From Bryum argenteum (taxonomy: Eukaryota; Streptophyta; Bryopsida; Bryales; Bryaceae): a stretch of 64,000 nucleotides of DNA. Under the pieces are notes generated by a model. It worked only from the letters and a program-made list of their open reading frames with translations. It was not told the origin of the DNA and searched no databases. A program made the position numbers and the translations under genes. The DNA lies in contig CM073331.1 in assembly GCA_037043015.1 (NCBI GenBank), positions 1,323,501 through 1,387,500 on the forward strand, in the 5' to 3' direction. This document shows positions 1-64,000 of this stretch, in pieces. The first letter of the stretch is position 1, and each line of letters opens with the position of its first letter.

Positions 1-1871
1 CAGTATCTGTCTGTACTGAAAAGAAGTGCTTGCAAAGAAGCTTACGTAACCTGCTCAATAATGCATGCTCTTGTAGGATTTGACAATCTGTAATGAAAAA
101 AAGTGCTACCAACCAAGCTTAGGTTACCTGCTCAATAATGGCATATATTTTCAGTGTGGCAGATTGTGTTGAAGTTCTGTGCAAGCAATTTTGTGGAAGG
201 GCAAAGTTCGTACAAGACATGATTCAATGGAATCATCAATTTTGAACTTTTTTGGAAACTATTATGAATTAGTAAAGTTAGACTTGAAGGTGTTCATGAA
301 TGTTAATAATGAGTACATTGAAACATTCTTATGTACCTTCTCTAGAGTTCATCCTAGTGGCAAGGGCCATCTCCCATATTGTGCCATTATTGAGAAGGCC
401 ACCTTATGCTCTCATGTTTTTTCTAGGACTTCTTTTTTAATTCCCTACATGTCTATATGTTATTCTCTAATGGAGTAGTAAAGTTAAAGAGTCAAGATGA
501 CATTTTCAAGTTCCAATAGTTGTTACAAAGTGTATTTTTTGGTGTATTGGCAAGGTTTGAGGTTTGAGCATTTATGCCTTGAGATTCCAAAGCTACAACT
601 ATGGTGATGGTGGTTTAGAGATGGAAACAAGATTATGGCTTTCATCAAAGAATCGTTTCTAGTGAGTCTTTACATGTATTATACTTCTTTGAGTTGTCCT
701 TAGAAGTTTCAAAATGCATTGAGTTGTTTAATGAACCGTGGAGAATGTTTGATACAGGCTATGATGACTCCCTCGACTCTCATAGTGATGATAGGAGATG
801 ATATGTCTCAGTCCTTTGCTTGGAGGACGATGCCACAAGGGGTTTCTACATCAACACTTGCGCCAAACGGAAAACTATCTTCATGTTGAAATTTTACATT
901 TGTAGAGTATGCATTCTATAAATTTGTCTAGAAAGAAATTACTATACATCTTTTTTTCTTCGTCAATCCTTCACCATAGTTTTATGTGGAATCTAGTTAC
1001 TAGGGACAACATTAGTCATAGAGAAAGAATGGTTGGAATCTCTCCTAAGAAGATGGTTTTTTTCAAATAGGAAAATGTTGGCCAATTTCTATCCTTGTCA
1101 TTGATACGTTCTAATTCTTCAATTACTATTAGCTCTTAAGCACTCATGCCCTTTTAAGTCACTCAAAAAGTCAAAGCTCCTATCAACCTCGTACAAAATT
1201 GAAGAGATTATTTAGAATTTAAAAGTTTCAACTTAGTCCACCTATTCAGATTGTGGAGTTGTGGAATATAAATTTTTCTCCATATTTCGCAAAGTCAACC
1301 CATATATTCCTAAAATTTTGGGCATGTTTGATACTACTCAAGTCATACTAGATTTTTCCATTGCGTACGGTATTTCATAAATTGAACAACTCTAGATTCA
1401 ACAATATGCAATATCCACTTTGCAGTAAACCTTCCACTCTGCTTTACCTTCTCAAGTGCATGTACTCATTGAATCTCTAAATTCAACAATAAGCAATGTC
1501 CATTTTGTTGTAAACCTTCCACTCCGCTTCACCTTCTCAAGTCCGTGCACTCATTGAATCTCAAACGTCTTAAAGTTTTAAAGTTTTAGCTTTAGGGTAC
1601 AGCATTACACACTTCTTTACTATATCATGGCCAAAGTGATAAGAAGAAATACACCAGACTCCTATGAGTTGGCATAAATATAGTGCTTGACATTCAAACT
1701 ACCCTTGATGGTATGCCCACAAGACATAACAACAACACTTGGTATCAAACTACTAACTCCTCTTTTGCCAAAGTGATACTATACACCAATACATTGTCTC
1801 ATCAATTAAAATTTGTACCACATTCACATTCATTCATGTATTAAAACGAAACAAAGTACCCATAAACTACA
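1..1871. other. Intergenic, no gene recognised
   Basis: No open frame here has coding character that I can support; the 99-codon frame at 179-478 has no family resemblance and no splice context. The stretch holds two local tandem duplications: a two-copy repeat near 27-140 (shared core aagctta..taacctgctcaata, spacing about 76 bp) and the 85-bp repeat at 1396-1565. The rest is AT-rich single-copy-looking sequence. Confidence 0.6.
1396..1565. repeat. 85-bp tandem duplication (2 copies)
   Basis: Copies 1396-1480 and 1481-1565 both begin attcaacaat and run through a ccttccactc..cttctcaagt core to ctcattgaatctc, with roughly 10 differences. It lies about 300 bp beyond the 3' end of the coiled-coil gene. 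Confidence 0.85.
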
Positions 1872-3565
1872 CTAAATGAGGATATGTGAGGTGCTAGAGC
1901 GACGTAAGGATGTTCTACCAAAACACCGAAACCGTTGAATCTCCGAAGACTCCATCTGAAAGTAAGTCTCCGAAGAAGAAGAATCATAAGACCGCACCTC
2001 ATCTTCCAGAGCTTTCATCTTCTCCATTGCGTCCTTGATAAGACAATCACGTTCAAACTGCTTCATCCAGCTCCCCACGTAGTGCGGCAACGAAGTAAGA
2101 CAGTTGTACGGTGGCTGCAACTCCGCAATGGAGAGTGCTGCATCGCTACTGATCCATTTCAGAGCTTCCTTGGCTATGGCGAGCTCGATTCTCGCTTTCT
2201 GCAACTGTCCGTTTCGTGATTCTGAGTCTCGTAACTGGGACTTGAGGGTATCGATCTGAGAATGTAACTTGGCACCTGCAGTTTGCAGAGACTCGATCGC
2301 TGTTCTCAGTGAGGCCACCTCGGTTCGGAGTGCTGCTGCATCCCCGGTCACGCACTCGAGGTCCACTCGGAGATCCTCAATCTGAGCTTGTGAGCTAGCT
2401 ACAGTCTCTCGTAAGCTTGCCTCAGAGTTTTGAACAGCGCTTAGCTCAGTATGCAGGGATTCTAACATGACGGCCAATGCTTCGGTTTCTGTTTTGAGAG
2501 CGGCCTGCACTTTCAGATTCTCTTCGTGATGCCGAGAAAGTTCGTTTTTTACATGGAAGAGTTGTTCGGAGTAGGCTTCACACACGGCTTCCAGATTCTC
2601 GATTTGATTACGGGTGCTGTCGTACTGGGCTTGGACCAGGTCTAGTTTAGTTTGCAGGGCTTTGGTCTCTCCTTTTGCAGTGGTGCTCTCCCTCTGTAGT
2701 GTGCGAATCTCTCCTTTTGCAGTAGCACATTCTGTTCGGAGAGCTGCAATCTCCTGTTGCGACGAGGTTTCTTGTAATCGGAGGTCTATTTGGAGGATGT
2801 GGATATCGTCTCTCGCGCGAGCGAGCTCCGCTGTCAAACCTCGGTCAGCAATCTCTTGTTCTGCCTGATATAACTCTGAAGCACAATCAACAGGAAATCT
2901 GAATTCCGTTAAACTGGCAACATTCCGCTTTTGTGGGGTTTAGAATTCGGCAGAAAGAGAGGGTGATTACAGAGCATAATCAAATCTGTCACCATGATAT
3001 ACAATTTGTGACAAAAGGGTAATGGCAAGGGCTATGAATTCTTGTACCTCAGAAACTGGCACTTGGAATATTGCCTTTTGATTGGAGTTGCCATACATTC
3101 AATGAAATGGCGATTGAGAGTCACAGAGTGATCATATTGATGACTTACGTGATGCAAACTTGGAATGGGAAGCTTCGATCTCCATACAGTGCGCGAGATC
3201 GTCACTCCAATTGGGCGGTAACGGTGCCGCCACTTCGTCGAAAACTGCGAAATGCTCTACGAGTAAGATCTGGTTCAGAAGGTACTTGATGTTGGAAAAC
3301 TCCCGCACCGCTTGCGCCCTGGCTGTCTCCGAATCCACTAGTCGCTTCTTCACCTCCGTCAACTCCTGTTGCAGCAGGTCCTCCTCGACCATCTGCCAAC
3401 CATGCAGGATCACAAACCCCAGTACATGTCCTCGGGATCAGACTATCAATCAACCGAAACAAATGCACTCAACTATGCACTAATCAAAACACCTTCCGAA
3501 ACACTGTATAGATTTTCAACCAGTAGTGGGAGCAGTAGTGGCGATCGTACCTCGGAGGGCACCAT
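1872..3565 (-). CDS. Coiled-coil protein, multi-exon, function unknown
   Basis: Not recognised as a named family. Reading on the minus strand, the exons I infer are 3551-3565 (start ATG and four more codons, MVPSE), 3149-3392, a 14-nt microexon 3048-3061, and 1872-2864. All junctions are GT/AG and the phases agree, giving about 421 residues. A second possible first exon, 3810-3824, encodes the same five residues, and an ATG also opens the 3149-3392 exon (3392), so the start is uncertain. The long last exon is almost continuous heptad-type coiled coil rich in E, K, A, L and Q, with internally similar segments such as TAKGEIRTLQ and TAKGETKALQ. The tail after residue about 350 is non-helical and Ser-rich. 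It may be a scaffold or tethering protein; no catalytic motif is visible. Confidence 0.7.
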
Positions 3566-4190
3566 TGGACCGATCGATGCTCGACTTTGATCAGAAGGGA
3601 AGAGGAGGAAGGAAGTCAAGCCCTCGGAGGTGCAGGAAAATCTTGCGATCGAGCTTGAAAGGTTGGCACTAGCTATTCACCCACAGCTAGATCTGCAAAG
3701 CACGATATCCACAGTCAATATCCATAAACACGAACGTACCATCTGTGTACAAAACATCGATCAGCCGACCGAAAGATATGAATTTCTTCATGTAAGGTGA
3801 TTCTAGTACCTCTGACGGCACCATTGGACTAATCGACTCTGATCAGAAGAGGGAGCCAGAGGAGGAATTGAAGGAAGCCAAGCCCTCGATGCAGGAGAAA
3901 TAATCTTGCGATCGATTCCTGAGAGCTAGAATCTCAATGACCAAAGCAAAGCACGATCACTATTAGTCGATTCTAAAAACACTGACACCATAACTTACAA
4001 GTAGAGTTTAGTATCGATCAGACTGAAAAATTGATTGAGAGAAATGCATAGATTCATGAAACTTAAGGGCGATTTAGTCTTCGTACCTCTGGTGGACTGA
4101 TCGATGCGGCAAGCAGAAGTGATCAGAAGGGAGTCGGAGGAGCTGGTATGAATCGAATTGAAAGGAAGCAAGCTAGCAAGCTATGAATCG
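3546..4190 (-). repeat. Three tandem copies of a 5' leader/first-exon unit
   Basis: On the minus strand three related units end in a splice donor: near 3551 (CCGAG|GTACG), 3810 (TCAGAG|GTACT) and 4084 (CCAGAG|GTACG). They share the block cttctgatca and spacing of about 260-275 bp. Units 1 and 2 each carry an ATG followed by GTG CC(C/G) TC(C/A) GAG before the donor; unit 3 has lost it. They look like duplicated alternative first exons, perhaps with their promoters, for the coiled-coil gene. Confidence 0.7.
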
Positions 4191-4438
4191 TGTGCATGGG
4201 AAATTAATTGAAGGGACGATCGGGAGCAGATTTGTCGGAGATGTTCGATCACTGCATGATCGAGTGGGATAAGCGTGCCTTAGTTTGCGAAATAGAAGAC
4301 CGGGGTCGCGGAGGACGGCGGAGGAGACGAGACGACGGAGTCTGTCGGAGTTTACTGCTGCTACCTCTCTATCCGCACATTTCCTTGCATTCTGCTTCCC
4401 TCTCTGTTGTCACTTTGGGAAAGGGGACCCAGTTTGCC

Positions 4439-4833
4439 TTGTAGCAGGTTTGGGTTTTTTAACCCCTGAATGTTCCAGCTTATTTTTCTAAGAGCCAAGA
4501 AACACATTTTTTAAAAAGTGTCATAAAAAACTACACTAAATAGGTAGATTAGTGTTAGATACACTAATTTATATAAACATGTTATAAGTTTTTACTGTTG
4601 GTCAATATTTTTACCCTCTACATCCGTCAAGATGGGGATCCTTCCACAGTATTGGAATCAATACTCTTGGTAAATTTTTTATATCAAAAGTAAAATCTTA
4701 TAACATTTTCAAGTCTTATAAAAATCTAACACTAATCTACCTATTCAGTGTAGCAGGTTTGGATTTTTTAACCCCTGAATGTTCCGGCTTATTTTTGTAA
4801 GGCAAAAAAACATAATTGTTGAGATAAGTGTCG
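4439..4833. repeat. 85-bp direct repeats flanking a MITE
   Basis: Copies at about 4439-4522 and 4750-4833 share tgtagcaggtttgg, ttttttaacccctgaatgtt and gcttatttttt-like blocks. The second copy overlaps the right end of the MITE at 4531-4753 by a few bases (tgtag). This may be a local duplication linked to insertion or excision. Confidence 0.75.
4531..4753. mobile_element. MITE copy 1 (223 bp)
   Basis: Terminal inverted repeats of about 29 bp differ at one base: the left begins ctacactaaataggtagatt and the right ends aatctacctattcagtgtag. A second copy, about 90% identical over its whole length, is at 59347-59568 with matching ends, which fixes the element borders. No coding capacity. No convincing target-site duplication is seen in either copy, so the superfamily is left open. 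Confidence 0.85.
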
Positions 4834-6723
4834 TACATCGAGGTAATTTTTTTTCTAGATCTCAACCGTACAATCCTATGGTAAATTTCTTGTGGATTGT
4901 GATTTGAATCATGAGGTCTCATAGATTGTGAGATTGTAACGTACTAGTACCCAAATTAGACTTCAATATTCATCATTTCTACTTCAGAGTAAAACTATCA
5001 CCAACAAAGCTACTGGAGTGATTGAAAAATACTCCAACCAGTAAGGTATTCGAACTTTGTTTCTCGAACATACTTGTACCAAAAACAATCATTGATAACA
5101 TTACTTGGCTTGAGAGTAGCCTTGCAATGAAGAAATTTGTTGAAATTATTGCAAAGGAGTAATGGTCCAAATCTACACCCCGTGCGCTAAAATTCTCCTA
5201 AAATTCGCACCTTACCAAGAGAGAACATCTTTAATAAGGTATCTACCACTAGGACTAGACATTAATTGGAATTTAATTCCAAAAAATAAAGTTGAAATCC
5301 AATGATGAATGAAGGAGGTACATCTCTACAAAAACCTTGTATTTTTTCAGATTTTCAGTATCACATCATTATTGCAAACTCCATACCAATTTTTTTCAAA
5401 TCGATTGTTGTCAAACTAGAAAGTTAGTGTTGTTAGAATTCATTTTAATCCCTAAAGGCCCCAAGAGGTTTGACAAAAAACTTAAATGTCTTATGAAATA
5501 TGCATTCCTTAACACTTATGAAGTACCATTGCAAAGACAATACAAAGTCCTTAATCCCTACATTAGATCGATATGGTTAAAATTCCTAAAATAATAACAA
5601 CTTGTTCTAAAATGAATTGAAGATACTAAAAATTTGAATCAATATAAAATTTACTTTCTAAAATGAGTAATTGTGAATTAATATGATCGGCTAAAATCAC
5701 AATTTTTTCTCATGGTAAACTCTTTTTACATCAATATCAATAATCACTTCATGAGAAATATGTGACAGATGTTCACAACCTTGTCCAAATCAATATAACA
5801 TATGTTAAAATCAAGTCAGTGATACTTTTGATAACCACAACCTTGTCCAAATCGATATGACCTTCTGTTAATATCAAGTCAGTGATATTTTGGTGAGTAC
5901 AGTCTCGACTCCACTTGGTCCCAGTTACAGAGAGATTAAAGGTACAGTGTTTTAATGTACAAAATAATGTGCTATTCCAAATATCATTGTCAATAACTCA
6001 TTGTTTAACAAATATCATTGTCAATCAAGGACCCCACGTTTATTACGATATTACTAACTTTATTACAGAAGTACAAGAGATTGTTTTCAATCTTGCTAAT
6101 CAATCGAATCTCTGTATTCCTGTGATCTCAATTACTCAAGCGTTTTCGATCTTCCTAATCAATCGAATCTCTGTATTCCTGTGATCTCAATTACTCAAGC
6201 GTTTGCTCACTTGATACACATGCTGATCTTCACCGACCCAGAACGTTTATACTGCATGGCATACGAACATTACAGGGGACGTAGTAGTTACAAGCCACTT
6301 AATGGCACGTCTAACTCCATAGTAACAGGAGTCTCGTGCGTATTGAATGCAACGCAATTCATAAATGAAAGCCATCTGTATCAAAGTACTGTAGAGAATG
6401 GACCTTCCAAGGTTCTGCATGAGGTCAAAATGAGGTCACCCATGCCAACGAACGAACTAAGCAAGCAATGAGGTCGTGACACCTCTCTCGATTGGAAAAG
6501 CTGTGCTACAGTCTGCCAGATATGCTGACAAACTCAAAAATACGTTACAAAGGCCGCAAGAAATGGCAAAGCCGGTAACTTCTAAAAGTACAAAAAAACC
6601 CACCGAGTAGTCTCTAGCTAACTTAAAGCTATACCTTGCTTTCAGGAAAATATACAGCAGCAGGAGGAATTGGGAAGCCTTACACTTATTATTATTCTGA
6701 AAAAGCAAACTTCAACAAGTTCT
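4834..6723. other. Intergenic with short tandem duplications
   Basis: No gene recognised. A 63-bp duplication occupies about 5774-5893 (both copies begin cacaaccttgtccaaatc). A 59-bp duplication occupies 6090-6204 (shared core aatcaatcgaatctctgt then attactcaagcg). A small repeat of aacaaatatcattgtcaat lies near 5970-6030. The short frames at 5915-6471 are products of these repeats. Confidence 0.65.
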
Positions 6724-8666
6724 TCATCTTCTGCGAGTCCAGACAGTCCGTCCCTTGTTGATTTCTTGACCATCCTGGTTTCTGATCACATGTACGAACC
6801 GCTCTTCTTCTGTAGAACCAGCACCGTTTTCGCTTGGAACCTCCGCCTTCGCCCTGGATTCCAAAGTGTCGCCATTTTGAACCTCTCGGCGATATTCGAG
6901 TGTGATCTTGCGTATCTCGTGACTGTCTCTGAACTCCAGAGGTAAACTCTGCATGAACAGTACCACTCTACCAATCTTTAGTAACATTCAAAGAGCTACA
7001 GCTCTCTACTTTATTGAATCGATTGCAAGGAAGTCAATTTACGCACACTTTTTCAGTACAGTCAATATGATACTGCAGCACATACCTCCATTGTCCAGCT
7101 GATATACTTGACATTGTTGACGTGCTGATTCATATCAAGGTCCTTTTCTGATGGCTGTACAACACGATCCCAGGTTAATATAAAAAAAGATAGCCATCCG
7201 GTTTAAAGTACTTCGAAAATTCATTCTGATAAAGCATTGGGATTCCGGGCATTAGAAGCAGGAGAGAGTTTTGAGATGCTTACCGAAAGTCCAGTTGTAT
7301 GAAACTCTGCATCTCCATTGATCTTTGGGATTCGCCCTGAGCTAGCTTTGATCCTATCTTCTGAAAGAGCCCACCTAAATGGAAAATAATAATAATCAAA
7401 GAATTAGCTACTCGAAAGGAAGCGTTACAATCTGCATATCAGATATTGTGAAAGTCATTACTTACTTCGGGGGTTCCCTTGCCCACGGAGCGAATTCGGA
7501 TCGTATCTGTTCCGAAATACGTTGAATAACTTTGGTATCCATGTTCATGATCACCCAAGTACTGCCAATGACAAACACAAATTCATACAATCAGAATAAT
7601 GGACTGTCCTATCAACACACTTTCAAGATAGTCAATATAAACACCAATTCTGCCTTCAATAGAAATTGCTATGATCTCGACGCTACAAGTAAAGAAAAAC
7701 ACTACCAACCTCGTTGCAACAGCAATAATTTCACCAGTATTCACATCCTTCACAGTCCAGTCTCTTCTCACAGCGTTTCGTCCCTCCGTACAATACCAGG
7801 TATCGACTTCCAAAAGGTCTCTCCTGCAACAATCAAATCGTAAGCACGATCAAAATCTGCAATAGAAATTGACGAAAATTCGAACAGCAAGCTCTCTCCC
7901 GCAACAACCAAAGCACGATCATAATCAGGTATTAGAATCAAATGAAGCTTCAAACAGCGAGCTATCTCCCGCAACAATCAATGCACGATCAAAGCACGAT
8001 GTAGAACTGACGAAGCTTCAAAGAACGAGCTCTCTCTCGCAACAATCAAAATCCGGTAATAGAATCCGGTAATCCGAAGGAACAAAAGTTTAGCATACTA
8101 ACCATTTAGGATATCGATCAACTTCGATATGCATTCGCGTTGTGACGGTTACAAGCCGTTCATTAGTTCCCGCGAACGCACCATATCCAATCTTCAAGAC
8201 GTGATTGCATGCAGCTTCCTGAAAGCACACACAAAAAAAAAGAAATCAATAAAAAAGAAACAAACCGATCCAATCGAGAAAACAGAGCAAATCAATCAAG
8301 AAAACGCACCTGCAACAACGAAGAGAGCATCTCCAAGGACATGGAGCCGCGATCGCCGACTTCCGAGAACCGCACAACGAAGCGCTCTCGATAGAAGTTG
8401 CGCTCATCTAACACACCATAGCCAATGAACTCCCCTGAGGAGCTACTGGTACTAGGAAACGTCGGCATTGCTCCATCTTCTTTCGATTCGAGCACAACGA
8501 CATTGGAACTCTCTGTCTTCAGCTCCGACCGGATTGAGAAGCTCCGGCGGCCACCACCACCACCACATTGAACACTACTACTACTACTACTGAGCAACCC
8601 TAGCTTGAGCTGGTCTGATGATGGTCTCCATAGCCCGCAGATAGCTCGTTGTTGAATCAGCGCCAT
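6724..8666 (-). CDS. Acyl-ACP thioesterase (FATA/FATB family), plastid
   Basis: Releases fatty acids from acyl carrier protein at the end of plastid fatty-acid synthesis. Exons on the minus strand: 8310-8666, 8103-8218, 7710-7823, 7466-7561, 7284-7374, 7086-7154 and 6724-6948. Phases are consistent and give 355 residues, normal for the family. The N-terminus is Ser/Arg-rich and transit-peptide-like, with a Gly run from a short triplet repeat. Family signatures follow in order: RERFVVRFSEVG, EAACNHVLKIG, TRMHIEVDRYPKW, RRDWTVKDVNTGE, STWVIMNMDT, DLDMNQHVNNVKYI and KITLEYRREV. The Asp, Asn and His of the D-x-N-x-H catalytic motif and the Glu of YRRE are present. The Cys that normally follows YRRE in FATA and FATB is Val here. 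It shows features of both subfamilies (DLDMNQHVNN; LEYRRE), so FATA or FATB is not assigned. The start at 8666 is the first ATG in frame. Confidence 0.93.
7812..8050 (-). repeat. Intronic repeats of an acceptor-site region
   Basis: Within thioesterase intron 2 (7824-8102), the sequence around the exon 3 acceptor (minus strand tgttgcag|gagag) recurs upstream near 7898, 7967 and 8036 as tgttgcgggagag, tgttgcgggagat and tgttgcgagagag, at spacings of about 70-80 bp. Two of the three extra copies have lost the AG. Confidence 0.7.
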
Positions 8667-10189
8667 CGTTACGAATGTGGAACACAATCAATCAATGAAC
8701 GAAATGGAAATGGCAATGTTAAGAGAATGCTACTTTATGAAATAGCATTCGCGCGGAGTACTCGAGGCGACCCTCTTTTGCCTTCGTGCATTGGAGTTCA
8801 CGGAACACCACTTACTAGTTAGTACTGATGACTGGTCGGGCGATGTGGGCCGCCGATGGTGACGGACGGTCAGGATGCGTTTGGAGGATTCGAGAACACC
8901 TGGATGTTCGGGATCCGAGAGTGGACTTGGGCAAACCTCCAATTGAATAGTATATACTCTTTAATTTGTTTCAAGGGCTAACAACAACCCTTTATTATTA
9001 TGTTAGAATAACAATAGGCTTGATTGTTAAGGGTAAAGAGTAGCAAGAAATTTTTGTGCATGGGGAATATTAGTACAAAGTTAGAGCGAGTGGAATCATC
9101 ATTTTTGGACTCTTCTACGATGAGTTAAGAATATTTGAAGCTGAAAATATAGGTGTTTTTAAAATGGTATTCTAGCGAAGTATCACCCCTATAATGTTTG
9201 CAGTAAGTACATGGTACTGTCGTATGGAGAAACTATTATGTACCTTCTGAGTGAAGATTACTAGAGGGTCCATTGTGGGATGTGGTCAATTTTTAGACCA
9301 CTCTACTATAACGACTTTTATTAGTGCATCGGTAGCGGAGGGAGGCTTTGAATAAGAATCATGAAGTGGTTCAGTGAAGGAGAAATTTGGAGGAAACCTC
9401 ATATGTCAATGTGAAGCTTCACTTCTAAAAACTATGATTTTTGATGTAATCTACACAATTCTCAAGGTGACAGTTGGGGAATAAGCCTCCTAAGGATCCA
9501 ATTTTAAAAGCAATGCTCACTAAAATAAGGAACTCGTTTTATTTGAAGGGGAACTTCTAAGAGTTGATTCCCCTAAAAGATCGAGGGCCAAGGCGATTTG
9601 GAGGGATGGTTAACCCTCGGAAATAACATTGGCACGTTCAACTATTCTTGAAGTGTGGCATGTGTTAAAGCCATGGACTACTCCAAAATGGCTTTGGCAC
9701 GCTTCAATGCATATGCTCTTAGTGTGGAATGTAAAAAGACTTAGAGCATCGTTACCGCTATCGTCGAATATGCCTTGAAACTTGCAAGTTGAGCCATTGT
9801 ATTCATAAAGAGGATTCATCTTGAGGGCTTGTTCATATCATGCTCCTCTTAGTGTGTAGTATATATACTCTCTCTTGAAGGTCATAACACCACTAGTGGG
9901 ACTTTTAATCTTTTTTGCAGTAAACTAATTATCATTTGTCAATATAGACATGATTGTTATATTTTGAATAATTATGGTGCGTACTTCACTTTCTTAGAAT
10001 TACTCATGATATCTACAATGTTAAGAAGGTTTATTAAGTATAATAAGCAACTTCATAGTCTTTGTTATCAACTCAAATCATTTTAATTTTAGTACATTTT
10101 TCTATGTAAAGAATTTGGAATTTAGAATTCTTTGTTGAATCTTGAATCCTAGGTATCCTGCTATGCTACGGTTTTTAGAATCTCTTTTT

Positions 10190-11120
10190 TTTTTTTTTCC
10201 CATACCGATGTCACATCTCAACCCTTTAACCCCTAAAGTCGAAAGCCCCTTGTTTCTTTATTCAATGTTTCTTTTTTCCATATGGATGCTACATCTCAAG
10301 TTCTCAACCCTTTAACCCTTGAAGTTGAAAGCCCCCAAAATTGCCAAAACTGTTTAAAACCACCCTCTTTCAATGCAAGATGAAAATTTTCAACTTTTGA
10401 CGTGATCTCAAGTATTTAACCATATGTGTGTAACAAAACTTACTTTCGATCTCCTCACCAATTGTAAGATCATAACATTCAAAGTTTTTTCCCTTGTTGC
10501 AAAATGGGTTCAAAGTTTTTTGTGATCCCAACAAACCAATCTTAAGAGTACATTTGAACTATGATTCTTCAAATTCTTGTTTCCAAGTGAGTTAGAACAT
10601 GTTTCTCGAGTTTTTACCCTCATGCAACCCATAAAAAGCTTTAATTTTCACATGGAGGTTTGATAAAATTCAACTTCAAAGGCTCCTCAGTGATAATGAA
10701 AATGGCATGTGAAGGATTTTTGGATGAAAGATCCAAACGGTGATATCATGCCTTAGAACCTCAATTCCAAGTACAAAAAACAAAACTTGAAAAAAAGTAT
10801 AATCTCAATTTTTGGTGAATTTTTGAAGTTTGTGCTATCTTATTTATTTTGGGCAGATTTTGAGAATAAACGAGCATATACCGCAGTTTGGGTAGTTTTG
10901 GGCAAATTTCAAATAGTGTTTTCAAACGTTGACCGGTGGATATCTCCTAAGATACAAGGAATTTTGTAGCTTGACATCACTTTCTCAAAAAGTATGGAAA
11001 AACTCTACAACTTGCATAAGGTTTCAATTTCATACAAGCTAAATATAGTAAATAAGGGGCCGACCGGACCCCAAACCTCCCGAGCTTTTCTCGACATTAG
11101 GGGTTTAGCAATTTTTCCTT
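10190..11120 (+). repeat. Dispersed repeat family, copy 1
   Basis: Similar to 26640-27470 (same strand), partly to 47750-48060, and inverted to 58850-59215 and 63380-64000. Diagnostic shared blocks are gagcatataccgcagtttgg, atttcaaatagtgttttcaa and gatatctcctaag. Its start holds an extra tandem duplication of a cacatctcaa..accctttaaccc block (about 10205-10250 and 10290-10337). No coding frame; class of element unknown. Confidence 0.8.
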
Positions 11121-11159
11121 GCTCAAATCGCTCACCATGACAACGTAAAGTGTTCTAGT

Positions 11160-11420
11160 TGGTTTAATTTATTTATCTAAAAAATCTTTATATATATATA
11201 TTATTTTATTATTATTATTTTTTATTTTATTATTTATTTAAAAAAAATTCTCTTTTTCTTATTCATCTCTTTAATTATTTCTTAACTTTTTTTCACTTTC
11301 TTTTTTCTCCTCTTTTCCCTCTTCTTCTTCTTCTTTCTTTCTTTTCTTTTATCTTTTCTTTCTTTCTTTTTTTTTAAATTTTTTTAAAAAAAAAAAATTA
11401 GAAAATAAAAAAAAATACAA
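11160..11420. repeat. Low-complexity AT and polypyrimidine tract
   Basis: Runs of ta, tta, tttc and ctt repeats followed by poly-T then poly-A. Microsatellite-like sequence at the right edge of the dispersed repeat; no coding content. Confidence 0.9.
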
Positions 11421-12825
11421 ATTCAAGAAAATTCAAAATCTTTTAGGTACATCAACATCAAAGATATTCTACATTCTATTCCTAGAACATATATTCAGGG
11501 TACCAAATGATTACCACCATAACTTTTCAAAATACTTCATATAGAAACATAAGATTGTTCAATGTACCAACTTTACTCATGACTATATCATTTTGTTTAA
11601 AATACCATGTAATTGTTTTGAATACAAATTTATCGTCACCATGACAAGTCCAAGTTTGAGAATTGAAACATGTACTTCTCATAGGTACAAGCTCTATGAT
11701 CCTCATCTTGAAAATAAAAATAATTCTAGATAAAGACAAGTATCTATTTAAGGTATGAGAAAAGTTTCTCCTTTGTACCAAATTATTTTTAATAAATACA
11801 TGTTATATTCTAGGTACCAAAAGGTATCCTAAGTAAAGTTGTGTTCACATTCTAGATACCAAGGTATCCGAGATAGATACATGTATTCATTTTATTCAAA
11901 TTCGATAATTCAAAGTATTCCCAAGAAATGCATGTATTTATTCGAGCTACCAACTACTCCAACTACTCCATCACCATGACAATCCAAAGGTTTTTCATAT
12001 TCATTTTGGCCCAAAAACCACCATCGCATAAATATTCAAAGTAACCTATTCTAAAAATGAACGTGCATATATACTACCTACCAACTAAAGTCTTTACCAG
12101 AAAATTACTATTTAGGAACATATATATTTAAGAACACATTAACTTGAGAATAAAATGAAATGAATAAGAATACTAATTCTTTTCTAGCGGGGATGGTTTG
12201 AAGAAATTGTTCATTCTACCTATTCTTGGTTATATAGCCAAATGATATTACTTAAGTGGTGTATAATCACTAACCTTTTCATTGCAATGTGCTTCTGTGT
12301 GAGCTCAAAATACTCAATCCTCAATTCTGTTAAAGTGCAATTTAATTCCTTCCATTCCATCTAATTGTGTTTTACAAGGATTTAGATCATCTATGGGAAA
12401 TTTTCCTATCTACAATATTTCTTTTCCTCCAATCCGATTGAGATGATTCATGTAAATAATACATTATTTATGGCCGGTAAACAATGTAAAATAATTGCCA
12501 ATCATTTGATTGAAGCACAAAAGGGGGTGCCATCACTTTGCAACATCATTTGTTTGTTCAAAAACACTAACCTTTTTCTTTAGAAAACAAAAACTAACTA
12601 TATTTTCACAAAGTCTAAAAAACAAGACTAAAGGACTTCAATAGAGATTGTTGAAAGAAGCTCAAGCAAAAATTTCCCACTTTCATCAAACATTCATACA
12701 TGTGGAACATTTATACAAACAAATTACGCACTAAAAAAAATACCACAACCAACCAAACCAAGAATTGTTCCTTGCAACTAAAAATCCCATTCAATCATAT
12801 CTAGTTAATCTTATTGTGATTGAAG

Positions 12826-13076
12826 TAGAGGCACCACAAGCCTTGGCTTGGTGGTTAGGGCTTAGGCCCCCAATGAGGAGGTCGTGGGTTCTATTCCCCA
12901 TGCTGGCGTGGTGCTTACCACTATAGTCCACCCAATTATTGTGGGGGGTCTTTGGACCTTGTTGTATGGGTACCTCAAAGCCCTTTGGGGGGATACTATG
13001 TCAAGTATTTTCAAGGCACTAGTAACTAGGCTAGAAACTAGCGTAGTTATAGTGTCCACCCTCGAGAGTGAGAAAT
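12826..13076 (+). mobile_element. tRNA-derived SINE-like element
   Basis: An RNA polymerase III type internal promoter is visible: box A-like tggcttggtgg at about 12845 and box B-like ggttctattcc at about 12887, about 40 bp apart as in tRNA-derived SINEs. Flanking sequence does not fold into a tRNA acceptor stem, so this is not a functional tRNA gene. The non-tRNA body continues to roughly 13076, where another repeat begins; the right edge is uncertain and no target-site duplication was established. Confidence 0.6.
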
Positions 13077-13330
13077 GGCCATATTTGTTACATTGAGACA
13101 ATATGTGCACTTTGAGACTTTGAGCATACATTAGGTCTGCTGGATTTATCCCCGGGCCGGGGATAAAACTTGAATGCAACCTTTGGGCATTAGAGGTATT
13201 CATGTATATTTATATGTAAAAGCCTCAAATTATAAAAAAGATTCAATATTGAACATGTAGAACGGTTTTTCTTTATCCCCGGATGAAATATGAGACTCCA
13301 AATTGTCTCAATATAACAAATATCGCCTTG
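13077..13330. mobile_element. Small foldback/MITE-like element
   Basis: The left arm (ggccatatttgttacattga then gacaat) recurs inverted at about 13290-13330 (minus strand gatatttgttatattgaga). A solitary forward copy of the same end is at about 15081-15125. Inside is a perfect 11-bp-arm palindrome, tttatccccgg / ccggggataaa, at about 13146-13168. No coding content. Confidence 0.55.
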
Positions 13331-13801
13331 GAAGTAGTATTGTTCCAATTTCCCCTTGTCCGGTGGCCGTCGGGATATTAGCATTACGAACGGACACTTC
13401 ATTCACGCCGGCCCCTTAGAAAGGGACTGGAGTTTCTATCTATCTGATTGAAGTAGTAGAAAGAAAATTTGTCCCAGTTGCATTGAGTTTGCCACACATC
13501 TAAAATTTAGCACTCAAAGTCCAACTAAACTTTCCATTGCAGATAAAACCACACTTTCATAACTACTAGAATCGACAGAAGGATCTTCAGGAGCACTCCA
13601 ACCACTACTAATCTCTTCTCTTCTACATTGTAATAGCATACGTTTTTATGAATTTCCATACTCCATGAGCCAAATCAAAGAGCCCCAACAATCGAAAAGA
13701 ATCAAAAAAGTACTTGTCTTCCCTACTCACACTCACTTCCTCCTAGCCTCATGCTTCTCTAATTAATCGTAACAAATGTTGATAGAAGAAGCAAACTGAT
13801 C

Positions 13802-14700
13802 GAAACATCCTTCACCACAATCACCTCCACAACCTCGCCCTCCTCTTCCTTTTATGCACATGTTCACCACAATCAAACTGAACTCGTTCATCGAATACGA
13901 AAAGAATCAATCGCAATCTAATTGTTATAGTTCGAGGTTGACGGAAGAAGAAGCTGCGTGGGATCGAAGGAGCAGATATGTGACAATTGGAACGTCCTTC
14001 ACCACGATCACCTCCACAACCTCGTCTCCCTCTTCCTCGTACTACTGATAGTGCTTTTATGCACACAGACATGTTCATCACCACAATCGAACTAAACTGT
14101 TTCATCGAAACTAACAGAATCAATGCAATCTACATTATCTAAATGTTGCAATAGAAAGAGGTTGACGAAAGAATAAGCTGCTTGAGAAGAAGCAAATATG
14201 TGGCAACTGAAACATCCTTCACCACGATCACCTCCACAACCTCTTCCTGATACTACTGATAGTGCTTTTATGCACACAGAATAAGCACTCAGAAACCGAC
14301 AATCATGTTCACCACAGTCAAACGAAACTGTTCATCGAAACTAAAAAAACTGCAATCTAATCTATCTAGTCATAGTAACAGTAAGAGGTTGACGGAGGAA
14401 GAAGGTGCTTGAGAAGGAGCGGATATGTGACAATAAAGCTAGGCTCCGTCTCATCCTTCACCATAATCACCTTCGCAACCTCGTCTTCCTCTTCCGGGTA
14501 CTACTGATCATAGTGCTTTTATGCACACAGACATGTGATCACCACAATCAAACTAAACTGTTTCATCGAATACTAAAAGAATCGATGCAATCTAATAGTG
14601 AGAGGTTGACGGAGGTAGAAGGTGCTTGAGAAGGAGCGGATATGTGACAATAGAGTCAGGCTCCGTCACATCATTCACCACGATCACCTCGACGTAGGCC
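13802..14700. repeat. About 190-240 bp tandem array, 4-5 copies
   Basis: Units begin near 13805, 13992, 14212, 14452 and 14668 with catccttcaccacaatcacc-type sequence. They continue through tgcttttatgcacacagaca, a tcatcgaa..ctaa block, and gaggttgacgga followed by aagctgcttgag. Each unit has diverged by short indels. The last unit runs into a small minus-strand open frame (14671-14880, ATG at 14880) that I cannot assign to a family, so the array may have grown from the 5' part of a small gene. Confidence 0.85.
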
Positions 14701-14880
14701 TCCTCTTCTTGCAGTGCTAGTACCTTCGCGAACAACAGGATCGTTTGCGCCACCGCCACTCCGCAGATTACGAGGACGATTACATCGTCGATGAGCACTA
14801 GTCTGCAGGCCTGCTTCGACTCCCATCGCCTCTGCTATCGACTGCAACATCTCTGTCGATTGATCCTGAGGGAGCTTCAA

Positions 14881-15572
14881 TCAAAAAGGGTACTAGTTAG
14901 TACTACCCCTGCTTGGGGATCTGCTTGCTTCCTGTTGTAGAATGATGTTGGTGGGTCTGTGAAATGGTAGCACTAGAGCTTGTAGTTTGGGAACTTTGAG
15001 CAGAAAGGTGGGCAGACAAATTTTAATGGAAGAGAGAGAGTGTATAGGAAGTCAACTGCCTTTTAAAGGTTTCATATAAGGCCATATTCATTAAATTGAG
15101 ACAAAATGCACATTTTGAGACTATTAAATCGTTGCCGAACAAAAATGGTTTTTGAACCCAACGATAACTATGACAATAATTGGACATCAATTACCAATAC
15201 ATTGTGGAGCAGAAGTTGTCTTGACGTAAGTTTAGAGAATATAGAACAAATATAACATCCATACAGTAGAAGATGTGGGTAAAAGATTAGTACTTAACAT
15301 CGGCAATGAATAGGACCCATGAGCCATAATGAAGAAGTGTCTTAATGAAGACTACAAGTTTATTTAATATTGTTGTTGTATACATATATATGTTGATGAA
15401 TTCACAACATTTATGAAAAGACATACATATGAATGATTCTATACTATATATAGGCACCATGTGGTGGTTAGCGACCGAATAGAATATGAAACGTTTATTT
15501 AAGGACCATATTTCTAGAATTATATACGGTAGGTAAAGACTTCTTTCAGACAAAAATCTTCTCTTGGAGAGC
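14881..15572. other. Intergenic, no gene recognised
   Basis: AT-rich sequence with one isolated copy of the 13077-type repeat end at about 15081-15125. No frame with family resemblance. Confidence 0.55.
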
Positions 15573-16361
15573 TCACTTCTTCAATAATGCTTCCTCCTTT
15601 GACTTAGCAGCTTCTTCTACTTTTAGCTTGGCCAAACCTCTCATGATATCGTCCCGACGCGAAGGAAAGGAGGTGGAACCCACACCTACTCCATTATAAC
15701 ATGCACTATTGTATCCTACTCTCCCGTATTTTGGTTTTTTTCTTCCAGTGCTATCTGAGGCCTTGCCCACCTTGCCCTCCGAAAGGGACCGTGTCCCTAG
15801 AGGAGGAAGCGGGGACATTGTGGCATTGAGCTTCTTTCTATACATAACTTGAATACATGTTGGTTGTGGCGGTTCAGTGTGAGCAGGTTGGACAAATATA
15901 GGGTCCCTAGAAAGACTTCCCTTCCGAACATATGGAGATCTAGTGATGACGGCTGCACGTACAGTTGGTTCAAAAACAACAACCTTAGGCGTCTCTTTCA
16001 CCTGTTGAGGTTCGGGCGTCGCCTTGAAGAGGAGGTTAAGTTTATGGTTGGTCCCCTCGCCAGATGGCCCATTCGGCGAAAAACAATCCTCTCGACTCGA
16101 CAATACACGCCTCAACGGAGACTGCGAACACACGGGGGTTCTGACTAGACTCCGACTAGGGGGACTATCCACCACGCCATTTTCGATGTCCGCTTTGGAA
16201 TAGTCTATGGCTGCAGATATGGCGTCCGCCGCCGACCGCAACAAATATGGTTTGGAATATGGAAGTGAGTCGCAACTGGCTCCTTCAGAATCTGATCCAA
16301 AGCAAAGACTTTTGGTCAACCCATAAGGATCTCTGGGTTCGAGGATGCTAGTATATACATC
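15573..16361 (-). CDS. Uncharacterised exon, probable 3' part of a decaying gene
   Basis: An open frame of about 262 codons on the minus strand begins after an acceptor (tataacag|GATG) at 16361 and ends at a stop at 15573. The protein is Ser/Pro/Lys-rich and basic, with short SP and RS motifs. It ends in a Lys/Glu helix (KLKVEEAAKSKEEALLKK). No domain recognised. It lies just downstream of the FCP1-like pseudogene on the same strand and may be its last exon. Since the upstream parts are broken, this exon may be non-functional; the open frame itself is intact. Confidence 0.4.
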   Translation of the reverse strand, partial: DVYTSILEPRDPYGLTKSLCFGSDSEGASCDSLPYSKPYLLRSAADAISAAIDYSKADIENGVVDSPPSRSLVRTPVCSQSPLRRVLSSREDCFSPNGPSGEGTNHKLNLLFKATPEPQQVKETPKVVVFEPTVRAAVITRSPYVRKGSLSRDPIFVQPAHTEPPQPTCIQVMYRKKLNATMSPLPPLGTRSLSEGKVGKASDSTGRKKPKYGRVGYNSACYNGVGVGSTSFPSRRDDIMRGLAKLKVEEAAKSKEEALLKK

Positions 16362-16573
16362 CTGTTATACACAATGCTTAGAATGAACTCCGTTGCACAC
16401 TAGCAAACATATACAAAACAAGCAATATTCAACATGAAACACAAACATTGGTAATTAATTACAAATAAACATTTAGTCGAAGCTTGGATTGATTTAATTA
16501 CAAATGATTATGTTACACAAAATTACATCCTAGATAAAATATTTGTTACCTATGCTAAACCCACTGCCCAAAG

Positions 16574-17430
16574 CTAGGACCTAGATCTAACCCTTCTTGC
16601 CTCAACAACCATATTCCACCTAGGAAGATTGAACCGCGCCCCCATATTCTTCGAGGACTGCTTCATTCTATCCATGAGGTCATTTAAAGCCAACTCACCG
16701 GCACTCAAATGATTGACACCAAATTGATGGTTGTCAACATATCTCCGTAGGTTACCCGGTTGGCACCTTCAGTCTAACCCTTGAAGCCACGGTAAGAGTT
16801 CTCTCAGAAAGAAGTCGTCCTCTCCAACATGAGGATTCCAAGTGCAAAGGAACACAACGTTGCCATTCTCATTGAAGATGCTCTTTATTAGAGAGTCGTC
16901 AATGAGAAGGGTATTATCAGAGGAAAAAAATGCGCCCCTAGTAGGGTTGGTGAACAAGGTCTCCGAAAGGAACTTCAAACACATCAATTTCTGACCAACG
17001 TAGAAGAAGCGCCCAGGAGAGCTCAATCTTTGTATATTTTTCCTGGCTCAGGATCGATATAGGACCTTTTGTACCGCAGAAGAGGTGGCCAACAATGGCT
17101 TTCGCATTCTGCTTTTGCATTGAGGTCCACACTTCGACATTATCTGCCAATATGCCATTGAGAAAACCTGGCGTAGAAATTCCCCAAGATTTGGTCGGGC
17201 AAAAACCACCTTAGGACCAACTACAGTTGGAATTCGGTGGTAGAGAATATTGTCCTCCAACTTGTACGACCTTTGTCCAACACGCGTTGTCCTCTACGCT
17301 GTATGACAAATTATACCGTTCAAGTCGAAGACAATGTTCAGCCACTTCCTTAGCGGCGGAGGCGGCGGTATCGAAACGATCACCCTCCTACCCTCGACGC
17401 AATCTACCTGATCAATACACAAAAAACAAA
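16574..17430 (-). pseudogene. FCP1/NIF-type HAD phosphatase-like domain, broken
   Basis: Pieces in three frames line up in order as an FCP1-homology (HAD superfamily) domain. First is the nucleophile-region strand, NIVFDLNGIIC; the family's DxDx(T/V) is DLNG here, as in plant FCP1-like proteins that have lost the second Asp. Next come YRIP-type linker sequence and ARPNLGEFLR (usual RPxxxEFL), then VEVWTSMQKQNA (usual VWSS), then NTLLIDDSLIKSI (the acidic LLIDDS motif), then FLRELLPWL. In-frame stops sit at 17294-17296 and after the PWL segment (16769-16771), with at least two frameshifts between. If it was ever active it would have been a protein phosphatase-like enzyme or a non-catalytic relative. 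Only short domain-like segments survive. Confidence 0.65.
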
Positions 17431-17905
17431 GATATGATGATACTTAATGAAATGATGAGATAGAGGAGGCCGGGAGTGGATAGGAGCGATCAGCTTCCAA
17501 GGTACGCAGATGATGCACGCATATATTGTTCCGGAGCTGGGCATCATAAACATTGATAGGCAATGACAATTAGACATATGCGCAAGTCTCTGAAAAAATT
17601 GTCACTCTTTATATATATGTCTGAAATAATATACATCTTCAAGGTCTGTATAAACTCATGACAACTTCTCAACACTATTGTACAATATAGTATACAAAAC
17701 GTTGCCATAGATGGGGTGGCCGTCCGTGCGCTAGTCATTATGAACCGGTGTTGACACCCTATCAAGACAAATAAATTCATATTAGAAAACATAACTAGAA
17801 CCACTTTCTAGAGTGCCGGATGGAAGAATCCATGCAAGATAAAATCACCCAAAATAATAAGGGTCAGATGTCTGTACCTGATTGGGATCGTCAGCGGCGG
17901 GAGGT

Positions 17906-19370
17906 TTATCGAAAGGAGGAGGGGTTTTCTTGTCCAGTGACGGCGATATCCTTAGCTTTCAACTCGTAGTCGACCAAATCTACATCCATTGTGGATGGCG
18001 ATTGCGACTCCTTCAAACCTCCTACCAGGTCGCCATCCAAGGTAGCCCCAGAGGCATGTTCAGAAAGCTGAGTGTTATCGTCGGGTCGACGATAATCCTC
18101 AGGCTGATCGGCTTCAGCAAGGTTATTCGAGTCCTGCTGATCCTGATCCGCAAGGATTACAACCTCATCGGATGCGCCAACTGCTTGTCCAGCTTCTGTA
18201 GCAGCAGAAGCTTGCTGAGTGAGGTGAGTCGTATCGTCGGGTCGACGATAAACCTCAAGCTGCAAAACCGCAGCAACAGCACTAATGACAAGCTGATTAT
18301 TACTTGAAGGGATGCCGGAGTCAGAAGATGTCCCTTTGGGTCGATGATAGACATGGAAATCATCTCGTCGAGGTTCAGGCGGAGGAGCGCTCATAGACGG
18401 CGACGGAAGTGATACAGTGGCGGCTGGCGGAGCCGGCAGTGACGGCTTTGAGAGGCAGCAGCCGCTACAGCGAACTTAGCCGTCTGTTCTTGCAAAAGTT
18501 TAAACTGCTCTCTTGCCTCATCTTGAAATGCCTGAAGTTTTGCCGCAGCATTAGCCTCAACCTAGGCCACTTTCTCTGTCGCAAGTCGAATTGCGTATTC
18601 AGCATCGGCAAACTTCTTCTGGGCTGCTAGACGCTCCTTCTCTTCCTCCGCCGCTTTCTGCGCCTTAGCCTCCCGCCGCTTCTTCTTCCTATCTAAGTTC
18701 GTCGTCTCCCTGGCCCAGTGGTCCTTCTCAACCTTGATTGTTTTTCCCTTGACAACGAGAGCTTTCATATTAGGTGGGGGAAGATCATCCTTCTCATCAT
18801 CGCTATCCGAAGAGTGAATATCGAACTCACTATCACTCAAATTGACGATGTCTTTTGGATCCGGAGGTTGTCTCTCGACTACTGCGGAGATCGTGACATC
18901 GTCAGCGTTCACAACCTCCTCCTCTTCTGCAGCAGCGTCACCCAAGCGAGCAGCTTCCGATTCTTCAATAGCTCTCTTCTGTTGTGCCCTAGAAGACTCG
19001 ACGTTGCCTTGTCCATCTAGCGCAACCTCGTCGTTCTATTGTTTAACATCCCGCGAGACTGAATCGTCATTAGCCTGCTCCGCGACTACTTCTTCTATTG
19101 AAGCGCCAGCTCCATCATATTGCTCCCCAATAGAGCTCTTCATCCATCAAAGCGTTCGCAGCATTGTCCTGATCGTCGAACTCATCGAAAGCCTCCTCAA
19201 GGACTCCTTCAATGACCTTCCCGACAACTTCTGCAAGGACATCGTTAATAGGCTCGTCTCCGGCGGTGTCATCCGGCTGTTCCATGGCAATATCCGCAAT
19301 GGTTTCATCGTATGGCACGATTGCGTTGTCGTCTTTTGGACTTTCTCCGCCATGATGTACACGTGTGCGC
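17906..19370 (-). pseudogene. Acidic/charged N-terminal region of the FCP1-like gene, broken
   Basis: Minus-strand frames here are long, very acidic then Lys/Glu coiled-coil-like, and read in a consistent 5'-to-3' order but switch frame several times. They are an Asp/Glu-rich part (19115-19360), a DSEFDIHSSDSDDEKDD acidic stretch followed by KKKRREAKAQKAAEEEKE (18562-19020), and a part with three related motifs, YHRPKG, YRRPDDTTHL and YRRPDDNTQL (17906-18394). The repeated peptide comes from a duplicated gtcgggtcgacgata block at DNA level. The order and strand fit the upstream part of the same gene as 16574-17430. Long plus-strand frames here are antisense shadows. Confidence 0.5.
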
Positions 19371-20002
19371 GCCAGAAATGGGGCAGGATCATCTCCTGAC
19401 TCTGATTCCCGGGGGGGGCACAGTGCGTCAACTTAGAAAGTACCTGAGTTCAAAGATATGGGGGTTTTAATTCTTTCGAGGTAAAATTTATATATTTTTT
19501 TATTGTAAGATAACATGAATTAATTGGAAGTTTACATCTTAGAAGAAAATAATGGTAGCGTAAAATACCTCCACTTTGTTTTTTTTTAGAAATAATATCT
19601 GGCAGGCAAAAAAAATTAAGAAAATGAAAATATTAATGGATCAACGTTGATGATCTTGAGATCTTGTGATGGATGAAAAGAGTGAAGAATCTGTCCAAAA
19701 CTCTTGGATGAGATCCAGATGGCGGGGGTATTGATGATTGGGGTTTACTGTTGAGCTTCTTCATTTTCTCGAATCTTTCCTCTTCTTTCCCGTTGTTTAG
19801 ATTTTGGAGCTCGGTTAGGGTTTGCTTCGAAGTCTGTAGAGTAATTTTTGGAACTCTCTGCGTTGCGGCAGTGCTTGTGCGCGTGTTGTGAGGGTGGAGA
19901 GACTTAGTTGTGGTTGCAATTTAGCGATTCATTGAGTGTGATTGCGAGCTTTGGGTCGGTTGCGGTGTTGGGTTTGACGATTGAAGAAGACATTGTTGGT
20001 AA

Positions 20003-20690
20003 GTTTTTACGACCAAAGGGTTTCATTGTTGCTCGTGCTTTTAGTTCATTCTTGTGCATATGCGTGGTGTGGCTGCACATGCGTGATTCTTAGTTTTTGC
20101 GACCAAAGAGTTTCATTGTTGCTGGTGCTTTTGTTCATTGTTGTGCGTGTACGTGGTATGGCTGTGTGTGATTTTGAGTTTTTGCAACCAAAGGGTTTCA
20201 TTGTTGCTGGTGCTTTTGTTCATTGTCGTGCGTGTGCGTGGTTTGGCTGTGCATGATTCTCAGTTTTTGCGACCAAAGGGTTTCATTGTTGTGTATAGTC
20301 TTTGCTCATTGGATGTGTAGGAAGTCATTGATCAATTCTCACAGCACATTTCATTTCGCGAGGTTCCTGCAAAATTAGAGAGGTAAGTTTGCTATTTAAA
20401 CGGAATCCATTTACACAATCAAGCGACGGTACAGTAGAATACTCTATCTGTAAGATAGTTCACAATCATGCATGTTGAATGAGAGGATATATCGATTGGA
20501 CTAATACCTTTACAATCCGATCACTTCCAAGTGTGCATGAACTCTTTTATGCCAGACCCCATATTCTCCCTGAAAAAGCCTTCCTCGGTCACGGTCCACA
20601 AGCAATGCCTACTAGTGCTTTTGTTCATTGTTGTGCGTGTGCGTGGTTTGGCTGTGCGTGTGCGTGTTTCTCAATGGTGTTTCTCAATGT
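20003..20690 (+). repeat. About 85-bp tandem array in the leader of the transposase gene
   Basis: Units starting near 20003, 20092, 20176 and 20261 share gaccaaagggtttcattgtt then gtgcttttgttcattgttgt and gcgtgtgcgtggtttggctg. The fourth unit breaks off at about 20292 and resumes at about 20610, so about 310 bp of unrelated sequence is inserted mid-unit. The array ends about 110 bp before the transposase-like start codon. Confidence 0.8.
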
Positions 20691-20796
20691 TGGGTTCTGA
20701 GTTGAATTGAGTTTCGGGTTGAATTGGGTTTCTAAATGTATAAGCTTGTGTTCGTGTGTTAGGGTTAAAAAGTTCCTCTTCGGTTTATTGTTTCGC

Positions 20797-23700
20797 ATGG
20801 CGTTAAGGATCAAGATTTACGCTCTTGACCACGAAGACGCGGAACCAAGGTTTATTGGGCCTGTTCGGGCTGACGATGGTGCGTCTTACAGCAGTCTTCG
20901 GGAGAGGTTGGAGTCCGTGGGGATTCTGCCGTGGAAGTTTCAATTCTGGGATATTGAAGACAGTTGCCATATCAACGTGAAGTTGGAGAGTTTGAACAGT
21001 ATTGCTGCAGTTGTGCATGTTATCCCAGCTGAAGGTGAAGGCAGTGCAGGTTTCAAGCGCCAGCGCATCGACAAGGACGACATTGAGAGTGTAGGGGGGC
21101 TGCCTTCGAACAATGTGGAGTTGGAGGGGACGACTGAACCAGTTGAGGGATTTGTTGGCGTTATTCCTGCATCGACGTCTAGGGTTACTGGATCGAGTGC
21201 AGTAGAGGCACTGCCCGTTGTGCCGGAGATTCGGTTGCAATCCACCTTAATTTCTGCGGAGATAATGGACAAGTACATCTTGGAGGAGGAGAACCTGAGA
21301 TGGAAGTTGAAGGAAATTTCACTAGAAGACCACGATTGGAAGCTAAAATCTTTTGATCACAATGGCGTGGGGGTCGTGAAGATCTACTGCCTCGAATGTA
21401 ACAAGCATCACGGAGGAATTAGCGGGGATCACACAAGTCATGCTATCCAGAATCTCTTCAACAATTTCAAGGGCAGCCATCTAGGGAGCACGGCACATGA
21501 TAGGAATCGGTGCAAGAGACACAATGTTCCATTCGAACACCATCCTCGATGAGAAGCGGGTAGACTTGGAAAAGGAGTGATTACGACTCTTGAAGATCAT
21601 GCGAAGCTGATAGCAAATGGCTTCGAGATAGTAAAGAAAGTGAATGCTTCGGAGGGGATGGATCAGCCGTGTTTCGAAGTGGTGGGGAATCTGTTGGCGA
21701 CTCAGGTGAAGTGTTTCTGGACGAAGGTGAAGTGCGTAAGCTGCAACCAGTTCTTGCAATTGTGTCCGCCGAAGAGAAATCTTGAACATACGTTGACTGC
21801 CCATGCTGCCGGTTCGAAGCACAAGGAGCTGCCTGAGAAAGCCCAAAGAAAGACACTAGGAGTGCCACTGTCCACAGGGAAGCGAGGGAGACCGAGTCGC
21901 ACTGCTGGATTTTCAAGGAGCCGGAGTCAAACCAGTCTACATTCCTGGTTCCCTCACAGCGGTGAAGGATCTCAGGTAGGTGACTTTACTTCATGGGATA
22001 GAAGGGCTAGGCTTAGATACATTTGCTGGGGATTTAGAGGTCCATCGTGTTCGGATGGAGGTAAGCCCTACAATATCCGTGCACTTATCAATGACACTCA
22101 CCCAGGAAATAATTGGTTTGCTGAACCTTGTTTGCGTGGTGATGTAATGCTCGAAGGAGGTTTGTTGAGTATTGAGGGTGCTTTTAGGCACAAAAATTGT
22201 TTGCGGATCTCTGCTTCTGATGATGGATTTGAGAATCTAACATGTATAAAGTGCGCGCCTATTCCCTCAGAGGATGACTTTAGAATGCGGGTACTTCGTG
22301 AGGATCGAGCAGTTGAGAAGAGGGGCACGAGATCGACAGGGTCAGGTCACCGAGTAGGGTACCTTCACCTGCTAGAGGTGAATTTGCATAGTCGTCAGTT
22401 GTCGAAGAAATTCAGGAGAGAGAGGTCGCTGCATTGGGCAGCAAAGGCTCGGATAGTGCAGCTTAAAGTAAAGAGGCCGACGTTGAAAGAGTCGGCAAAA
22501 TTAGCATCTGATGAACACGATCTAATGAAATTTTGCAGTAACATTCTTGCTGCTCACCGGTCTAGGGTCTTCGGAGGTAAGCCAGCGTTATGGGACTTCA
22601 TGAAGGACTCTGCAGCGAATCTTAATGGAAAGAATTCTGCTCACCGATTTAGTGGTAACAGTAAGGCTTTTGCACAGGCCATAAAAATGTACGGAGGGAA
22701 ACGAATGTGTGACTTATTTGCGCTGAATTATGCTGGACCTGGATACAGCACAGTGAAACGAGATTGTAGAAAAGGGGTTCAGTTTGTCCCCGTTGAGCAC
22801 TCTCAGATTTTTAAGGCCGTTGCTCAGATTTATGCGGATGCGAAGAGAGTCCACGGGATTACAGGGCCAGTCCCTGTGATTCTAGCGAAAGATGAAACAA
22901 AAGTGAAATCCAGAGTCGCGTATGAGCAGAAGTGGGACTCTCTGGCCGGATTCTGCGGGCCCAAGGAGAATCATGTGTGTGTTTCTGACTATAAGCTACT
23001 TGTCGGATCTGGAGACGAAGGCTATAGCCGAGTAGTCAAAGGGTTCCGTACAGTAACAAAGTTGGCGGTTTTGCCAGGGTGGTAGTGGTTAATCCTCTAC
23101 ACAACAAACTGTCCCGTCTAGTCCTCGTCGTTTCGTGTACGTGCAATTGTTTCAATGCAGCGTGGGTGCGGGCCCAGTGGTCTACAATTGAGCGGCTATG
23201 GGAGAAAGATTGCAAAGGGGAAGTTGGCCCCATCGTTGGACATGCAAGCGACGGAGACAGTCGCAGGCGGCAGTTGATGTTGGCAGATTACAAGGAGACC
23301 GGGGGAGTGAGACTAAAACTGGACTGGGAGGGATGGCTATTCTCTGCTGGCGTCGACAATAATGGAGATGCATTTGGTCTGCATGACCAGGATTACATCC
23401 ACAACGGCAAAAAACTCATAAACCCGATTGATCAAGGAGGGCAAACACTGATGCTTGGTCGTGATGTCTGTATGCTGGAGCATGTCGGAGCAATTTACAA
23501 TAAGTTTACTCAAGATGAGCATGGGCTGCGACAAGGTGACATTGACCGCACCGATCGCCAGAACTGGGCGTCTGCTCAAAGACTTTGCCAGAAAAAAGTG
23601 ACGGACTGTTTGGCGAAGGTGCGGCTGGCAGGTGATGTGCAACGAGAGCGGACTATTGGTACAGAGTACTACCTCTCTGTTGTGGGAGATTACATAGATA

Positions 23701-25271
23701 TTTTTGCATCCCCGTCATTGGATCTCCGTTCTAGATTAGTATTAGCATCGAAAGTCTCTTTCTTCTTTAGATTATGGAAGTTGTGGTTTAAATACGGAGA
23801 TCATTCAGTACTTGGCAATACAGCTTCTTTCTTTGTGAAGGAGAACTTCATTAGTCAGCAGTCATTTATTGATGTGCAATTGTCTTGTAATTTTGTAGTG
23901 TTACTAATCTGTCATTTTTGTGATAAATACTCTCACCTCCCTGTGCCGTTGCATCTTACAGGCAGTGATTCATGCGAGATCTTTTTCAGTAAGATAGGGG
24001 GAATGGTTGGCTTAGAACGTGCGTATGATTTTCACGAGCTTTTAAATACAGCTAATAATGTAAACAGATTAGCGGCGGTTGAGTATGGGGCTAATGGTCT
24101 GAAATTTAATAGGGTCCATAACAAAATGACAAACGTCTGGGCTGATTTGCATCCGTTGGCACCAGAGGAGTCTCCATGCGACTTGGGGAACTATTCCCTC
24201 ATTTCTACTAATGATGATGTGATTGCAGCATTGAAAGAAGGGTTGAAAGAGGCTCAACGTCTTCTCAGGGCTCTCAATATGGGTCCTCGTCCTGGTGCAA
24301 ACGCTCAAAGTTCAAGGTGGTTCAGCAGTCCTTGGACCTGTGAGTTGGCAGACCCGAAGCACTTTACTTTTGTGCCGAACAAGAAACCAGTTGAAGGTGA
24401 GGATGGCGACTCGGAGGTAATGCGTGAGATAACAACCCTGCCCGACCGTAAAGAAGTGGAATCTGACGAGGAAGGCGATAAGGAAATAGCACCGGAGAAT
24501 GATCAAGACGATGAGTAAGACGGATTGCCCTGTACTGTTGAGCAGGAGACCCGAGATGTGATCACTGAGCTCCTAAACGAGTCTGAGGAGCATATCAGAA
24601 CACCTGCAGTGAGCGTGAAGATACTGCCCTATGTCATGTACGCTGGCAAAACCATCTACAAATCTACTTTAGTGTCTCAGTTGAATGCGAACCCATTCCT
24701 TTCGAAGGACCGATTGACACAAGTGAAGAATTCAATATTTTTCAACAACGTTGACGACTACCTAAGTGCCGCCTCATCGAATTCAAAGATGCTGATAGGG
24801 TGTGGTAGCGACTGTGGCATCTACTTCTTACGTGCAGGATTACCACAACGTTCCTCCACTGTGACCACTGCTCAGAAACGAACCAGGGGAAAACAGTCGC
24901 GAGGTGTTGCAGCAGTCAGAGTATCCCAAGCGGTGGAGGAGGGATCCTGGTGGATAGGCCGGGTGCAAAGGATCAGAAGACGCAAAGGACGAGGTTATGG
25001 TATTCTCAAACATCCAATTGACTTGATGAATCTGCTATCGTCAACGGGGAAGAAAGGAGCTTCGGAGTCTCGCATCCAGATTTACTTGAACTATTATTCG
25101 AGGGGCCCAGGTCGGCTCAAATTCAGGTATGATGTCAGTGACTCTAATTGGGTGGACGTTGAGTCCATTATATCAAGTCTAGCGTTGACGTATAATTCTG
25201 CTACGAAAATGTACAGCCTCGATTCTGAAGATGCAAGTTCTTTTGATACCTTCGTTTCCAACAAAAACTGA
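20797..25271 (+). pseudogene. P-element-like (THAP9-type) transposase, recently broken
   Basis: A coding region of about 1490 codons starts at ATG 20797. It is interrupted by an in-frame TGA (21550-21552), one frameshift near 23042-23060 and an in-frame TAA (24516-24518); otherwise codons are intact. A Cys-containing segment (KVKCVSCNQFLQLCPPK) lies in the N-terminal half. Candidate RNase H-fold acidic residues are Asp in LAKDETKVKS (22891), Asp in GHASDGDSRRRQ (23250) and Glu in GSDSCEIFFSKIGG (23976). Their spacing, and the SDG..xRR and D-x-x-E-x-x-F context, resemble P-element/THAP9 transposases. The C-terminal 250 residues are basic in the middle and unassigned. It would cut and paste its own element; no terminal inverted repeats were found by eye. 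A divergent family or unnamed superfamily is possible. The single frameshift and two stops suggest recent death. Confidence 0.65.
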
Positions 25272-25363
25272 TTGACTCTTCAGGATTAGAGCTCCGGGGA
25301 TAGTTCTAACTTGTCCTTTTGGAGAACAAGTTTTGCGTAGGAATTGTTAGAAGAAGCTGATTT

Positions 25364-25517
25364 ACTGTAGCAGATTCATGAGGAACAATTTCTCTTGGTG
25401 TGACCTTTCGGAACATTGCATTTGTAAAATGCCACTATAAACTGTAGCGGATTCATGAGGAACAATTTCTCTTGGTGTGACCTTTCAGAACATTGCATTT
25501 GTAAAATGCCACTATAA
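25364..25517. repeat. 77-bp near-perfect tandem duplication
   Basis: Copies 25364-25440 and 25441-25517 both read actgtagc(a/g)gattcatga onward and differ at two positions. They lie about 100 bp past the end of the transposase frame. Confidence 0.93.
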
Positions 25518-25964
25518 ACTTTTAACGTGCAATGCATTTTGAATTTCAGAGGTTCCAAGAGAACCCTTGTTTGGGAAGTAATTAAGGCCAATTAAAGGTC
25601 TTTACTTCCAATTTGCCTTTGCTGCCATTGTGTATGTTTTTTGTGAATGATTTCTGTCCATACGAATGAATGATAAATTTCTGTGTGTTAACAGTGATCT
25701 TTATCTTCTACTGGTATGGTTGTTTTTCTAAGATTCATATAAGTAATATATGGTGCAAAAAATAAGTCAGCCTCAGTTTTTACAAGTAAGATAAGGTCTG
25801 AAATATGCTCTTCAAACCTTTTTTTTCTAAGTTAATGGTCTGATAAATTCAAAATTAGGTGCTAAGTAACCCCCCATAAAATACCCTCTGAACGCAGGTG
25901 GTACCTAACTTACACATGTAGTGCCCCCCGAGGGTACCCCACATGGTATTACCCCAAAGGGTGG

Positions 25965-26195
25965 CACATCTCAACTTTCTGAGACCATTGCAGTTCAAAA
26001 ACCATATTATTACAAAATTCGGAGGTGATATAATGGAAATCGAGTGATACTGTATATGAAGAAATGGAACCCCAATTTCGTTAAAATGGCATTATGTCGC
26101 CAAAATGGCACACCTCAACTTTTGCAGTTCAAAAACTATGTTATAACAAAATGTGGAGGTGATATCATAGAAATTGAGTGATATTGTATATAAAG
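25965..26195. repeat. Duplicated 90-bp segment (2 copies)
   Basis: Copies at about 25965-26060 and 26109-26195 share cagttcaaaaac(c/t)at, tacaaaat-type, ggaggtgatat and gagtgatattgtatat blocks, about 85% alike. Confidence 0.75.
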
Positions 26196-26639
26196 GAGTG
26201 ATATTACAAAATACACCAATATGTATACGTACGAATGTAAGATATGGTGTGTCCAAATGACACATGAAATAACGTCATTTTAATAGAATTGAGATAATTT
26301 TGACGCAAAGATAAAAGAAATGCATCTTTCAAACTATGTTTGCCTTGTGTTACTTGATATGGTAGTTGTGACATCTTGATAGATTCTCTTCTCGTTCAAA
26401 ACAAAGACAACTTTCCTTACACTTTTTGTATTCAATATAATAGTCTAAATTTTTGAAGTCTTATGTACATTTGTATGACAACAAATGACATCAACCAGAT
26501 GATAACTTGCAATACATGTCAACTTTGAACAATCGAAGTTTCAAGTACTTTCTTTATACAAAGAAAAGTACTTTCTTTGAAATTGCAGTTGTGCTTTAGA
26601 CTTTTCACTTTTTCGACAATCACCTACCTGTAATTCTAA

Positions 26640-27470
26640 AAGGTGAGGAGCCTCAAAACAACCAAAAACCCTCAAAACTGTTCTTTTTTGATGGAAGATG
26701 CAAATTTTTGAAGTTTTACAAGTTTTGGAGTATGTAACCGTAGGATCCAGTACCTGACTTCTACATGTACATGTATATAGAATCTTAGATTCGAACTCCA
26801 TATCATTTGTGAGATCGTTATTGTCAAAGTTGGAAAAAATGTTTTTCTTTCTATGATGTAAAATGACAAAAGTAATGTTTTGGGGGCCAAAAAAAGCATT
26901 TCTAGTAAATTTTTTGGTATAAGGCTCTTCACATTCTTGTTCCTAGGTGAGTATGGAACATGTCCATGCAATTCTTACCCTCATACGACCTATAACCTAT
27001 GAAGATGTTTGATTCTGCACATGGAGGTGTGCTGAAATTCAAATACAAAGGCTTGTTTTCATCAATAAAAAACGCAAGTAAAAATTTGTGGGATCAAAAA
27101 TCTGAAGTGTGAGATCATACCTTGCTATCGTTTCTACATGTTGAGAAAAACTAAACTTGAAAAAAGTTAAATCTCAAATTTTGGTGAGTTTGTGAAGTTT
27201 CCGCGTTTTTATCAATTTTGTGGGCGAAGCTTGAAAATCAATGAGCATAAACTGCATTTTGGGCAAATTTTGAATAGTATTTTCAAACTTTGACCTCAAA
27301 TATCTCCTAAATTTTAAGGAAATTTGAACCATGAGATGACTATTTAGAAAGGTATGGAAAACTCTACACTTGCGAACGATTTCAACTTCATGCGTATGTT
27401 AGAAGATGCTCATAGTCGGATCCACCCGATTTGAGCCTCACTCACCTTTAGGGGTTAATAACTCATGTTG
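26640..27470 (+). repeat. Dispersed repeat family, copy 2
   Basis: Same family and strand as 10190-11120. Shared blocks include gagcataaactgcattttgg, atagtattttcaaactttga and atctcctaaattttaagga, and the order of blocks is the same. No coding frame. Confidence 0.8.
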
Positions 27471-28243
27471 AAAGGATAGTAACCAAGTAAGAACAAAAAA
27501 AAAAATATAAAAATCTACTAGATATGAGATTTTCATGGAGCCGCTAAAGACCGTATCAAATTTAAGGTAACAATATTAGAACCACAAGAATTCAATTTAG
27601 AATGCTCCTTGGGGAGCGGCCAAGAAAATCAATTCCGGAAAGATATGCAAAGTTTGTAAGAAATTGGACCAATTGGTACAGTAGAAATTAGATTTATATC
27701 TTCAATAAGTTGTGAATTGAAGAAGTGACAGCAATATGTGTAACCAAAATCAAACACTATGAGTGTGTTAAAATTTGGAGTTGGAAGCTCGGATGCCTCT
27801 AGTGTGCACTTTTTGATCATGTTTGGTTTTTGAGCATCCTCCCTTAGTACAGTGTTACAATCACTTGACTGCATCTATTTCCAACATTGGTCTCGGCTCC
27901 ATATTCAAACACCATGGTCTTGAGATCATATCTATGTATCGCAGTTTCGAATAGGATTTCACCTTTTAAGAAAAACATGACAATTTTAAGTATCTCATGA
28001 CTATAAATGTATTTCTTATTGTTGTCCTCATTTTTTGACGGAGGGTTTGATTCTTAAAGGCTATCATATTCAAAATCTCAAGTGAGCATTGTCACACAGG
28101 TAGAATAATCAATTTGCCTCTACCTTTTTCTATGTCTCCTTGAAACGCTTGTATAAGCAATGACAAGACTTGTCAATATGATCAAATATACACTTGATAT
28201 TGGATCACCATGTTGATAATATTGATATCAAAATCATCTACTA
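27471..28243. other. Intergenic, nothing recognised
   Basis: AT-rich sequence without a supportable frame or repeat structure that I can see. Confidence 0.5.
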
Positions 28244-29188
28244 TGTACAGTCCCCTACACATTGCTTACGAATTCCTTCTAGAGGGAGTTTTTATAAAGA
28301 ACTTTGAAAATTCATTGTGAGCTCAAAAATGATCGGATTTGAAAACCGTAAAGTGTTTTGGAGTCACATCAAAGTTTATTATAATATTGTGTTCAAATAT
28401 CAATTCCTTTCTATAATATCATTCAACATAGTACAAATACTCTATACACCATATGCCATTGACTAGTCCTACCTTTTGCGTGAATTACAATATATATGCC
28501 AATTGCAATTTTGAAATGAGCTTCCAAAGTTGTTCTTGGGATACTTGTGTGTATATTTGTGCTATCATTGATATATGTCATGTTTGATTTTTGGCTTGGA
28601 GGAATTTCTAAATAAGTCGTAATAACTAGTAAACTTTTCCCAAAACTTGTGAAAGTCTTTCTCACTACTACAAATATCTTCCAAGGATTTGAAGGATTGT
28701 TGTAGACTATTAGAATGATAGAGCTCATGCTAAGTTTAAATTCTTCTAATATTCTTCCAGTATTCTCCAAGTTCAAAGGAAGACAAATTTCCATCTTGAG
28801 TTTTGAGATTGGAAACTCTTAAAACACCACTCCAAACCACAACATTCAAAATAGGAGCTTCTTTTTATCATTCAAGCATGCGCTCAAGTATCTTAAGAAC
28901 AACTTTGGAAGCTCATTTCAAAAATTTAATTGAAATATGCATTGTAATTAAACCTAAAAGTAGGACTAGTCAATGGCATGTGGTGTATAGAGTATTTGTA
29001 ATACATTGAATGATGTTATAGAAGGGAATTGATATTTTATCACAATATCATAGTACACTCAGATGTGATTTCAAAAAACTTTACGGTTTTCAAATCCGAT
29101 CATTTTTGAGCTCACAATGAATTTTCAAAGTTCTCTATAAAAACTCCCTCCGGAAGGAATTCGTAAGCAATGTGTAGGGGACTGTACA
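28244..29188. mobile_element. Foldback element with about 320-bp terminal inverted repeats
   Basis: The left arm, about 28244-28560, begins tgtacagtcccctacacatt. The right arm, about 28870-29188, ends as its reverse complement; the arms are about 85-90% alike with a 300-bp unrelated centre. The element is flanked by ta on both sides (28242-28243 and 29189-29190), consistent with a TA target-site duplication as in Tc1/mariner-type or related MITEs. The 123-codon frame inside the left arm has no family resemblance. The transcript would form a long hairpin. Confidence 0.88.
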
Positions 29189-29566
29189 TACATAACTTGA
29201 TTGCCATGCTAATATATATTTAATGTTGCTACAACTACTACAAGAAATTCACATGCCTCATATATATAGTAGCTATTCTCTATTTGTATATCTTCTATTT
29301 AGGTCTAAGCTAGAACTTTAAAGACATAACATAAGAATCCTCAAAAAGAATCGAAACTTCGAATTTCCAATGTAAGCCAATGTAAATTGTGAATATGTTA
29401 GTTCTTGTATAAAAATAACATAGGTTTGAGAGTGTCAAATAAATTACATGCATGGTGGAATTGTGGCTCCTTAAAGGGGCTCCCCATTCCACACATGGAA
29501 GAGAAGGTTTGAACATAAGAAAGAAGTCAGGGAGGAATGACAGCTTTTAAGTTGGCATATGCCGAC

Positions 29567-32500
29567 TCAAAATGCTTTCAAAGGTGTTGTACAAGTCAAT
29601 GTTCTCTGGGCCAAAGATTTCCGCTGCTTTGTCTAGTGTCTCCTATAAAAAAATACAATCACACGTATAATGTTAAAATGACTTCTCCTTACATCATTAA
29701 AAATCATCAAGAACTCCTCGTGCTACACAACACTAACTCCTAAATATTTACGTTTACTACAAAATCTTAAACAATGAAAAAAATTCCTCAAAAAAATCAA
29801 CATACACTAACCCTTCCAAACTATGCTCCAAGTCCAAACTATGCTCCAGAAGTTGAAGCCAATAGCTACATAAATTCAATATACATCAACAAAGTCTCTT
29901 AATTTGCAACTTTGATCCTTCACGAGTTTACCAACTCTAAAATATCAACTCAAAATTGGACCAATGTCTATTCTTCACTTCGATTTCTTGTATTCCCTAT
30001 TTTTTTACCATGAGCACCTATTCCCTATTTTTATACCATGAGCAACTATTCACACAATCTTGAACTCTTTCCAAGCAAACCATTGAAGAAATTCAATCTT
30101 GAACTCTTTCCAAACAAATCATTGAAGAAATTCAACCTAAAAAGATAAAGAAGCTTTCCAAACAAATAACTAAAGACATTCAATCTCAAAAGATAAGAAG
30201 CAAAATGATAAGGTACCTCTCGTGTCTGACGGTGAGCATTGAGCTCCTTGATGTTGGCTAAGAAGCCACTGAACTGCTCATACGTCAACCGACTCCTGCA
30301 CCCAAAAAAAAAACAAACAAACCACCCTTTTATGAGTACTTCTGGCCTTTGTTACAATAACTCAGTGATTTATGGAACCTCGATATCTCCAATTGATTCT
30401 TATCCCAGAAGTACCTGACAGGACTACCATACATGAAAGAGCAATAAAAAAATGTCACATTCAACTCTGTGCATGCATGGTTTCATGGTTTCTTATTGGA
30501 TGTATTTTGTCATCAGTCTACTTTGAGTTACTTAAAACGAAATGCATAGACAAGGGTGAGTTTCAGACGTAATCATACATGTTGCAAGTACTGAGAGAAT
30601 CATTCACATAAAAAAATTCTTCTCACTAGTACAGAACAAAATTGAGTACCAATTATAGTAGTAAGTGTTACCCACCTGGCTTGACGAAAGAACTGCTTGC
30701 CATCCACTCGAGATGTCCGTGCTGCCACAACACCAACTCATAGTCATTTGATGCAAAAACAACATTAACAATAAATCGCTCTCAATGGAATCATATCTAT
30801 CTAAGAAAGTGAGAGGTGCTACATACAAGTCATTCAGATGTAAGAAAGCAAGCATAGAATCATTCTCCATGAGAAAGTGAGAGGTCGAGAAGCATATGCA
30901 ATATATTCTTAGCTTTCAGAAAGAAGGAGATTTACACGAGAAAGTGAGAGGTGGTGCGGCGGTCATTTGATGCAAGAAACATAAGGATTGAAAAAAGACG
31001 GATAGAATCCATTTCTACATGAGAGAAGTGAAAGAAGGATAGGACCGTTTTTGTATAAGAAAGTGAGAGGTGGTACATCGGTTAGGAGAACTGGATCGGC
31101 TGGTAGGCAGCGACATAGGAATGTGAATCTGCTGATGCGAGTCCAACGACGAGTGCATTGATGGAAACGATGGTGTCAAGGAGCCTCCCTTTCGACTCGG
31201 TTGCTGCTGCCTGGGCGGTGACGTTGTCGGTGTGAGCTTCGGCGTTCCTCTTGCCGACGTCCTGGCACTCGTTCGTCCACTCCTTGGCCTTGGTGCCGGC
31301 ACTGTTGATCATCCCACTTCAATCCCTTTAGAAAATGGGTACTATCTCATACTAGGAGGTCAATGAAGAAGAATTTTCAAGTATAGAGTATCCTCTCTAT
31401 GCATGACTAATCTTCAATGTATTTTCTATTTGGGCAGAGCCACTTGTTATCTTGTTTCTATGATTTGAGTATTGTATGTTAGAAGAGGATCATCCTACTT
31501 TGTAGTGTTTCTACTATATTTGATATTGAGGTACAGTTGTTTGTTATCTCGATCATCTTATGCTTCTGAATTCATGCTGTAGTACATACCAAGGTGTAAG
31601 CTTCTATTTGTAATGAATGATGCTTTAGGGAGGAGAAACCAAAACAATAAACAAGAGTGTAAGGTAATCAATCATTACCTGATTTCAATACAACCACATC
31701 GTCGTCAAAGTTGGGTGATTTTGCATACTGACCATCATCCTCGAAGACTTGCGCTTTAGTCACCATTGGTGTCTCTGTAACCTCTGTGGGAGCTACAATG
31801 CTTATCAGATTATTCGCTCATCACAACAAGAAAGAACCTCAATTCCAATGAATTTGTGATTTATTGTAGAAGAGGGAAGAAACGATGGTGAATTCGAGAG
31901 CAAAAGTGAGCAGAGGAAGAAGAATTATTGAGATTCATTTGCTTATGGCAAGAGTCAATAGTTGAATGGTCTAAGAAATGAACAACTAAATGTTGGTATC
32001 TAGAAACATAAAAAATCTCAGATGACTTCCATGTTATGATAGTCCATATAATAACTGCAAGGCAGATGAAGATGATGATTCAGTTTCAGTTATGATTGTT
32101 CAAGTTAGTGCGATTAATGGAGTTGCTTTGTTTGATGGAAAGCTTACGTGATGCCTTCCAGATGGGTAAATTTTGAGGAGATGCTGCACGATTCTCGTCC
32201 CCCTGGAAAAGTAACAACACTCTAGGTATCAATTTCTATTCTTGAAAATTCGTACTTTGTAAAGGTGGTGGAATCAAGCAAAACTTACTGCGGGTGGTTG
32301 TCTGTCATCCTCCTCTTGAAGAGACTGCACGAGTGTCCGTTTGAATGTCTCCAGCTGCAATCACACATCAAAAACGGGCCATGAATTGTTTATCACGGGA
32401 ATTAATAGGTGTAAAGCCATTAAAGAATGTGCTTACCTTCGCAACGTCTCGAAACAGCCTTCTTACTTGAAGTGCAAGCGCAGTCTTCTCTTCTGACAGC

Positions 32501-33799
32501 TTCGCCTGCCCAGAAACAGCCCATCAATCAACTCCCTTCCCTTCTTACCCCAAAAGTGACCTTCCTGAGAGGCCAGTTGTTGCTTTTTGTTTAACGTAAA
32601 TAAGTATGGGAAATTTAGCAGTATAGTACTTTGAACTCGTTCCAGGAAAAACGTTCATCAATGACCTAAATGCATGCAATTTGGACTCCTCTTGTTCAGA
32701 TTGACACTTCGGGTGTTAATGCAAGACACCCACTCATTGAAAGACTCTCAACTTCTAGGTCGGTTTGAGCAAGCCATAAGTGGATTCTAGCTTTTCTCAC
32801 TGGAAACTGAACCAGCACTTCAAAAAAATCCATGACAGCGATCGAGATGCCACAATTCATCACTAAAGAAAACGATGGTTGTTCCTGTCAGACTTGAGAC
32901 GTAAAGTGGATCCTATTCAACTAGACTCTCCTCGTTGAATTTGAAATTAAAGCAGCCGCCCATGAAGTCAATGTTCAGCTAAACGATTATCAAAGAAGAC
33001 TATGATTGTTCCTGCCAGAGTTCGAAGGCAGAAAGTGAATTCTATACTTTCCGAACTAAGATTCGAAACTGAAGCAGAGTTCCATGACAGTGATCGTACG
33101 CTAAAACTAAACTCTAAAACAACCGAAGAAGAAGGCGATGACTGTCCCTGTCAGAGTTCGAAATCGAAAAGTGGATACTGTACTTTCCTCACTGACAATT
33201 GAAATTGAAGCATCGAGCTTAAGTTAAACTAAACTCGATGAAGAATATGGTTGTTCCTGTGAGAGTTCGAAGCCGAAAAGTGGATACTACACACAAATCA
33301 GGCATTCCTCACTGAACAAGACTCTCTGAGCAAGATTGAAACTCCACAATGCACAATCGAAGAAGACAAAGCTAGTTTCAGTCAAAGAGCTCAGTCACCC
33401 ATCCGAGTACTATTCCGACCTAGAGCGCTTAACCTCATCGTTCAAATCGGATTAGGTGTGAAAAGCGCTCGATAGTGGTGTCAGTACTTTGTAAACGAAA
33501 AAGCACACACGAGTGTCAGATTCGGTTACCTGCTCGTCCATCGACAAGATGATCTTCGCATCAGTTTCTTGTAGAATCGATTGTGCTTTCAGTAAACGCG
33601 CTTGTAAACCAAGCTGCAAGTGCTCCTTCTCCTTCAGCTTCTGCTTCAGCTTCACCGACTCCGCTTCCAGCTTCGAAGCTCGAGAAGCTACCGCCCGAGC
33701 AGTAATACGACGAGCTAATTCCAGCTGCTGGATCGGATCCGGTGGCAGCACTGCCATCAGCTCCTCCGACAACCCCAATTCGCCATCTCCGCTCCCCAT
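29567..33799 (-). CDS. At4g15545-like plant coiled-coil protein
   Basis: Homologue of the plant family annotated as 'uncharacterized protein At4g15545'; biochemical role unknown. Nine exons on the minus strand: 33530-33799, 32437-32505, 32289-32354, 32148-32202, 31679-31792, 31077-31301, 30676-30721, 30217-30295 and 29567-29641. Phases agree throughout and give 332 residues, the family's usual size. In order it has LPPDPIQQLELARRIT (family LPxDPxxQLDxARKIT), a coiled coil to about residue 110, LETFKRTLVQSLQEED, a Ser/Pro-rich linker (LTPTTSPP), RVDGKQFFRQARSRLTYEQF, and FLANIKELNAHRQTREETL with a short tail. The start at 33799 fits the family; longer upstream frames are leader. Introns 1 and 6 contain tandem repeats. 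It is transcribed in the same direction as the DNA polymerase gene, 1.2 kb downstream of it. Confidence 0.92.
30803..31074 (-). repeat. Four intronic copies of a donor-site flanking motif
   Basis: In intron 6 of the At4g15545-like gene, the sequence beside the exon 6 donor, agaaagtgagaggtgg (31058-31074), recurs at about 30936-30952, 30871-30884 and 30803-30818 with diverged spacers of about 65-120 bp. None of the extra copies keeps the full GTACC donor context. Confidence 0.65.
32871..33280 (-). repeat. About 110-135 bp tandem repeat in intron 1 (4 copies)
   Basis: Cores of the type gttgttcctgtcagagttcg followed by cgaaaagtggatac occur near 32876, 33003, 33140 and 33250, within the 1-kb first intron of the At4g15545-like gene. 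Confidence 0.75.
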
Positions 33800-35009
33800 T
33801 GCTCCTAAAAGCGCCGAAACAGACAGCGAAAACGAGTGATGGACGTCCACAGAAGTGGAAAAGAAGGTACCTGCAAGAGTTCTTTTGAGTTTGTTTTCTT
33901 TTGCTTTGGTTTGATGGAGGATATCGAGTGTAAGCATTGAACCTGGGGATTGGCGAATGCATTCAAAAGGCGATTGAATTGGTTGAAGGATGTTGTCTGC
34001 CAGTACGCGCGCACGGCATGGCGCTGTCTGTATTGAATGAGCGATGTTTCATCCATTGCCTATCCACGACGGACCCAGTCCGTAATAGAACATGATTATG
34101 TCGTCTTAACTTTTTGAATCTTAACAGAATGTCCAGGCGATCTTTGTGCAACCACTCGATTCATGTGCGCTTATCTGCGGCCATTATGAGCTCCCCGATG
34201 CCGCCGCTTAGACGCTAACTTACTGCCCGGTACAACCACCCTGTTCATGAGCAGCCGCGAATCTCGCCGTCAATGGATTTGAAAAAAACTAAAACTCTGC
34301 ATTGTCTTTGAATTATCTCACACATTCCTGCAACCAACGGAAATATGTTGTCATTGATTCGAGTTTTATGCAGTAAAGTGGCTTCAATGACAATCGGATA
34401 GAGATACGCACAACCAGCGTTTACATATTAAGACATCGTCAACAGACCTTCAAGCACAGAACTCGATTTCTCTGCAGTGAAGTGGGTTCAACAAGAGAGA
34501 TTCAAACAACCAGGGAGAGTACTCAAAATCGTCATAGAGCAGGACTCGAATTTTATGCAGAAAAGTTGTTTTAATGCCCAACCAAATCGTGATTAATACC
34601 TAAATAGTACATACAAGCGCACATGAGCTGCGCCATTTCTAAGCTTTCGGATTGACTAATCAAAATGCCTAACCGAAAGTTTACAACTCTTGCGAGACTA
34701 CGTTCAACGAGTATACAAAGAAGGTGGCTCCATCGCTCCTCCCCAAACTTTCAATGATCAGGAGCGAGTGAAGATTCAAAGGCTCCAGTTGGGCATTCAC
34801 ATCTGCGGCGAATAAGGCCTACGACAGTACAAGCATAGCATATATCTTGATGAATTTGAGTACGTTTTGACTTGAATGGGTACTTCTCGTAGCCAACTTC
34901 TTTGTTCTCGCTTGTCCGCTGACCTCAGGGCGAGAGGTGACAATATACATGTGAGCGAGAGAATGTCGTAATATGTCGATGATTCTTCTCCCGTGGAGAG
35001 TTGCTTGCT
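33800..35009. other. Intergenic: leader and promoter of the At4g15545-like gene
   Basis: No gene. It spans the upstream side of the At4g15545-like start and the 3' flank of the polymerase gene. Short antisense and upstream frames (33805-34151) show no family signal. No promoter element could be assigned with confidence. Confidence 0.6.
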
Positions 35010-38000
35010 TTACTTCGCCGCGTACCAGTTCTGTGCATAATCGCCATCGACAGCCAGCTCAACGTCCAAAAAGTTTTCGCCGTCGAAGGGATACATCATG
35101 GATTGTATTACCAAGTCTTTCGCCTCTGCTGCTGACTCTTCTGGCCCTTCTAAGATGACCTCGTCATGAACCTGCAAGTCATTCCGACACGATCAGTACT
35201 GAAGCCAAAAGCAACAATGCCGAATTCTACTTCATATAATGAGAGTATGAGCAGCTTACTGACCTGTAAGAGGAGTTTCCAACCAAGTTCCCGGAGCTTT
35301 TCGTTTCGATTGATTTCAAGCATAGCGCACATGGCAACATCTGCCGCACTTCCCTGAGCAAAGCAAACACGCGATCAACAACATGCAACTTATATAATGC
35401 TGAAACATGGTAGTATCGGATGGATCAGATTTGAGATTTACCTGGACAGGAGTGTTGATAGCAGCGCGCTCCATATGCGACCGAAGTAACGAGTTGGAAG
35501 AGTTCACATCAGGAAGATGGCGTGCCCGCCCTAATAATGTGTGCACACGCATGGTATCGTGAGCTTCTTTTTTGCGCTCCTTTTGCCATGCTAACACTTC
35601 AGGCCTATCACTGTACCAAAGATTCACTGTCGCTTTTGCCTCGTCTATATTCACCTGACAGAGGATAAAACGAGGAAGTTGCATCAACGTACAGAAGCTT
35701 CAAGAAATACTCAAATATCGAATACACTTTCACTCCTGTGTCCTGAAAGTCATCAATACAATGATGTGATGAAACTTCAAGCAAATAAGCAACGTACTGA
35801 ATTCTCACCTTCCAGTCCTTAGCCAGACCCATAGCCGTTTTTCCGTAAGCGATCGAGAAGTTCAGCATCTTCGCTTTTCTCCTCTCCGACCCAAACATAT
35901 CCTGTAAGAGTCACATCACATATATATACTGAGTGCTGTTTCTTCCAATATTTAAAGTTCGTTAAGATAGGATAAGAACAGGCAGTTCCTGATTGATAGT
36001 GAGTAAGAGTTAGAAGCACGTACTTTTAACAGTGGAGCAGGCGGTTTTCCTTGGCCTTCCCACTCCAACAACACTCTTTCCTTTTCAACAGCTTCACGAA
36101 CGTGAGGGTACATGTTCATAGCCGTCCTTGAATGAAAGTCACCACCAGCTTTGAAGGCCGCTTTCATGCTCTTGCAATCTGCTAAATGAGCGAGTAACCG
36201 CAGCTCCAACTGTCCATAATCAGCAACGACGAGACTCTTACCAGGAGCAGCAACAAAAGCTTGACGAATTTTATAACGGTCTTTCTCTAGAGCTGGTTGA
36301 TTCTGCAAGGAAGAACACACTAATCAGAACCATTGAGTGGTGTGTTATAAAATAAATCAGGATTCGCAAGTAAATATAACCTGGATTATCATAGACACAT
36401 TACAGTACCTGTAGACTTGGCCTTCTGGCAGACAATCGCCCAGTCTCAGTATTGATGTTCAAAGAACAATGGACCCGACCATCAGAGACACTCTTAATAT
36501 CGTTGCCCTGCAATAAATCCTCCATGTTACTTCGGTCGTAACAAGTTTTCAGAAAGAATCTAATATATATATAACAAAAGGTTCATCGTGTTCCCATTAA
36601 GTATTTAGATCTAGTCATTCGAGATACAATGCAACTGAAAATTAGTTCTGATGCATCTTGTGAGCGAAGTATCTTCTTAGAGATGTACCAGCAAGGGCTC
36701 AATGAAGTTCGAGAGCAAAGTGTTGATTGAAGCCACTTCACACAAAGCGGCTAGTGCCATACACGCCTCCTTGCCTTCTTGACCTTTACCAAAGGCCACA
36801 TACGCCTTGCCATAAACCGAAACATCTTCTTCCTCGTTAGACTCTACTCCAGCTGAAGTCAGTAAACCTCCAGCATCTTCGATGTCGTCCATGATTCCAT
36901 CCTCCGCATCAGCGTCCAGAGCAGTATAGTCGATTGCAACTTTACCTGCAAGTGCCTGGAAGCAATCAAACGGGTAAGAAAAAATCTCACTTCGTAAAAG
37001 CTTATAAGAACATTTTTCATTATTCTCACCTTAATTGCTGCACCGCCAACTGCTGGCCATCCAGAAGACGTGTAGCTCTCCACAGGTATTTTAATGCCGA
37101 AATTGGCAAGGCCTGTTATCACTATGGGTTTCGTCTTTTTGGCAACCTTTTTCCCCTCTTCAATGTAGCCATCGTTGTTGGGCACATTAAATTCCCGTTC
37201 CATAGGTAGCACCTGGTTTGAATCTTTCCTGCAATGCACAAGAGATTCTAAGTAACCTCCGAAAAGTTGTTCTGATAAATGACAGTATGCTATAGTTGAA
37301 CATCAAGGAACCTGGTCTTACTATGATATTCACAAACTATTGATTCTACAACCGATATAGTAGAATTGTACCAGCTTAGTAAAGAAAAGAAGTAAAAGAA
37401 AAGCGACTACCTGTTGGCAGTGCCTCCAAACAAGAATTGTCGAATCTGAGCATCACTTCCGACGTTCATCAAAGCAGCATCAGGACAGTACTTAGCGGCC
37501 CACTTTCGAAACCGGCTGACTGAAATCTGCTGTTGTTGTCTCGCAACTTTCTCAATGCTAGTAAGATGATCACAATCGACAAGCATTCCATCAGCTTCCA
37601 TTTTCACAAGGACTTCTCCGAACGGCCTCCAATACTTCTCATAGAAGTCATACATGGAGCCCTTCTTCTTCAAGTCTGCCACAGTCCAAGGCGTACTTTG
37701 CAACTTTTGCTGAAGACTTTGCCAGAGACGCCATGTGCATACTGCATCGAACGTCGAGTAGTGTATCCAAGCAGCTCGCCACTGCTCGCCTCTTTGCAAT
37801 TCCTCAACGGGAGGTATCGTTTTGATTTTTCCGGGAGTGCCATCCTTTTTTAGGTTTGCTTTTCCGAATAAATCTTTCATTGACTTCTTCCCGGCTAGAA
37901 TTATGTCGTCTTTTTCACTTACATGTCTGATGTAACTATCCATTACTTTCTCATCGGCACTTAAAACCTCCAGCGAGTAGCCCCCTTTCGCTCCCCTCCT

Positions 38001-40113
38001 TGCTGAATCGTTTAATCGAGCCAGATGCATCGTGTCTGCGTAGAAACCTTGAGCTTGTATTCCATGCCTGCTCAAGATATGCTTGTCGAAACTATAGTTG
38101 TGCCATACCTGCCGATTATCACCAGAAAACGCTCGTTGAGATTTATGCTTTCACACAGAATTTCGTTCTAACCTAATATTTTGCTGAACATGCTAATATA
38201 AGAACTGAAGTTCTTCCTTTAGAAAGGCAACCGGTCTACTCCACTGATGCAAACATCATTTGAAACCCCAATATAAAAGTGTAACTTCTCCGTACAAATC
38301 TTTGAAATGAATATCCTGTATAGACCTGTTAGGTTACAGTAAACTAGTCATCAAAAAATCCAGATTATGAACTTAAAGTCCACGAGAAAAGCGATTTCTC
38401 TTTATGCATGCTGTAGTAAGACCTACCTTGTTGATATGAGGAGCTTCAAAGTAGGGTTTGAACACTTTCAAAACATCCTCCCCGCCACCATCCAGCACAT
38501 CCACCCACAGACGGTTCTTGCCTTCTCCAAAATTCGCACTAGGACCACAATAAATGCTGAAACAAGTGATACTTCCATGTCCAACCGGACTTTCTTTCTT
38601 AACGTCCATTCCTCCAACCTAAGGCATCATAAGCAGCAAGTTCAGCATCCCACACTGACACTAATCACTAACAATTCTCGACATTACAGCGAAACATTAA
38701 TAGGGCCTTGCAAAAACAATAGAGATGTTTGGATTCAGAACATACCTCAGTATCACAAGCATGCACGAGATCCTTGTACTCGCCCATCAGCTGCTGAACA
38801 ACGGCAGTAGCCTTCTCAACGCTGTCAATGACCATAACAGATTCATTGAGATATACTTCTCGATCCTCATTGTTAGAATCGTCCACTGTTGGAACGGCGA
38901 CCTCCTCCACAGTATCATTCTCTTCCAATTCCTGAACAACTGGCTGCACTTTCTTCGCTCTGGATTTACGTTTCGGTTTATCTTCCTCCACGGCAGAAAC
39001 ATCACTGCTTGTCTTCTTCTTCGCAGCAGTCTTTCTCACAGGAGTCTTCTTCTTAGGTTTGTCACCCTCGGGACTTACTGTTAGATTCTCCTCTAGCAAT
39101 TTTTCAAATGGACTAGGAGCTTCCGATCCCCATTCAGGAACATGCTCAGCTTTCGGTACAATCTCCGGAATCTTCACAGGTTTTGCTGCAACCAATTGAA
39201 GAGGCTTGGATTCAAATGGAAGCTCAGCTTTCACCTCGGAAGCCAATGAAGCCTCTGCCCAACCTAACTTCTGAGCAGCTCGCTCCCATGCTTCACCACC
39301 CTTGGAAGAAGAAGAAGCCAAACCTAAATCCAGTAAAGGCTGGTTCCTAGGCGCACTGATTCTGCCAACACGACGAGCGTACTGAGGAAGCACAGGTGTA
39401 GCATTACTTGCTTGAGAGACATTCGTCTTCGAAACAGCTTGATAAGCAACTTTGACAGTGCGGCTTGGAGCTCCCCATGTCGGTGGCGATGACCGAAGTG
39501 CAACTGAACCGACCTGAAGTGCGGAGTTCCAAGTACTCGCCAACAAATGCGACGGCTGCACTAGTTCCTTCGTCCCTAACGCTGCAATTCTCCCCGTATG
39601 CCTCTCCATATTAAATCTCCCGTTTCTAATCAAAAGGTCCTCTAATTCTAAATCACCATTTCCCCAAACCGACACTCTTCCTCCTTCGGAACTCGTTAAG
39701 TAATCAAGCGTGACTGCACTAGATTTATTCCTCCTTACGACATTACTGAAACCTCCTCGTCTTGGACTAGCTAGAAACGTACGAAAAATGAAACTCCCTT
39801 GTGATGAACTCATTACATTTGAGATGCAAATTCTGCGATTCTGGCCCTTCCTTCTTCCTGCCTTCGCTTCCTTACACCTGAATGGCAAATACACCTTGCT
39901 TAATATGCATAATCCTCAAGAGAATCCTTGATCAAGCTTCTTAATCGAACATGCTATTATAAGTAAAATCTATCGGCATTGCATAAGAGGTTCGTACCGG
40001 TTATGGAAGTCCTCTTTGCTTGTGTTGAAGAAGTCGGAAGAGTAATGGCGGGACGAGAAGAGCTGCTGCTGCGAGGGAGGAGAGACGAAGCTCGTTCCCG
40101 GCATCCTCGCCAT
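35010..40113 (-). CDS. POLI: Plant organellar DNA polymerase I (family A)
   Basis: Replicates and repairs plastid and/or mitochondrial DNA. Twelve exons on the minus strand: 39998-40113, 38746-39877, 38427-38618, 37411-38108, 37030-37228, 36689-36955, 36409-36507, 36024-36302, 35809-35901, 35442-35654, 35264-35353 and 35010-35171. Phases are consistent, giving 1179 residues. The N-terminus is Ser/Arg-rich like an organelle presequence, followed by a long Lys-rich linker. The 3'-5' exonuclease motifs are present: I in CDTEVGGMDV, II in HNYSFDKH, III in YSTFDAVCTW. Polymerase motifs A (VVADYGQLELRLLAHL), B (RRKAKMLNFSIAYGK) and C (VHDEVILEGPEE) are intact with their catalytic Asp residues. The C-terminus AQNWYAAK matches the plant family. 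A second in-frame ATG at 39813 opens another presequence-like stretch (MSSSQGSFIFRTF). Confidence 0.97.
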
Positions 40114-40419
40114 CCCTAGAAAATTTTCATTCGAGCTTTTTCTTTCAAACAGAAAACCTGTAAGCCATCCTTTACAAGCAAGGAAGCTCTAGCTCCATAG
40201 AAAACCTACTCTGCCGCAAATTGTTCAAACGGCAAAAGGCAGGGTCGGAGGTTCCAGAGAGAATGGGAGAGATGAGGGTTTTAGGGTTTTGGGCTTGGGG
40301 TTTGGATAACGAAGCCTTTGCCTTCCTGCCACGGCGGCTTTGCTCCTTTCTCGTCAACGAAAGATTTTCCGTTCGTTGGTGCTTTCTCTAAGTCTTTTGT
40401 GCATGTTGCAAAACAAAGA

Positions 40420-40565
40420 CTATTACTAGTGGTAGAGGTGCCCAAAATGGTCAATTTTGCTAATGCAAAAAATATCCTATACAAATTTTCAAAGAAAAAA
40501 GTAAACAGATTTTTTATTTGTCTTTTGGACTTTTTGTAAATTGAACAAAATCATGCACATTTGGC
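40420..40565 (-). pseudogene. Duplicated 3' flank of the CINP gene
   Basis: This stretch matches 60130-60290, just beyond the stop of the intact CINP gene. Shared blocks are gtggtagaggtg, ttttgctaatgc, tcaaagaaaaaagtaa-type sequence, gtaaattgaacaaaa-type sequence and atgcacatttggcac. Together with 41970-42222 it shows that a piece of that gene was duplicated here. Confidence 0.75.
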
Positions 40566-40570
40566 ACATT

Positions 40571-41551
40571 CTATTTTCTCATGGTCCATAATACTGATTG
40601 ACATTTAACACTATTTTGTGATCTATAAACAAGTTTCCGTAGGTTTAACATTTCTTCAAGACTAATGCTACTATATCTCATTTCAAGAAGGTTGACTGCA
40701 GCGTCTTGTACGTCATTGTCTATTTCCGAGTTTTCTTCAACACTATCATCAACCGTTGTACTTTCAAGTTTGTTCATAGATGTTGTTGTAATTTCATTGT
40801 TGACTTTTGTTGTATCTTTGATTTCAACATCTGCAATATCTTCATTGTTTTCATCTATGATATCTTCACTATTATCTTCTACAAAGACGGTACTGTAATC
40901 ATTGTTTAGTTGTAATTCATTTTGTGTTATGAATTTGCATTCGATAGAGCACCATTTTGCATCTGGATCACCACCTCTTGGTGGTCTTTTCAGCGATGAA
41001 CAACAAACTATACAACAATGAGGATCTTTTCTTGCTTTTTGTGGATCTCCGTCAAAATCTAAACGTCTCTTGTTACGAAGCATAAAGTAATCTCGGGAAT
41101 TGCAGCTAAAATATTGGATGCCACTTGTATCAAACTCATTATCTTTTATGTCATTGACCTCAATTGCATCTCGCCATGTCACACTACGTACTTCTTTGTA
41201 AGGATGGCCATTGTGCTCGCGATAGGGGCCAAAATGTGTTTTCTTGCATAAACGTCCAACTCGACATTGTGTGCAAAAGAACTTTGTACATGGCTTTGAA
41301 CTTCCGCATGGACATGGTACACACAAACTGTTACTATTTGGGAAATAATTGTGACCTTCATGTTCGCAATTGGGGCCAAAATGGGTTTTCTTGCACAAAC
41401 CTGCAACTTGACATTGGGTGCAAAATAATTTTCTACATTCCTTTCCGCATGGACAGTATTTATTTGTTCTCTTTTTATACAAAAAATATGAACTCATGAC
41501 AAAGTCTTCAATCCATGTTGCTACTGGTAAATTCACATTATCCGTAGACAT
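40571..41551 (-). CDS. PLATZ-like zinc-finger protein, single exon
   Basis: PLATZ proteins are plant zinc-dependent DNA-binding proteins that usually repress A/T-rich promoters. This 326-residue intronless frame has the C-terminal PLATZ half: EHNGHPYKEVRSVTWRDAIE, GIQYFSCNSRDYFMLRNKRR, a C-x2-C pair in CCIVCCSSL, and WCSIECKF (family CSLGCK). The N-terminal Cys/His module appears twice (CGKECRKLFCTQC..LCKKTHFGP..EHEGH and CGSSKPCTKFFCTQC..LCKKTHFGP..EHNGH), whereas typical members have one. The C-terminal third is acidic and low in complexity (many D, N, E, I, T). It lies between two duplicated fragments of the CINP gene, so it probably arrived by insertion. The ATG at 41551 is the first in frame. 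Whether it is expressed is unknown; the frame is intact. Confidence 0.7.
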   Translation of the reverse strand: MSTDNVNLPVATWIEDFVMSSYFLYKKRTNKYCPCGKECRKLFCTQCQVAGLCKKTHFGPNCEHEGHNYFPNSNSLCVPCPCGSSKPCTKFFCTQCRVGRLCKKTHFGPYREHNGHPYKEVRSVTWRDAIEVNDIKDNEFDTSGIQYFSCNSRDYFMLRNKRRLDFDGDPQKARKDPHCCIVCCSSLKRPPRGGDPDAKWCSIECKFITQNELQLNNDYSTVFVEDNSEDIIDENNEDIADVEIKDTTKVNNEITTTSMNKLESTTVDDSVEENSEIDNDVQDAAVNLLEMRYSSISLEEMLNLRKLVYRSQNSVKCQSVLWTMRK

Positions 41552-41969
41552 CTTGACCTTCTTTCAATAGATAATACTTTTATGACAAATCAACTCTTAT
41601 CATGCATGTCACAAAGCAAATGAAACAACTATATATGATTGTAAATGATATATAATAATTGTTATGATTATATATAAATACAATAAAATTTTACAAAATG
41701 TAAAAGACAACCCAAAATAGATTGACTTTTTTTAAAAGATAAAAAGTAAAATCTCCTTATAATAAAATATTTCAAAAAAAAAAAAAAAAAACTTTTATCT
41801 CACTAGAGAAACTTTTAACGTGCAAGAGATAAAAACATCAAGCATTGAACCAGTCGAGATATTGCTAGTGAATATAAGTGAAAAGTTGAGTGTAATGAGA
41901 GCTACATAGCAGATTCTGTTGGAAATTAGCCCCTTAGGCTTGCTTGAACAAACTCATGCAATAAAAATA

Positions 41970-42222
41970 ATTTGAACCAAAATATATCATTGCTTGTCAA
42001 AATTGGCATCGATCAAAAGAGCTATGAAATTAACCTTTATTTTCAACCCACTTTAACCTATTGATCGGTCTCTTTAAGTAAAAGCAATATATAAAAAAGT
42101 AAGTGGTTGAAAGATTACCTCATCAGTGGTACTTTTTCTTTAGATCGCAATTTCCAAGAGTCTTCCACTTAATTCCATTTGAGATTGTAAAACTCGCTTT
42201 TCAAATAGAAAGATAGAAAACT
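41970..42222 (-). pseudogene. CINP pseudogene fragment (exons 6-7)
   Basis: Exon 7 of the intact CINP gene is recognisable at about 41978-42030 (ALLIDANFDKQ versus ALLIDANIDKQ). The 3' half of exon 6 is at about 42110-42215 (EFYNLKWN, stop, VEDSWKLRSKE versus EFYNLEWNQVGELLKLRSKE). The intron between them is kept, so this is a genomic duplication and not a retrocopy. The Gln codon after the Asn of EFYNLKWN has become TAA. Exon 8 and the upstream exons are absent. Confidence 0.8.
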
Positions 42223-43299
42223 CCGGTCCCATTCTAAGGGGCTGACGTGGATGAAGTGTTCATTTGTAATGCTAATAACCCCATGCCCATCAGATAAGGG
42301 GAAATTGGCAAAATGGACCAATTTTCAACGTTTACATTTTTAGATAAATTTGTCCATGTTTTCTAAAACCTCCATATTCATTGTTACCATTAACCTCCAT
42401 CGAACTACCATGTAAATACCTTGAACCCTTCCTTAAACCTTGCACAATTTAAGTCTGACGATGTGAGCTTCATCTAAAGTAAGGTACCTCAAGGGGTATA
42501 TCATCAAGGGTAGGTCAAACGGGCATTTTATTCACACCAGACCTACAAGGGTTTGGTGTTCTTATTTATTTATTTATTTATTTAAGGTACCTCAAACCCA
42601 AAAACCTATGCATGTTTCAATTCGGTAATTTGAATTCCTTTTAACCCTTAAAGGTCTGAACAACCATATTTTGGTTGCTAGAATACAGCGTATTTTGTTT
42701 GTATTGGAATGAGTGCACACCTTTAATAGATTTGAGTTCAAAGAACAAGTTGACATATAAATCCATGCGGTTCTACTAAGCTTTTAAGATCTCAATATAG
42801 AGTTTCTTGTTGGTAGCAAATCTCAATTATACGCCACCGTACATACTATCCCCAAGGGACCTTTAAGGGTTAAGGTAAGTTCATTTCATTATAACACTTT
42901 TATTGCAAAAGAGAGTTTGAGGTAGGTCTTAATAACATTTATATAGAGTAAATCATAAAGTATATTGGAGTACTTTGACTTTCATTTGTTATTATAACCT
43001 AGGCAACCTTTTTGATTAAAAACACTCAATTAAGCAATTGTGCACTTGTATGTATAAAAGTGCACTTATGTAAGTAATCTTGAATGTGCACCTCAAAACC
43101 CAAATATATGGCTTGGAGGATGGGTTCTTTCGTAAAAAATTCCAGTAGTTGAAAACCATAATTATAGTTTTGTACAATGATACATCTTAGAGAATGAATA
43201 GTTCTACCCAATGTCCTCAAGAATCATTTGTAATATTTGTCACTTAATATGGTGAAGTCCTACTTGCAACATGAGACATAGTACACGGAAAATAATAAA
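42223..43299. other. Intergenic, AT-rich
   Basis: No gene. A short (ttta)n microsatellite lies at about 42565-42583. A 44-bp near-duplicate (acatagtac(a/c)cggaaaataa) is at about 43274 and 43321. Confidence 0.5.
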
Positions 43300-46200
43300 C
43301 ATGATACATTTGTAAGCATACATAGTACCCGGAAAATAATAAACATAATACATTTGTAAGTATACTTGTAGATACAAATATTGGTATTACCCCAATCATT
43401 GTAATCATTTCTGACTCTACGTCTACCTCTATACCTTCATTGGAAACATTTAACTTGTTCATACATGAACACTTCATATCAATTACCATACAAACCGCGG
43501 TAAATGTACTATGATAATAACCTACTCCTTGGTATTTAAGGCTGCTTGTAAGCGTTAAGTCGTCAATAGCTTCCGTTTGCATGGCTATATATTCCAGAAT
43601 GTGTGCCTTTGTGGATTGAGGAATACAAACTCTCTTCTCTACCTGCACTCCGTGTACTATGCGCTTCTCCGACGGTTGAACAACATTCTCCGATACGGGT
43701 TGTTCGTCAAACCATGAAAAGATACATGCCTCCTTCGGTACCCAACTGTGTCTCTCACCAGATGGCTGCCACGAGGACTCCATGCAATTCGCATAGCGTT
43801 GTCTGGTGGACCCCGGTTCTTCAACGAACCCTTCTCTCATAATAGGGCAATACCAACATACTTTTATCTTTAATCTCCATGAGTTTTTCCCTCTTCAATC
43901 ACCTTTCCTAAATAAAAGGGTATGCTCGCTTCTACCTCCTCCGGAACAACACTCAATGCAACAAATTGACCAAAGATTGATGTCGAGATCGGGATTAAAT
44001 GATGGAAACGGATCGCTGCTACCTCCTTCTTGGTCTCGTACTGAGATTTCTTCGTAGACGCAATGTCGACTAGTTCGTCGTGCAGTATGCAGTGCTTGAT
44101 TTGATGGTCTCTCCCTTCGTGGCCCAAAGTATCCACGAGCCTCTGCACTCGGGAGCATGTCTACAATCTGATCAACAACGGTTATCTCGCGAGTTTCAGC
44201 AATAGTATTCTCCCTCGGTATCGAAGAGAAGCATCCTGAAGGTTGGGCGTTGGACTCATAGGATGGCCAAAACGGTGATGTCTCGTGATCGGCCTTGCGG
44301 TCTTTTTTTGGAAACTCTGCTAAATATTGTTTCAATCTCTGTGCCTCATGTTTTGCATCACGGTTGACTTCCACGTATTGCAATCTTTGAATACACCTAT
44401 CTTTGTACGCAATAAAATCGTCCAACGCCTTGAGCTCCCGCTCATCCGCTGCATATAAAGTTGCGAAATCGGGTCGGTCGACCCTATTCGGGATGGATCT
44501 CAAAGTTTGATCTCTCTCTCCGGTCCCCAAGCATCCTTGCAATAGTGCTTATGTTGAACCCGGACCTTACAAGCACCCTCCCGATTGCTAGAATAGAATC
44601 TCATGTGGTGTGGAAATGTAATGCCAACCAATGAATCTGATCCCGTCAATAGGTGCGGAGTTACGAACTTCTTCCAATCCCATACATTCTCTAATAGTCG
44701 TAAACGCTACGAATGCCTCCGTGGGGGCGTTCCCGTTCAATGAGAGTAAACATTTCCTTTAAAGAGTTCACGTCGACCTCTTCAAGGTGTTTGAGATACA
44801 ACTAAACCGTTGATCGATATCTTCGATGCGTATGACCCACGATGAGGAAGGATAGTTCCACTTCTCGGAAAAATCCCAATCCAACCAAAGTTGCACACAT
44901 TGCGAACATATAAATATTTTTGTTTTCGCGTGTGCAGTTGTCCGCTTGGATGCGTAATGTTGGTGGCAAGAATCCCTTCCTCCGTAATACGTCCCCTATC
45001 ACATGTAATAATGTGCTCACGACTTGGTTGCTATCATGCTTGTGGTGAGCTCCGAACCACACATCACAGTACAATCCAATCCCATGCACCAAGGCCCCGC
45101 ATAGATGGGTCTTCACGAACCGGTGCTCGATATTCTTCACGGTCTGACGTATCCGGGGTATCATGGTTGTATATTCGATCCATGCCATCTACTATGATAC
45201 ACATGTACATCTCAGGGTTGATATAACAAGACCTCTTGAATATCCAATAATGTCTACGTTCCTCCATTTGATTGAGCAAATGTAACATGAACACCTCTTT
45301 AATCCTTATCTTGGCATCGGCATTGGTTGTCCCTTCCATGGCACATTTGTACTCCCAACAATGATAACATTTTGAGAACCTAGAGAATGGGGGTACTTGG
45401 ACATGGGGATACCTTAGGCGCCACATCCTCCGAAATGAGCTCATGGATATGGTTTCGCCGTTGCAAATTCTCTTCACCTCCTCGTTCACGTAATTGAATA
45501 CATCAGATTTTACTGTGTTCATGGGGAGAAGAATAAGCGGCAGGACTTCCTTGTCACTCTTGCGTCGAATGGATCGGTGGGGTTGAGGACAACCGGCTTC
45601 ATCCACAAAGCACTTAAAGCATGCCTCGGCAGCAGACATTCTAGTACTCTCTCTAACTGGATCTGAAAGGGTATTACCGTGAATAGCTGTCACCCTACCA
45701 TATATCAAACAATCTTTTTTCAAGTCCTTGAAACGCCGTTGTGAATATCCAACCGCTACAGCGTAGCATGCATTGCAAACCTCTTTGCCTTCCAACTTTG
45801 TCACAAACTTATCTCTACGATTTCCATTGGTTTGTGTATAGAATGAAACCAACATCTGCCTCACCCATGTACTCCGGATTGAATACATAGACCCCCATGC
45901 ATTATACCGCACGTCCAAGATGTACCTTGCCGGAATATTTGTTAAACAATTTCTCTTGCATCCACCTTTTGCTATTGCATCTTGCACGCTTATCAATGTT
46001 ACTTTTGCTTGTGCACCATCAGTTGGTCTTCTCTCCCTTGCGACTCGCCTTGTCCGATTCTGCATAGAATACCGTCGACGCGTTTGTCTTACAAATGCCA
46101 GCCCATCTACATGTGGTAGATCTCGGATGTTGTTAGAAGGAGGCTGGGAAAATGGTGAATTTTCATGTACGGGATTTGAAGCTTGACTACTTCTTTGTGA

Positions 46201-46714
46201 TGTCTCATTGGAGCTTGGTGTGTGAAACTCCTCATGGAAATCAAATATTGGAGTCATCATCGGTACATGTGGCATTTGAGATCCGTCTTCACCTCGTGCG
46301 TGTAGAATATTGGAATCCAAAGCCACTACACGTACCAAAGAGCGGTCCCAACGGATCGTCTGTCCCCTAGACAATCCTAATCGTTCTCCAACTACATCTC
46401 CGGTCCAGTGTAATTCATCATCTACATGAGTGACACGCATCGCCACCTCGAGGAAACAATCTCATTCCGTTCAATTCCATGCCACTTTTGAATGCATTGT
46501 CCATAAACGCCATGCCCACCACCGCTCCCGTACCGGAAAGCAATTCTACCCTACTATTTTGTTGAGATTTGCATATCTCATTTAATCCATCATGTAGTTG
46601 TCTCGCTCGTGCCGCCCGCAGTAATCGTGAACCTATTGAACTATTAAACAAGATATCACCTCCTGGGATGTCTCCGATTGCGACATGAGTTTCTATAGTA
46701 TTGTTTTCCATCAT
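43300..46714 (-). pseudogene. DUF7869-type transposase-like gene, decayed
   Basis: Minus-strand frames read from ATG 46714 in consistent order but shift frame near 46430, 45180 and 44825 and several times after 44760. Recognisable order: an N-terminal region; KEVCNACYAVAVGYSQRRF, a helix-turn-helix-like Cys motif; FSKCYHCWEYKC, a possible zinc ribbon; CIIVDGMD; KTHLCGALVHGIGLYCDVWF; LRIQADNCTRENKN; and SFLIVGHTH, followed one base out of frame by EDIDQRFS. The VDGMD, QADN and GHTHxxxDQ motifs are those of the DUF7869 family, which occurs in mobile elements of fungi, algae, animals and plants and is thought to be DDE transposase-like. Nothing shows activity; the breaks make this copy dead. Terminal repeats were not found. 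Confidence 0.7.
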
Positions 46715-48159
46715 AGTTGCTATTGCTTGACTATCAACCCGATATTGGAAAATAGTAATAAAAGGGTAAGAATTGGTCAACGTGGTAGTATGTAAATTAT
46801 GTAACAAGCTTCATTCTCGGATGAGACTACCATGTGTTCACCTTCTACTACGATTCGAGTTTTATTTTACATAAATTAGATTTTATGTTAATATTCCATT
46901 GTTTTGCAACTTTAACCTGGTCGCGTGTAGTGCTAGTGATTTATTTTTTTATTCAAACTTCTAACCTAGAAAATTTTGTAGATCCATTAGATTTATATAA
47001 TTGTCACAATGTATGGACATTAAAAACATATGAATGTACTTATTTCAACGTACTATTAGAGTATAACAAAATCACGTCTATCCCACTACCGAATGTTGAA
47101 TTTCGTACAAAGGTTTCATAATTATATGTCAGAACCTATACTTTTAGTTCTCCCCAACCCCTAAACGACCAAATGATAGTTCTACTCCATATCTTGTAGT
47201 GAAAAATTATACTATATTTATGTGTTTTTTTAGCATATTGAAAAAATTGTGCAAACATTGGAAGTCTAAACATTTTAGGTTTGAACGTTGTCAAATCATG
47301 TTTTATTTTTTGTGGATTTAATATGTTCTACAAAGAAAATCTAAATGGAATAAAAGAAAGTTTGTATTACATCTTGTAATTGAAAAAACATTAACCAAAA
47401 AACATTAGATCTCTATGTTTCATTTGTGTGACTACCATCCTCCTACATACCCTATTTGGTTTACTTAAAGCCTCGTCCTCATACGCAAAATATCGGATTC
47501 ACTTGGTCTAGAATTGTTGGTCATACTTCAACTATTTAAGCATTATAATCTTCATTATGTATTTTGAACAAATTTTATAAAAATTACGGAATACATATTT
47601 TATAACACATCTAAGCTTTTCTCCAAACTCCTTGAGCCTTTGAAGGTTAAGCTCAAACTCCAATAGAATGGTGGTCATAGAGCTAAGTGATCAATACAGT
47701 AAAATTTCTTAACCCCAAAACACCCATGCATTTTTGGGACCTTCAAAATCAAGATTGTGATTTTTGACCACCTTGTACAAGTTGAGGCATGGTTCACTTT
47801 AATTTTTTTAGAAGTTTAATCTTTAAGCAAACGATCTTGAACCTTACTACCTTCACTTATACCAAGTAAAATTTCAACCGTTGGATCTTTACCAATTGTA
47901 AGATCGTAACATTTGAAGTTGAATAAAAAGTTTTTTGGGGCTTTGAGTAAAAGACATAGTTCTAATGGTGCTAAGGGAGACTTCATTGTTACTCTAACAT
48001 TCTCCTCATTTTTTTTTTAAAGTAGGTATTCAAGGTTATACGCTCATTCAAAATTTTAGAGATTTATTTGGCTTTTTTGACCTTCATGTAAATAATTTTC
48101 CAAAAGAAGGTAAAAGAACAATGTTATAGTAGAACATGCATTTTACTAAATATATAATG
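46715..48159. other. Intergenic, includes partial dispersed repeat copy 3
   Basis: No gene. The part at about 47750-48060 resembles the 5' portion of the dispersed family at 10380-10560 (shared caattgtaagatc(a/g)taacatt and agttttttgg blocks, same strand). The rest is AT-rich. Confidence 0.5.
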
Positions 48160-48418
48160 AAGGTGAGGGGTCTTAGGCCTAAGACCCCAAGCCACCTAGA
48201 AACCTTAGTTTCTGAAGAAGGTGAGGGGTCTTAGGCCTAAGACCCCAAGCCACCTAGAAACCTTAATTTCTGAAGAAGGTGAGGGGTCTTAGGCCTAAGA
48301 CCCCAAGCCACCTAAAAATCCTAACTTTAAAGAAGGTGAGGGGTCTTAGGCCTAAGACCCCAAGCCACCCAGAAACCCTAATTTAAAAAAAGGTGAGGGG
48401 TCTTAGGCCTAAGACCCC
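48160..48418. repeat. 57-58 bp tandem array, each unit with a perfect 22-bp palindrome
   Basis: Five copies of an uninterrupted 22-bp palindrome (ggggtcttagg and its reverse complement) start at 48167, 48225, 48283, 48340 and 48397. Spacers read aagccacctagaaacc(t/c) and differ by a few bases; the palindromes are all perfect. Confidence 0.97.
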
Positions 48419-48732
48419 ATAGCAATGAGTACCTTGTGATTTCTAATACGGAGCCTCTTTAAAAACCTTCTCGTGGTATGTAGTTGTGGCACCTGGCAGA
48501 TTTTCACATCAGATCAATATCAGACCATTAAATATTAGTCCAAGTACAATATCAGACTAAGTACAATTATTAGTTGTTAGTAGCGATTGATATGGGAATG
48601 ACAACTTACCAAGTACAATAGGTATCTCGGCTTCTGTACAGAGCGACAAGGCGGAGTCTTCAGATGGATAATCAAGGCGCCGTGGACAGTGACTCTCAAC
48701 CAGGAGATATAAGCGTGGTACAAAGGTTCCGC

Positions 48733-48935
48733 AGTTGACGTTGACTATCGAGCCTGCCTTCGGTCTCCCAAGGCTAGTCAGCTGTTAGGGTTTGACATTT
48801 ACTGAGCCTGCCTTCGATGTCGGCGACATCACGAGACGTTTACTGGGCCTGCCTTCGATCTCGCAAGGTCCGCTGTTAGGGTTTGACGTTTACTGAGCCT
48901 GCCTCCAATCTCGCGAGGCTGGTCCGCTGTTAGGG
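48733..48935. repeat. Imperfect 60-bp repeat array
   Basis: At least three or four degenerate units combine gttagggtttgac, (a/g)tttactg(a/g)gcctgcct and cgatctcgcaaggt-type blocks. More scattered gagcctgccttcgatct copies follow to about 49040. Confidence 0.8.
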
Positions 48936-49234
48936 TTTAGAACACCCTGGAAAGTCGAAGGTTGTGCTGTCGAAATCCCCACTGAGCTTCAGCTACGACG
49001 AACTAGGACCATTCCATTTGGCTTGGTTGAGCCTGCCTTCGATCTGAGCTTCTGCAATCGGACTCATTTGCTAGCTCCTTCGCGGCGTGCGAAACTCTGG
49101 GTGCGTTCAACAGCGTTACATGATATGTACTGTAAGAGAAGCAGCAAAGCAAGCATGATTTTACAATGAGCCAGAAGCCTAATGGTGTGTTAACGATTCA
49201 TGCAGTAAACCTGTGCATCGAAGAAACATCTGCG

Positions 49235-49358
49235 CTTTGACAACGTCCGTGGACTTCGACAAGGTCCGTCGCCTTCGACAAGGTCCGTCGGCTTCGAGAA
49301 GGTCTGTCTTCGACAAGGTCCATCGGCTTCGACAAGGTCTGTCGGCTTCGACAAGGCT
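49235..49358. repeat. 18-19 bp minisatellite (about 7 units)
   Basis: Unit cttcgacaaggtccgtcgg repeated with small changes (gagaagg, tctgt, ccatc). Confidence 0.9.
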
Positions 49359-49385
49359 AGCTAGGGTGGCTTTGACAGCCTGCTA

Positions 49386-49962
49386 AGGTAAGAGGTCAGA
49401 GGCCTCAGACCTCTCCCCTCCCTCAGTCACTCTATTTCCTGAACAAAATATATGGAAGTTTGGTTGTGCAAGAATGTCAAATCAGTGGGTTCTCTTTTTC
49501 ACCTCATTCTTGATGCTTATTCATCTCAAGTTATTGCTTTGGTTAAAGATATGACGTACACAAGCTTCCATTCTAAGTTCATGGAGGTGACAATTGATTA
49601 AGATGCCTCTTCCTTGCTCTGGCCTCAGTATAACTGGATATCCAAGGACATATACAAAATGAAGACATTTGACTATAGAAAATTGGATAGTTAATGGTTA
49701 GCGTCTTCGACGAGGTCGTTGAAATTTTATTGGTTTATAGCTTAACTTGTACTACCTACCGTGATCATTTAATTAACTGAAGGTTCATCTAACTCGCATG
49801 ACCTACTGTTCTACGATAGAAACGTGAAGATAGAAACATGAAGAAATGACACACAAATTTGACAGCTTTAACAGGTCGGAGGCCTCAAACCTCTCCCCTC
49901 TCGATTACCTCAATACAACAGCTTTAACAGGTCGGAGGCCTCAGACCTCTCCCCTCTCGATT
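49386..49962. repeat. Three further palindrome modules related to the 48.2-kb array
   Basis: A gaggtcagaggcctcagacc core lies at about 49390. A 56-bp duplication at 49862-49962 has two ggtcggaggcctca(a/g)acc cores followed by tctcccctc. In reverse complement these read gagggg..ggtctgaggcct, matching the gaggggtcttaggcct of the 48.2-kb palindromes apart from a short insert. Confidence 0.75.
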
Positions 49963-49969
49963 CGCTCCA

Positions 49970-50098
49970 TTCCCGAGCCCGTGCCCGAGCCCATGTTTGT
50001 GCCCGTGCCGGAGCCCAAGCATGTGCCCAAGCCAAGCCCAAGCCTGTGCCCGAGCCCAAGCCTGTGCCCGTGCCCGAGCCTTGGCCCCAACTCAAGCT
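49970..50098. repeat. Degenerate hexanucleotide gagccc/gtgccc repeat
   Basis: A GC-rich run of gagccc, gtgccc, aagccc and aagcct units in otherwise AT-rich DNA. Open frames across it encode only low-complexity Pro/Val/Glu/Lys or Gly/Leu strings, so no gene is called. Confidence 0.9.
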
Positions 50099-53000
50099 GA
50101 CGAGTCAGTCTTTTAAATTCAATGAGCTTCCTCAATTTTGGGAGAGTGTGAATTCATTTTTGGTATCATATGTCTGGCAGACCATGTGATGGTTTCTTTT
50201 TCTTATGTATACAGATGATGCATAATTTTTATGCTTTTTGGGTTAGAATGTATTGCATTTGTAGAGGATGAAAGTTTCTTGAGAAACGCAGTTAGTTAGG
50301 TCAATCGCACAGAGCTTTTGTCAGCACCTCTTAAATTGCAAATTTTTTTTTTAAATCATGTGAAACTGGAATTCTACTTTCTTGAGATTTTGTATGCGGC
50401 CCATTCTTAGCTTTTTGAATATCTAGACTAATTTGTTACATGCCTTTCTTACAGCTGAAATAGGGCATTGTATTTGACTTTCAACTTACTTGCGGACGTT
50501 TCTTTGGAGTGTATACGTCCAAAAGGGTAGAAGTTATATAATCTTGTGTCTTTTTCATCTAAGAACAAAATTGTAACTAGCCTCAAATCATGTATGCTTC
50601 TAATAAGGATTTTTGTGAACGTAAAAATATTTCTTCTATTCTATAACAGGCGGAAGATACTCCTCTTCTAACTTTGATTATTACAATTCCACAAATATTG
50701 AGGAAATTGAGTTTAAGTTATGGTATCATGTGCATGGTTAAGTTAGGTACTAGATGATACAATTGCATGTGATTGGCTAAGGGTTTTGGAGGGTGATGTT
50801 TCTGGCAAAAGAGGAGTGGGTTCAATTTCGGGGTTTATGTTGTGAGTTCACAACAACCTCGAGAAGCTCCTTTTGTCTCATCGGTTTGCATGTACCATAA
50901 TTTGAGGAGACGTAATTGTTCAAAGCGGATGTATGTAATTGTAGGCTGTTGCTTTCAGTGGGATTTATCATTCTTTCAGTGTCTGGGCCTTGTATCTGCA
51001 AGAAGCAATTTCTACGGATATTAGACCTAGAAGTGATGACCATATCCAGCAGCTACAATTCTAACTCTCGACCGATTTGACTTGACCTGACTGGTCAGCA
51101 ATTTATTATATACTATGTTCGTTAAATGAGTGCTTTGAGCAATATGCTAAATTTCTAATTCAATGACGTTGTGTTCATTATCAGAAGCGAGTGAGAAGGG
51201 TTGGACTTCGCTCCACCAATATTGGCAAGTGCTTGGCGGGAGTGAGGAAGAGCTTTGAAGGAACTTCATTGCTGTCAATTCAAACAATTGAGTGTCAATT
51301 GTAAGTAAACATATCCGAAACCGCCCTTTTATCTCAGTTTTTGATGATCTTGAAATAGACAAATAGAAGTTGCAAGTTAACTATTATGTTTTTTACTGAA
51401 AATTCTTGTGAGGAACCAATTTTCAGTTTTCAATGTTGGAATCAGTAACCAAATTTCAGAATTAGAGCTTAATATTGGGCTTCCATCAAAAGTACATCTT
51501 TGTGCATTGAAGCAGTGTTCGAGAGAGTTTTGTATACTATTGCTACTTTTGGAAAGTCAAGAACCAAAGATGATGCTATGCGAGTATGAAATGTGCATTT
51601 GAATTCCTTTTAAAGTTTGAAAGAAAAAGTCTTGATCAATGTTGGAGAAAACCTCGAAAACTATTGTTGGTTTTGGAAATTTAGTAGGACTGTAGAAGAG
51701 TTTGAAAAATGGGGATAATAAATGATGAACTTTGGTTTCTACAGGGTCTTTCCATCAAACACAAACTTGAGTTCAGTAGACCACCTCGTTGGTTTGTTCA
51801 TGTTGAAGGATCCATTGCGTAGAAGTTTTCTAAGACCCAAATAAATTTGTACAGAAGGCATGGTATTCTTACGACTGTTTCTAGAAGGTCTATCTTGAGA
51901 GTATGTAAGAATATTGTCATTGACTTGCCATCTAGAATGTAGCTCTAGTAACTTTGATGTAGAAACAAAAATAGTATGAGTACTTAATCAAGCGGTATTG
52001 TTACAAATAGATATTAGCATATGGATACTATAAACAATCTAGTTGTTAATGAATCACCATGTCGTGTAGATTGAAATGTATACAATATCCTAGAATGAAA
52101 AAATCTTAGAAAATTTCAAATAACTTCAAAAATGTACAAATAATATCATATCAAAAGGATAATAGTATCTATAGCATGGTTAAAAAGTACGTACTTGTTC
52201 CCATATTGTATAAAATGAGTGTTTGACGATGAAGTAGAATAATCGAGAAAAATGACAATTATTCAAAATTGAATGCTTCGATGCATGTCTTCTTGTAATC
52301 TTGAGAAAGGTTGGACATCGAGAATTTCATCAAAGGTTGTCACAAATTTTATGTTGAAGGTTGCGTTGAAGGTTGTATTAAGGGTTGTTGTTCAGTTAGA
52401 GTTGCAAAAGAAAAGCTTTCCAAACAATCTTGTGATTGAGGTAAAAGGGCTCTAGTTGTTGAAGTAGTTGTAAAGCCATCTCTATTAGATCGTGGCGCTT
52501 TTGAATTTAGGTGGTAGGGTTCAATGTTAATTTTATTATCAGAGGTTTCTTACAAATAGAAGCATTTAAAAATCATTAGGAGATTGTTGTTCTATGCATG
52601 CCCTTAGGATAGGGATCAACATTCATGTACTTAGACATGATCAACCAGATCAAGTCGATGAGTTTGCTAGCTCAAGATAAGTCTATGAAGCTAGCAATTG
52701 CATGTTCTGATTATTGAATTAGTCTTGATGTTCTTGATTTGCTAAAAGAGGAAGAGTGTGTAAAAGTTGAAATTCTAGAAAAGCGCTAGTTATCCGAAAG
52801 TGAAATTGTTTATGTATCATAGTAGTTGCCATTATATTCGTAAGTTATTTCAAATGTATTGTAGGTTTGTATTTTGTACATGATAACTGGGGATAATAGA
52901 TGAATTAAGAGAAGATATCCACAAAAAGGCCATTATTTAATCAAAATTAGTTTATGAAATTTGTTTATGCAAAACCAAATTTCTAATCTTCAACTTGAGT

Positions 53001-53433
53001 ATGTTGCCATGGCATGAGTATATAAGACATTCACCGCCATTTAAATGGACATGTATATAAGAGAATAATTACACAATTTTTTTTATAATGCTACACCTAA
53101 TTTCTACCGTTAAAAATAAACATATATGTATGTTAAAATTGTCATGGGCTAAGGCCTAGTTGCAAGCTTGGATGTACACTCGCTAGATAGAGGTCAATTA
53201 AACTTAATGTAGAAATTAAGTATTAGTTTTTTAAGGTAAAAACTATAAAAAATAAAAAATATTAGTACATAAGTAATTACTTAATCATTATAAGCTTAAT
53301 TACTTGATTAATAACATTTTACTTGAGTATGTATATGATTTTTTTGACATCTATACTCTTACAAAAATTGAAGATATTGATTGTATCCGTTATTACATGT
53401 TCAAATTCAGGTTTGAGTTTTGAAGACTGCACC
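50099..53433. other. Intergenic, no gene recognised
   Basis: More than 3 kb of AT-rich sequence with only short frames (largest about 73 codons) lacking family resemblance. An acceptor-like tcaaattcag at 53401-53410 lies just before the start of the ParB/methyltransferase-like frame and suggests a leader intron in this stretch. Confidence 0.5.
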
Positions 53434-56400
53434 ATGGAAGAAACTGTTCTTCAAATGCCGTGGATTCAGCATGGTTGGTGGTTGACTGCGGAAGATGCCA
53501 ACAAAGTCGTATTATGGATAACAATATATCCAATTATCGAGGGACATCACGCAACGGCATTGGGGAAGAGATTTGGCGAGGTCACTAATATACGAACCCT
53601 TCCTTCGCACAAGATATACATCACTTGCAAATCGGAACCCGGTTGTGAATCGCAGCCAACACTACTGTCGAAGAGGTTGATTTTTAAACCGGTTCTGGCA
53701 ATACTGCTCAAAACGCCACGATTGCTGAATCACATTGATGCTGTGAAGAGGGGTTGGACATCTACACATCCGGACGTGCGTGTTGCTCGGCGGAAGAATG
53801 TTGACGCATGCATTGGACTATAGCAGGAGCAGAAGATGCATCTTACGAGGCTCATGAAGGATCATACAAAGTTTGAGGCATTGAAAGCGGTGAATCCGGT
53901 CCAAGGAGCCACCCAGGGAGCTCCGGCAGTGCCAACCGAGGCCGATCCTATTTTCCGAGTATTTGCGAAGCCGCACAACTTGGATTATAAGTCATTGTCA
54001 GATTCAAGTATTCCTGCAACGAGTTTGCAAGAAGCGTCTCAAGAGCAACCAGTGGCACAAGTTGCTAATGCTGAAAGAAATTCTCGTCCTACCAATGCTG
54101 AAGCGCGTGGTCGCCCTTCGAAGCAGGCTAGAGGTGCCTCCCAAAATACAGCGTCTATTTCCCATGATCAGCCAAGTGGCTCTAATGCCGCTATTAACAT
54201 GTCGTTTGGAAGAAGTTCATCATTGCGTGGAGGAAGGAGCCGGATGACAGGCCGTGGCGAGACTGTTGTTGAAGGTGTGATGCCCGGATCGGTAGTTGTA
54301 CCAGATACAACCGGTAGAGGTTCGGTCAGAAGAGGATCTACAAGCCGGATACATCATGTCTCTCGTAGGGGCGGAGGATCATCCCAAAGGCAGGGAAGGC
54401 CTTCAACATCAACAACAGGAGCTTCAGTGCACATATCACTAGTAGATGATGAGTCACTGTACTATTCGGATGAGGATGCGAATGGACGAGACAAAAATGC
54501 AGCTGTTATCCCCGGTGTTGCACCACTCCGATTTGTGAATGCCCCTGTGCCGACAAGAGCGGATATTGCAAAAGGATCACTATGGGAAGAGATTGAGTTC
54601 TATGCCCATATTGATAATATTATTGCGCCGAGGAATCCTGATACAAACCATCGTTTGTTATCGGAAAAGAGGGTGGGGGAAGTTTACAACATGCTACACG
54701 ATCATCTCAAGAGGAATGATGTGGCCAAGCTAGTACTTCGTCCAGTGAAATACATTATCCATAAGACATTGGATGATGGTCAAGTTCAGATGGAGCGAGT
54801 GTCATTTCCGACCGAAGGTACCGCACAAGAATTTACACGAGTATATAACTTGTACGCTCCCACATCTGGACACGACAGCGAGGCTTCTAAGATCACGTGG
54901 CTGCAGGAGCATATCATCTGGGAGCCTGTCGATGGTCAACATGTTGTAGCTGCATGTAAGCTCGCACAGGAGCATTATAGGACAGGGAAGCTGAACCGAT
55001 TTGAGTACGAGTCAACTTTCATGAAGCGGAAGTCTTCCTTTGTGGTTTTTGATGATCCGATCATATACATTTTGAAGTCCGTACGGCTCAACATGGCGGC
55101 TCATGCGGGAAAACACCTTTCTACAATGTCTCAAGATCTGAAAAAGCTTCGAGAGATATGGGAATACTACGGAAGGCCAAATAGTTTGATTCGCGCGGAC
55201 GACGCTCGGAGAGCACGAGCTTTGGTGGCTGCAGCTAGTGCTGTCCAGAGGATACCCAAAGATGATGAAATTGTCACTACGAAGACGTTGGCATCTAGGT
55301 TGGTGAACTTGACGCATCAGGCTTGGAATCCAAGTGACGAATGCTTTGAAGGTATTCTTCAGGTATGCAAGGACTATGAGAATGGCTTCCTCTTTCATAG
55401 CAACGCTGATGAGACTAGATGGAAAGAGTTGGCTCACAAAAAGGACCTTGATGATACCGTAGATACACGGCCAAATCGATTGCGGATGACTCCTCAATGG
55501 TTTAAGCCATTGACTAGGATTCCAGATTCCTTATATTTAGGCATTATAAAGTCGTGCGCAGCAAAGGCTGCACAAGCGGATGGAATTAGACCCCTTCAGA
55601 AATATTACTTTGATGGGGTTGAAGTGAAGGATCCGAAGTCGCAAACTCTTTCTGGCGCGGTGGAGCGGATCATGGGCAGAGAAGCGGTCAAGAATATGAT
55701 TCGTTATTTGATGGTGGAGAACGGGGCAGCGTCACCAAAGTCGACGGAGGAGTTTTTTGTCTTATCCGTATCAAAGTATTTTCCCGGGGGGCTTGAGCAA
55801 CTCCAAGATTTTGGCACGTTACTGAGTCCGATTATGAAGACTAAGTGGGCCGCTCCAGATGTGAAGAATGTGTCTGAACTCGACGATATACGTGACCTCA
55901 TTCCTGCAATCATCAGCAACCATTTTAAGGATGTTGGACAAGGGGGGGTCGGCTACTATACCCCTCCTATACCCGAAGATCTACTGAGCGCACAAACTTG
56001 GGAGTGGAAGATGAATGTCAAGTTACCAGGCGATAATGATGTAGAGACTCTTCTTGTTCGATATAGGAGAGGCCTATTCCGTCAAGATACTGTCTTACTC
56101 AAGCAGTCATACCTATGGGTTATAGATTGTCGCCGTGGTGGAGGTCGATACGGAGACGATGTCTGGTCTGATAACCAGTACATGAAAATCATTGACCAAT
56201 TGAAGTTATGGATGTCAAACATCGACCCGATGGAATGTCGTGTTTTTGCTTCCGCTTTGGCGTATACTACACAAATGAAATGTTGGTGAAGTTCAAGCTT
56301 AGGTAGATTGCTCTTATCTTCGGGGATGTTGGACCTTCCGGTATACTCCGAAGGATTATGCACAGAACATCAAAGACACCAACTCTTTTATTCAGACGGT

Positions 56401-57561
56401 GGAAGCTACCGGCGACGTTCTTATTTACCTACATCATCCTACCAATTCAACAGCGAAGTTGAATGTTGTAGCTTCGACTGTACCACTTCCTCTTGTGTTC
56501 CACGACCGCCGTGGAAATCCCAGAAGGCCAGTTGAAGCCGATCCTCTCGAGAGATCTCTAATAGAATTGGTGAGGTTGGTCGGAGCGTATATGCCTCGTG
56601 GTTGGGGTCTCGTGGCATGTAACATTGGAACCGCCGTCCCAACAATATTGACGTCAACATTCAAAGGAAACGACGTCATTGTCATTGACGATTGTAGCAA
56701 GAGGGATTCTTTTCTTCATGATGAGTTATCACAAAAGTTGGGAGGCCAACTTGTAATTCCAATAAGAGTTGCAATGTCTCCGGGAAATCGGGCCGGCGAT
56801 GAGGCAACAAGTGAGGGTGATCCAATAGCCCCAACGCAGGACAATACGGAATCTGAGTACGAACGCTTAGGTTTCAACATAAGAAGGCCACGGGATCGTA
56901 CACCGGCATCCTCCAGTTCTCCTGCATCAGGTGGCGGTTATGAAGATGATGAAGAAGTGGCAACAGAAGAGGGAGATGGAGGGGCCGATTTTACGGTATC
57001 CGAATATGATTCAGTACCTGATGCGTACCAGAACCGGAACTTGAAGGACCGCCGAGTGAACTCCATACATCGACCGTTGTTCCATCAACACCTCAATCTG
57101 AGGTTGTAGCGAGTGAGAGGACACTACGAATGGATACGAATGGCGAAGAGACTATAGAGGACGAAAAACGAGTTTGCTGCACCCAAGAAGATGATCATTC
57201 TATTGGGATAGAAGGGGGAGATCATACTCTTGATCATTTTCACGTCATGCAGAGATTGGTTGGAAGGTCGTCTAGAGAGACTCCAATGGAGCAAGGATCC
57301 ATGATGCAGGGGAAATACGACGGGACCCAGTCAACTAGCGATGCCTCTTTCCAAGAGACCTTTGGTTCAGGATATTCGTTCAGAGATGGCTTCTACTTTG
57401 ATGCAGATGGAATAAGACACGTAAGGAGAGGAGAGTCAGGTAACTATACATATGAACAACACACAACCATTGGCACATCAGATGGATCAGTGCCCGATGA
57501 AATGGTAGATGCTATGGTAGAGAACGCAATGAGCCATGCAACTGGCCTTTCATCTTTGTAG
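53434..57561 (+). pseudogene. ParB-like plus N4/N6 DNA-methyltransferase-like fusion, decayed
   Basis: A coding region of about 1370 codons starts at ATG 53434 in a Kozak-like context (accATGG). Order: an N-terminal region; an in-frame TAG at 53821-53823; a disordered Arg/Gly/Ser-rich segment; a ParB/sulfiredoxin-like domain (EVYNMLHDHLKRNDVAKLVL, then IIWEPVDGQHVVAACKLAQ, ending ILKSVRLN, as in the dxxR/GHxR-type ParB N-domain); a long unassigned helical part; then a methyltransferase-like domain. The last has YLWVIDCRRG where a DPP(Y/W) motif is expected, WSDNQYMKIIDQLKLWM, GNPRRPVEADPLERSLIELV (family HPT.KP..L), and GLVACNIGTAVPTIL where LDxFxGTGTT is expected. Frameshifts or stops occur near 56280-56330 and 57060. 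Both catalytic motifs are non-canonical, so activity is doubtful; the domain call rests on motif order. Confidence 0.5.
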
Positions 57562-58300
57562 ATCAATATTCTGATCAATGTGTAAGAGGTGTGCATTTGT
57601 TTGGCACAGTAGAATATAATAGAGTGATTGAAATGTTGGTTTGTATTTACGACATTTGGATTATTATATAAGTATTATATTTTCTTGATGTCTATGTTCC
57701 TCGTGAATTTTATTGTACATCAAGAGGTTGTACACTTTGAATATGGTTGACGTGACATAGTAGACGAATGATGTTGTCACTTTAAACCGAGATAATTTAT
57801 GGTTCAATAAAAGTCCAAAATAAACATTGTATGTACATTGAATGCAAATACGGACAAACATACGTGATTATTATTGTGGTTATGTAGACCAAAAGATACT
57901 GGAATTAAAGTGATGATGTATATTCATTGGATATATTATAACCACATAATTTTCCAGTAGCCGCGAAAGTTCAAAGATGTCAGTTTTTTATGTTACAGGT
58001 CTTACAATATAACCAGAATATAGAGTCCTTTGCAAATTTCAATCTAGAAGATTCAAAAAATTAATTGGATGGATAAGTTTTTTATAATTGCATGCCAAAA
58101 AGTGCACTTGCCCAAGTGCGTAATTGCTTAATTGCGTGTTTAAACTGGAGCTCCATAATGGTAATTGAATGGGTAATTCTTATGATATGAGCTTCACTTT
58201 AGAAGCTTTCATGTCACATGTGTAGAATTTAGGGTTTAATTTCAAAAATAAAGGAGATCAAATTTAAAACCTCCAATTGCTCAATTCAAATTCGTTAAGA

Positions 58301-58392
58301 AATTTAATAAAACAAGAAGAAGCAATTTAATAAAACAAGGAGAAGCAATTTAATAAAACAAAAAGAAGCAATTTAATAAAACAAGAAGCGTT
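58301..58392. repeat. 23-bp tandem repeat, 4 copies
   Basis: Unit aatttaataaaacaagaaga plus agc starts at 58301, 58324, 58347 and 58370 with one or two changes per copy. Confidence 0.95.
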
Positions 58393-58849
58393 TTATGAAG
58401 TTGATAGAGAGACTAAGGGCCATATCACATGGGAGGAAAGGCAGTGAGATGGAAGATTCGTATTGGTTCTAATTAGCAAGTGGTTGCCACATGAGAGGAA
58501 GTAGGGAGAGTGGCAAGAGTGACATGGAACAACTTTGTAGCTTTGGGGTTTGCTTTGGATGTTGCTTTGGGATCTACATGGCAATGACATGGCACATGGG
58601 AGGCACTTGAAAACTACTAGGCACTAGTGCCTGGAAGTCGACCGGCAATTGGAGTAAAGTGGAGAAAATTCAGGAGAAAAGTAGAGAATCACTATAGAAG
58701 CGGCAACATGCAGGGGTGGCCCGCCGATGGTGTGGTAAAGGCCTAAGGTTGACAAGAGCCGAGCATTCTGGAACTAACCACATGAAGCATTAGACCATTA
58801 TTGTCAAAGACTCGCCTCTGTAAATGCATTTCTACATACCTCCATGTGA

Positions 58850-59215
58850 ATAATCAAGCAATTTTTATATGTGGAATAGGTCTGAAAAGGGTAACAATTA
58901 TATAGACATAATTGCAACTTGCTTAAGAAGAAGGATCTGAAGAGCCTTCATTCAAATTTACTCTTGAAATTGGTTTTTTTGGCTTACGAAACACTTTGAA
59001 CCCATTTTACAACTAGATAATTTTTTATTTTATTTTTTTCAACTTTGAACAATATGATCTCCCAGTTCGTGAGGAACTTAAATCTAAGATTTAATACACA
59101 CATGCATGTACTAGTTAGGTACTAGAGCCCACTGTTACATACTCAAAAATTTCTCAAAACTAAAAATTTGCACCTTGCAATGACCGAGGGCTGTTTTGAG
59201 GCTTTTTGGCAATTT
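58850..59215 (-). repeat. Dispersed repeat family, copy 4 (partial, inverted)
   Basis: In reverse complement this matches the 5' part of the 26640-27000 copy: a Gln/Leu-less ccaaaa..cctcaaaac block, atgcaaatttttg-type sequence, gagtatgtaac and a ctagtacctga-type block in the same order. Confidence 0.6.
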
Positions 59216-59346
59216 CCAAGCCTGACGACATTAGGGGGTAACGCCATTCGAAACATGTGCACGAAAAATTGTATTTGTAATGAAATCATGAAGTGGGGGT
59301 AACTAGCTACATCGAGAATCAACACTGTCGTTCCTGAATGCAACAA

Positions 59347-59568
59347 CTACACTAAATAGGTAGATTAATGTTAGATACACTAATTTATATAAAAATGTTA
59401 TAAGTTTTTATTGTTGGTCAATATTTTTACCCTCTAAATCTGTCAAGATGCGGATCCTTCCAGAGTATTGGAATCAATACTCTTGGTAATTTTTTTTACC
59501 AGAAGTAAAAACTCATAGCATTTTCAAATCTTATAAAATTCTATAACTAATCTACCTATTAAGTGTAG
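59347..59568. mobile_element. MITE copy 2 (222 bp)
   Basis: Same element as 4531-4753, same orientation, about 90% identical. Ends are ctacactaaataggtagatt and aatctacctattaagtgtag. Unlike copy 1 it is not flanked by the 85-bp direct repeats, so those are not part of the element. Confidence 0.88.
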
Positions 59569-59770
59569 TATAATAATGTGATAACATATTGATCTAATAA
59601 TCGAACCAATATCCACTGTATTTGCCATTTCGTTACTTTTATTCATTAACAATTAATAAAGTGAGGGCCAATTCCTCCAAAGCCCTCGGCCCCAATTTGT
59701 AAAAGGAAAAACAACACCATTGGGCCAATTCGTACTATTAGCCACATTCCATGCTTTTGATTTGTTCACA

Positions 59771-59858
59771 GATAAATATATTAGTGGATAAACATTCTTG
59801 TAATGAAATCAAGAGATAAATATATTAGTGGATAAACATTCTTGTAATGAAATCAAGA
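59771..59858. repeat. Perfect 44-bp tandem duplication
   Basis: The 44-bp unit beginning gataaatatattagtggata is repeated exactly twice (59771-59814 and 59815-59858). Confidence 0.96.
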
Positions 59859-60334
59859 GATGGCCTTGGTCATCCATTCTTGCATCTCCCAACTTTTGGA
59901 GCACAGGCAGTGTCATGACTTGTCCCCCACCCATTATAATATAATTTCAGAAAATTGACCTCGACTTCCCCAAGTAAAGCCCCTCAGGCCAATCACAAGA
60001 GAGGATTTGGTAATTTGCATACCAATCACAAGTGTACTACCCACAAAAGATATGCTTGTATAAAATTCATTGATTATCATTGGTGAATTCTTTGTCTTTT
60101 AAGCATGTTGAAAAAAAACGAGTGTTCCTACTTGTGGTAGAGGTGACTGAAAATGGTGATTTTTGCTAATGCTCAAAATTTCAAAGATAAAAGTAACTGG
60201 ATTTTATTTTTATTTTTTTCTTTCTCTTTCAGACTATTTGTAAATTCAACAAAAATATGCACATTGGCACCTAAAACAATAAAAAATTAATATATCTGTT
60301 TGACATCAAAACTAATATACACATCGGTAGATTC

Positions 60335-62143
60335 TCAAGCTGGACTGATAGCAGGACGTCCAGTCATCTCGTCATTAACCATGGCTACAATCTCCTCAAC
60401 ACTGCAACAAAAACCAACAAAAACAAGTTCAAAAAAACAAACCTTAAAATCATGTAACAAAAGCATCTCAAACCAACACATACCGTTGCTTGTCAATATT
60501 GGCATCGATCAAAAGTGCTGTCAAATAAACCTGTTTTTTTATCCACCACCCACATCAATCAATCTATTAGTATCTTAAGAGTAACAAAACAAACAGTATT
60601 TGAAGTGGTTTGGAAAAAGTGTACCTGATAGGTCTCCCGTTGTACTTCTTCCTTGGATCGCAACTTCAAAAGCTCGCCCACTTGATTCCATTCGAGATTG
60701 TAAAACTCACTATTTGCTATATGATCTGGTGGTGTTAGATTGAAACTCTTGAGCTCCACACAGGCTTTGTTGTTGTTTTTGTTTGTTTCAGGATTCACAA
60801 GTGCTCTAATCTCCATTGTTAATAGCCACTGCGGAAAAACAGGAACCAAATGTGAACAAATCTAGACCTATAATTTCAAAACCAACATATGTAAAATGTA
60901 TTGTCTGATCTATACTAGCCAATAGTGTCGCATAAGATTAGCAAAAGCCACAATTGCAAGAATGATAAACGCCTAATACCTTCAATTTCAGCTCAGCTTC
61001 ATACATAGCTATAATCTCCTCAGCCAGACTTTCTGCAAAAATCTCAGATTCTGATTAAAACTTTTGAAGAAGAAGAGTCAAAACAAGAGCTAAAAATATG
61101 ACTATGTTTGTAGAAGTAGAGGTTTTTTGTTCACTTACCAAAAGTGGCAATAGGAAGAGTGGCAAAGACGGGCGCCCCAGCTCCATCGCCGAGGTCACCG
61201 TCGACAGAAGGCTCGACGGAATACATGATTATAGGCCCATCTTCCGCACGATAAGCTCTCATCGACTTGCTGGCTTGCAGCATCTCACCCAAAGCCGTGA
61301 TCTGCTCAAAAGTTTGAAACCATCAGCAAGCAATATGATCTCAAGATTCACTCACTTCCTGCTACAACAATTGTAAAGAACAGAAGGTGCCAAATTTGAA
61401 AAAGTAACCACAGAGTTATACTACTTGCAATGAACACATGCATTTTTGCAAATAAATGAGTTACCATTTGGACGTTACTGATCAGGAAATCCACCAAGGA
61501 ATGTCCTACACTACCAAATTTAACACACCATTCACTACTGCATCCAAAAGCCTCATTCTAAAAGTGAATCAGATTTGGTGTTAAGGATATGAGAGATTTC
61601 GAGTGCAGGATGTACCTCGTCATCAAATTTCGACAGGAGTTGTGCCAAATGCCCCTCCTACATACATTGTTTTGTTCCCAATTAGTAATCTACAGAGGTA
61701 TATATGAAAAACAGTCCTGAAGATGTTTACTAATCTATAAACCATGAGCTAGGGTTTAGGGTTTTAGGGTGGAAATAGTAGTACCTGTTGATGTATCATC
61801 TTGGCTCGTGCTTTTTGACAAATATCGTTCATGTCTTGCAAAACGCCAAGGTCCATCGTCGCCATGAACCTGCAATGTAAAAAGCCTTCACCCTTCCTTA
61901 AACCCTACACTTTATTTCAAATACGAATCAGCTTTTGGATCGTAACGAGATGTACTAATTAGAGAAGAGAAGGATGTTGTACCGGATCGAGAGCGTTTGG
62001 TTGACAAGTGCCGAGGCCGTCTGAAACAACGCAGATGAAGCAATAGCCCAAGATGCACGCCCTGCTTGTATTGCAGCCCAGGCATTACGCACATGCCTCT
62101 GCGCTGCTGGTCGCCATAGCCTGGCAGCGCCGGGACTCTGCAT
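60335..62143 (-). CDS. CINP: CINP homologue (CDK2-interacting protein family)
   Basis: In animals CINP links to replication and checkpoint proteins and is a subunit of an AAA-ATPase complex acting on replisomes; the plant role is not established here. Eight exons on the minus strand: 61983-62143, 61785-61869, 61616-61657, 61139-61301, 60980-61032, 60625-60828, 60484-60530 and 60335-60401. Phases agree, giving 273 residues. Plant-family features are RLWRPAAQRHVRNAW near the N-terminus and MATMDLGVLQDM. The conserved CINP core is APVFATLPIATFESLAEEII followed by MYEAELKLK (human: PLFHTWPTTHF..LLEMYRKELLLK), and the C-terminal VYLTALLIDANIDKQRVEEI corresponds to the human YLSMWLHQPYV segment. 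The start at 62143 matches the plant N-terminus. A fragment of this gene is duplicated at 40.4-42.2 kb. Confidence 0.8.
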
Positions 62144-62736
62144 CTTCAAAACCCTAAAATTGCAGAATGTCATTAGAATGTCACAAATGAGAAACGAAAC
62201 GATTGCACTTAATGAACTTAATGGTCTCTCAAGAGATTACCTTATTGGAACTAGAAGGCTGAATGCTCATTGCTGAATGCTCATTGCTCCAAAGAATTGA
62301 AGCGCATTACTCAAGGAATTATCAGCATGATACCGCGCTGCTGCATATTCTGCTACAATCTTCATGCATCAATCACAGGCGTGATCATTCATCAGAAATT
62401 TATAAATGCAAGTAATGCACGCTCCAAAATCACTCCTCACTATCATCACGACCAGTGAGCTTCATTCTCGCAGGTGACACATTACTCAATGCACACAATC
62501 GAGCCCCTACTCAAAAAGATCGATCGCGAGCTCTCCGCGGAAAATTCACAACCCAATCATGAAACCCAAAATTGATAATGAAAATAGTCGAGATTTGTGT
62601 ACACACCTATGAATGCTGGCCATGAGGAGCTTCATGCTCTCGGCAATCACAATTAACGCCTCGCTATCGACCAAGCTGGCGCACCGGCAAAGGCAACCGG
62701 CCAGGAGCAACGCAGAGGAGCGGGTCTCGGGCGCCT
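62144..62736. promoter_or_regulatory. Upstream region of the CINP gene
   Basis: GC-richer sequence between the CINP start and the minisatellite, likely leader and promoter by position only. A 19-bp duplication (ctgaatgctcattgct) is at about 62260-62285. No specific element can be named. Confidence 0.35.
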
Positions 62737-62921
62737 TTTACTTTTTGAACGCCTTTTTCTTCTTCTTACTTTTTGAACGCCTTTTTCTTCTTCTTACTTT
62801 TTGAACGCCTTTTTCTTCTTCTTACTTTTTGAACGCCTTTTTCTTCTTCTTACTTTTTGAACGCCTTTTTCTTCTTCTTACTTTTTGAACGCCTTTTTCT
62901 TCTTCTTACTTTTTGGATTAT
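62737..62921. repeat. 28-bp minisatellite, six near-perfect units plus a partial
   Basis: Unit ttactttttgaacgcctttt plus tcttcttc. The gaacgcc core recurs at 62747, 62775, 62803, 62831, 62859 and 62887 at exactly 28-bp steps, with a degenerate seventh near 62915. Units are contiguous, with no spacers. Confidence 0.97.
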
Positions 62922-63379
62922 TTTTGCCTTGGATAACATGTTCTTTATATGTACATGAATTAGAGTGAACACCTATAGGTATATCTATATCTATCACTTT
63001 TCAAATTTGTAGTTGAATATGCAGATGTTTAAAAATACTACAAATAAATATGGAAATTTTGTCTTTTCTATTTGCTATCCCCGAAAATCAGTAAATCACC
63101 TATTTGATCACTTTAAGTATAAGAGTGTACTCCTTGAAATACGAAAATAAGTGCTTCTACCTTTGGTGTTTCTGGCAGAATGTAGTATACAAGAGGGAAT
63201 GATTAGAAGGCTAAAGTCTTCCTCATCTTGAATTAGCGTGTTGAAGGGTCCTTGATGTACAATTTTCTTTATAAATTGTGCGTAAGATAAAGCATTGTTT
63301 TTAGAATAATTTTGTCTCCACTATATTTTTAGTATATTTGGAGTTGTTCTTCTTACAAATATCAACTCCAACCTTTAAA
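62922..63379. other. Intergenic, nothing recognised
   Basis: AT-rich sequence between the minisatellite and the dispersed repeat; no supportable frame. Confidence 0.5.
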
Positions 63380-64000
63380 GTATCATGAGGCCCGTTTTGG
63401 CTTTGGTCAGACTATCACTTACTATTTTAAGCTCTCATGAATTTGGAACCTTTGCAGGTTGTCGAGTTTTTCCATATCTTTCCAAAAATTTATTTCGAGC
63501 CCCCAAATTCCTCATGTTTTAGGAGATATTCATGAACAAAGTTTGAAAACACTATTTGAAATCTGCCCAAACTATGGTATATGCTCATTTACTCTCAAAA
63601 TCTGCCCAAAAGCAATTAGATCGTAGAAACTTCATAAATTCACCAAAAATTGAGATTTTACTTTTTTTTCAATTTTTTTCTTTTCTACTTGTAAAGGAGG
63701 TTGTAAGGCATAATGTCACCGTTCGGGTTTTCAATCCAATAATATTTCAAGTGCCTCTATTATTATCAAAGAATGGCCTTTGATTTTGAATTTTACAATA
63801 CCTCTATGGAAATAATCAAGCATTTCTTTAGATTTCATAAGTCAAACAAGGGTAAAAATTGCATAAAAATATCCCTAACTCACCTAGGAACATGAAATTG
63901 AAATTAACTCCAATCAAATTTACTACCCAAAATGGTCTTCTTTGGCCCTCAAAACTTTGCTCAGCCTCTTTACAACAAGGGAAAAAAACTTTTTTTCAAC
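63380..64000 (-). repeat. Dispersed repeat family, copy 5 (inverted, runs off the window)
   Basis: In reverse complement it shares gagcatatacca, agtttgggcagatttcaaat, agtgttttcaaactttg and atatctcctaaaac with copies 1 and 2, in the same order. It continues past the right edge of the window. Confidence 0.8.

Follow-up and report, generated by a model that had tools for sequence, protein, structure and literature searches.

A decayed gene opposite a DUF7869 gene in Bryum argenteum: a possible degenerate ParB-methyltransferase accessory gene of a candidate DNA transposon

Introduction

A long and interrupted coding region lies on the forward strand of a 64-kb stretch of Bryum argenteum DNA (hereafter the window), raising the questions of what kind of protein it once encoded and whether it belonged to a mobile element. 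A sequence-only reading had proposed that the region descends from a fusion of a ParB-like domain with an N4/N6 DNA methyltransferase, that a eukaryotic mobile element carries or has captured it and that it is the best candidate in the window for an undescribed system.

Genes of this type have been described in algae. The Ectocarpus transposon Sola1-1_Ec32, which is 21.5 kb long, is described as encoding a 1104-aa accessory protein opposite the transposase, with ParB-like and N4/N6-methyltransferase domains (PMC12477816). The same paper reports ParB plus N4/N6-methyltransferase accessory genes for transposons of brown, green, and red algae, citing PubMed 21507349 and Petroll 2025 for them. To speak of an undescribed system is therefore an overstatement, because accessory genes with this combination of domains are already in print for algal transposons. 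Related enzymes are mentioned elsewhere, including a bacterial ParB-methylase with nicking activity (PMC5512222) and, in connection with N4-methylation in bdelloids, a liverwort enzyme (PMC8885841). Among the matches listed in our search of open-licence PMC papers, taken as titles and the starts of abstracts, none named a plant or bryophyte ParB-methyltransferase.

Results

The coding region is genuine and decayed

The open-reading-frame listing places a broken coding region on the plus strand, running from an ATG at 53434 to its end at 57561 and comprising about 1,375 codons (Table 1). The sequence-only reading had this layout right, including the ATG, the 821-aa frame at 53824-56289, and the switch of frame at 56303-57109. 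Across the 821 codons of the main frame, the other two plus-strand frames carry 37 and 59 stops, so this open frame did not arise by chance, and we discarded a chance ORF as an explanation for 53824-56289. The three minus-strand frames carry 33, 28, and 47 stops over the same span. GC content goes up where the coding region begins, and GC by codon position tracks the coding segments and switches where the frames switch. The region is coding in origin.

Damage to the coding region consists of two stops and two frame changes. One stop closes the N-terminal segment; the other, between the second and third segments, is either TGA 56287 or TAG 56300, depending on the site of the frame change. Given that the third and C-terminal segments overlap, the second frame change must fall within 57022-57109. 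Since these stops and frame changes interrupt the coding region, 53434-57561 is a decayed gene copy, unless it is spliced. The frame changes are confined to the 3' part, after which the first frame is regained, as might be expected of an expressed gene with recoding or with unannotated introns and no damage. Such a gene would, however, have to cope with TAG 53821 and also cross a stop at 56287 or 56300, and the DUF7869 gene on the opposite strand (see below) switches frame too; we regard introns or recoding as very improbable. By eye, an intron at 56287 would measure only 17 bp, and we discarded it because of this small size. The gene occurs once within the 64-kb window, and scans of viral and genome contigs found no close relatives.

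Table 1. Coordinates of the coding segments, candidate domains, and candidate element features in the window
Feature	Position	Strand	Remarks
Left candidate terminal inverted repeat	43020..43048	+	26/29 bp equal to 58113-58141 inverted
AAGTGCACTT palindrome, left	43058..43067		Just inside left repeat
Broken transposase-like gene	43244..46461	-	VDGMD motif in one frame, DUF7869 in another
58-bp tandem array	48155..48419		Mid candidate element
N-terminal coding segment	53434..53823	+	ATG 53434; closed by TAG 53821-53823; in frame with next segment
Main open frame, 821 aa	53824..56289	+	Basic Ser/Gly/Arg-rich N-terminus, then candidate ParB-like stretch, then middle region
Candidate ParB-like stretch	54535..55191	+	LLSEKRVGEVY... 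VDGQHVVAACK... SFVVFDDPIIYILKSVRLN; without Arg of GxxR box
Candidate methyltransferase-like stretch	56113..56770	+	LWVIDCRR... WSDNQY in main frame; RRPVEADPLERSLIELV... WGLVACNIGTA... NDVIVIDD in other frame
Third coding segment	56303..57109	+	Frame +1 relative to main frame; acidic Ser/Glu-rich tail
C-terminal coding segment	57022..57561	+	Frame of main segment regained; overlaps third segment
AAGTGCACTT palindrome, right	58100..58109		Just inside right repeat
Right candidate terminal inverted repeat	58113..58141	-	Partner of 43020-43048; candidate TAAA target-site duplication outside

A DUF7869 gene and candidate inverted ends

Elsewhere, the window carries exons of a family A DNA polymerase with its 3'-5' exonuclease part (PF01612, PF00476) and a PLATZ protein (PF04640), from which we take the DNA to be that of a plant nuclear genome.

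On the minus strand, the stretch at 44802-45188 matches Pfam DUF7869 (PF25273) with a score of 116.1 bits, where the Pfam gathering cut-off is 26 (E 1.9e-33), and contains the motif string ADNC..ENKN..VGHTH. This gene likewise switches frame and is broken; the open stretches at 43244-44548 presumably form part of it. Pfam gives no function for DUF7869, the family is unnamed in the open-licence PMC literature that was searched, and scans of viral contigs and phages found no close relatives of the stretch. From the spaced D...DN..ENKN motifs, we take the gene to be a putative DDE-type transposase, and it would be the transposase of the candidate element described below.

A 29-bp inverted pair encloses both the DUF7869 gene and the 53434-57561 gene. 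On the DUF7869 side, 195 bp separate the outermost long open stretch from the left repeat; the right repeat lies 551 bp past the other gene. The candidate ends read AACAC[T/G]CAATTAAGC. If the repeats start at AACAC, TAAA is found on both sides, and other registers fit nearly as well; Sola1 transposons make a 4-bp target-site duplication. The palindrome AAGTGCACTT occurs exactly twice in the window, where 0.07 copies are expected from base composition. A look at the neighbourhood of the 53434-57561 gene alone (50.5-60.5 kb) gave no convincing element ends; the 29-bp pair emerged once sequence past the DUF7869 gene was included.

The outermost ORFs were each extended outward by 1 kb, and these flanks were compared with ungapped scoring; 1 of 2000 dinucleotide shuffles scored as high as the inverted pair. 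For 2.3-kb stretches, 100 single-base shuffles were made and not one reached its score. Within the window, 8 of 1830 inverted 1-kb segment pairs reach that ungapped score, the inverted pair itself counted, and six of the seven others are window repeats that were already catalogued. With gapped scoring the pair is ordinary: its score is reached by 40 of 1000 shuffles and, the pair itself counted, by 28 of the 1830 segment pairs of the window. The ungapped test was picked after the gapped test had given this ordinary result, and both are reported here.

The proposal of a mobile element or captured gene gains support from the inverted pair, from the oppositely oriented DUF7869 gene, and from the decay of both genes, while the gapped score weakens the pair. 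Both genes are probably parts of a single transposon of 15,122 bp (43020-58141), which the inverted pair would bound. Alternatively, 53434-57561 could be a pseudogene of the host, or a mobile gene in its own right, with a DUF7869 element nearby by chance; the inverted repeats would then be coincidental or belong to another entity. This would account for the unremarkable gapped score and for the ∼6.5 kb between the two genes, which contain tandem arrays and not a single ORF of 120 aa; direct repeats of ∼70% identity at 40.4-42.2 kb and 60.1-60.7 kb, outside both candidate ends, could likewise mark another boundary. It would leave to coincidence, however, the rarity of the ungapped score among dinucleotide shuffles, the confinement of the palindrome to two sites that each lie just inside a repeat, and the position of each repeat past one gene end. 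We consider a host pseudogene or separate gene unlikely.

Motif strings and defining residues

The strings on which the ParB-methyltransferase reading was built are all present, namely, DGQHVVAACK (from 54931), WSDNQY, RRPVEADPLERSLIELV, and IGTA. Their identity as signatures of ParB and N4/N6 methyltransferases is not confirmed: the strict boxes are absent and block profiles score better at other places in the protein (see below). In both segments searched, there is no strict GxxR-type ParB box, and GQHV stands at that place; in proteins that were tested, an Arg-to-Ala change in GxxR abolished NTP binding (PMC12704722). The catalytic motif [DNS]PP[YFW] is also absent from both segments, with DCRR where the proposed order of motifs would put DPPY, as is the S-adenosylmethionine (SAM)-binding motif I, DxFxGxG, the expected place of which is occupied by ACNIGTA. 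Within the candidate methyltransferase-like stretch, moreover, the reading frame changes and a stop has to be passed, both at about 56278-56302.

A loose ParB-box pattern that was drawn up with the sequence in view matches the protein but also 37 of 5000 shuffled versions of it. As the single motif that is suggestive, it is both weak and post hoc. By eye, the order of the short strings resembles that in three aligned phage fusions, with IIYILKSVRLN positioned where the three phage proteins have AYRIADN-like stretches. The likeness to phage fusions (L003, L004, L010, and 78 IMG/VR loci), again by eye, follows the order of a helix, a DG.H....A box, a strand, a half-Rossmann, a +P..L helix, and a G.A loop. 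This visual likeness is the one sequence basis for reading the gene as a putative ParB-methyltransferase. There are also differences: the window gene shows no detectable sequence similarity to the phage fusions, the phage proteins are mostly ∼410 aa long compared to ∼1,375 codons here, and the three aligned fusions keep GxxR, DPPY, and GSG while the window gene has none of GxxR, DPPY, and DxFxGxG.

Profile, sequence, and structure comparisons

Searches of the gene against Pfam (E up to 10), PHROGs, NCBIfam, PADLOC, and PDB sequences gave no relevant match, and neither the ParB-like nor the methyltransferase-like segment had a relevant match to the Pfam ParBc and N6_N4_Mtase (PF01555) families. 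Only weak unrelated matches appeared, such as a frog peptide family (E 0.12), a designed TIM barrel (E 0.066), and phrog_16013, of unknown function (E 0.23). In tblastn searches against 50,697 phage records, the ParB-like stretch found nothing and the methyltransferase-like stretch found one unrelated match (E 2).

We then built a profile from 81 phage proteins and compared the gene with it. Three of these proteins came from 10 phage records and 78 from 80 IMG/VR loci, the two remaining loci having yielded no protein that passed the filter; all were taken as ParB-methyltransferase fusions from their length and motifs. With hmmsearch, run with all filters off on nine window targets including a control ORF, the only matches were the ParB-like segment at E 0.092 and the unrelated control ORF at 0.11, and the ParB-like segment was matched to the methyltransferase half of the fusion profile. 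For hhalign, the two halves of the profile were used separately; the ParB half kept 70 of the 81 rows and the methyltransferase half all 81, and each segment was shuffled 60 times. With the ParB half, the score of the ParB-like segment was -0.18, where the shuffles had a median of 2.44 and a top score of 9.14. With the methyltransferase half, the methyltransferase-like segment reached 7.11, where the six best of 60 shuffles all exceeded 10. Block profiles built from the phage ParB-methyltransferases and run with 200 shuffles gave, at the sites proposed for ParB, -3.5 bits for the P-motif and -2.3 bits for AYxIADN. At the proposed methyltransferase sites the values were -0.2 bits for motif IV, -7.8 for motif X, and -6.6 for motif I, with -29.0 bits for X-I-II together. 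In every case, the block profile scored higher at some other place in this protein.

None of these three comparisons lends statistical support to the ParB-methyltransferase reading, and they have low power against distant homology because the query is a single decayed sequence. An AlphaFold2 single-sequence model of 54535-55191 was too poor to be read for the alpha+beta ParB/sulfiredoxin fold (mean pLDDT 39.5, pTM 0.29); that it puts a helix from DGQH onward is weak evidence.

The main rival explanation keeps the gene in the same transposon but makes its product an accessory protein unrelated to ParB or methyltransferases, some other DNA-binding or helper protein in which the likenesses are chance strings. 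The negative profile tests are what this would predict, the sole suggestive motif is post hoc and is matched by shuffled sequences, and for the giant elements of Ectocarpus, the majority of accessory genes are described as being of unknown function (PMC12477816). It has to treat as accidental, however, several short likenesses that come, by eye, in the order of the phage fusions, and to set aside a published algal precedent of similar layout (PMC12477816). We regard an unrelated accessory protein as a serious possibility, if on the whole a somewhat doubtful one. Descent from a ParB-methyltransferase is opposed by the same profile results and favoured by the order of the strings, as judged by eye, and by the algal layout; such ancestry is possible for this gene.

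Discussion

The explanation that we tentatively prefer, at a little short of even chances, is that 53434-57561 is a decayed accessory gene of a ∼15.1-kb DNA transposon and possibly a degenerate ParB-methyltransferase that bound the element's own DNA. Between short inverted ends, the element would carry a transposase-like DUF7869 gene that is read to the left and the accessory gene that is read to the right. The intact protein would use its basic N-terminal stretch together with a ParB-like fold to bind the DNA of the element and may have assisted either the transposase or the element's chromatin state. Methylation by the C-terminal half looks unlikely because neither a catalytic DPPY nor a SAM-binding glycine loop was found; this half, if methyltransferase-like, would be a DNA- or mark-binding module. 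Since the sequence tests for ParB and for methyltransferases came out negative, what we propose is ancestry or likeness and not membership of either family.

In its layout, the candidate element resembles Sola1-1_Ec32, with a large accessory gene opposite the transposase gene (1104 aa there and ∼1,375 codons here) and a large overall size (21.5 kb compared to ∼15.1 kb). It differs from the Ectocarpus element in that sequence profiles recognise neither domain here and the gene lacks the catalytic residues. The hosts are also different, an alga there and a plant here, and the likeness is one of layout. The algal ParB-methyltransferases of PubMed 21507349 and Petroll 2025 are likened to the window gene through the description in the paper that cites them (PMC12477816).

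A bolder version, which we consider improbable, is that a plant lineage of DUF7869 transposons carries a ParB-methyltransferase descendant that lacks both active sites and is now purely a binding protein. If so, the descendant would serve to mark or to read the DNA of the transposon that carries it, and a eukaryotic selfish element would have kept a bacterial DNA-recognition scaffold minus its chemistry.

Should the ParB-methyltransferase ancestry be true, it would extend this class of transposon accessory genes from algae to a plant lineage and add a form without catalytic residues. It would also make it testable whether giant transposons control their own chromatin through DNA-recognition proteins of bacterial type. 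Should the ancestry prove wrong, the window would still bring together a DUF7869 gene, candidate inverted ends, and an accessory gene. Such a combination would put DUF7869, a family with no function in Pfam, into the context of a transposon, which more copies could confirm.

Repeats and genes around the candidate element

Four consecutive open stretches of 283, 510, 496 and 250 amino acids lie on the plus strand at 20701-25271. None of the four gave a match in a Pfam search at E 0.01, and together they probably represent a further decayed transposon gene. An inverted repeat of 306 bp follows at 28-29 kb, its arms (28242-28547 and 28885-29190) being 89% identical and 337 bp apart.

Two genes and a tandem array
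Feature	Position	Strand	Basis or composition
Family A DNA polymerase exons and 3'-5' exonuclease part	35316-38150	minus	domain matches
PLATZ protein gene	40571-41551	minus	Pfam match
Tandem array	48155-48419		58-bp unit, 4.6 units

The polymerase is likely the plant organellar enzyme. In the PLATZ protein, two Cys-rich repeats ahead of the Pfam match were spotted by eye.

Within the candidate element, the proposed DNA transposon, the 58-bp tandem unit contains the palindrome GGGGTCTTAGGCCTAAGACCCC, and additional tandem arrays occupy 48.8-50.1 kb. A 228-bp repeat, which looks like a MITE, is present in the window in two copies with 91% identity (4526-4753 and 59342-59568), the latter carrying inverted arms of 30 nt each at 59346-59375 and 59540-59569. 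Immediately beyond the candidate element on both sides, two pairs of direct repeats of ∼70% identity (40373-42201 and 60077-60714) could mark a different, larger boundary or belong to a dispersed family.
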